Positions 1-33,128 of a DNA stretch of 33,128 nt are shown here, one piece after another. The DNA lies in contig WJIP01000280.1 of NCBI GenBank assembly GCA_014730185.1, forward strand, positions 1 through 33,128, read 5' to 3'. The translations under genes and the position numbers were made by a program. The notes below the pieces were generated by a model. It saw only the letters and a program-made list of their open reading frames with translations, had not been told where the DNA came from and did not search any database. Every line of letters starts with the position of its first letter. Position 1 is the first letter of the stretch. The DNA is from Caldithrix sp. GTDB lineage: Bacteria; Calditrichota; Calditrichia; Calditrichales; Calditrichaceae.

Positions 1-47
1 CCGATATTAACATGTGGTTTACTTCTATCAAACTTTTGTTTAGCCAT
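1..47 (-). CDS. tuf: Elongation factor Tu, N-terminal fragment (runs off left edge)
   Basis: The minus strand reads ATG at 47 followed by MAKQKFDRSKPHVNI, the N-terminus typical of bacterial EF-Tu just before its GTP-binding P-loop; the rest lies outside the window. EF-Tu is the GTPase that delivers aminoacyl-tRNA to the ribosome. A strong Shine-Dalgarno (GGAGGA on the minus strand, about 52-57) precedes the ATG. The gene lies directly downstream of three tRNA genes in the same direction, the conserved tRNA-tufB arrangement, so it is probably cotranscribed with them. Only 15 complete codons are visible, but the peptide together with the tRNA context makes the call secure. Confidence 0.9.
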   Translation of the reverse strand, partial: MAKQKFDRSKPHVNI

Positions 48-100
48 GCCGTCCTCCGAAAATAGTTTTGCCTTAAAATTGTAACCAAACGTTCACAAAG

Positions 101-173
101 AGCTCACGACCGGACTTGAACCGGTGACCTCATCCTTACCAAGGATGTGCTCTACCGACTGAGCTACGTGAGC
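101..173 (-). tRNA. tRNA-Thr (anticodon GGT)
   Basis: The minus strand folds as a cloverleaf with acceptor stem GCTCACG/CGTGAGC, anticodon stem CATCC/GGATG and loop TTGGTAA (anticodon GGT), and a T-arm with GGTTCAAGTCC. CCA is not encoded. It is the tRNA closest to tuf, matching thrT in the E. coli tufB operon. Confidence 0.95.
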
Positions 174-196
174 TTAAAAAAACCGGGAATCAAAAG

Positions 197-270
197 AGCG
201 GGAGACGGGATTCGAACCCGCGACCAACAGCTTGGAAGGCTGTGACTCTAGCCAGCTGAGTTACTCCCGC
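197..270 (-). tRNA. tRNA-Gly (anticodon TCC)
   Basis: Minus-strand cloverleaf with acceptor stem GCGGGAG/CTCCCGC, anticodon stem ACAGC/GCTGT, loop CTTCCAA (anticodon TCC) and T-loop GGTTCGAATCC. CCA is not encoded. It lies 23 nt upstream of tRNA-Thr(GGT), in the same position as glyT of the E. coli tufB operon. Confidence 0.95.
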
Positions 271-353
271 AATACCTTAGAAATTAACTTTTAACCGGTT
301 TTCTAGCGGTGCAAACATAACTCTTAATTTACACGGTCACTGTTTCTGAAAGG

Positions 354-426
354 AGCTGGCGAGAGGACTTGAACCCCCAACCGACTGATTACAAATCAGT
401 TGCTCTACCGATTGAGCTACGCCAGC
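354..426 (-). tRNA. tRNA-Thr (anticodon TGT)
   Basis: Minus-strand cloverleaf with acceptor stem GCTGGCG/CGCCAGC, anticodon stem ACTGA/TCAGT and loop TTTGTAA (anticodon TGT). It is the first tRNA of the tuf operon, equivalent to thrU. The 83-nt gap between it and tRNA-Gly, where E. coli has tRNA-Tyr, holds no recognisable tRNA. Confidence 0.95.
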
Positions 427-452
427 AATATTTCAAAAATCAAGAGCTTGGT

Positions 453-480
453 AATATAATTATTTTTTGAGATTTGTCAA
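453..480 (-). promoter_or_regulatory. Promoter of the tRNA-tuf operon
   Basis: Minus strand: a perfect -35 TTGACA (475-480), a 16-nt A/T-rich spacer and a -10 TATATT (453-458), about 25 nt upstream of tRNA-Thr(TGT). It matches the sigma70-type consensus expected for a heavily transcribed stable-RNA operon. Confidence 0.8.
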
Positions 481-658
481 TACTTTTTATTTTTGGCATA
501 TCTTCTGAGAAAGCCTTGTCCAATATGGGGAAGTTCGACTGGTTTTGTTTATTATTATTTTACGAATTCTAGCCATATTACTTTATTTCATATTTCTGGT
601 TATTCGGTTATATTACAAACAACTACTCGTCAGTATTAGTATTTAAGGTACAACGCTC

Positions 659-1096
659 ATGGCAATCTGGTATCAAAATTTTCAACTTAAAGACCTAATG
701 GATGTTGCGCGAGACACCATGGTTGAACATCTCGGTATTGAGTTTGTTGATAGTGGAGAAGATTATTTAATGGCTAAAATGCCGGTTGATTCACGCACAC
801 ATCAACCCGCCGGCTTGCTCCATGGAGGTGCTACGGCTGCTCTTGCTGAAACCGTGGGCAGCGTGGCTGCGTATTTGTGCGTTAATCCCCAAAAATTCGA
901 TTGTGTTGGATTGGAAATTAACCTGAATCACCTGAAAGCTGTACGTAGCGGATTTGTAGTTGCCACAGGTACGCCATTGCACATTGGTAAGCGAACACAG
1001 GTATGGCAGATTCATATTAAAAACGAAAAGAACAAGCTGGTAGCCATCGGTCGAATCACTTTGGCCGTTATACCCAAAATCGATAAAAATCTTTAA
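659..1096 (+). CDS. PaaI/YdiI-type hotdog-fold acyl-CoA thioesterase
   Basis: A 145-residue protein, the usual length of a single hotdog domain. The signature HQPAGLLHGGATAALAETVGS (about 48-68) matches the YdiI/EntH/PaaI group: Q49, H55 and E64 align with the YdiI residues Q48, H54 and E63, the last being the catalytic carboxylate that hydrolyses the acyl-CoA thioester. In other bacteria such enzymes act on 1,4-dihydroxy-2-naphthoyl-CoA (menaquinone synthesis), enterobactin intermediates or phenylacetyl-CoA; the true substrate here is unknown. It is cytoplasmic, with no signal peptide. The gene stands alone, divergent from the tRNA-tuf operon and convergent with the next tRNA cluster. AAGG lies about 10 nt before the ATG as a weak Shine-Dalgarno. 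Confidence 0.85.
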   Translation: MAIWYQNFQLKDLMDVARDTMVEHLGIEFVDSGEDYLMAKMPVDSRTHQPAGLLHGGATAALAETVGSVAAYLCVNPQKFDCVGLEINLNHLKAVRSGFVVATGTPLHIGKRTQVWQIHIKNEKNKLVAIGRITLAVIPKIDKNL

Positions 1097-1286
1097 AACG
1101 GTATACAAAGGGATTGTATTCTTTTGACTTCGATACATTTCAGCTAAGATAAAGAATTGCACCGGCATTGATTTAAGAGGCTTCCATCGGAACACAGATC
1201 ATTGGCACTTTCAAATATTTAATGAAAGACGGAAGGACAGAAAGGTTAATGCCAGCAATAAACAAAAAATAGGATTATAACTATAA

Positions 1287-1311
1287 ATACCTGCCTTCTT
1301 TTGGCAGGTAT
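1287..1311 (-). terminator. Hairpin terminator of the Gln-Arg-Glu tRNA cluster
   Basis: A perfect 9-bp stem (ATACCTGCC at 1287-1295 with GGCAGGTAT at 1303-1311) and 7-nt loop begin 3 nt after the encoded CCA of tRNA-Glu. On the minus strand the hairpin is followed by an A/T-rich tail (TTTATAGTT) rather than a clean T-run. It could also stop plus-strand transcription from the thioesterase gene. Confidence 0.6.
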
Positions 1312-1314
1312 CTC

Positions 1315-1390
1315 TGGTAGCGCGTACGGGATTTGAACCCGTGTTACCGACGTGAGAGGCCGGCGTCCTAGACCCCTAGACGAACGCGCC
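1315..1390 (-). tRNA. tRNA-Glu (anticodon CTC)
   Basis: Minus-strand cloverleaf with acceptor stem GGCGCGT/ACGCGCT, anticodon stem CCGGC/GTCGG, loop CTCTCAC (anticodon CTC) and T-arm GGGTTCAAATCCC. CCA follows discriminator A (1315-1317), so it appears to be encoded; none of the other five tRNAs here encodes CCA. Last gene of its cluster. Confidence 0.93.
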
Positions 1391-1454
1391 AATATATAAA
1401 AGATTAAAAATGAAAGTCCCTGCTTTTTTCTATCCGCTACATAATTTTAACTTG

Positions 1455-1528
1455 TACGCCCGGGAGGAGTCGAACCCCCAACCTCTTGATCCGTAGTCAA
1501 GCGCTCTATCCAATTGAGCTACGGGCGC
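1455..1528 (-). tRNA. tRNA-Arg (anticodon ACG)
   Basis: Minus-strand cloverleaf with acceptor stem GCGCCCG/CGGGCGT (one G-U pair), anticodon stem CTTGA/TCAAG and loop CTACGGA (anticodon ACG). A34 would be edited to inosine by TadA to read CGU/CGC/CGA. It lies 10 nt downstream of tRNA-Gln. Confidence 0.95.
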
Positions 1529-1538
1529 TAAAAAGGTG

Positions 1539-1609
1539 CTGCGGGACAGGGATTCGAACCCCGGCTACCTGGGCCAGAACCAGGCGTCCTACCACTAGAC
1601 GATCCCGCA
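1539..1609 (-). tRNA. tRNA-Gln (anticodon CTG)
   Basis: Minus-strand cloverleaf with acceptor stem TGCGGGA/TCCCGCA, anticodon stem CCTGG/CCAGG, loop TTCTGGC (anticodon CTG) and T-arm GGGTTCGAATCCC. The U1-A72 first pair and G73 are typical glutamine identity features. First gene of the Gln-Arg-Glu cluster. Confidence 0.93.
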
Positions 1610-1622
1610 AGCAAAGCTCAGA

Positions 1623-1651
1623 AATTTAAACAGCTTTTCTAAAAATGTCAA
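1623..1651 (-). promoter_or_regulatory. Promoter of the tRNA-Gln-Arg-Glu cluster
   Basis: Minus strand: a perfect -35 TTGACA (1646-1651), an exact 17-nt spacer and -10 TAAATT (1623-1628), 13 nt upstream of tRNA-Gln. This is among the best sigma70-like promoters in the window. Confidence 0.8.
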
Positions 1652-1655
1652 ATGT

Positions 1656-1676
1656 AAAAAGGGCCTCATGCCGGCC
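1656..1676 (-). terminator. Possible terminator of the cold-shock gene
   Basis: Minus strand: a short GC stem GGCC (1673-1676) / GGCC (1662-1665), 7-nt loop, then five T residues (1656-1660). The stem is only 4 bp and overlaps the last codons of the cold-shock gene, so the call is tentative. It would insulate that operon from the tRNA promoter just downstream. Confidence 0.35.
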
Positions 1677-1866
1677 TGACATTCACAGCCCGATCGCCCT
1701 TCATATCGCTGCGTACATCAAATTTGACCCGTTGTCCTTCAATGGGTTGTTTACCTGAAAAAGATGGGTGCAAATCATTAATATTGACGAATAGTTCATC
1801 ATCATCGGTTTCGATGAAACCAAAACCTTTTTGCGAATTCCACGTTTTTATGGACCCTGTTTGCAT
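1666..1866 (-). CDS. Cold-shock domain protein (CspA family)
   Basis: A 66-residue single cold-shock domain. GSIKTWNSQKGFGFIETDD carries the RNP1 motif KGFGFI (about 13-18) and ELFVNINDL stands at the RNP2 position (usually VFVHxS; here FVNIN, a divergent form). It binds single-stranded RNA/DNA and probably acts as an RNA chaperone. The start is placed at ATG 1866 because it gives the canonical CspA N-terminus; an in-frame ATG at 1896 would add ten basic residues and overlap the upstream reductase gene. It lies 5 nt downstream of that gene, so it may be cotranscribed with it. A possible weak terminator overlaps its 3' end. Confidence 0.88.
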   Translation of the reverse strand: MQTGSIKTWNSQKGFGFIETDDDELFVNINDLHPSFSGKQPIEGQRVKFDVRSDMKGDRAVNVRPA

Positions 1867-1871
1867 AATGA

Positions 1872-2717
1872 CTATCTTCTTCCTTTCTTTTTCCATTCAT
1901 CCCAATCGTCTGTAGTTAATTCCTCGAGAAAATTAAATTCTCCCGCACCGGCCAGCCATTCGCCGCCATCTATTGTTATAACCTCTCCGGTCATATATGC
2001 AGAATATGGTGACAAAAGATAAGCAGCCAAATGAGTCAACTCCTCATGCCGTCCAATGCGCTTTAGGGGAATACGTTCAGTCATTTTTTGGATAAAACGC
2101 TCATCGGGAAACAACCTTTCCCACGCCCCCTGAGTTGGAAATAGGCCGGGGGCAATAGCATTAAGGCGAATATTATGCTTGCCCCATTCCGCAGCCAGTG
2201 AACGGGTTAAATTGAGTACTCCAGCTTTACTAATTGATGACGGCACAACATAGCCCGATCCTGTAGAAGCATACGTCGTTACAATATTTAATATCGTTCC
2301 TTTTATGGACTCTTTAATCCAATACTTCCCAAAAGCTAAAGTGGTATAGTAGGTACCACGCAAAACTATATCGACGATGGTATCGAAAGCTTTATAACTT
2401 AACTTTTCAGTTGGACTTATAAAATTCCCGGCAGCATTATTAATGAGAGCATCAATTTTACCGAAATGCTCTATTCCCTCCTTCAAAACATGTTTAAGCT
2501 GGCGGTAATTGCGCACATCATGTTCCAAAGCTAATACTTCTCTTCCCGTCCTACCGGTTATTTCCCTGGCCGTCTGCGATAAGCGTTCCAGGTTCCTGCT
2601 GGCAATTATTATGTTGGCTCCCAAACCGGATAATTTTTCTGCCATCGACTTTCCCAGCCCGCTTCCACCGCCTGTGATAAAAATGGTGGTATTTTCGAAA
2701 ATATTATCTTTAAACAT
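1872..2717 (-). CDS. 2,4-dienoyl-CoA reductase, DECR-type short-chain dehydrogenase
   Basis: A 281-residue SDR with the NADP(H)-binding motif TGGGSGLG (15-22) and NNAAG (93-97). The classical YxxxK tyrosine is replaced by serine (S160, K164), but N98, Y149, S160 and K164 have exactly the spacing of the catalytic Asn, Tyr, Ser and Lys of mammalian mitochondrial DECR1. The stretches TGSGYVVPS and SLAAEWGKHNIRLN also read like DECR1. The family reduces 2,4-dienoyl-CoA to 3-enoyl-CoA with NADPH, needed to beta-oxidise polyunsaturated fatty acids. This differs from the flavoprotein FadH of enterobacteria. It lies 21 nt downstream of the metallophosphatase gene and 5 nt upstream of the cold-shock gene. 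The family is confident; the exact substrate is inferred. Confidence 0.85.
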   Translation of the reverse strand: MFKDNIFENTTIFITGGGSGLGKSMAEKLSGLGANIIIASRNLERLSQTAREITGRTGREVLALEHDVRNYRQLKHVLKEGIEHFGKIDALINNAAGNFISPTEKLSYKAFDTIVDIVLRGTYYTTLAFGKYWIKESIKGTILNIVTTYASTGSGYVVPSSISKAGVLNLTRSLAAEWGKHNIRLNAIAPGLFPTQGAWERLFPDERFIQKMTERIPLKRIGRHEELTHLAAYLLSPYSAYMTGEVITIDGGEWLAGAGEFNFLEELTTDDWDEWKKKGRR

Positions 2718-2738
2718 AGGTCTTCATTATAGCTATTT

Positions 2739-4628
2739 TTAGTGCAATATAAACTGATCAAAGGGTTCAAGTGTGTCTGGATTGATAACCTTTACCTTTA
2801 CGGCTTTACCCTCAACATGAAAAAATACCACAGCATTTTGGGTAGTGAATCCCTGAACATACTCCGACCATGGTGTTTTTTCCTGAGCATAATAAGGCGC
2901 TCCTGCAGCACCGTTATTAATTTGCCAGATGGTGCGCGATAAATCTAATTTTTCATATTCATAACCTTCTGGATATCTTTCCATTCGGTCATTGATGTTT
3001 AATCGATTGTAATTATGCTCATCACCGGTCAAAATGGCCCGTACCTTTGAACTTTGATTTACCATCACATCCAGAAGTTCATCACGACGCTGAATGATTC
3101 CTTTTTTCACACCTTTTCCTTTAACATAGGCTCGTGGCTCATTATTACCATCATACCACATATCATCGCCCACGTGTCCACCATTAGGGAAAAAAGGAGT
3201 ATGCAAAGTAACGAATACATGATCGATATTCTGATTTTGTTCAAGGGCAAGAATATTATGTTTGAACCATTCTAATTGCTGATCCATTATGTAGGCATGA
3301 ATATTACCACCGGTGTAAGGATGGTGAAGAACGGCAGGTGCATACCAATAATTAGAATTCAGCACAACAAAAGCAACATTATCATACATATAACTAAATA
3401 CATTCTCTTTATAGGATGGAAAATTCCGCACCGATTTTTGCGGATCATAGGAAGCACCATCTTCACTCTCTGGCCCATTTTCTGGATTAACAAAATTTGC
3501 TGCAAAAACCGCCTCTGCAGAATGAGTATCATAGGGAAACTTGTTCACAGAATAATAATGATCATCCTGATCATGGAATGTGTGAGTGAGGGCCTCATGA
3601 TTTCCCATGCTTACATAAACCGGCATAAACCGGGCAAATGGCTCTATGGCCCGTTTCCAGTTGGCATACTGTAAATGAGTTTCCTGCACATTATTCAGGT
3701 ATCCGTTTATAAGATCACCACTGAATTGGAAAAATTTTGCATTTTCCTGCCGGGCCAGGGCAAAAATACGTTTCATGATATAGAAGTTTGTGCCGTGCAT
3801 ATCACGCTCTCCACCACCCCGACCGGCCCTGGAATCGCTGGCATAGGCGAAGACAAACGGTTTTCGTGAGCCGGGCCCGGGTTGTGTCCTGAATTTATAC
3901 CGCCGTTTCGTATCCCCCGCGATGATTTCATAACCGTACTCAGTATCCGGTTGCAATCCACGCACTTCGATTTCATGGTGATTTTGCACCTTTTCATTGG
4001 AAAAAACCCTGCCATCTACCTTTACCCCGGCAGACAATTTGCGATTCAGAGTAAATGATATGGTAGCGCCGTCTGCTGATATTAAGTTGACAAACGGACC
4101 TTCCAAAATTGTAACATCCACTTTAAAAGGTCCGGTTCCCTTAAATGAGACTCTTCCTTCATAAATCATTTGTCCCCTGTCATTCAGCACCCGGTAACCC
4201 AATGTACCATGACCTGTTTGTTGCCAGGCAACCATATCGTATTTTCCGCTCATCTGATTCTTAATATCCACCCCGGCTTTCCCTTTTTTAATTTCGGCAT
4301 AACGTTTAAAGAATACCGGTTGGGGATAGAGGGCATCTTCATGATTGATGAAACCGTAATACAGGGTACCATTCAGTTGCGGATTTGCAAAATCGAAATC
4401 GATACCATTATCTGCCCCCCTTGGGCCCTCTATCATTTGTTTTAACGTGTATCTTGGGTTGACGGTATCTGCATAAACTTTTTGCCCGTTGGGCTTAGCG
4501 ATATATAGTTTACCATGCTCATCAGTGTCCATACGGTCATGACCTGCCGGAATTTGCTGGGCCAATCCAGAATACCAAAGCAGTGCCAGCAATAAAATTA
4601 TTTCAATAATCCATCTGAAAAAAACCAT
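2739..4628 (-). CDS. Exported metallophosphatase, purple-acid-phosphatase-like
   Basis: A 629-residue protein starting with a signal peptide (MVFFRW, a hydrophobic stretch, then GLAQQ). ATG 4628 is chosen because GAGGAG lies 10 nt upstream and the signal peptide then begins at once; an ATG at 4658 would add ten residues. A middle region around 170-260 looks like the FN3-like N-domain of purple acid phosphatases. The calcineurin-like core follows: SDSRAG (motif I, Arg in place of the usual His), SGDLINGY, GNHE, TLHTPF and GDEHNYNR. The last corresponds to GHxHxYxR of purple acid phosphatases with the first His replaced by Asp. Probable role: periplasmic or surface hydrolysis of phosphate esters; the substrate is unknown. 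It lies upstream of the dienoyl-CoA reductase gene in the same direction. Confidence 0.75.
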   Translation of the reverse strand: MVFFRWIIEIILLLALLWYSGLAQQIPAGHDRMDTDEHGKLYIAKPNGQKVYADTVNPRYTLKQMIEGPRGADNGIDFDFANPQLNGTLYYGFINHEDALYPQPVFFKRYAEIKKGKAGVDIKNQMSGKYDMVAWQQTGHGTLGYRVLNDRGQMIYEGRVSFKGTGPFKVDVTILEGPFVNLISADGATISFTLNRKLSAGVKVDGRVFSNEKVQNHHEIEVRGLQPDTEYGYEIIAGDTKRRYKFRTQPGPGSRKPFVFAYASDSRAGRGGGERDMHGTNFYIMKRIFALARQENAKFFQFSGDLINGYLNNVQETHLQYANWKRAIEPFARFMPVYVSMGNHEALTHTFHDQDDHYYSVNKFPYDTHSAEAVFAANFVNPENGPESEDGASYDPQKSVRNFPSYKENVFSYMYDNVAFVVLNSNYWYAPAVLHHPYTGGNIHAYIMDQQLEWFKHNILALEQNQNIDHVFVTLHTPFFPNGGHVGDDMWYDGNNEPRAYVKGKGVKKGIIQRRDELLDVMVNQSSKVRAILTGDEHNYNRLNINDRMERYPEGYEYEKLDLSRTIWQINNGAAGAPYYAQEKTPWSEYVQGFTTQNAVVFFHVEGKAVKVKVINPDTLEPFDQFILH

Positions 4629-5086
4629 TTCACTATTACTCCTCATTGGTTCGTTCATATAAAAAATTGCGTATTCAAATCCATTTTATTTAACAAATAT
4701 CGGATACCAAAGTCTTCTTATCTTTACTCCACTATTGCAATGGAAATTCTGCATTTAATTTATTTTAACATAGTACATAATTCAAAAGATGTTTATCTGG
4801 CATTACACAACGCAATTTTGTCGGAATTATGCCCGATGTTAAAATTTAGGCTTCGAAAAAGGGGCTTTGACGGATGAGAGGATATTAATCATTATTGCAT
4901 TAACCTTTTTAACAAATTTCGAGGTTGAATCCCATTAACCCATTTTCACTTTCATCTTTTCTAAGAAATCCAGCCATTTTGGCTATAATCATCATGCATA
5001 GTGTAGTTCTTAGGGTTTATTGGTACCAGTAATGGGATAAGGCAAGGTGGACATGAATAATACTTAACCTGAAAACACAGTGAAGC
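4629..5086. other. Noncoding spacer without recognised feature
   Basis: 458 nt, A/T-rich, between the metallophosphatase start and the trmO stop. No convincing open frame, tRNA, repeat or terminator hairpin was seen. It presumably holds the minus-strand promoter of the metallophosphatase operon, but no good -35/-10 pair could be assigned. Confidence 0.5.
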
Positions 5087-5557
5087 CTATCGTTCCTTTT
5101 TTAACCTTTGCCAGCAACGGGCCAGCAAACCCCGATCATTTTCCCCCCGGTTATCCAACCCAGGGCTGTAAGGTTTGATGTCTAAAACGGGTGTACCGTC
5201 AAGTATATCTACATCTTCGATGAATATCGTATTCATATCGACTTTATTTAACTGCACCAGACTTAATCCAATATGATTGGGCCTTGAAGGTGACCTTGTG
5301 GCATACACACCACGCTGTTTGCCTTCAAAATACGGAATTACGATGAGATCTGTAGTCTGAGCTTTATGAAAATAAAACAAGACAAAAATATGAGAAAATC
5401 GGTCCAGATCGCTTAAGCCGTCAACAAATTCAGGATCAATAATAATTTTACCTTTAACGCCTCGGGCATAAATGGTTTGTACCGGAGTTTCCTCTTTTTT
5501 TTTGAATGGGGAATAAACCGTACCAATGGGGGTCAACTTAATATTATGATGTGTCAA
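5087..5557 (-). CDS. trmO: tRNA (N6-threonylcarbamoyladenosine37-N6)-methyltransferase TrmO/TsaA
   Basis: A 156-residue protein of the TsaA/YaeB family. Diagnostic motifs are PIGTVYSPF near the N-terminus, ATRSPSRPNHIGLSLVQL in the middle and ILDGTPVLDIKPY towards the end. TrmO uses SAM to methylate t6A37 of ANN-reading tRNAs such as tRNA-Thr(GGT); some family members may act on other substrates. The family usually has RPNPIG; here RPNHIG. The length fits the minimal form lacking the extended C-terminal domain. The start is TTG at 5557 with no clear Shine-Dalgarno. It lies 10 nt downstream of the MetX-like gene, so it is probably cotranscribed and translationally coupled. Confidence 0.88.
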   Translation of the reverse strand: MTHHNIKLTPIGTVYSPFKKKEETPVQTIYARGVKGKIIIDPEFVDGLSDLDRFSHIFVLFYFHKAQTTDLIVIPYFEGKQRGVYATRSPSRPNHIGLSLVQLNKVDMNTIFIEDVDILDGTPVLDIKPYSPGLDNRGENDRGLLARCWQRLKKER

Positions 5558-5567
5558 TAACGCGATC

Positions 5568-6587
5568 TCAATTTCCTAAAAAATGTTTGATAGTATTAGC
5601 GACCCGATCCATCTCGCAGGAAATGGACAAATGACCGCACGGTGAATCCAGCAACATTAACTCAGCATCCGTTAAACGTGCAAATTGCTGAGCCGGCAGC
5701 GGATTTATGATATGATCGGTCAGGGCAACAATGATCAGAAAATCTGCCTTAACACGGTTAGCCACATTTTCCATTTTTCCGTCAAAATTTCGGGTTACAT
5801 TATGATTGATCATAGCTTTAATTTGTCCAGCCCGGTTGAATAATGTAAAAGTTGATGAAACGGGATGAAACAAATTTGTCAAATATGTATTCATCGATTC
5901 CCGGGTATTATGTTCGGTGAAATAGTTCGGCGTCCGAGCCATCATGTTTTGAACACCGTTTACCAAACCTGTAATAGTATCGCTGGGCACCCCATACTGC
6001 CAGCCTACCTCAATGATGTTCAACATATTTTGTAAAAACAATAGATCGAATGAGGTCAGTCGCGGGCTTCCTACATAAGCGATAGCCTGATCCATAAACC
6101 CTGGATAATGCACAGTCCATTCGAACACCTGCATCCCACCCATAGAGCCACCCATAACCGCTTTAAGATGGTTAATTCCCAAGACCTTGGTCAGAAACAG
6201 GTATTGACTCTGTACCATATCACTAATCGTAAACTCCGGGAATTGATGATTTTTTTGCCGGGCACTGTTTGAAGGAGAAGTGGAAAGACCGTTTCCAATG
6301 GCTCCTACTGTTATTATATAATAGTGTGTACTGTCAATTAATTTATCAGGCCCGATGAGGGGTTGCATGTGCTGGGTGGTACCACCAAACCATGTGGGGT
6401 AAAGGATGATATTTGAACTGTCCGCATTTGGTTTTCCATAGGTACGATATTCCAATTTGCAATTCTGAATCGTCTGGCCGTTTATCAGGTTCAAGTTACC
6501 CAGATGGGCAAAATCTGGATTTAGAGGCGCAGAGTTACATAAGATGGGCAAAAAAACCCAAAACAGCATTTTTCGTAGGCGATGCAT
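5568..6587 (-). CDS. Exported MetX-like alpha/beta hydrolase
   Basis: A 339-residue protein of the homoserine O-acetyltransferase-like alpha/beta-hydrolase superfamily. Visible features are the N-terminal LEYRTYGKPN motif, the nucleophile elbow GGSMGGMQ (S148), the Asp in LTDHIINP (D291) and the His in CGHLS (H319), a complete Ser-Asp-His triad. Unlike cytosolic MetX it begins with a basic n-region and hydrophobic stretch (MHRLRK, then WVFLPIL) that looks like a signal peptide, so it may act in the periplasm. Acetyl transfer in methionine synthesis is therefore unlikely; an esterase/acyltransferase role is inferred. The start is ATG 6587; an upstream TTG at 6605 is possible. It lies between an SDR and trmO in a tight run. 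Confidence 0.72.
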   Translation of the reverse strand: MHRLRKMLFWVFLPILCNSAPLNPDFAHLGNLNLINGQTIQNCKLEYRTYGKPNADSSNIILYPTWFGGTTQHMQPLIGPDKLIDSTHYYIITVGAIGNGLSTSPSNSARQKNHQFPEFTISDMVQSQYLFLTKVLGINHLKAVMGGSMGGMQVFEWTVHYPGFMDQAIAYVGSPRLTSFDLLFLQNMLNIIEVGWQYGVPSDTITGLVNGVQNMMARTPNYFTEHNTRESMNTYLTNLFHPVSSTFTLFNRAGQIKAMINHNVTRNFDGKMENVANRVKADFLIIVALTDHIINPLPAQQFARLTDAELMLLDSPCGHLSISCEMDRVANTIKHFLGN

Positions 6588-6610
6588 GAACAGAATATTA
6601 TCCAATTCTA

Positions 6611-7462
6611 TTATTCGACGATGGACTCATAGTCGAAACCCGTCATTCTTTCACTTTCTTCCCACAGGCGCTTTCTCGCTTCCGGACTGTATGAAATCTC
6701 AGAAGAATTGGATTCCTTTTTATGAACAAAATATTTACCAGTTACCTTCTCAAGTGATTTATCGTTTGCTAAATAAAGCACGTTATCCGCACCTTCTTCA
6801 ATGGGGTTTCCAATTCCACCCCATCCTTCTCTCAACAGTTTCGTATCAATCACACCCGGATGCAAAGCATTTACTGTGGTTGAATTACCTTTTAGTTTGT
6901 CGGCTAATTCATAGGTAAACAAGAGATTGCATAGTTTGGATAATGCATAGGCTTCCGTCCCCGAGAACGATTTTTCACCATGCAAATTTTCAAAATCTAT
7001 CGTGCTGGCATGCGTCATTGAACTTACATTAACAATGCGACCGATGCTGCTATCCATTAGAAGATCCAGCAAAAGCCCGGTAAGCAGAAAAGGGGCCAAA
7101 TGATTTACAGCGAAGGTTAACTCATAGCCATCTTCGGTGAGGTATTTCTTTTTTCTGAACACACCGGCATTATTGATTAAAATATCTAATCTATGATAGG
7201 TACGGCATACATGATCGGCCAGGCGAACAATTTGGCTCTGGCTGGATAAATCGGCCAGTGCAAAATCCAAGCGATCGTTACCGGTTGTTTTTTTAATTTC
7301 ACTGAGCACCTGTTTGCCGCGTTTTTCATCCCGACCATGGATTATTACCGTAGCATTCATTTTGGCCATTTCCATAGCCACAAGCTTACCTATACCATCA
7401 GTGGATCCTGTAATTAAAACAACGTTTCCCTGCACAGCAAACCTCATTGTTTTGTAATACAC
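6611..7462 (-). CDS. Short-chain dehydrogenase/reductase, retinol-dehydrogenase-like
   Basis: A classical SDR with cofactor motif TGSTDGIG (about 18-25), NNAG (97-100), the serine in VNVSSMTH and the catalytic pair Y172/K176 (YALSK). The fragments NHLAPFLLTGLLLDLL and ALHPGVIDTKLL resemble the retinol dehydrogenase/WWOX-like branch, which oxidises or reduces lipophilic alcohols and ketones with NADP(H). The substrate is unknown. The GTG at 7462 has AGGAG only 2 nt before it, whereas ATG 7447 has it 17 nt before; neither spacing is ideal, so the start is uncertain (283 or 278 residues). It is the first gene of the SDR - MetX-like - TrmO run (23-nt and 10-nt gaps). Confidence 0.82.
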   Translation of the reverse strand: MYYKTMRFAVQGNVVLITGSTDGIGKLVAMEMAKMNATVIIHGRDEKRGKQVLSEIKKTTGNDRLDFALADLSSQSQIVRLADHVCRTYHRLDILINNAGVFRKKKYLTEDGYELTFAVNHLAPFLLTGLLLDLLMDSSIGRIVNVSSMTHASTIDFENLHGEKSFSGTEAYALSKLCNLLFTYELADKLKGNSTTVNALHPGVIDTKLLREGWGGIGNPIEEGADNVLYLANDKSLEKVTGKYFVHKKESNSSEISYSPEARKRLWEESERMTGFDYESIVE

Positions 7463-7635
7463 GTCTCCTTTAGACGTTTGAACTTAAAAAAGATGGCGCC
7501 AGTAAAGCAAATATAAAATGTGGTTTCCATTTCACCATGTAAGAATAACAGCTCACCGATTATCCCCGCAAGCACAATTACAGACCAAAGAGGGCATAGA
7601 CCACCTTAGCACATTAATTGAATCGCAGACCTTAA

Positions 7636-7845
7636 TTACAAGGATTTCTTGTTCTGTTTTTTGCGCATGGATCCTAATATGAACCCGATGATAATGCCAA
7701 TAAGCAACACCAGGGGTATAAAGATGATCCGTGACATACCGATTTGCCAAAACAGCAAATTCAAAGTCACAACCTGAGTATTTTGCAACAAAATGGTAAG
7801 GAATAAAATACCCAGAATAATAATGATAATACGTTTTGGAGCCAT
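7636..7845 (-). CDS. LapA-domain (DUF1049) small membrane protein
   Basis: A 69-residue protein with two transmembrane segments (about 5-20 and 40-58), the signature LQNTQVVTLNLLFW between them and a basic C-terminus (MRKKQNKKSL). This is the layout of the lipopolysaccharide assembly protein A domain. In E. coli LapA works with LapB in LPS assembly and control of LpxC; no LapB is seen here, so that function is only suggested. The Shine-Dalgarno AAGGAG lies 8 nt before the ATG. It lies 50 nt downstream of the mscS-like gene, possibly in one transcript. Confidence 0.8.
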   Translation of the reverse strand: MAPKRIIIIILGILFLTILLQNTQVVTLNLLFWQIGMSRIIFIPLVLLIGIIIGFILGSMRKKQNKKSL

Positions 7846-7895
7846 GGTTTATCTCCTTTTACGTTATTGAATGTTTTGAGTTTTGATTTTCATTA

Positions 7896-8780
7896 TTACT
7901 GCCGTGCGGATGCATCAAAGGGTACAGGCAACGGACTACGTACATGCAAATCGCGCTGTGGAAAAGGAATTTCAACGTTATTTTTACGGAACTGACGTAC
8001 GATTTCGCAATTGATATCCGAACGAATTTTATAATGGGTTTTGGGATGATTGATCCACACCCGTAATTTCATATTCCAGGAAGAATCGCCGAAACTGTCC
8101 AGTAAAACATCCGGCTTGGGGTGTTCTAAAACCTGAGGGTGGGCAATGGCAATTTCTTTAAGTACCCGCAACACCGTATCCAGATCCGATTGATAGGATA
8201 CGCCCACTTCAATGATCAGGCGGACTTTTGTATCGGAGTGGGACCAGTTTACCACATTCGATGATACAAATTCCGAATTGGGAACAATAATCGATATGTT
8301 ATTCAGCGAGCGAATAGTGGTGGATCGGATATTAATATCAGTAACATCGCCTTCGGTATCTCCTACGATAACCCTATCGCCGATTTTTATGGGACGTTCC
8401 AACAATAGTATAAGACCAGCCACAAAATTAGAAGTTATATTCTGAAGGCCGAAACCGATACCGACCGATAACAGACCGAAAATAACGGCCAACCCGCTTA
8501 AATTGATACCTACAAATTGGAAGGAAATAATAGCACCGATCACCATAACCAGGTAATGGGCTATGCGTAAAATGGTATAACTCATACCCGCTTCAACTTT
8601 AAAACGATACAATAACCTTTTCAAAAGTATTCGATTGGTAATACGCGAAAACAAATAAAAAATGATCATTGCCAGTATAAACATAATTATTGAGGATATC
8701 GTAACCGGCGTCTGGTTTAGTTCAAAAAGTGTAAAATTTAACAGATTACTGGCCGTGCTGTGTAAAGATTCAATAGTCAT
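7896..8780 (-). CDS. Small-conductance mechanosensitive channel, MscS family
   Basis: A 294-residue inner-membrane protein with three or four N-terminal transmembrane helices (to about 125). The pore-lining helix and MscS hallmark follow (GIGFGLQNITSNFVAGLILL), then ERPIKIGDRV and the beta-domain segment NSEFVSSNVVNWS, and a C-terminal cage domain. The length is close to E. coli MscS (286). It opens under membrane tension to release solutes on osmotic downshock. The start has AGGAG 7 nt upstream. It precedes the LapA-domain gene. Confidence 0.92.
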   Translation of the reverse strand: MTIESLHSTASNLLNFTLFELNQTPVTISSIIMFILAMIIFYLFSRITNRILLKRLLYRFKVEAGMSYTILRIAHYLVMVIGAIISFQFVGINLSGLAVIFGLLSVGIGFGLQNITSNFVAGLILLLERPIKIGDRVIVGDTEGDVTDINIRSTTIRSLNNISIIVPNSEFVSSNVVNWSHSDTKVRLIIEVGVSYQSDLDTVLRVLKEIAIAHPQVLEHPKPDVLLDSFGDSSWNMKLRVWINHPKTHYKIRSDINCEIVRQFRKNNVEIPFPQRDLHVRSPLPVPFDASARQ

Positions 8781-9174
8781 AATATTACTCCTGAAGAACG
8801 AATAAAAATCATCAAAACTTTAAATCATTCAATGCCAAACAAAAGCACAATATTTCGCACTGCATTTATATTCAAAGTTCAATTCAACACAATAATTTAG
8901 TACATCAAGTAAATATGAATACATTTTTAATGTACCAAATTTGTATAAAAATGGTACTCAATTTTGAATAAATTCAGCTTGAAGCGCTCATTAAGATTTA
9001 GTTACCTAATCATTTTTATAGATTATTGCAAATATACCGATGAATAGGGCTATACTACAAATAATTGATTTTAGAGGAGTAGCGATTTCTAAAATATGTG
9101 TAAAAGTTCTTTAATACTTATAATTCCGAGTGAAGAAAAAAATCACCAAATCTGAGGGCATAGAAAAAGAATTT
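8781..9174. other. Noncoding spacer upstream of the mscS-like gene with a small dyad
   Basis: A very A/T-rich spacer. The only structure noticed is a dyad GTACCA (8932-8937) / TGGTAC (8952-8957) separated by 14 nt, which could be an operator. On the minus strand a weak candidate promoter for the channel gene (TTGTGT, 16 nt, TATAAA) lies near 8869-8896. No open frame or RNA gene was recognised. Confidence 0.4.
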
Positions 9175-9202
9175 AAAAAAACGGCGGCTTATGCCGCCGT
9201 TT
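9175..9202 (-). terminator. Rho-independent terminator of the subtilase gene
   Basis: A perfect 10-bp stem AAACGGCGGC (9179-9188) / GCCGCCGTTT (9193-9202) with a 4-nt loop, followed on the minus strand by a T-run (9175-9180). It begins 9 nt after the subtilase stop codon. This is the clearest intrinsic terminator in the window. Confidence 0.93.
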
Positions 9203-9210
9203 ATAAATTA

Positions 9211-12156
9211 TTATTTCAATAATAGTATTTTCTTTTGGATTTTATGTTTATTATCAACCGTAAGCTGATAGAAGTAAAAACCGGAACTTACTTTATTGCC
9301 AATCTGATCATTAGCATTCCAGCGTACCGTATTTAATCCTCCGGGTCGTGTACCGTTCACTAAGGTGTTTACTTTTTGCCCCAGCGTATTGAAAATTTCC
9401 AGTTTAACTTCAGAAGCTTCTGGTAAATAAAAGTTGATATTCGTGACTGGATTAAACGGATTCGGTGAGTTAAATACCATCTTAAATCCGATTTCCTCTT
9501 CAATGTCTTCCAAATTAACATCCGTAACCTGAACAACCGAAGAACTTCCGTCTGTACTACCACATGTAACCACATTAGCAGCTTCATCATAGGTCCATCC
9601 CGATTTTGTCACATTATCAACACAGAATGTAAACTCGCCGTCACCTACCACCCAACTTGATTTGGCGGTTGCCCAACCATCGGAACCGGTGACTACTTCG
9701 TCCTGGTCTGAAGCGCTACCCGACCAACTGCCGGTTACCGTGGCATCACTAACCGGATTACCACTGCCATCAACAACACGGATTTCGGCTGAGCCCCTGG
9801 TTACTATCCAGAACGCTTCTTTAACCACATCCAGCGCGCTTACATACATAGATTGCTGGGCCGGTTCGCTAACTGTAATATAATCGGTTTTGGTCTCAGT
9901 ATCCGATCCAAAATCATTGGTTGCGGTAAGACTGACTGTGTAGGTACCCGCACTGGTATACTCATACGTTGGATTTTGAGTGGTCGAAGTACCTCCATCA
10001 CCAAAATCCCAACTCCAACTGGTGGGTTCATTGGTTGATTGATCGGTGAATGAAACCGTCAGCGGGGCTTCACCCGATGTTGGAGTACCGCTGAAATCAG
10101 CCACTGGAGCACTGCCGCTTGGTTCGGATACTGTGATATAATCGGTTTTAGTTTCGGCATCGGAATCGCATGAATTGGAAGAACTTAGCGTTACTGTGTA
10201 CGTTCCGGCCGACGTATATTCATATGATGGGTTTTGGGCATTGGAAGTACCGCCATCACCAAAATCCCAGATCCAGGATGATAAATCTCCGGTGGACTGG
10301 TCGGTAAACGATACGTTTAATGGCGCCTCACCGGATGTTGGTGATCCACTAAAATCCGCTGTGATGGATTCGTATACGGTTATATAGTCTGTTTTGGTCT
10401 CCGTATCGGAACCATCCGGTCCGCTGACGGTCAAAGAAACCGTATAGGTGCCCGGCGAAGTATATTCATGGCTGGGATTTTGTGCGGTTGATGTATTGCC
10501 ATCACCAAAATCCCAGTTCCAGGAATCGATCTCACCGCTGGATTGATCGGTAAAAGAAACCGTCAGTGGAGCGCAGCCCTCGGTTACATCTGCAGTAAAT
10601 TCTGCTGAAGGCGGTTGTGTACCACCGCCGGTATTAACTGCATTAAAGGCATTCACGCGACCGGCGCCCAGTTTACCTTCGTAAGAGGCATTGCCGGAAA
10701 TACCGTAAATATCATCAGCGGTAGCATACAGATGTTGCTCAACCTGTTCGCGCGTCCAGCCCGGATTTTGTGACCATATCAGAGCGGCCACTGAAGCAGT
10801 AAGCGGCGTCGACATAGAAGTACCACTTAATGTAGCGGTATAATCATTCTCCGGATCATCATTATCATGATAAGTACTCAGAATATCCGAACCCGGAGCG
10901 GAAATATCCACAAAACTACCATAAGTTGAGAAATCCGACTTAACATCATTCTGGTCGGTGGAGGCTACCCCGATTACATCGCTACGATCCAGCATATAAT
11001 CCGATTCTTCGTTATCATCATTTCCCGCTGCTTTGAAAACTAATCCACCACTGGCTACAAAGTAATCAATGGCATCGCCCAGCCCACCGGAATTGGATGA
11101 TCCCCAGCTACAGGACGCAATCTGGGCCCCGTTATCAGCGGCATAATATAAAGCATCAGCAGCAAATCCCATATCCACATAGCCTACTTCGAAGATAAAA
11201 TATCTTCCGGACCAGCCGATGCGCATAGGCATAATTTTCACACCATTACCCTCTACAGCCTGCGAACCATTGTTCCAGCCACCAGCTGGGGATGCAACAG
11301 CATAATTATTATTATTGATAGCGGCAACAATACCGGAGCAATGAGTACCGTGACCGTTGTAATCCCGGGGGTCGTTATCCGGAACGTCGTCATCCTCTCC
11401 GCTTACTCCGCTTTTATTATCGACAAAATCCCAACCGATCCAATCATCCACGTATCCGTTGCCATCGTCATCAACACCATCCGCTCCATTTTTCTCCGCT
11501 TCGTTAATCCACATGTTACCCCGGGCCGCTTCCGGATTAGAATAGGAGGCATCGGCACCGCCCAGGTCTTTATGAAAATAGCGCACTCCTGTATCCAGAA
11601 TGGCAACAATGATTTGATCACTTCCGGTCTCGATGTCCCAGGCCTCGGGAGCATCCACATCGGCATCATTACTTTGACTGAGGTGCCATTGACTGCCGTA
11701 TTCAGGATCATTGGCATTGCGGGCATAGAGTTTATGGATACCAATGACCTGGGCATCAATTATCCCGGAAACCCGGCGATAAGCTCTGGCTACACGTTCA
11801 GCATCAATTTCATTTTTGAAACTAATACGAAACCATAAACGGGGATCTATCGTCCGCCCCTGGTAGCGACGGGGCTGTAAATCAGGGTATTTCTGGATCA
11901 AGCTCTGAGCGGCAAATTGATTATTCAGACGATCCAGGGCTTCGATCCCTGTAATAGCTTCTCTTGCCGCCCGTCGTTTATCTATACGATCAAGTAAAGA
12001 ATTATTCAATTTGATAACAATGTGCTGCTTATCATACCCAAGAAAATTCGGTACATCTTCGTTATCCATCGATACGGTTTTATGCTTCACCTGCTGTGCA
12101 AAAAGGAATGAAGAAAATAATGCGAGTGAAAGAAAAATAGAAGAGATACGTTTCAT
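9211..12156 (-). CDS. Secreted subtilisin-like serine protease with three PKD domains and type IX-style sorting domain
   Basis: A 981-residue protein with signal peptide MKRISSIFLSLALFSSFLFA and a propeptide-like region to about 150. The S8 peptidase domain has a complete triad: D188 (ILDTG), H269 (HGTHCSG) and S447 (GTSMSTP), with AAGN as the oxyanion Asn. Three PKD domains (WDFGDG motif) cover about 517-762. An Ig-like segment (about 770-870) follows, then a C-terminal sorting domain from about 893 with PNPFNP, GQKV and SSGFYFYQL, ending in KKILLLK, typical of type IX cargo in FCB bacteria. The protein is probably secreted and surface-attached, degrading extracellular protein. GGAGG lies 7 nt before the ATG. 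The gene stands alone with its own terminator. The catalytic call is very secure; the secretion route is inferred. Confidence 0.93.
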   Translation of the reverse strand: MKRISSIFLSLALFSSFLFAQQVKHKTVSMDNEDVPNFLGYDKQHIVIKLNNSLLDRIDKRRAAREAITGIEALDRLNNQFAAQSLIQKYPDLQPRRYQGRTIDPRLWFRISFKNEIDAERVARAYRRVSGIIDAQVIGIHKLYARNANDPEYGSQWHLSQSNDADVDAPEAWDIETGSDQIIVAILDTGVRYFHKDLGGADASYSNPEAARGNMWINEAEKNGADGVDDDGNGYVDDWIGWDFVDNKSGVSGEDDDVPDNDPRDYNGHGTHCSGIVAAINNNNYAVASPAGGWNNGSQAVEGNGVKIMPMRIGWSGRYFIFEVGYVDMGFAADALYYAADNGAQIASCSWGSSNSGGLGDAIDYFVASGGLVFKAAGNDDNEESDYMLDRSDVIGVASTDQNDVKSDFSTYGSFVDISAPGSDILSTYHDNDDPENDYTATLSGTSMSTPLTASVAALIWSQNPGWTREQVEQHLYATADDIYGISGNASYEGKLGAGRVNAFNAVNTGGGTQPPSAEFTADVTEGCAPLTVSFTDQSSGEIDSWNWDFGDGNTSTAQNPSHEYTSPGTYTVSLTVSGPDGSDTETKTDYITVYESITADFSGSPTSGEAPLNVSFTDQSTGDLSSWIWDFGDGGTSNAQNPSYEYTSAGTYTVTLSSSNSCDSDAETKTDYITVSEPSGSAPVADFSGTPTSGEAPLTVSFTDQSTNEPTSWSWDFGDGGTSTTQNPTYEYTSAGTYTVSLTATNDFGSDTETKTDYITVSEPAQQSMYVSALDVVKEAFWIVTRGSAEIRVVDGSGNPVSDATVTGSWSGSASDQDEVVTGSDGWATAKSSWVVGDGEFTFCVDNVTKSGWTYDEAANVVTCGSTDGSSSVVQVTDVNLEDIEEEIGFKMVFNSPNPFNPVTNINFYLPEASEVKLEIFNTLGQKVNTLVNGTRPGGLNTVRWNANDQIGNKVSSGFYFYQLTVDNKHKIQKKILLLK
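9868..10608 (-). repeat. Three tandem PKD-domain repeat units
   Basis: Repeat units within the subtilase gene, recognised by recurrence of CCATCACCAAAATCCCA (plus strand) at 9995, 10253 and 10499, giving unit spacings of 258 and 246 bp. They encode PKD domains with GEAPL(N/T)VSFTDQS, WDFGDG and GTYTV motifs. Similarity at the DNA level suggests fairly recent duplication of units. Confidence 0.85.
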
Positions 12157-12414
12157 CTGCTTGCCTCCATATTACAAAAATTAAGGGTTTAACTCCAATT
12201 TGACCGAAACTTTTTAATACCTCCTTTCTGAATTTTAAACAAAACAAAAATTTAATACGTATTCACATTTGGGTTTATTCCATAATCGAATCTATTGCTA
12301 TCCTAATATGGATAATCAGATGAGAGCCATCTTATCTGAAAATTATACTTTGCAACGCAGTCAAAGAAGGCATAATAGGTTTATCTAAGATTATCCATGA
12401 AGCATTGACCCGTT

Positions 12415-13410
12415 TCATTTCTCAAATTCTAACTGAACACTTTCCCAGCGATTTTCCCGGATTATGTTTCCGAAAATGCGCACCAGGTGGGGATCGAATT
12501 GAGTGCCGGCGTGTTTTTCCAGTTCAGCAATCGCCTGCAGCGAGCTACGTGGTTTATCGTAGGTACGATTGGAAACAATCGATTCATAGGCATCGACAAT
12601 GGCCAGCAGACGGGCGTAAAAAGGTATGACTTCACCCTTCAATCCATCCGGATATCCCGTACCGTCGTAACGTTCATGATGATGACGGATGATGGCGGCA
12701 ATCTCTTTAAGTTCATCAATATTGCCCACGATTTTACTGCCAACAATAGTGTGTTCTTTTGCCGTATTAAATTCGCGATCATGGAGAGATGTCGCTTTTT
12801 TAAGAATACTGTCCGGCATGCCGATTTTACCCACATCATGAAGAATAGCAGCCAATTCCAGAGTGAATAATTCATTTTCCGGCAGCTTTAATTCAATGCC
12901 CATTGACCGCGCCTGCCGGGCAACCCGCAGCGAATGCCCGGAAGTATAACTGTCTTTGGCCTCCAGCGCCGTAACCAGAGCCTTGATGGCTTTTAATAAT
13001 GCTGATGCTTTACGCGGCCCGTTATTTTTTTTGGCTAATTTTTGTCGTTCCAGGTTACGCCTGACAATGGTCGATATATTATTCAGATTAAACGGTTTGG
13101 AAAGAAAATCATCTGCGCCATTTTGCAAAGCTTCCGCCATTAAGGTACCGTTATCGGAGGCCGTTATGGCAACAAACGGAATGTCCAGCATAAATTTTCT
13201 GATTTCTACTAACAGATCGATGCCTGTGCCATCCGGTAGTTTAATATCGCTAATGATGATGTCGAATTTTTCCTTGCGGATGCGATGACGGGCATCGGAC
13301 AGAGTGGTCGCGCCTTCATATTGGAAGCCGTATTGTTGCAGAGCATTGGCGATGGCTTTATACGTGACGCGCTCATCCTCCACTAACAATACTTTTGTAC
13401 TGGTATTCAT
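12415..13410 (-). CDS. Response regulator with HD-GYP domain (c-di-GMP phosphodiesterase type)
   Basis: A 331-residue protein. Residues 5-120 form a receiver domain with acidic pair E11/D12, phospho-acceptor D55 (IISDIKLPDG) and K105 (KPFN). Residues 140-320 form an HD-GYP domain with HDVGKIGMPD (H191/D192), RHHHERYDGTGYPDG (GYP at 252-254) and the further metal-binding positions expected. The layout matches RpfG, which hydrolyses cyclic di-GMP when its receiver is phosphorylated. No histidine kinase is adjacent. It starts 8 nt after the gcdH stop with AGGA 6 nt before the ATG, so the two are probably cotranscribed, which is unusual for a metabolic dehydrogenase. The domain call is secure; enzymatic activity is inferred from intact motifs. 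Confidence 0.92.
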   Translation of the reverse strand: MNTSTKVLLVEDERVTYKAIANALQQYGFQYEGATTLSDARHRIRKEKFDIIISDIKLPDGTGIDLLVEIRKFMLDIPFVAITASDNGTLMAEALQNGADDFLSKPFNLNNISTIVRRNLERQKLAKKNNGPRKASALLKAIKALVTALEAKDSYTSGHSLRVARQARSMGIELKLPENELFTLELAAILHDVGKIGMPDSILKKATSLHDREFNTAKEHTIVGSKIVGNIDELKEIAAIIRHHHERYDGTGYPDGLKGEVIPFYARLLAIVDAYESIVSNRTYDKPRSSLQAIAELEKHAGTQFDPHLVRIFGNIIRENRWESVQLEFEK

Positions 13411-13418
13411 TTTGTGTC

Positions 13419-14582
13419 CTATTGAACGGCATTCAATCCGGTAATATGATTGCCAATAATTAAAGTGTGGATGTCGTGAGTGCCTTCATAAGTATACACC
13501 GATTCCAGATTCAGCATATGGCGAATTGTTTGGTATTCATTGGTAATTCCACTAGCCGCCAAAATACTGCGGGCCTGCCTGGCAATTGTTAAGGCAGCGT
13601 CCACATTATTACGCTTGGCCAGAGAAATATGATAATGTCTGGCCTTACCATCATCTTTCATGCGCCCTAAACGATAATTCAACATTTGGCCCTTGGTTAT
13701 TTCATTAACCATCTCCACCAATTTTTGCTGAACCAGTTGAAAAGCTCCGATTGGTTTATCAAACTGTATACGCGTCTGGGCATAATTCAATGACTCATCA
13801 TAACAGGCCATGGCGGATCCTATAGCCCCCCAGGCAATACCATAACGGGCTTCGCTTAAACAGGAAAGGGGAGCTTTTAGCCCCTTGGCCAACGGCAACC
13901 GATTTTCTTCCGGTACAAAAACATCATCAAAACTCATCTCGCCGGTATCCGATGCTCTCAGAGAGTACTTCCCTTCAATAGCTTTTGCTGTAAATCCCTT
14001 GCTATCCGTATCTACTATAAAACCACTTACGCCCTCATCCGTTTTAGCCCAAATAACAGCGACATCCGCTATGGAACCGTTGGTAATCCACATTTTACTT
14101 CCATTGAGGAGCCAGCCACCGTCGGTTTTAACGGCTTTTGTTCTCATTCCACCGGGATTAGAACCATAATCGGGTTCGGTCAGACCGTAACATCCGATAA
14201 GTTCACCGGATGCCAACTTTGGCAAATATTCATTTTTCTGAGCTTCGCTGCCATAAGTAAAGATGGGATACATTACCAGGCTACCCTGCACGGATGCAAA
14301 AGAACGCAATCCGCTATCGCCACGTTCCAATTCCTGCATAGCTAAGCCATAGATGGTATATGTTAACTCCGGGCCGCCATATTTCTCGGGGATAGTTACT
14401 CCCAACAAGCCCATTTCACCTAATTGAGGAATAACTTCTTTTGGGAACAATCCCTTGCGATGGTATTGAGATACGATGGGCAGATAACTCTGCTGCACAT
14501 AGTGACGCACTGAATCGCGCACCATGCGTTCTTCCTCCGTGAACCAATCGGACAGTTGAAACAGATCCACTCCCTGAAACAT
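13419..14582 (-). CDS. gcdH: Glutaryl-CoA dehydrogenase-like acyl-CoA dehydrogenase
   Basis: A 387-residue FAD-dependent acyl-CoA dehydrogenase whose landmarks resemble human GCDH closely: SLVMYPIFTYGSEAQK, GCYGLTEPDYGSNPGGM, SLRASDTGEM, EARYGIAWG, KRNNVDAALTIARQAR and VYTYEGTHDIHTLI. E366 in YEGTH is the catalytic base position. The enzyme oxidatively decarboxylates glutaryl-CoA to crotonyl-CoA in lysine, tryptophan and aromatic-compound breakdown, passing electrons to ETF. The length is right for the mature enzyme. AGGGA lies 7 nt before the ATG. No other genes of that pathway are adjacent; the next gene downstream is a receiver/HD-GYP protein. A related short-chain acyl-CoA dehydrogenase cannot be fully excluded. 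Confidence 0.88.
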   Translation of the reverse strand: MFQGVDLFQLSDWFTEEERMVRDSVRHYVQQSYLPIVSQYHRKGLFPKEVIPQLGEMGLLGVTIPEKYGGPELTYTIYGLAMQELERGDSGLRSFASVQGSLVMYPIFTYGSEAQKNEYLPKLASGELIGCYGLTEPDYGSNPGGMRTKAVKTDGGWLLNGSKMWITNGSIADVAVIWAKTDEGVSGFIVDTDSKGFTAKAIEGKYSLRASDTGEMSFDDVFVPEENRLPLAKGLKAPLSCLSEARYGIAWGAIGSAMACYDESLNYAQTRIQFDKPIGAFQLVQQKLVEMVNEITKGQMLNYRLGRMKDDGKARHYHISLAKRNNVDAALTIARQARSILAASGITNEYQTIRHMLNLESVYTYEGTHDIHTLIIGNHITGLNAVQ

Positions 14583-14796
14583 AACATAATCCCTATTAAA
14601 TTAAATCGCTTAATTGCACTCCGGTTAATTTTGATTAATTGGCAAACTTAATCGTTTTATCTTTTTGTAGCAACATGATTATTACAAAGAAAGGTAACGT
14701 AAATGATTCAAAAAATATTCTATAACAAACTGGAAATTCTAAGTACGAATAGTATTTCCACATGCAGGCCTATTAAAACAGGCCAATCGGTATATT

Positions 14797-15327
14797 TTAC
14801 GGGATGCCATAGTCCAATTCCACAATACCATTACTGTATTTCCGATGTCCCATAAAATGCAAGGGTATTGTGCGATCATTTTGTTCAAACAGATTAATGC
14901 CCTGTCCCAATATGACCGGCATAACAAAAAGTCGGATTTGATCGATACAGTTATTTTTTAACATAAACGTATTCAATTGACCTCCGCCTACCAACCAAAT
15001 ATCTTTCCCGGACTGTCTCTTCAATTGATGCATCATTCTAATCTGTTGATGGTTTACAAAAATAACCTGATCATCATTTGCTACCTCAGTTTGATGGGTA
15101 AAAACATAATTTTTCTTGTTTTTGTAAGGATATTCACCCGGAAAACGAATGACTTGATCGTAGGTATTACGGCCCATTATTACCGTATCAACGGAATCAT
15201 AAAAGACCTGATAGCCATAATCGAGACCACCCGAATGAGATACTTTATCTAACCAGTCTATTGAACCGTCTGGACGGGCAATTTTACCATCCAGACTCAC
15301 GGCTGTGTAAAGTATTATTTTACGCAA
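14797..15327 (-). CDS. Dihydrofolate reductase-fold protein (RibD C-terminal-like)
   Basis: A 176-residue protein of the DHFR/RibD C-terminal superfamily: the N-terminal SLDGKIARPDGSIDWL segment, VIMGRNTYDQV, and the NADPH-binding glycine loop IWLVGGGQLNTFML. Members of this group (YwjB/YyaP-like) are usually annotated as dihydrofolate reductase family proteins; the actual substrate is unknown, and it is not FolA. The start is TTG at 15327; no in-frame ATG is available before the conserved N-terminus. It lies 51 nt downstream of the outer-membrane barrel gene, so it may be the last gene of that long operon, although functionally unrelated. A weak GGCCT/AGGCC hairpin lies after its stop. Confidence 0.82.
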   Translation of the reverse strand: MRKIILYTAVSLDGKIARPDGSIDWLDKVSHSGGLDYGYQVFYDSVDTVIMGRNTYDQVIRFPGEYPYKNKKNYVFTHQTEVANDDQVIFVNHQQIRMMHQLKRQSGKDIWLVGGGQLNTFMLKNNCIDQIRLFVMPVILGQGINLFEQNDRTIPLHFMGHRKYSNGIVELDYGIP

Positions 15328-15378
15328 TAATTTCGTCCACGTTTAAAAGTGTTCCCGGACGTACTAATCGACCCTTTA

Positions 15379-17103
15379 TTAAAATAACACATTGATCTCG
15401 GAACCGTATTTGATGCCGGTATAGCTTTCGAAGGTATCAAAGTACTGGGGACCGTAATCGGGATCAGCAATGACTTGTAGCGCTTCTTCTGTTGAATAAC
15501 GCATTCTGCGTACATCAGAACCAACAATTACTTTAAAGGATATATTGTTATTAAAAAAGTATTCCAGTCCAAATTCACCGGCAATCTGATTATAATCGCT
15601 CAGCATATCCTGTACGCCACCATTATCAGCCTCATTGTACAGTAAAGACATTGTGGCTTCCATAGTTAATTTTTGCCTTAATATATCCCAGCGGCCGGAA
15701 GCGTATGTGTATATATTATGATTAAGCTGTTCGTTCGTCATTTCCATGTAGCTGTACACCGTTCCGCCGGACAAATAGAGTTGTGATGACGGCCGAAGGT
15801 AAATGTTCATGCTATTAACCAATTGAAGGGTACCCAACGGTTCGCCTCCCGGTACCAGACTTCGGTCGTTCAAATCGATATATAATGATGAAATAGAAAA
15901 ACGGTTGTTGCCCATAGAGAAATTTATCCGGCCATCGATGGTTTGCGTCTGTTTCTTGGTTTGGCTCAATAAATCTTCACCCAGATCAACCGCATCACTC
16001 CGGTCATCACGGTACCGCCAGCTCAAAGATATCCTTGGCCAGTTTTTAAAATAGGTTTCCATGGAAATTTCAGCAATTTTTATAGTTGTCTTTGGTATAC
16101 CTTCGCGATTATCCAGGTTATCTTCGTACTGTTCGCCCTCCAACCCAACAACCACGGCATCGGCAAAACGATATGCGCCTTCAACCACTATCCCTTCCCG
16201 ATCCGTTAACAAATAGGGATAACCAGCCGTGTAGTAATCATATCCTATACGACGATAAAAACTCAAAAATTTGAAATTCCGGTATCGGAAATCAACGCCC
16301 CCTTTATAAGCATAATCTTGAATATTGTTTGCCGATAGGGTATCCTTTTGGCTGGCATAAAATTCACCGAATCCCTTTAAGTTCTGCCCCCACAGGAACA
16401 AGGTGGATTGAACACCGGCATTACGGTTATTCAGCGGTTCATTGAAGGCATCATTAATGGATTGCTCATCATCCTCCGCCATCAGGTATTTGAATGCCAG
16501 ATGAAACCGATTGCGCCATCCGGACCGAATGATGGCGTTAGCCATATAACGCCTGTATTCTCCGGAATTTTCATATTGATGATAAAATCCTCTTAAACGT
16601 TCTCCAATTGCCCGAGCCTCCCTGACCAGACCGGCATTAAAGGTTGTTTCCAAAAAACCGCCTGTACCGTAAATATTATCCAGCTCTACTGCAAAACGGG
16701 CGCCGCGGGTTTGCCGGCTTTGAGCGAATAATTCAGATCCCGTTTGGAAAAAATCACCCAGAGTAATTTCAATGTCGCTAAAACGAACATTCAATGTCAG
16801 GCGATCAACATCCTTCCATTGTTGAATGTGATCCCACCGATTATTCTTAAGATCACCGAGTAAGGTAACATCCAATCCCTCCCCTCTGGCAAATAAGGAA
16901 AGATTAACCCGTTGTTGTAATCCTGGGACCAGGGAACCTTTTGCATATTGATCGGAAGCAATTGTATCCGGTTTGATTTCGGAATTCTCATCCAAATCTG
17001 TATTGGTTACCTGCATCGATACGCGGCCGGTAACATTCAAAGATTGCTGCCCGTTAAGGAGAAACGGCACTAGAAACACTACATAAATTACCCATTTTTT
17101 CAT
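15379..17103 (-). CDS. Putative outer-membrane beta-barrel protein (surface operon, third gene)
   Basis: A 574-residue protein with signal peptide (MKKWVIYVVFLVPFLLNGQQ) and, for its whole length, alternating polar/hydrophobic strands rich in Tyr, Arg and Gly with a C-terminal Phe (SEINVLF), the hallmark of Bam-assembled barrels. Near the N-terminus VRFSDIEITLGDFF and RQTRGARFAVEL stand out as a compact motif, which may mark a plug or periplasmic region. I do not recognise a named family. GGGAGG lies 4 nt before the ATG, 12 nt after the stop of the FecR-domain gene, so it is very likely translated with it. Inferred role: pore, anchor or assembly factor for the surface protein encoded first in the operon. 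It is not obviously PorP/SprF or TonB-dependent. Confidence 0.7.
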   Translation of the reverse strand: MKKWVIYVVFLVPFLLNGQQSLNVTGRVSMQVTNTDLDENSEIKPDTIASDQYAKGSLVPGLQQRVNLSLFARGEGLDVTLLGDLKNNRWDHIQQWKDVDRLTLNVRFSDIEITLGDFFQTGSELFAQSRQTRGARFAVELDNIYGTGGFLETTFNAGLVREARAIGERLRGFYHQYENSGEYRRYMANAIIRSGWRNRFHLAFKYLMAEDDEQSINDAFNEPLNNRNAGVQSTLFLWGQNLKGFGEFYASQKDTLSANNIQDYAYKGGVDFRYRNFKFLSFYRRIGYDYYTAGYPYLLTDREGIVVEGAYRFADAVVVGLEGEQYEDNLDNREGIPKTTIKIAEISMETYFKNWPRISLSWRYRDDRSDAVDLGEDLLSQTKKQTQTIDGRINFSMGNNRFSISSLYIDLNDRSLVPGGEPLGTLQLVNSMNIYLRPSSQLYLSGGTVYSYMEMTNEQLNHNIYTYASGRWDILRQKLTMEATMSLLYNEADNGGVQDMLSDYNQIAGEFGLEYFFNNNISFKVIVGSDVRRMRYSTEEALQVIADPDYGPQYFDTFESYTGIKYGSEINVLF

Positions 17104-17115
17104 CCCGCCTCCCGT

Positions 17116-18585
17116 TTATCGGATAATAATAGTATGGCTGTTATCTCGGGTTACATTGCCGGCCATATCTTCCACATAAATATTTAATCGGTTTTCTGCG
17201 GCGGATAGAGCCCCCGGTTTTCTTTCCAGAACTATTTTAGTCTCAAAACTACCGTCGGATTTGGGTTGCACGTCTTTGCCGTTGATGGTAACTCGTTTGA
17301 TTTTAGAGGAGGGTTCCGGGTCGACAATAATCCCCCTTATGGTTTGTTCAAAACGTTCGGCCCGATTATTGAGCTCATTTTGCGGAGGTCTGGGCGGTTC
17401 ATAACGCACAAATACTTTTTTGGGGGGATCAGTAATGTTTATGATCGGTTTTACTGTGTCCAAAAATATATTTTCATTGATCTGTGTTCGATTATCGGAA
17501 AGATCGGCCGCCATGATATTGATTGTGTTTTGTCCTTCATTGAGAATGATGGTACGGTTGAATGTACCGCGACCGACAACCTGAGTAATCAATTGTTCAT
17601 TAATGAATACTTTGATACGATCGGCAGGGGTAGGATCGAAAACTGCACCGCTCAAGCTGTAATCCCGTCGGTTCAGAAAGCCGCTTACCAGCGGTTTGGA
17701 CAATCTGATTTCCGGTGATTGGGTATTAACCAATACTCTGACTGTTTTTTCTTGTCGCCGCTGTCCTTTGACAGCTTGCAGATTGATGGTATTAATGCCT
17801 TCCCGGACAGCCACCCGTCCTCTAAAGTTACCATTCGGGGTGACCTGTAACGGTTTCTGATTAGCAAATACTTTTGTATCTGCAGTAACCTGTCCCTGGA
17901 GCAATATCCCCCCGGTTAGCACGGCCGGATCCTTATATTGAAAACGTGATGTATTGACTTTAAACCGGAAGCCCATAGACTGGTCCTCTCGATTGTCGTC
18001 GCCCGGTTGAACGCTTGCCGGTTGTGTAGGTGCCCGGCCCGGAGCCACAACCGATTGCTGATTAGCCCCCACCTGAACTTCACCCTCCGCATCCTTGGAT
18101 CGCACAGATACCAGACCCTCGATGACCTGAACTGTGGTAGTACGTTCCTCATTTACATTCATCCTGAGCGTTGTTCCTCGAATAGCAACAACCGCACTTG
18201 GACTTTCAATTTCACGTTTCTGTCTGGAAGTGATTACTTTTTTAAATTTGGCCCAAACATCGCCAGCCCAAAGCGTAAATCCCATACTGTCCTCATCATC
18301 TTCCTCAGGACGCTTAATCTCATCCACATCAAATATAGTATTTTCATTAATTTTGATTAAGGAACCGTCCGGCATCGTCAGCTCACAACGGGAATTAAGC
18401 CGAGTGCGAATGCGATCTCCTGCAAAAACAGCCATGTCAAGCTGCGCCTTTTTCCATTGGGTTTCTGTTTTGGGCATCACCTGAACCTCGCCGATCAGAA
18501 AGGACATGTCGGCGCTATTTTTTGCGGACAGCCGTATTCCTGCGGCTAAAAAAAATATTATCGAAAAATAAAATGTCTTTTTCAT
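17116..18585 (-). CDS. Secreted FecR-domain protein with Ig-like repeats (surface operon, second gene)
   Basis: A 489-residue protein with signal peptide (MKKTFYFSIIFFLAAGIRLSA). A FecR-like domain covers about 25-175: GDRIRTRLNSRCELTMPDGS, then ESPSAVVAIRGTTLRMNV and VQVIEGLVSVRS. At least three Ig-like/glucodextranase-B-like units follow (about 215-490), each ending in a pattern such as EGxNTINIxAxDxSDN or ENRLNIYVEDMAGN. Classical FecR is a membrane anti-sigma regulator; this protein has no cytoplasmic part and no sigma-factor gene nearby, so a structural or ligand-binding role in the periplasm is more likely. Start ATG 18585 is chosen over TTG 18591 because GGAAG then lies 9 nt upstream. 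The gene sits between the giant surface protein and the barrel gene, with 31-nt and 12-nt gaps. Confidence 0.78.
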   Translation of the reverse strand: MKKTFYFSIIFFLAAGIRLSAKNSADMSFLIGEVQVMPKTETQWKKAQLDMAVFAGDRIRTRLNSRCELTMPDGSLIKINENTIFDVDEIKRPEEDDEDSMGFTLWAGDVWAKFKKVITSRQKREIESPSAVVAIRGTTLRMNVNEERTTTVQVIEGLVSVRSKDAEGEVQVGANQQSVVAPGRAPTQPASVQPGDDNREDQSMGFRFKVNTSRFQYKDPAVLTGGILLQGQVTADTKVFANQKPLQVTPNGNFRGRVAVREGINTINLQAVKGQRRQEKTVRVLVNTQSPEIRLSKPLVSGFLNRRDYSLSGAVFDPTPADRIKVFINEQLITQVVGRGTFNRTIILNEGQNTINIMAADLSDNRTQINENIFLDTVKPIINITDPPKKVFVRYEPPRPPQNELNNRAERFEQTIRGIIVDPEPSSKIKRVTINGKDVQPKSDGSFETKIVLERKPGALSAAENRLNIYVEDMAGNVTRDNSHTIIIR

Positions 18586-18616
18586 ACTCAAAATCTTCCC
18601 GCTTTTTTGATATTAT

Positions 18617-21600
18617 TTACTTAATTAAGATCATTTTCCGCGCTGATTGATGCTGAAATCCCTCAAACCGAATAATGTAAATACCGCTGGACACGCTAGT
18701 TTGATTACTGTTATAACCATCCCAGCTCATGGTATGGACGCCTGCCTCCAGCGGTTCGTGAAAAAGCGTTTTAACTTTGCGGCCCAGCAAATCATAAACG
18801 GTTAGGGTGGCCTTTTTGCCGTCTGCATAAAATGGCACAGCGATGCGGAGAGTAGTTTGCTGGTTAAAAGGATTGGGATAATTCGGGCTTAACTGATAGG
18901 CTGTAGGCAATATCTGCGGTTGAAATTGGTCGTCATTGGTGGCGTATAGTTTGAATTGTGCCCGGATATGCTCAGCGGGTATGGTGTAGGAAAGCCGTTC
19001 ATCCAATCTGAACCATTGCCCGCTCTGTAAATGATAGAGGTAAAAATGCAGTTGCCCGTTATTCGATTGCAAATAATCCCAGGTTAAAACGGCGGTTTGT
19101 CCGGGTTGTTTTCCCTGTATGAAGATATCCCATTCGTAGTTTTGGATTTCGGTTTTGGCCGTTTTTATCCAGGCCGAGAGGGCATTACCTTGACGCACCG
19201 TATACAAGCGGGGCTGGTTATCGATCGGTGGCGGTTCAAAAGCATCATGTGTATACCATGCCAAATTTTCTCCCGGGTCTTTGATGCCGAAGTAATTATC
19301 GTCATCGGCATATTGACCGCTGGTCATTTTTAATTGTATCACAGAAAACGCCGTCTCAGGCAATGATTGATTACCCTGGCGGGCCAAAAAATTTTCTTCT
19401 ATGCCCAACTCTGTTTTGGGTTCATAAGGGTCACCATTCAATGTTATTATTGCCGGTCTGTAACTCCATATCCAATAACCTTTATGCGGTTGCAGCCAAA
19501 CACCGGTCTGTCTAACATATCTCTGTAATGGCCAGGTTTGATAATGATAAATTGCCGGAGAAATCAAACTATCTGCTACCGCTTCTTTAAACGAATAGGA
19601 TTCGGCATCAGGTGTTGCGATTGCAGTGTTTTGCAAATCAATATGCCAGCCCCATGGATTGCCTAACTGATTCCATCCTGTTTGCAGGTGCACACTCACC
19701 TCTTGTTTCTGTTCCAGAAAAGGCAGATCATTAAGATCCACCTGACCACTTGCATTATGAATCATCCAATAGCCACGCCCGTATTCGAGTGAGTCCGTCT
19801 TAACAGTTTCATATTTACCTTTGCTCCACTTTTTAAGCGCTAAAGGCGGCTTTTCGTTTAATTTGGCGGTGAAACCTTTCAATGCCCGACTCGGTGTGAT
19901 CATTTGCCACCGGTTTTTGAAAATGATCAGCTTACCGGCTTGTACCATTATTGTGTCGGCAATTTTATTGTCGGCAGCAAGTCCGCCATTGAAGGCTGTA
20001 TCAAGGGCTGCCACCTGAAACAAATATAGGCCATCGCTGAGAGGATAAAATTGAATATCCTGTTGGGAAACACGGTTACTATCTATGGTCATGATGCCTT
20101 GATGATCTTTACGCATCAGTCGATACTCATAACGCAGCAGTCGATCCGGTGTGCCAATGGAACTGAACACACTGTCATCCCCGGTAAACCTATATTTCAG
20201 CAAAGCTTGTTTCACGGTATCCGTTGGGGTGTAGGTAAATAAAGTTCGGGGCGCCATCAAGTCACGATACGATACCAAAACAGTAACGGTAATGTGCTTA
20301 CTCAGTTCTCCGGTGTTCGTATCAACAAACGAAAGTCGGTGCGTATAGGTTGAATCCCGCTGTAATCCATCGGCAGAAATAAGCAGACGCCAGGTTTGCT
20401 GCCCCCCGGGTAAAATGGGCGATTCCGGTCGTTGTAATATCAACCATGCTGGCTTGTCATCGATCTGCTTCAGTTGAAGGGGCAGTGTACCCAAATTTGT
20501 GACCTTAAAATTACGGCTAAGTATATCTCCTTGTCCAAGCTGTACCGTAACCGATTGCTGGCTGAATGCATAATCGATAATATCCCGGCGGGCTCCTAAT
20601 ACCTTAGAATACCCGGAAGCTCCGCCGTTCGTGTCTACATAAGCCAAACGATAAAAATAATCCTGTCCGAATTGAAAGTCCGTATCAACATAACGGTATG
20701 TACCGCGCGGTCGAAGAGCTATCATGTCGGACGTATCCGGATGAAAAGCTTTGATCGTATCTCTGAAAATGGCCGTAGCTGCAAAAAATGCCGAAGGTGA
20801 CTGCAAGGGCGGTGACCAGTTCAGCACCAAACTGGAATCGGTTGAATCTATGGCGGCCTCAGGCCTTTCCGTGAAATTGAATGGCCGTCCCACACTGCCA
20901 AACAACCCAATATCTGAACGGCTGCTGTCACCGCTGGATAATTGGGGATGCCCCCGGTCCAATAATGGCGAGCCCGGTGCCAGCTTAAAGGCATTTGGAT
21001 CAAAACCGGAGTCATTTACGGTATATTCTCCCGGCAAAACATAATAATCCTGTACAAATAATGGCGCTACATGTAAGGTGTTCAGAGTGTCCGTAAGACC
21101 ATGCAAAAGTTGATGGTTCATAAATAGATCGTTATAATGAAATTTTACTTCACTGTTGGTAGCCATTACCGGTATATTATTATATCCCAAAATATTATTG
21201 ATAAGTTCAGCATTACCATTATTCACCGATACAGCACCACCATTATTTTGAGCGAGAGAATCATTAACACCCATTATCGTATTCTGAATGTATGCATTAC
21301 TGCCGTCCAACTGAATACCCCAAGTCCTGTTGCCCGAGACCATGGCGTTTTGAATATGCAATCGACTATTATCCCTTACATTGATTCCATTGCCGCCTTT
21401 GGCATCTAATACTGCACATAAACCCAGGTCGCCTTCACTATTACTAAGTTGTAAATTATAGGAATAATTTTCGGCAATTTCCGCATACCTTAGTTTCAAT
21501 CCAGATTGATTGTTAAGTGTGATACCTCCGGTTGTTGTATTGCCATCCTGTCCATTTCCCCCTACAAACATATCTTGCAAGGAAAGGTTACTATTATCGG

Positions 21601-24600
21601 CCAGTATGCCCCCTGCATCGTTGTCAACAATATCTCCACCGGATAAAACTCCTTCAGAAACCAGCATCTCCAATCCCAGCACATTCCGAGAGACGTGCAT
21701 ATCCTTTGCGGTCAGACTCGACCTCTCGGCATAAAGACCTTTTTCAAAACCACCCAGCCGCACACGCTTCAGCCTTACCGAATCGCTTTCCAAAATATTC
21801 AGACCGACAGCTGTGGGATATGGGGTCTCGTTACTCAAATCCATATTCTCGATCCGAACACTGTCATTTTTTATACGCACAAGCGCATCCGTGCTGAGAA
21901 ACGATGGGCCTGGACGGAGCAACACGCCGTGAGACTGACTTCCCATAATGGTTATGCGCTGGTCGATCACCAGATTTTCCTGATAGACCGCTGGATGAAC
22001 AATTATGGTATCCCCATCGAATGTACGATTCAGGGCTGTGGATATGGTGGAAAACGGTGCATCTAAAGAACCGTCCCCTCCGATTTCATTTCCATCAACA
22101 TAATAGGTTCTTGACTGCCTGGTAATATTTTCCAGAAATTGCCATCCGTCCAACGCTGTGTTGGTACTGTAAGCCAGTATATCCAAATCGCCATCTGCAT
22201 CGAAATCAGCAGGTATGATCCTGTCCGCTGAGATATCCATAGGGAACGAACCTAAATCCGTGATGGACTGTACGCCGCCTCTGAAAAATTGTATCGTAGT
22301 GTTATCCAGGGCGGCAGCCATATCCAGCAGGCCATCGGAATCAAAATCTGCACAAACCACATCATTGATGGTATGGTTTAATGTCACATCATAGTATTCA
22401 TTTAACTGGCCGTCCGATTGAAGCTGCAACACTTTCAAATAGTTGTCATTGTTTAAAGGGTAATTTCCAGCCACCACCAAATCTTCCGTTTCTCTCACTA
22501 GGGTTTCGTGCCAGACATTGGCTGCTTGCAATACCTGCTGTTCGCCCAAATCCAGAGACGTGCTGATTCGTTTGTTAAAATTGCGATCAAGATTAAGCAG
22601 TAAAGCGAGGTTATCAGAATCGCTGCCGTTATTGGTAATGATATCCGGCCGACCGTTCTCATCCGCATCGAAACGCACCATTTTGTGCGCCTGCCCGGAA
22701 ATATTGATGGGTGTGCTGCCACTTAACTGATAGCCCTCCCGGAGACTGCCGTAATAAACAGTCACTTCTTCAAAGAGGAAGAGCCGTTGCAGAATAGCCA
22801 TATCCATAATTCCATCGAGGTCAAAATCATCAACGATAAAATCTTTGAGCGTGCCGCCACTGTCTCGGAGTTGATCCAGAATCTGTGTAAATCCCTGCTG
22901 CGTATCATATGCAATAATACGGATGCGTTGGTCATTGACCAGCACAAGCTCATTATTTCCGTCATTGTCCATATCTGCTGCCCGGAGCATGCTGAAAGGA
23001 GCTTCCAGTAAAATACTGTCCCTCAATGCAAAATGGAAAGCTTCGGTAGATTCATAGATATACAGATGATCACCCCTGAGTTGCGCCAAATCGATTTGAT
23101 CGTTGCCTGTCAGCTGCGCTGCAATGATCCGTTTAATATCCGAATAACTGCTATCGGCTGCCGACGCCTGCCATCCGGCTGTTCCGCGGAAAGCACCAAC
23201 ATTAAACCACCAGCTATATCCTTGCGTGACGGACAATCCCTGTTCATTTAAAATGCCGTCGGTCAACACAACCGTGATCTGTTCTCCGGATATAAATGGA
23301 CGTTGCGGTATTAAATAGATGGTTTGCCGGGTGTTATCGTACAGGGAATCATAGATATATTGTCCCCGTTTATCCGATACAATTTTAACGGTAGAATCGT
23401 TGATGGTACTGGGATCTATGTCCTCCCTGAACCGAATCTCAACCACTGCATCTTTCGGCACATCACTCTGGTAAGCCGACGGATAGACACTGAGTGCGGT
23501 ATCTGCTGCTTGCCCTGGAATGCCCAGCGTAAATTGTTGCCCGGGAAGCGTATTCAAATTAAGCCGGGCTTCTCTGATTAGTGGATCGATTTCCGCAGAT
23601 AGAGGTTGCCAGCTATCCTGATCTGAAGATCGGTAATAGACCTGCATATCGCTTGCGGCAGGGGCGCCGATATTTTCCCATTCCTCTTTCTGATATTGAA
23701 AGGTTAATTCAATGTTCGGTTTGTCCCAAATCCCTTCTCCCCATGCTATATCGTACAATTTTTCCATTGTTTTGACGGATTGATCATTGGACAAAACGGT
23801 ATCCGGGAATGTATTGACGATAAGACCGGCTAAAACAGAATCTGCAGACAATGTATCCGTTAAGGTCACATAACCGTCTCCAAACCAGTAGGCTGGCTGC
23901 TGATTGTACAATGAAATCTGTAAAGGTACCGGTTGATGTTTAAACTGCAATTCACTCAAATCAGCCCCCGGAATAGATATTTGCAGCTTAACGGCATTGC
24001 CTTCACGGAATCCCCAAAAATTATCATCCATATTAAGAGATGGTATGGATTGTTCCGCATGTACGGCATTCAGATTTTCTGAGGCATAGTTGTGATAGAT
24101 ATTATTTTGCAAATTATCAGCTCCACCCAGTGTCAACCGATTTATCTGATGAATGCCAATACCCCCGCCTCTCAGAACGGCATTGTTCCCGGATACCTGA
24201 TTGGACCACAATTCAATACTGGCATCCATTGAGTTACTGAAGTAGAGTCCGCCTCCGGCTTCCTGAGCAAAGTTCGAAACAATGATATTGGAACTGACGA
24301 TGGCATTGTTAATATCTTCAAAATAAAGGCCCCCTCCCTGGCCTCCGCTTTCATTTTGGGCAATGGAATTTTGATAAACCGTGTGATTATAAGCGCTTCC
24401 GATCAGATATATTGCGCCCCCATGATTTATCGCCTTGTTGTGGAACAGCCAGTTACTACTGATTGAATTTCCATAAATATCCGGAGTCGTGTGGGCATCG
24501 ATGTATACCGCCCCTCCCCTCCCGGCGGTATTGTCGTAGACCGTATTCTTTTGAATAAGGGCGTCACTGCAGGATTGTAAAAAGATAGTGCCGCGGCCGG

Positions 24601-25216
24601 TATCTGAAGTGCTGTGATTGAAAATGTGATTATGGATGATTTGAGGCGCGCTGCCATAGGCGTAAATCGCGCTACCTCCCCGAGCTGTGTTGGCCGACAA
24701 TTCACAATTGATAATCCTGGGCGCGGCAATTATCTCATTACTGATGATGCGTATCCCGCCTCCCTGCTGATCATTATTTCGGTTGTGATTAATTAAGCAA
24801 CCTCTGATGTCTGCAGAGATATCGGTAAGCTGGATAGCACAACCCTGGAGTGTACTATCACTGTGTGTTATCTGCAAATTTTTGATTCGAATATCAGGAT
24901 TGGAATCATCTCCTCCGGTAATGCTAATGGTGGGTCCTTCCAAGGGACAGGCTATGATGGGCATATGATCCGGATCGGCGCTTTGTAAAACAAATGCCAT
25001 CGGATTATTGAGCACAAGTTGTTCGTAGTAAACACCCTCATATATGTGGATGGTATCCCCATCGCTCAATTGAGATAAAGCATGATTAATGGTTTCCCAG
25101 GGATCATCCACCGTTCCTGCAGCCTGATTATCACCGTCTGCGGCCACCCAATATTGACTGGCAAAACCTTTGCTTATCCAAATAAACAGGATAATGAAAA
25201 ACAATATACGTATCAT
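18617..25216 (-). CDS. Giant exported multidomain protein: two beta-helices, Ig-like, FG-GAP repeats, FN3, type IX-style sorting domain
   Basis: About 2199 residues. A signal peptide (MIRILFFIILFIWISKGFAS) is followed by: a first right-handed beta-helix with DUF1565-like start (YWVAADGDN ... GTVDDPWETI; about 25-420); a Big_5/SbsA-like Ig domain (about 575-675); FG-GAP/VCBS repeats with D-rich calcium-type loops such as ADMDNDGNNELV, DDFDLDGIMDMA and ADFDADGDLDIL (about 700-1010); a second beta-helix opening YYVDGNEIGGDGSLDAPFSTI (about 1035-1400); an FN3-like domain (about 1450-1545); a further Ig/BACON-like region; and a C-terminal sorting domain from about 2109 (PNYPNPFN, LLGRKVKTL, SSGIYIIRF). 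GAGGG lies 7 nt before ATG 25216; an ATG at 25246 would misplace the signal peptide. Probably a cell-surface adhesin, filament or polysaccharide-interacting protein; the function is unknown. First gene of the three-gene envelope operon. Confidence 0.88.
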   Translation of the reverse strand: MIRILFFIILFIWISKGFASQYWVAADGDNQAAGTVDDPWETINHALSQLSDGDTIHIYEGVYYEQLVLNNPMAFVLQSADPDHMPIIACPLEGPTISITGGDDSNPDIRIKNLQITHSDSTLQGCAIQLTDISADIRGCLINHNRNNDQQGGGIRIISNEIIAAPRIINCELSANTARGGSAIYAYGSAPQIIHNHIFNHSTSDTGRGTIFLQSCSDALIQKNTVYDNTAGRGGAVYIDAHTTPDIYGNSISSNWLFHNKAINHGGAIYLIGSAYNHTVYQNSIAQNESGGQGGGLYFEDINNAIVSSNIIVSNFAQEAGGGLYFSNSMDASIELWSNQVSGNNAVLRGGGIGIHQINRLTLGGADNLQNNIYHNYASENLNAVHAEQSIPSLNMDDNFWGFREGNAVKLQISIPGADLSELQFKHQPVPLQISLYNQQPAYWFGDGYVTLTDTLSADSVLAGLIVNTFPDTVLSNDQSVKTMEKLYDIAWGEGIWDKPNIELTFQYQKEEWENIGAPAASDMQVYYRSSDQDSWQPLSAEIDPLIREARLNLNTLPGQQFTLGIPGQAADTALSVYPSAYQSDVPKDAVVEIRFREDIDPSTINDSTVKIVSDKRGQYIYDSLYDNTRQTIYLIPQRPFISGEQITVVLTDGILNEQGLSVTQGYSWWFNVGAFRGTAGWQASAADSSYSDIKRIIAAQLTGNDQIDLAQLRGDHLYIYESTEAFHFALRDSILLEAPFSMLRAADMDNDGNNELVLVNDQRIRIIAYDTQQGFTQILDQLRDSGGTLKDFIVDDFDLDGIMDMAILQRLFLFEEVTVYYGSLREGYQLSGSTPINISGQAHKMVRFDADENGRPDIITNNGSDSDNLALLLNLDRNFNKRISTSLDLGEQQVLQAANVWHETLVRETEDLVVAGNYPLNNDNYLKVLQLQSDGQLNEYYDVTLNHTINDVVCADFDSDGLLDMAAALDNTTIQFFRGGVQSITDLGSFPMDISADRIIPADFDADGDLDILAYSTNTALDGWQFLENITRQSRTYYVDGNEIGGDGSLDAPFSTISTALNRTFDGDTIIVHPAVYQENLVIDQRITIMGSQSHGVLLRPGPSFLSTDALVRIKNDSVRIENMDLSNETPYPTAVGLNILESDSVRLKRVRLGGFEKGLYAERSSLTAKDMHVSRNVLGLEMLVSEGVLSGGDIVDNDAGGILADNSNLSLQDMFVGGNGQDGNTTTGGITLNNQSGLKLRYAEIAENYSYNLQLSNSEGDLGLCAVLDAKGGNGINVRDNSRLHIQNAMVSGNRTWGIQLDGSNAYIQNTIMGVNDSLAQNNGGAVSVNNGNAELINNILGYNNIPVMATNSEVKFHYNDLFMNHQLLHGLTDTLNTLHVAPLFVQDYYVLPGEYTVNDSGFDPNAFKLAPGSPLLDRGHPQLSSGDSSRSDIGLFGSVGRPFNFTERPEAAIDSTDSSLVLNWSPPLQSPSAFFAATAIFRDTIKAFHPDTSDMIALRPRGTYRYVDTDFQFGQDYFYRLAYVDTNGGASGYSKVLGARRDIIDYAFSQQSVTVQLGQGDILSRNFKVTNLGTLPLQLKQIDDKPAWLILQRPESPILPGGQQTWRLLISADGLQRDSTYTHRLSFVDTNTGELSKHITVTVLVSYRDLMAPRTLFTYTPTDTVKQALLKYRFTGDDSVFSSIGTPDRLLRYEYRLMRKDHQGIMTIDSNRVSQQDIQFYPLSDGLYLFQVAALDTAFNGGLAADNKIADTIMVQAGKLIIFKNRWQMITPSRALKGFTAKLNEKPPLALKKWSKGKYETVKTDSLEYGRGYWMIHNASGQVDLNDLPFLEQKQEVSVHLQTGWNQLGNPWGWHIDLQNTAIATPDAESYSFKEAVADSLISPAIYHYQTWPLQRYVRQTGVWLQPHKGYWIWSYRPAIITLNGDPYEPKTELGIEENFLARQGNQSLPETAFSVIQLKMTSGQYADDDNYFGIKDPGENLAWYTHDAFEPPPIDNQPRLYTVRQGNALSAWIKTAKTEIQNYEWDIFIQGKQPGQTAVLTWDYLQSNNGQLHFYLYHLQSGQWFRLDERLSYTIPAEHIRAQFKLYATNDDQFQPQILPTAYQLSPNYPNPFNQQTTLRIAVPFYADGKKATLTVYDLLGRKVKTLFHEPLEAGVHTMSWDGYNSNQTSVSSGIYIIRFEGFQHQSARKMILIK

Positions 25217-25359
25217 GTTTATACCCTCGTGGCTTTTTAAACACATCTAAGTCTTAGGAAGTTGTATGCTTAGGGGTTGTGAAGAAGGCTCGGTAAGTAA
25301 AAGAATGTTCGGGATCACATTAGGACTTAGAGTATCATCAAAAGCGATAAAAGTTTAAG

Positions 25360-25399
25360 TATATTTCATCAAATAGCTCCCTTTTGATGGCGAAATATA
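25360..25399 (-). promoter_or_regulatory. Strong hairpin in the leader
   Basis: Arms TATATTTCATCAAA (25360-25373) and TTTGAT-GGC-GAAATATA (25383-25399) pair over 14 bp with one 3-nt bulge and a 9-nt loop. On the minus strand it is not followed by a T-run, so it is not an intrinsic terminator. It could be an mRNA element or a large operator dyad. Confidence 0.6.
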
Positions 25400-25430
25400 T
25401 ATGATTCTCAAAACGTTAATCATTGGCTAC

Positions 25431-25468
25431 ACGGGATGGCTTTACAGCTGAGCTGTATTTTGATCCGT
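25431..25468 (-). promoter_or_regulatory. Compact nested stem in the leader (possible RNA element)
   Basis: On the minus strand a perfect 6-bp hairpin TACAGC-TCA-GCTGTA (25443-25457) is enclosed by an outer helix ACGGAT / ATCC(C)GT (25463-25468 with 25431-25437, one bulged C). The single-stranded joints read CAAAA and AAGCC. The joints resemble the CAAA...AAAGCC core of GEMM-I cyclic-dinucleotide riboswitches, but the second helix and receptor of that class are not visible. Confidence 0.45.
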
Positions 25469-25511
25469 TGCACCCTTTCAATAACAAATTTAAGGCCTTT
25501 CTCTTCCATAA

Positions 25512-25559
25512 ATTATAACAGATTTTGCCTATCGGAAGCTATAAAACAAAGTCTGTTAT
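25512..25559 (-). promoter_or_regulatory. Extended -10 promoter overlapped by an operator-like dyad
   Basis: The minus strand has TGTTATAAT (25512-25520), a perfect extended -10 (TGnTATAAT) without a clear -35. A dyad ATAACAGATTTTG (25515-25527) / CAAAGTCTGTTAT (25547-25559), 12 of 13 positions matching with a 19-nt spacer, covers the -10 and the upstream contact region. This is the arrangement of a repressor or activator site controlling the surface operon. Confidence 0.55.
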
Positions 25560-25602
25560 CATTTACTCGATAAGCCCACAACCACTATCGCCCAATGAGA
25601 AA

Positions 25603-26349
25603 TTACATAATTTTCTGATAAGCCTCATACAAAGACCAGATTTCATCCACGTAGTTTATGGTTTCATTATACCCGTAGAAATGGCCGTGTGGAGGCCGGC
25701 CCTTGGGCCAGACTTGTAAATGCAATTGCCAGTCGGAACGTTTAAGCATTGCCAGATAAGGTTTAACGTTTTCCCATTTATTAGCCTGCAATTTGTGGTA
25801 GCGGGCTATATCCTGAGCATCGAATACCCTGCCGGCGCCGGCATTATAACTTGCTAATGCCAATTTGGTTCGGTTTTTATAGTCGGCCTCAGGGAAATAG
25901 CGAAATTGTTTCTTCAGATGGTAGATGCCCGCTGTAATATTTTCGCGGGGACTTTTCATGATATACTCGATATCCAGTTCCCGACTGATTTCTCGGGCCG
26001 TATAGGGCATAATTTGCATCAGGCCGCGGGCTCCCACGTGACTGCGGGCGGTCACATTAAAACCCGATTCCTGTACAATTTGAGCAGCAATCAGACGCCA
26101 ATCGAATCCGTAACGTTTGGCGTATTTTTTAATTGTTGCTTTGTGTTTATCAATGGCTTTTCCTGTCGGCCCCTCGAGCAATTCAAGACGCATTTTAATC
26201 AGCTGTTTTTTCTTGGCCAGCCGATCTTTAACCTCATCTGTAATGGATAGACTATCCGGTTGAATCGCCTGACTTTGCGGCCCGGTTTGACAACCTATCA
26301 CAACAATCAACAGAATGTTTGCCATCAATATTTTAGCAAATTGAATCAA
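25603..26349 (-). CDS. Lipoprotein lytic transglycosylase (SLT domain)
   Basis: A 248-residue protein with a short hydrophobic N-terminus and lipobox-like VVIGC (C20), a charged linker, then an SLT domain with catalytic Glu in AQIVQESGFN (E94), the following GARGLMQIMP motif, ENITAGIYHL and ALASYNAGAGRV. It cleaves the MurNAc-GlcNAc bond of peptidoglycan to give 1,6-anhydro products; domain order resembles the SLT half of MltF or small MltC/EmtA-like enzymes. It probably sits at a membrane facing the periplasm. The start is TTG at 26349, overlapping the DUF350 stop (TTGA), which implies translational coupling; ATG 26325 would leave a very short signal peptide. Confidence 0.88.
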   Translation of the reverse strand: MIQFAKILMANILLIVVIGCQTGPQSQAIQPDSLSITDEVKDRLAKKKQLIKMRLELLEGPTGKAIDKHKATIKKYAKRYGFDWRLIAAQIVQESGFNVTARSHVGARGLMQIMPYTAREISRELDIEYIMKSPRENITAGIYHLKKQFRYFPEADYKNRTKLALASYNAGAGRVFDAQDIARYHKLQANKWENVKPYLAMLKRSDWQLHLQVWPKGRPPHGHFYGYNETINYVDEIWSLYEAYQKIM

Positions 26350-26582
26350 TTCAGACTCATTCCGATAATTAGTCCCACTATCAATCCTATCATAACAAAT
26401 ATTCCACCAACAACTATTCCGACGGCTAAATTCCCTTTTTCCAGTTCATTAGGAATATCGAATCGTGTGCTTCTATTGATTAGCTTGTACGTGAATATTG
26501 CTGATAATATGCCAACGGCTACCCCGGCAATGGCATAGATAAAGTTTCGCAACATTATTATGTCAAACCAATGGTAATCCAT
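26346..26582 (-). CDS. DUF350-like small membrane protein
   Basis: A 78-residue protein with two transmembrane segments (about 11-33 and 51-75) separated by a polar loop (NRSTRFDIPNELEKGN), glycine-rich in the second (LAVGIVVGGIFVMIGL). This matches half of the DUF350 pattern, whose function is unknown. AAGGAGAT lies about 11 nt before ATG 26582, which decides the start over an internal Met at residue 10. It overlaps the lytic transglycosylase start by 4 nt, so the two are one unit. Confidence 0.68.
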   Translation of the reverse strand: MDYHWFDIIMLRNFIYAIAGVAVGILSAIFTYKLINRSTRFDIPNELEKGNLAVGIVVGGIFVMIGLIVGLIIGMSLN

Positions 26583-26603
26583 CTTTGCTTATCTCCTTAC
26601 ATC

Positions 26604-26795
26604 TTAGATGCTTTGTAGGCAGTGCATCCTTTTCGCTGTTTTAACCCCGGCAGGATACCCACTCGCTTCGCCCGTAATTTGCTGATCTATTATCCAGAGC
26701 AGCCTTAGGGGAGTATTCGGCTGATCATAAACAAAATTTAACATAAAGTCCTGATCTTTAAATGGTCCGCTCACTTCCCGGCTATTACCAAGCAT
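26604..26795 (-). CDS. Possible small hypothetical protein, 63 residues
   Basis: An open frame of 63 codons ending 21 nt before the DUF350 gene in the same direction. The sequence (for example NFVYDQPNTPLRLLWIIDQQ) is compositionally protein-like, with hydrophobic/aromatic spacing rather than low complexity, and no gene lies opposite. There is no good Shine-Dalgarno before ATG 26795 and I recognise no family. It could be the first gene of the DUF350-transglycosylase operon or a chance frame. Confidence 0.38.
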   Translation of the reverse strand: MLGNSREVSGPFKDQDFMLNFVYDQPNTPLRLLWIIDQQITGEASGYPAGVKTAKRMHCLQSI

Positions 26796-27090
26796 TGTCG
26801 TTTTATTTCGAAACGATCTATTAATAGACTACTAAACCATCCAAGAATTCTCTTTACGGGAAGCGATCATAATTCTATTTTGACGCAATTATTTCAATAA
26901 ATCTTAAGTGCCAAGTCATACTTTGCATATTAATTTTAGGTAAATTCGCCATGCTTGTCAATGATATAGGACAGAATTCCAGCACAGATTTATCATTTAC
27001 CTTTCAGCTACCGGGACTACCTGTAATATTTTCATTTTTATGTAAATTTATGCTTTTAGTTGCAACCACAGTTGACTCCCGGGAGGGGCT
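26796..27090. other. Noncoding divergent spacer
   Basis: 295 nt, A/T-rich, between the minus-strand DUF350 operon and the plus-strand cysteine-rich gene. It should hold both divergent promoters; none could be assigned with confidence. No repeat or RNA gene was seen. Confidence 0.45.
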
Positions 27091-27549
27091 ATGAAAAAAG
27101 AGGAAATTTTAAATGTAGAAGACAAAGTGTCTTCCGAAACTTTATATATCAGACACGCTTCCTGCCCGAAAGGGCATTCATTAATGGATAATCATGTTAC
27201 CATTCACGGACATTCATCTCTAAAAGTAATTGTAAGGTTCGATGATAAAGAAGGTATTTTATTTCTTGATCCGGTTTATGGGAGTTTCGACCATGACGAC
27301 AGTGATTTACCACTGCCCATGGGTAAAGTGGTTCAACTGTTTTGCCCAACCTGTAAATCGGATTTAACTGACCCTCATGAAACTTGCCATGTTTGTTCTT
27401 CGGCCATGTTTCAATTTCACTTACCCCGTGGGAGTGTTATCGAGGGTTGTTTAAAGAAAGGATGCTTTTATCACAAATTGACCAGCGTGGACGGAGAACA
27501 GCAGCTTGCTCGAATGTATGAAAACACAACCCTGGAGTCGTTTTTATAG
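27091..27549 (+). CDS. Cys/His-rich protein of unknown function, probable zinc-binding
   Basis: A 152-residue soluble protein. Potential metal ligands occur as C25-x3-H29, C85-P-T-C88, C99-x2-C102 (an 85-102 zinc-ribbon pattern) and C120-x4-C125-x2-H128. Other conserved-looking blocks are ILFLDPVYGSFDHDD and PMGKVVQLFCPTCKSDL. I do not recognise a characterised family; it may bind zinc and mediate protein or nucleic-acid contacts. GGGAGG lies 4 nt before the ATG. It is monocistronic and converges with a cysteine-rich ferredoxin gene 36 nt away, with no terminator between them. Confidence 0.72.
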   Translation: MKKEEILNVEDKVSSETLYIRHASCPKGHSLMDNHVTIHGHSSLKVIVRFDDKEGILFLDPVYGSFDHDDSDLPLPMGKVVQLFCPTCKSDLTDPHETCHVCSSAMFQFHLPRGSVIEGCLKKGCFYHKLTSVDGEQQLARMYENTTLESFL

Positions 27550-27585
27550 CTCTTTGATAAATGATGGTCAAAGTAATTATGTTGT

Positions 27586-28479
27586 TTACTCTGCAGGCAT
27601 AAGCTCGCTGATGTGCAGTGGAATGCCCTTTCTACCATCCCGTTCCAGTGTATGGGCATCATGCTCACAGCAGGATACACAGATGCCGCATCCCATGCAC
27701 CGCTCGTCATCCACAATTAAAGCATCATCACTAAGTTTCAGAGCATCGAAGGGGCAGTACTCGACACATGTGCCGCACGCCACACAACGTTCGCCTTCCA
27801 CCCGGCATACGTACCCGGAAGCCGCCAGCATCGGTACATCCTGGCGATGAGCCTGCATAGCTCCGCAACAACACGAACAACAATTGCATATGGCATAAAA
27901 GCGCCCCAGCATGGCATCTTTAAAAAAGGCATGCTGCACATGCCCCCGCCGGTGTTCGGCGTTAATGATTTCTACGGCCTCCTGAGCCGTAATACGACGA
28001 CTGCGTTGCGGATGGTGCTCGGATATAAAACCGGCGAAAGGATCACCAATAATCAGACACACATCGAGAGGTTCACAGGGCTTGTGCATGGCCGATCGAC
28101 AGGGGCAGTCCAACACTACGATGTGCTGCGGATTTTTTATTATAATATCTTTAGCCCGGGTATACGGTATGATCTGTTCCAGATTTCTGATATCTATATC
28201 CTGATCAATATGCACAAGACGTCCGGCCTCATCAGCAGTAACCACCTTACCATGATAACCTTCAGCAAAGGTATCGTTGTGCTTTGTTTTTCCAGGTACA
28301 TATTTGCTTATTAATCGCCTCATCAGGTATACCATACGACTTAGTGGATGCATCCCTTTACCGATGCCTATATACAAATAAGGCCATCGCATGTAAACAT
28401 AACCATGCAACCAGTCATAAAAAGAATAGCCGTCCTTTTTTCGGGCTTCTCGCAAAAATGCTCTTGTTGAGCGTTTCAT
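27586..28479 (-). CDS. Cysteine-rich 4Fe-4S ferredoxin-type protein with extra Cys motifs
   Basis: A 297-residue protein. The C-terminus carries two 4Fe-4S motifs: C232/C235/C238/C242 (CVACGTCVEYCPFDA) and C261/C264/C267/C271 (CMGCGICVSCCEHDA). Before them lie CPCRSAMHKPCEP with C125/C127/C135/C141 and a dense cluster CNCCSCCCG (198-206), enough for one or two further metal sites. An aromatic stretch near the N-terminus (YVYMRWPYLYIGIG, 27-40) may associate with the membrane but is not a typical signal peptide. Likely an electron-transfer protein; the partner is unknown. AGGAG lies 10 nt before ATG 28479. It is monocistronic and convergent with the Cys/His-rich gene. The ferredoxin part is certain; the role of the N-terminal half is not. 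Confidence 0.83.
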   Translation of the reverse strand: MKRSTRAFLREARKKDGYSFYDWLHGYVYMRWPYLYIGIGKGMHPLSRMVYLMRRLISKYVPGKTKHNDTFAEGYHGKVVTADEAGRLVHIDQDIDIRNLEQIIPYTRAKDIIIKNPQHIVVLDCPCRSAMHKPCEPLDVCLIIGDPFAGFISEHHPQRSRRITAQEAVEIINAEHRRGHVQHAFFKDAMLGRFYAICNCCSCCCGAMQAHRQDVPMLAASGYVCRVEGERCVACGTCVEYCPFDALKLSDDALIVDDERCMGCGICVSCCEHDAHTLERDGRKGIPLHISELMPAE

Positions 28480-28641
28480 AACGTATAATCTCCTAAAATT
28501 TTCATGCCCGTTATACGGCTATATGTTCAGCAATTCTTTCCCGTGAACTATAACCTACAATAAATTTGAATGCTTAACAATGTTTCCGTGAAAAGGATGT
28601 GGAACCGGGTCATAATTTCGAGGCCGTCTATGCTTTCTCCT

Positions 28642-29934
28642 TTACGGTCTTCGGCCAATGGGACAGTGACAGCATAACATTGGACGGCAGTACGTATTCT
28701 CAAGCTCTATGAGAGCTTGGAGTACCGCCTGGCGGTTCAAAGCCTGCAAGCAGTCCTGTTTCCAGGTTACATTTTTCAATACAGAGCGGTAAGTGCTGTT
28801 TAAAGGTATGGACAGAAATAAATCCGTTAAATAATCAGCAAAACCTTCACTATTATTTAGTATAGCACGGGCTGTAAAAAAGGGTAATATTAGATTTATG
28901 ATAATTTCCAGTTGCCGGTCTTTTCCCCAGTACACAAGGTTTTTGCCTGGGTTAAGAATTTTTCCCAGCGCATAGTGCCTCTGCCAGTAACCTTCTACGG
29001 GTAGATTAAGAAAACCATGTATTTCTCCGATAGCAATTGCCGGATCTTTGCGGGCGGCTAAGAGCTCATGGAACATGTGAAGGGGGTGATAATGATATTG
29101 TTGCAGGAAGGCTACCCACCCTGCCAGTCTGAAATGTGGATGGTTGGCCACACGGTTTCCATTAAACTGCCAGAGGGCTGCATCCATGGGTGCAAAGGGC
29201 AGATGAGTTCGCCATTTACGGAATATATCCCGGAGCTGTTTAACCTGCTTTTCAGAGGCCGATGAAGACAGAAAACTCGCCAACCCGGCATAAACGGCAT
29301 AAAGCTGCTCGGCATTCAACCAGAATTTTGGCAGCCACTGTGCCAACCAGTTGGAAGGCAGACGGCGAGAAAGCATTTGAAAAGCAGCGCCGTTGTGGGG
29401 ATAACCGAGTACACGCATGAAATACTCATAGAAGACCGCTTCCACGTTTCGCCGGCGCAAATCATGAGCAAACTGATGGACTTTACGATTAAACCGTTCG
29501 ACTGCCAGTTGCTTGAGTCGATCCGGTAAATTTTGAGCATAACTAATACCGGCCCGGCACAGGTGGACCGCATGTTCTCCGGCCGCATCCGGCACCGGCA
29601 AGACCAGATCCGGTATCGACTGCGGTAGCATCTGATGATATACCGTTGTTGCATCCTCTTTGCCTGATCGGCCGGAAATATGTAGCATAACATTGCCGAA
29701 TTCTCGGTCCAGATGGTGTTCGTGGCGATACCAATCTTCCGCAGTAATATGCATTTCCACATCACCCTGCATCCGGATACCATCCAACTCAAACAGGGCG
29801 CCTTTAAAATCCGGACCGCGTATCGGACTAAACCGCCCGCTGTCCAATATACGCAGAGTGCGACCGCCCAGATGTAACCGATTTCCGATGCGGGCATAAT
29901 ATTCCCACCAGCGATATAAATTTTCTTCTTGCAT
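28642..29934 (-). CDS. DUF2851 family protein
   Basis: A 430-residue protein matching the DUF2851 pattern common in Bacteroidota and relatives: an N-terminal LYRWWEYYARI segment, GPDFKGALFELDGIRMQGDVEMH (split: GPDF at about 37-40 and GDVEMHI at about 55-61), DWYRHEHHLD and NVMLHI. The C-terminus has a Cys cluster (TYCRPMLCCHCPIG) typical of the family and likely to bind a metal. The His/Asp/Glu-rich N-terminal part resembles a nuclease-like or metal-binding core, but no function is established. ATG 29934 has GGAG 9 nt upstream; a TTG at 29937 is also possible. It is divergent from the XRE regulator gene. Confidence 0.82.
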   Translation of the reverse strand: MQEENLYRWWEYYARIGNRLHLGGRTLRILDSGRFSPIRGPDFKGALFELDGIRMQGDVEMHITAEDWYRHEHHLDREFGNVMLHISGRSGKEDATTVYHQMLPQSIPDLVLPVPDAAGEHAVHLCRAGISYAQNLPDRLKQLAVERFNRKVHQFAHDLRRRNVEAVFYEYFMRVLGYPHNGAAFQMLSRRLPSNWLAQWLPKFWLNAEQLYAVYAGLASFLSSSASEKQVKQLRDIFRKWRTHLPFAPMDAALWQFNGNRVANHPHFRLAGWVAFLQQYHYHPLHMFHELLAARKDPAIAIGEIHGFLNLPVEGYWQRHYALGKILNPGKNLVYWGKDRQLEIIINLILPFFTARAILNNSEGFADYLTDLFLSIPLNSTYRSVLKNVTWKQDCLQALNRQAVLQALIELENTYCRPMLCCHCPIGRRP

Positions 29935-29964
29935 CAAAGGTCACTCCCACTCTATATTATGAAT

Positions 29965-29998
29965 GTAGTATTTAAATTGTTATTAAGAACCATACTAC
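29965..29998. promoter_or_regulatory. Inverted repeat between divergent genes
   Basis: GTAGTAT (29965-29971) and ATACTAC (29992-29998), a perfect 7-bp dyad with a 20-nt spacer, lie 30 nt upstream of the DUF2851 start. This could be a regulator site for DUF2851, or act on both divergent genes. Confidence 0.4.
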
Positions 29999-30077
29999 TT
30001 TTAAAAGGTGTTGTAAAAACACGATGATGTCAGTTTTTAAACAAGATTTTCGCCAATATATTTTTTCAATCGAGCTC

Positions 30078-30121
30078 TATTACAAATATAATAAATATAA
30101 TGGTATATTACAAACATGATA
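30078..30121 (+). promoter_or_regulatory. Promoter and repeated palindromic operators of the XRE gene
   Basis: TATTACAAATATAATA (30078-30093) and TATTACAAACATGATA (30106-30121) match at 14 of 16 positions and lie 28 bp apart. Each is a dyad (TATTA/TAATA, TATTA/TGATA) with a 6-nt centre. Perfect TATAAT hexamers occur at 30087-30092 (inside the first copy) and 30096-30101. The second copy covers the start codon at 30116. The arrangement suggests autoregulation by the encoded repressor. Confidence 0.6.
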
Positions 30122-30472
30122 ATGAAGGGCGTTGAAGTTTCTAGGCGCATTGATGCTATCCGTATTCAACACGACCTCACCCAGGATAAGTTTGCCCGAG
30201 TTTTGAGCGTGAGTCAGCCGGCAGTCAGTCAGTACTTGAACGGTCGGGTTCCGCCAGCCGAAGTGCTTTTGGATATCGCCCGTCTGGGTAATGTATCCAT
30301 GGAATGGCTTCTTACAGGTCGTGATAAAGACGCCTATGGCCGCAAGGTGGCGGAATCCGCATCCCGCTATGGTTCGGCCACCGGCATTAGCACCAAATGG
30401 CTGCGTCTGCCGCCGGACGTCCGCCACGCTCTGGAACAACTAATTGACGGTTATCTGGAAGGGGATAAATAG
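30116..30472 (+). CDS. XRE-family helix-turn-helix transcriptional regulator
   Basis: A 118-residue protein with an N-terminal XRE/Cro HTH (about 9-62): RRIDAIRIQHDLTQDKFARV, then SVSQPAVSQYLNGRVPPAEV as the recognition region and GNVSMEWLLTG as the domain end. A short C-terminal tail (about 65-118) carries no recognised ligand domain. Likely a dimeric repressor; palindromic repeats over its own promoter and start codon suggest autorepression. No Shine-Dalgarno precedes ATG 30116 or ATG 30122, and the predicted leader is very short, so translation may be near-leaderless. Its 3' end overlaps the convergent NlpC/P60 gene by 22 bp. The surrounding genes give no clear target. Confidence 0.85.
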   Translation: MIMKGVEVSRRIDAIRIQHDLTQDKFARVLSVSQPAVSQYLNGRVPPAEVLLDIARLGNVSMEWLLTGRDKDAYGRKVAESASRYGSATGISTKWLRLPPDVRHALEQLIDGYLEGDK

Positions 30473-30957
30473 CGTACAATGCGGTAAAGGTGATTACGAT
30501 AATAGTCATTCAGAGCGTCGATCATTACGCCTCGGGAAGAGGTCGCATGTAAGAATTTATTGTTGCCCAGATAAATACCGACATGATCCACTCCGCTGCG
30601 GAAAGTATTTTCGAAAAACAACAGATCGCCCGTACGCAGCCAGGGCATCCGCACCATACGGCCCTTTTGCATTTGTGCCCTGGCCGTGCGCGGCAATTTA
30701 ATTCCAAACGCCGACTGATAAACCGATTGGACCAGCGCTGAGCAATCGATTCCGTTCCGACTGCTGCCGCCGTAACTGTAAGGTGTGCCCTGCCAGCTTC
30801 GGGCAAGTTCATGTAAGGTATGTCGTTTTTCTGTTTCATCAGGATTGCGCAAATGATGGAAACGGGCGGCCGGTTGGCATTGATATAACAGTAAAACTCC
30901 GATGATCCATACTGAAAATACCAATCGTCTATGCCTTGTGCTGTTTATCAGATGCAT
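30451..30957 (-). CDS. NlpC/P60 cell-wall endopeptidase, probable lipoprotein
   Basis: A 168-residue protein with a basic n-region, hydrophobic stretch and lipobox-like LLYQC (C27; Tyr/Gln before Cys is unusual). The C40 peptidase domain follows: C72 in GIDCSALVQ, H125 in DHVGIYLG and H137 in FLHATSS form the Cys-His-His triad, with the entry motif GTPYSYGGSSRNG. Such enzymes cleave gamma-D-Glu-diamino-acid bonds in peptidoglycan stem peptides, as Spr/MepS does. Start ATG 30957 gives a proper signal peptide; ATG 30999 would overlap the polyprenyl synthase gene. It lies 4 nt downstream of that gene, so it is probably coupled with it. It overlaps the convergent XRE gene by 22 bp. Confidence 0.88.
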   Translation of the reverse strand: MHLINSTRHRRLVFSVWIIGVLLLYQCQPAARFHHLRNPDETEKRHTLHELARSWQGTPYSYGGSSRNGIDCSALVQSVYQSAFGIKLPRTARAQMQKGRMVRMPWLRTGDLLFFENTFRSGVDHVGIYLGNNKFLHATSSRGVMIDALNDYYRNHLYRIVRYLSPSR

Positions 30958-30961
30958 GCAA

Positions 30962-31900
30962 CTACCATTGGCGATCGCGAATTGCAACAGCAAGTTCATT
31001 CAATTGCCGCGTGGCTTCGTTATCCGGCAAGTTTTGCATATGAGACAGAGCATGGTAAAAATGCTTCAAATAAATATCCTGCACACGGTTAACCACGGCA
31101 TACTGGTCTATCAATTGCCGAAACTGCCCTACATCGGTTACATCCGGTATATCGACACCCTGTTCCTGCAAAAGTAAAGTCAGTATTGTTTGTTTATGCC
31201 GGCTCAGATCGCTGCCTACGGCTTTGCCGAATTGATCCTGATCGGCCATGATATCAAGCAGATCATCCTGAATCTGAAAACCCATTCCCAGCTCATAACC
31301 AAAATTGCGCAGGTGATGAAGCTGGTTTTCATCAGCCCCGGCAGTCATACCGCCCAGTTCGCATGCTAATTCCAGTAACACGGAAGTTTTCCGTTTAATC
31401 ATATCCATATAGTCCGGTAAAGTCACCTTATGTCCTGCTTCAAACATTTTATCCAATCCCTGACCTTCGCAAATTACAATCATGGTTTGGGCAAAACGCC
31501 GAGCCATGGCCGCAACATCGCCTTGCGGGGTATGCAGTAGTTTATCGAAGGCAAAGCCCATCAAACCATCGCCGGCTAAAATCGCCGTGCTGATATCCCA
31601 CCGTTTATGCACCGTCGGTTTTCCCCGGCGCGTATCATCGTTGTCCATAATATCGTCGTGAACAAGGGTAAAATTATGTAATAATTCGACGGCCGCAGCA
31701 GGGAAAACGGATGATGTGTCTTCGGCATCGATGGCTTTAGCAGAAAGCATTGTCAGCAGGGGACGAACACGTTTACCTTTCAATGAGATGAAATACTTGA
31801 TCGGCTCATAAAAAACGGGAACCTTCGTGTAGCCCTGAATGCGATTAATTTCCTGTTCTACGGCATCCAACAGTTCACGCATGGTCTTTGTTAATTGCAT
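30962..31900 (-). CDS. Short-chain trans-polyprenyl diphosphate synthase
   Basis: A 312-residue isoprenyl diphosphate synthase. The first aspartate-rich motif DDIMD (D82/D83/D86) and the second DDLLD (D212/D213/D216) bind Mg2+-diphosphate; GKRVRPLL and GDGLMGFAFDKLL are further family blocks. F77 stands at position -5 of the first motif without a two-residue insertion, which in this family favours a short product (C15-C20, GGPP/FPP type) over octaprenyl. It probably condenses IPP with an allylic diphosphate for quinone or lipid precursors in the cytoplasm. GAGGAG 9 nt before ATG 31900 decides the start; an upstream in-frame ATG at 31969 would overlap the IIA gene. It lies 13 nt after the IIA stop, so the IIA - synthase - NlpC/P60 run is probably one operon. 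Confidence 0.9.
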   Translation of the reverse strand: MQLTKTMRELLDAVEQEINRIQGYTKVPVFYEPIKYFISLKGKRVRPLLTMLSAKAIDAEDTSSVFPAAAVELLHNFTLVHDDIMDNDDTRRGKPTVHKRWDISTAILAGDGLMGFAFDKLLHTPQGDVAAMARRFAQTMIVICEGQGLDKMFEAGHKVTLPDYMDMIKRKTSVLLELACELGGMTAGADENQLHHLRNFGYELGMGFQIQDDLLDIMADQDQFGKAVGSDLSRHKQTILTLLLQEQGVDIPDVTDVGQFRQLIDQYAVVNRVQDIYLKHFYHALSHMQNLPDNEATRQLNELAVAIRDRQW

Positions 31901-31913
31901 GGGGCGGCGCTCC

Positions 31914-32372
31914 TCATTGGGTAAATTGTTCTTTGATGATTTCAGCAACCGCTTCCGGAGTTTTTGCATTCAACAAGGCCTGCCGTATTTCATCGGATTT
32001 ATAATTTCTGGAAATAGTAGCCAGAGACTGTATATGCGGCCCGGATGTATCGCGCGGTGAAAGCACTAAAAAAATCACCTGGGCTGGCTTACCATCCAAA
32101 CTTTCGAAATCCAAACCATCTTTTTTGATGCCCATGGCAATCAATAATTGATCCACACCATCGGATTTGGCGTGGGGTACGGCTAAGCCTTTTTCCAGCC
32201 CCGTGCTTAAATAGCCTTCTCTGGCCAGCAAATCCTTTAAGGTGACCTCTTTATTCAGCAATTGCTTGTTTTCGTCCAGCAGGGAAAGCAATTCCTCGAT
32301 TACATCAAATTTCAAATTACTTTTAATATCCAGCGTTATGTGCTCGGGCGGCAAATGCTTGGAAATATCCAT
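31914..32372 (-). CDS. PTS EIIA(Ntr)-like phosphoacceptor protein
   Basis: A 152-residue EIIA-2/PtsN-type domain. The phosphorylatable His is H67 in GLAVPHAKSD, followed by IFLVLSPRDTSGPHIQSLA, which carries the second conserved His. The spacing equals that of PtsN, which is phosphorylated by the PTS-Ntr relay and regulates targets such as potassium transport rather than transporting sugar. No EIIB/EIIC gene is present, which favours a regulatory role. GGAGG lies 4 nt before the ATG. It is divergent from a second EIIA-like gene and upstream of the polyprenyl synthase. Confidence 0.88.
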   Translation of the reverse strand: MDISKHLPPEHITLDIKSNLKFDVIEELLSLLDENKQLLNKEVTLKDLLAREGYLSTGLEKGLAVPHAKSDGVDQLLIAMGIKKDGLDFESLDGKPAQVIFLVLSPRDTSGPHIQSLATISRNYKSDEIRQALLNAKTPEAVAEIIKEQFTQ

Positions 32373-32499
32373 TAATCCTCCAATTTTAATCGATTTAATT
32401 TATTGAATTGGAAAAATTATGTCAATCTATTATAATAAATGGTTTGTCATCATCATAAATAATACCTAAATTGGTTAAAATGTTTAAGCTGGAGGCACA

Positions 32500-32973
32500 A
32501 TGCAATTAACCGATATTCTGTCCGAAGAATTTATCAAATTGGATCCGGATGCAAGGGATCGAGATACCTGCATTAAAAATTTGCTGGATCTGTTAGACAA
32601 ACATGAACTCATTAAAGATGTAGATAAAGCTTATAGGGCTGTCCTCGACCGGGAAAAAATCATGACGACCGGTGTGGGAAACGGCATTGCCATTCCTCAC
32701 TGTAAAGACAATTCCTGCCCTAACTTCGCCGTAGCTTTAGGGATTCACTGCAATGGTGTGGACTTCCAGGCCATTGATAAAAAGAATGCGCAACTTATTT
32801 TTCTGTTGGTAGGACCCGAAAACAACCCCGGATTGCATATCAAATTACTCAGTAGAATATCCCGACTGATGAGTAATGAAGAGCTACGCCATCAACTGAT
32901 CAAATGTAAATCAGCCGCAGAAGCCATTGAAATCATCAAGGAAGAAGAAAATTATTACTTTGACATCGAGTAA
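32500..32973 (+). CDS. Second PTS EIIA(Ntr)-like protein
   Basis: A 157-residue EIIA-2 paralogue of the divergent neighbour: H67 in GIAIPHCKDN, TTGVGNG just before it and LIFLLVGPENNPGLHIKLLS with the second His. The Cys after the active His (HCK) differs from the neighbour (HAK). Most likely a phospho-regulated signalling protein. GGAGG lies 4 nt before the ATG. A P-II-like gene starts 7 nt after its stop, suggesting the two are coupled. Intergenic DNA of 127 nt separates the divergent IIA genes and must contain both promoters. Confidence 0.88.
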   Translation: MQLTDILSEEFIKLDPDARDRDTCIKNLLDLLDKHELIKDVDKAYRAVLDREKIMTTGVGNGIAIPHCKDNSCPNFAVALGIHCNGVDFQAIDKKNAQLIFLLVGPENNPGLHIKLLSRISRLMSNEELRHQLIKCKSAAEAIEIIKEEENYYFDIE

Positions 32974-32979
32974 TCAGAC

Positions 32980-33128
32980 ATGAAATTGGTTATTTTTGTC
33001 CTCAATAATGAAGAGCATCTGGAGAATGTGCTGGAGGCTTTTGTGGAATTGGGAATTACCGGCGCTACTATTCTGGATAGCCTCGGAATGGGTCGGGTTT
33101 TAGCTCACGACATTCCAATTTTTGCCGG
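32980..33128 (+). CDS. P-II-like regulatory protein, N-terminal part (runs off right edge)
   Basis: The visible 49 codons read MKLVIFVLNNEEHLENVLEA, then FVELGITGATILDSLGMGRV and LAHDIPIFAG. The opening beta-strand, helix, and TGATILDSLGMGR segment resemble nitrogen regulatory P-II-like (ferredoxin-fold trimer) proteins found next to PTS IIA genes in various anaerobes. The T-loop and C-terminus lie outside the window. It starts 7 nt after the IIA stop with no clear Shine-Dalgarno, so translation is probably coupled. The role is inferred: a small sensor working with the adjacent IIA protein. Confidence 0.6.
   Translation, partial: MKLVIFVLNNEEHLENVLEAFVELGITGATILDSLGMGRVLAHDIPIFA

Follow-up and report, generated by a model that had tools for sequence, protein, structure and literature searches.

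The unit that recurs at the locus studied here is a FecR-domain protein together with an outer-membrane beta-barrel, rather than the three-part secretion system (cargo, periplasmic partner and pore) of the original prediction. The two genes keep their order and are inherited together in the Calditrichota, a phylum of deep-branching bacteria with few cultured members, and a homologous barrel also follows directly upon a FecR gene at a paralogous locus. We regard as about evenly poised the proposal that the pair is an outer-membrane channel or receptor module, in which a plugless barrel has a periplasmic partner made of FecR and Ig-like domains (FecR-Ig), and to which a giant protein exported by the type IX secretion system (T9SS) is added as an optional surface component.

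Results

The window, i.e., the whole 33,128-nt contig that was analysed (C227, from a draft genome of 4.1 Mb), carries a row of three genes on the minus strand. They encode, in this order, the giant exported protein (18617..25216, 2199 aa counted from the ATG at 25216; an in-frame ATG further upstream would give 2209 aa), the FecR-Ig protein (17116..18585, 489 aa, or 491 with a TTG start call) and the barrel (15379..17103, 574 aa). Their coordinates and lengths, and the gaps of 31 and 12 nt between them, were confirmed as first described. A lytic transglycosylase gene precedes the row, and an acyl-CoA dehydrogenase gene, then a response-regulator/HD-GYP gene, follow closely behind. An operon reaching on to the HD-GYP gene was rejected, because the latter is inherited independently of the pair: it is a single-copy orthologue class-wide, including in genomes that lack the pair or carry it at a distance. 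None of the window genes scanned was identified as encoding a sigma factor or a TonB-dependent receptor, and no transporter or glycosidase gene was recognised in the neighbourhood. Among the neighbour genes scanned, the short FecR-Ig/barrel locus has no CHASE2 sensor enzyme gene nearby, and it includes no gene for an inner-membrane partner. Promoter and terminator scans of the locus gave scores no higher than those of shuffled sequence, a result neutral as to co-transcription.

The giant starts with a signal peptide, followed by a first right-handed beta-helix (24362..24907, Pfam Beta_helix, aa 104-285), a Big_5 Ig-like domain (23204..23503, aa 572-671), FG-GAP repeats, a second beta-helix region (20882..22129, approximately aa 1030-1445, with edges set by eye), FN3/Ig-like domains and a T9SS type A C-terminal sorting domain (Por_Secre_tail / FlgD_ig, 18629..18880, aa 2113-2196), all on the minus strand. 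The Pfam scan gave four Beta_helix stretches, and three FG-GAP_3 stretches pass in total, the best of them at 22175..22348 (minus strand, aa 957-1014). The start of the second helix (YYVDGNEIGGDGSLDAPFSTI...GDTIIVHPAVYQENL) repeats the start of the first, and domain scans also returned matches to the NosD and pectate-lyase-like families. The Pfam and NCBIfam matches and the sequence bear out the earlier description of a protein with two beta-helices, FG-GAP repeats, Ig/FN3 domains and a type IX-style tail. The sorting domain is the best-conserved region of the giant, and scores above the curated cut-offs (TIGR04183, 32.4 against 23 bits; PF18962, 28.2 against 27). The T9SS translocon SprA (TIGR04189) is encoded in 40/40 genomes, including G000, and is above cut-off in 38. 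Because the tail is of type A and SprA is present throughout, a dedicated pore is unneeded, and the giant is probably exported by the general T9SS.

The second protein is made of a signal peptide without lipobox Cys, a FecR domain (18109..18417, minus strand, aa 57-159) and three Ig-like domains. The FecR match (PF04773) scores 52.1 against a gathering threshold of 24 bits and is found in 18/18 orthologues scanned. One Ig-like domain matches Glucodextran_B above the curated cut-off (17458..17715, minus strand, aa 291-376), and this is the Ig repeat that is recognised in all orthologues. The signal peptide runs straight into the FecR region, with no cytoplasmic part before it and no transmembrane segment. 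Domain scans and sequence uphold the view of a protein with FecR and Ig-like domains that has no cytoplasmic part and no sigma factor nearby. Presenting the missing sigma factor as out of the ordinary fared less well: the absence is true here, but it is not unusual, FecR/CHASE2 pairings being known (PMC5192318, PMC9239204). The Pfam scan revealed no LysM or OmpA-like domain in FecR-Ig or in the barrel. The predicted structure of FecR-Ig is of low confidence (pLDDT 69, pTM 0.34), and a fold search with this model returned mostly Ig-type domains, with the adhesin SiiE at the top.

The barrel protein ends in a C-terminal Phe and has no plug or STN domain; the window's copy is devoid of Cys. It has no match in Pfam (19 barrels were scanned), NCBIfam or the sequence families of the PDB. 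An AlphaFold2 model based on 19 orthologues (pLDDT 86.5, pTM 0.74) predicts a plugless barrel, whose 26 long strands are joined by short turns at one end and by longer loops at the other. This confidently predicted fold, together with the lack of Pfam and NCBIfam matches, agrees with the earlier assignment to the outer membrane and to no named family. Assuming the usual orientation, with N and C termini in the periplasm, the outer loops are more conserved than the periplasmic turns (0.64 against 0.46). Conservation is also higher in lumen-facing than in lipid-facing residues (0.71 against 0.58, p 4e-6), a contrast that is partly expected of any porin because the sides were assigned by hydropathy; the conserved lumen is polar. 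The best-conserved outer loop is GYDYYTAGYPYLLTD, whose counterpart in the paralogous barrels has the consensus SLGQPYLLRD. A Foldseek search of the PDB gave generic matches, the best TM-score among the matches listed being that of MtrB (6r2q_B, 0.60/0.54), and these matches include the FimD/PapC ushers (TM 0.25-0.44, query-normalised). When the contig database was scanned with a single barrel sequence there were no matches. The scan with the barrel alignment, which rests on two short motifs that remote relatives in other phyla could escape, retrieved records titled Calditrichota, Calditrichia or Caldithrix and one titled Caldisericaceae, which matches the contig of G002.

We searched for orthologues of the barrel and of FecR-Ig in 40 genomes of the phylum. 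Barrel orthologues, full-length or split between contigs, are present in 22 of them (by family, 14/15 in f1, 6/6 in f2 and 2/3 in f3), and FecR-Ig orthologues occur in exactly the same 22, the gene being cut by a contig end in G010 and G003, where its 3' end adjoins the barrel. The other 18 genomes have neither gene, and the resulting association (Fisher 9e-12) overstates the evidence, the genomes being kin. In the fetched loci, wherever one contig holds both genes, FecR-Ig precedes the barrel, the intergenic distance being -29 to +17 nt. Two members of f1-f3 are without the pair. The transglycosylase gene of G022 lies directly beside the acyl-CoA dehydrogenase gene, and FecR, barrel and giant are all missing. 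The pair is also absent from G007, where the contig ends near the transglycosylase gene and an assembly gap is possible. Since flanking genes of unrelated function keep their order as well, the whole neighbourhood being syntenic within the order, the adjacency of FecR-Ig and barrel is weaker evidence than it might appear.

The giant has a different distribution. A full-length copy lies directly upstream of the pair in 10/22 genomes (G000, G005, G006, the six of f2, and G023), with gaps to FecR of 9-100 nt; outside the window's own genome, these nine copies measure 2133-2434 aa, and that of G017 spans two contigs. The site is empty, with the transglycosylase gene leading straight to FecR on one contig, in G001, G003, G004, G008, G009, G011, G012, G014 and G021; G001 is a complete genome (4.98 Mb) and has the pair without the giant. 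Contigs break at this site in G002, G010 and G013, none of which has a full-length giant anywhere in the genome. Genomes lacking the pair never encode a full-length giant (0/18). Hence, the expectation that the three genes keep their order in relatives holds for FecR-Ig and the barrel, which are together in 22 genomes with their spacing kept wherever the contigs allow this to be seen, but extends to the giant in 10/22 only. We built trees for all three proteins; those of the barrel and of FecR each recover the f2 and f3 groups, with weak deep forks. The distribution of the giant, which is present in f2 and f3 and in some genomes of f1, is most simply explained by an ancestral three-gene operon that likely descended vertically and lost the giant repeatedly, a history with which the trees do not conflict.

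A paralogous barrel of ~800 aa, found in genomes of f1, f2, f4, f5 and f6, is homologous to the window's barrel over its C-terminal ~530 residues (hhalign 99.3%) and carries an extra N-terminal Ig-like part of ~230 aa. The fetched long loci (L056-L059, L113-L118, L120) encode an Ig-like protein, then a FecR protein of ~225-267 aa, then the long barrel, which is followed in all but L116 by a CHASE2 + adenylate/guanylate cyclase; the cyclase family scan was run on L057 (FecR, long barrel and cyclase at 5483-11948), and the other long loci were assigned by similarity to it. The window's own genome encodes the long barrel and the cyclase too, in a locus (L055) truncated by the end of contig C238. 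The long locus resembles the window's in having a FecR protein directly before a homologous barrel, but its FecR lacks Ig repeats, the Ig-like protein stands ahead, the cyclase behind, and there is no giant. Homologous barrels placed right after a FecR gene are thus found at the 22 short loci and at the paralogous long ones. A third kind of FecR protein, of ~700-790 aa, combines an N-terminal FecR close to that of the window (hhalign 99.8%) with a C-terminal region that, judging from its sequence, is barrel-like and ends in Phe (VMHF or VIRF); a Pro-rich linker joins the two. Between this C-terminal region and the barrel of the window, no homology was detected.

Discussion

We infer that the functional core consists of two proteins, the plugless barrel predicted to have 26 strands and the secreted FecR-Ig, which would bind it from the periplasm and sit on or in its periplasmic mouth. 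A barrel of this size needs a filling or a cap, which FecR-Ig and/or the long outer loops may provide, and binding at the outer face might be reported, or transport gated, through FecR-Ig. The giant would be a surface or released protein that is exported through SprA and acts at the outer face; it was probably co-expressed with the module ancestrally and was then likely lost several times while the pair was kept. At the long locus, the receiver of the signal could be the CHASE2 cyclase; the short locus encodes no receiver. This scheme fits the perfect co-occurrence of FecR-Ig and barrel across 40 genomes and their joint loss in G022, the recurrence of the FecR-barrel link at the cyclase locus and in the FecR fusion, the conservation of the barrel's lumen and outer loops, and the T9SS tail of a giant whose hosts, like all 40 genomes, encode SprA. 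Yet, the barrel is least conserved in its periplasmic turns, where one might expect a periplasmic partner to dock, the neighbourhood is syntenic, the FecR-Ig model is poor, and a short locus without an inner-membrane partner gene leaves the signalling output unexplained. A more ambitious version is doubtful, though not far-fetched: a new design of outer- to inner-membrane sensing in the Calditrichota, running from the plugless barrel through a soluble FecR to the CHASE2 cyclase at one locus, and to or with the giant at the present one, on a principle like that of FecA-FecR and with no TonB receptor or sigma factor.

The polar and conserved lumen is also compatible with uptake, in which a large substrate caught by the giant at the cell surface would be imported through the barrel, with FecR-Ig acting as periplasmic binder or gate. 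The beta-helix, NosD and pectate-lyase-like matches of the giant are to carbohydrate-type folds, and the pair can work without it. Nevertheless, there is no TonB-dependent plug or STN domain and no recognised transporter or glycosidase gene in the neighbourhood, and we find this reading unlikely. A dedicated secretion or assembly system, with the barrel as pore or anchor for the giant and FecR-Ig as its periplasmic escort, would account for a giant that exists only where the pair does (10/22 against 0/18), directly upstream and 9-100 nt away, and for ushers among the structural matches of the barrel. But the usher matches reflect generic barrel similarity, the pair lacks the giant in 12/22 genomes (with an empty site on one contig in 9), the giant has its own T9SS tail in genomes that all encode SprA, and the paralogous barrel accompanies a CHASE2 cyclase with no giant. 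A dedicated assembly of cargo, partner and pore, as originally proposed, is for these reasons considered improbable here.

The pair could have a structural role, tying the outer membrane to peptidoglycan or envelope proteins with neither transport nor signalling. FecR proteins elsewhere carry LysM (PMC5192318), the FecR-barrel fusion has a Pro-rich linker, and the neighbouring lytic transglycosylase gene is conserved. This seems no more probable to us than dedicated secretion, since the pair is devoid of LysM and OmpA-like domains, conservation of lumen and outer loops is unexpected for a mere anchor, and G022 tolerates complete loss. Finally, the genes might be chance neighbours held together by regional synteny alone. 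The unrelated flanking genes that likewise keep their order, and the HD-GYP gene, which shows that some neighbours are independent, speak for this. It is nonetheless highly improbable, given that FecR-barrel adjacency recurs with homologous barrels at a second, non-syntenic locus, that both genes are absent together in G022, and that their gaps are near zero or overlapping. We thus retain the two-protein module as the best explanation.

Several known systems resemble parts of this one. FecA-FecR-FecI cell-surface signalling (PMC9249621) also joins an outer-membrane barrel to a FecR-domain protein, but the window lacks the TonB plug and STN domain, the transmembrane and cytoplasmic parts of FecR, and the ECF sigma factor. 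We rejected regulation of this type, as FecR-Ig has no cytoplasmic part and the window genes scanned include no ECF sigma factor or STN receptor. A cluster of Campylobacterota encoding a FecR-domain outer-membrane protein, a CHASE2 adenylate cyclase, a TPR protein and a phosphodiesterase (PMC9239204) similarly ties FecR to an outer-membrane protein and CHASE2 cyclase signalling, but differs in gene set. The Burkholderia 'BiofilmReg' operon, with LysM-FecR and a CHASE2 histidine kinase (PMC5192318), shares an exported FecR protein without sigma factor; in place of a barrel, it has a kinase and a LysM that binds peptidoglycan. In the MtrCAB conduit, MtrB, a plugless barrel of 26 strands like that predicted here, is filled by a cytochrome (PMC7198977), whereas the window has no cytochrome partner, and the two barrels have 11% identity and no sequence-family match. 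The similarity probably concerns strand number only, and an MtrB/PioB-like electron conduit was discarded: none of the 19 barrels matches MtrB, there is no cytochrome among the neighbours scanned, and the window's barrel has no Cys. A fimbrial usher (FimD/PapC) was discarded too, with no usher match in Pfam and fold similarity at the level of the barrel only.

FecR domains commonly occur without a sigma factor, and we know of no explanation for this so far. Here, FecR and an outer-membrane barrel form an inseparable couple at two unrelated loci and, in one case, an apparent fusion, which suggests that the domain generally serves at an outer-membrane protein, be the output a sigma factor or a CHASE2 kinase or cyclase. 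Our analysis also identifies in the Calditrichota a barrel family for which Pfam and NCBIfam have no model. Our literature search did not find the pairing of a FecR domain with an outer-membrane beta-barrel, and the open-licence papers searched describe neither a FecR partner for this barrel family, nor a duplicate of the pair beside a CHASE2 cyclase, nor the optional giant. T9SS cargo, FecR domain and outer-membrane barrel are known kinds; what appears new is their combination here. As to export, the giant is an ordinary type A cargo (TIGR04183), with its sorting domain and with SprA encoded in the genome. The C-terminal ~550 residues of the giant recur in a second family, whose proteins of ~2000 aa are encoded at other sites in most of the order's genomes.

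Related proteins at other loci, and further genes of the window

The row of genes encoding an Ig-like protein, a FecR protein, a barrel of about 800 aa whose C-terminal part is homologous to the window's barrel, and a CHASE2 plus cyclase protein (5483-11948 in L057, a locus from a related genome; such coordinates are locus-internal) is found class-wide, and is a candidate signalling system from the outer to the inner membrane. Other loci of the FecR, ~800 aa barrel, CHASE2 plus cyclase type are L056, L058, L059, L113-L118 (L116 without the last gene) and L120, and, in the window's own genome, the contig-cut L055. In genome G006 this barrel is split into two ORFs of 415 and 443 aa (L058, 7467-9973), a frameshift that is either real or an assembly error.

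Two further related barrels were noted: one of 572 aa followed by a 986-aa, possibly partly coiled-coil protein that shares a segment with the above Ig-like protein (L124, 5009-9785), and one of 569 aa, weakly similar to the window's barrel and encoded directly 3' of a 722-aa TPR-repeat protein gene (L119, 3557-7447). In 10 genomes that were looked at, a FecR domain is fused, by way of a Pro-rich linker, to a barrel-like C-terminal region that carries calcium-type DxDxDG repeats (L061, 5868-8027; L062, 7754-10084; L138-L144).

The C-terminal ~550 residues of the giant protein recur in a second family of T9SS-tailed proteins of ~1950 aa, present in most genomes of the order (L121, 1809-7691; L122, 2670-8555; L123, 2156-7993). 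In the window, a T9SS-type tail is also borne by an S8 subtilase that contains PKD domains (9211-12156), which several genomes retain in this neighbourhood. Many of the order's genomes keep as a pair the two divergently transcribed PTS EIIA_2 genes (31914-32973), the only PTS genes seen within the window.

Follow-up and report, generated by a model that had tools for sequence, protein, structure and literature searches.

In class II promoters of the CRP/FNR type, of which E. coli CRP provides the model, the activator binds at about −41.5 or −42.5. Among described sites, PMC5701242 gives TGTGA-N6-TCACA as the site of HcpR1 in Desulfovibrio. Palindromic DNA of another kind has been described in Caldithrix abyssi, where, according to PMC5317091, the intergenic palindrome AACCGTTnnAACGGTT occurs in 38 exact copies with two central bases and is thought to lie 3′ of genes. 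Our topic search of the literature found nothing that joined Caldithrix, CRP and a regulon, and a second topic search found nothing on type IX secretion in Caldithrix abyssi. Here we compare with these systems the gap that precedes a giant surface gene in Caldithrix sp., for which an original prediction, made from a single sequence, had proposed a promoter overlapped by an operator-like dyad and followed by a long structured leader, the whole exerting tight control over a surface operon.

Results

Gene order around the giant surface gene

The window, by which we mean the whole stretch of 33,128 nt that was analysed, is one entire contig from a 4.1-Mb draft genome. An SLT transglycosylase gene is followed on the minus strand by a gap of 386 nt, the giant gene and a gene with a FecR domain:

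25603 to 26349, minus strand: lytic transglycosylase with an SLT domain, the upstream gene (Pfam PF01464, E 3.8e-24)
18617 to 25216, minus strand: giant surface gene, coding for 2199 aa when read from the ATG at 25216, with beta helix, Big_5, FG-GAP and a T9SS sorting tail
17116 to 18591, minus strand: gene after the giant gene, with a FecR domain and a Glucodextran_B domain

The start of the giant gene was placed at the ATG at 25216, which has GAGGG ahead of it; the ORF listing starts at 25246. The named relatives of the SLT protein belong to the Calditrichaceae and to other Calditrichota, which points to a Calditrichota genome. Many genomes of the order have SLT and FecR as neighbours; the giant T9SS gene separates the two in part of them and was not seen at that position in the others. 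Elsewhere in the window, a 574-aa ORF that follows the FecR gene (15379-17103, minus strand) had no Pfam or NCBIfam match, a second protein with a type IX tail is a subtilase with PKD domains (9211-12156, minus strand), and two divergent genes with PTS EIIA-2 domains adjoin each other (31914-32372, minus strand, and 32500-32973, plus strand).

A conserved DNA element precedes the giant gene in relatives

A shared site was first noticed before the giant gene in five genomes (G005, G009, G015, G016 and G019). The element, TGTGAYTWTTGTCATT, precedes the giant T9SS beta-helix gene in all eight other Calditrichota orthologues examined, with one mismatch in G009; three of the eight (G017, G018 and G020) were found via the element itself. 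The eight genomes span four genera and two families. The seven complete orthologues are 31-34% identical to the protein of the window in full-length alignment, and that of G018, which is cut by the contig end, is 28.5% identical over 1434 aligned columns. When 40 genomes of the class were scanned, exact TGTGAYTWTTGTCATT was present as one copy in each of seven, every time directly ahead of the giant gene, and the reversed-pattern control was found in none of the 40. The element was still present in G017, G018 and G020, where the upstream neighbour is not SLT. At these loci (L196 in G017, L197 in G020 and L198 in G018), the place of SLT ahead of the giant gene is taken by a conserved ORF of 375-400 aa.

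The distance from the end of the site to the first ATG was 48 to 118 nt in the relatives. Of 11 sequences, eight from the giant gene and three FecR-only, 9 had an ATAT block that began 21-23 nt past the site; bins that do not overlap 21-23 held it in at most 2 of the 11, and once the near-identical G020 was dropped, the count at 21-23 nt was 8 of 10. Among ten FecR genes that do not have the giant gene directly ahead of them, a count that leaves out G001 and G011, a looser form of the site was found within 450 nt in three and no site in seven; the three match by construction, because the loose consensus was drawn from them together with the eight.

In the relatives, the TGTGA-N6 site is centred about 30 nt upstream of the −10-like block, as in class II promoters of the CRP/FNR type. 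The site, its spacing, its single exact copy per genome and its position before the gene are direct observations in the relatives; from them we infer that the element would be an ancestral activator site of the CRP/FNR family.

A possible relic of the element in the window

The strict pattern TGTGAYTWTTGTCATT had no match with up to three mismatches anywhere in the 33-kb window. One candidate in the gap comes close to a loose consensus, TGTGAYNNNNRTCAYK, which was derived from the sites of the relatives after their inspection:

25319 to 25304, minus strand: TGTGATCCCGAACATT, possible relic of the activator-type site of the relatives, 87 nt before the ATG, one mismatch to TGTGAYNNNNRTCAYK

In 655,200 positions from 20 stretches of the same genome, the loose consensus had 14 one-mismatch sites and no exact site. 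PWMs built from 11 sites and from 7 distinct sites both selected TGTGATCCCGAACATT, with P values of 0.02-0.06 over the whole gap and of 0.0075-0.0135 when only the distances observed in relatives were considered. A first PWM, built from five 19-nt sites, gave a best score in the window of 4.85, below the background median of 6.46, and nothing above background. No ATATT-like block was found 21-23 nt past the relic, so that the window lacks the combination of site and −10 block seen in the relatives.

If this site were still a working activator site, transcription would start near 25270 and the leader would measure about 55 nt; the start would then plausibly lie downstream of 25360, and both the dyad and the hairpins described below would fall outside the mRNA. 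The single mismatch, the correct strand, a distance to the ATG that falls inside the 48-118 nt of the relatives and the P value within that range all speak for such a promoter. Against it stand the missing ATATT-like block, the weaker P value over the entire gap, the result of the first PWM and a consensus that was drawn up after the sites of the relatives had been seen. We regard a functional site at 25304-25319 as unlikely, though as an alternative to be taken seriously.

A single long dyad overlaps an extended −10-like sequence

Both the extended −10 and the dyad of the original prediction were found in the gap, and the dyad, which had been described with 12 matches out of 13, proved longer, with arms of 19 bp that match at 17 of 19 positions:

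25509 to 25565, both strands: quasi-palindrome of 57 bp, with arms at 25509-25527 and 25547-25565 (17/19 complementary) and a 19-nt spacer
25520 to 25512, minus strand: TGTTATAAT, which resembles an extended −10 and points to the giant gene, within the downstream dyad arm, recognized by sequence
25554 to 25562, plus strand: TGTTATCAT, its mirror counterpart on the opposite arm, which points to the SLT gene, recognized by sequence

The arms read TAAATGATAACAGACTTTG (25565-25547), N19 and CAAAATCTGTTATAATTTA (25527-25509), and the dyad is roughly symmetric in that TGTTATCAT on the plus strand mirrors the extended −10. In a sample of 361,028 bases, composed of the window and 20 stretches of the same genome that were chosen non-randomly (contigs from earlier listings), it was the sole dyad with 19-nt arms, at most two mismatches and a gap of 3-60; three Markov copies of this sample held 0, 1 and 0 such dyads. 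Markov copies of the intergenic region contained such a dyad in 2 of 4000 cases, and the shorter 12/13 form appeared in 2.3% of 300 copies. Thus, the inverted repeat exceeds chance and overlaps the putative promoter element TGTTATAAT.

The dyad was not found again in the searches for further copies. The best non-arm matches to its arms in the own genome have two mismatches, matches with up to three mismatches numbered 36 versus 42 for the reversed control, and the whole pattern was not found in the 19 other genomes searched; accordingly, no recurrence was seen in the own genome or before orthologous genes. We therefore rejected a repeat family, since neither the arms nor the full pattern have further copies. 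Identity with the Caldithrix palindrome of PMC5317091 was likewise rejected, as the sequence differs. The dyad is genuine, and it stands alone in its own genome and among the other genomes searched; a regulatory role for it is possible.

The extended −10 by itself was present in 64 of 4000 Markov copies of the intergenic region, and it was not listed by a consensus promoter scan that required both hexamers. In the own-genome sample, TATAAT was not enriched upstream of genes (40 sense versus 49 antisense), nor was TGnTATAAT (3 versus 4), so the extended −10 gains no support as a promoter here from its distribution. A small ORF in the leader was set aside because its ATG, at 25509, is upstream of the start point expected from the −10.

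The position of the dyad, which starts 38 nt past the SLT stop, would also suit a hairpin at the 3′ end of the SLT transcript, acting as a terminator, stabiliser or processing site rather than as an operator. Its RNA is predicted to fold at −15.5 kcal/mol with a z-score of −3.08 on the minus strand, and at −14.9 kcal/mol with a z-score of −4.67 on the plus strand. However, no T run follows the dyad and it was absent from the scan for intrinsic terminators; moreover, 19 regions downstream of SLT in relatives held no comparable long dyad, the next longest being a 12/13 dyad at locus L018. These data make a 3′-end hairpin quite unlikely. A quasi-palindrome without function, arising from an error of replication such as template switching, would be consistent with a dyad that is single-copy and absent from the 19 other genomes searched, but would hardly account for its precise overlap with an extended −10 inside a gap of promoter type, nor for its being the only such dyad in the 361-kb sample; we consider an accident of this kind improbable.

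The leader folds as an ordinary sequence

The hairpins attributed to the leader are present roughly as claimed, the second as a nested stem within the interval given here:

25360 to 25399, minus strand: bulged hairpin, −8.6 kcal/mol, z-score −1.73 for 25355-25405, an interval chosen post hoc
25425 to 25475, minus strand: nested stem, −16.6 kcal/mol, z-score −3.03, an interval also chosen post hoc

As a whole, the 299-nt leader folds at −57.7 kcal/mol with a z-score of −0.66, 50 of 200 shuffles being as stable or better, and its first 176 nt gave a z-score of −1.05. Ranked by z-score among 69 upstream regions of 289 nt (with the start taken at 25246, simple ORF calling, 40 shuffles per leader and a non-random sample of the own genome), it came 35th; its fold does not beat shuffled sequence. 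Two other leaders in the window outrank it, at ranks 6 and 19, and the proposal that its structure is unusual in the window was therefore not confirmed.

An Rfam search at curated cut-offs returned only six tRNAs, leaving the leader without a match. A riboswitch or other known RNA was rejected, given that relaxed E-values yielded only CRISPR-DR47, ceN109 and MIR2679, far below the cut-offs and at chance level. A covariance model built from the single sequence of 25360-25500 gave no hit at E 0.1 when run on 20 further genomes of the order (the 21 searched include the own genome, and none is of the same genus); applied to 17 loci, the same model recovered only itself and a match on its own opposite strand. 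A BLAST search of a 313-nt region against 60 genomes, the own included, retrieved a single match besides the window, 34 nt long and located in G034. This match (25476-25509, minus strand; 88%, E 4.2e-5) falls in a frame tentatively read as ispH, a label that comes from reading locus L002 by eye; TIGR00216 (ispH) had no match in the own genome of the window, and the control matched 9 of 14 genomes. A conserved RNA based on the G034 match was rejected, the match being probably due to chance, since its E-value applies to a single genome and 60 were searched.

The folding of the leader is thus ordinary, and a conserved RNA is without support. An operator combined with a long structured leader that tightly controls the surface operon, as first envisaged, can draw on a dyad beyond chance and on one stem with a z-score of −3.03; nevertheless, the stability of the whole leader, its middling rank and its lack of a homologue in 20 genomes or of an Rfam family make this combination very improbable. 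What survives of tight control is a possible role for the dyad and the fact that relatives carry a conserved DNA element, although a different one; the part that rested on leader structure, which shows neither overall excess stability nor a homologue, is not supported.

Discussion

Our preferred reading, to which we give a probability of roughly 0.45, is that the promoter of activator type seen in the relatives has decayed in the window and that a lineage-specific dyad with an extended −10 took over. The ancestral state would have been a short-leader promoter with the CRP/FNR-type site TGTGAYTWTTGTCATT and, 21-23 nt past it, an ATATT-like block; in the relatives, such a promoter would place the activator dimer at about −41.5 or −42.5. 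In the window, this promoter would have been eroded to a relic without the −10 block, and the upstream 57-bp quasi-palindrome with its extended −10 would most likely constitute a new promoter with an operator. The hairpins in the ~290 nt behind the extended −10 would then reflect ordinary RNA folding without conserved function. We infer this choice over the rival explanations from sequence comparison.

A broader proposal is more tentative, and we would sooner doubt it than rely on it. The single-target activator site, with one exact copy per genome, would have been kept before a giant type IX-secreted gene across four genera and two families, even when the gene has another neighbour, and in the lineage of the window it would have been replaced by an unrelated palindromic and possibly two-way promoter. 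This would amount to a swap at a dedicated switch for a surface protein in an almost uncultured phylum. If true, a doubtful structured leader becomes a testable DNA switch, in which one giant secreted surface protein is coupled to a 16-bp site with fixed spacing to a −10; the regulator that binds the site would reveal when these bacteria build that surface, and the window would show the loss or replacement of such a switch. The case also illustrates that, in a single AT-rich leader, predicted hairpins say little without relatives.

Among known systems, the window resembles Rfam riboswitches and other structured leaders in having a start codon preceded by a long stretch in which stems are predicted; unlike them, its leader lacks a curated match, excess stability and a homologue. 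With the palindrome AACCGTTnnAACGGTT of Caldithrix abyssi, as presented in PMC5317091, the dyad shares an intergenic location and the phylum, whereas its sequence is different, its spacer measures 19 nt versus two bases and it occurs once versus 38 times. Several features also set the element of the relatives apart from CRP/FNR class II promoters: its right half reads TCATT and so does not mirror TGTGA, most of the relatives also conserve the interior TATTG, and a single exact site per genome replaces a regulon; the window, in turn, holds only a relic. Yet it is these promoters that the element of the relatives recalls, with a left half TGTGA followed by N6 and a centre at about −41.5 or −42.5.
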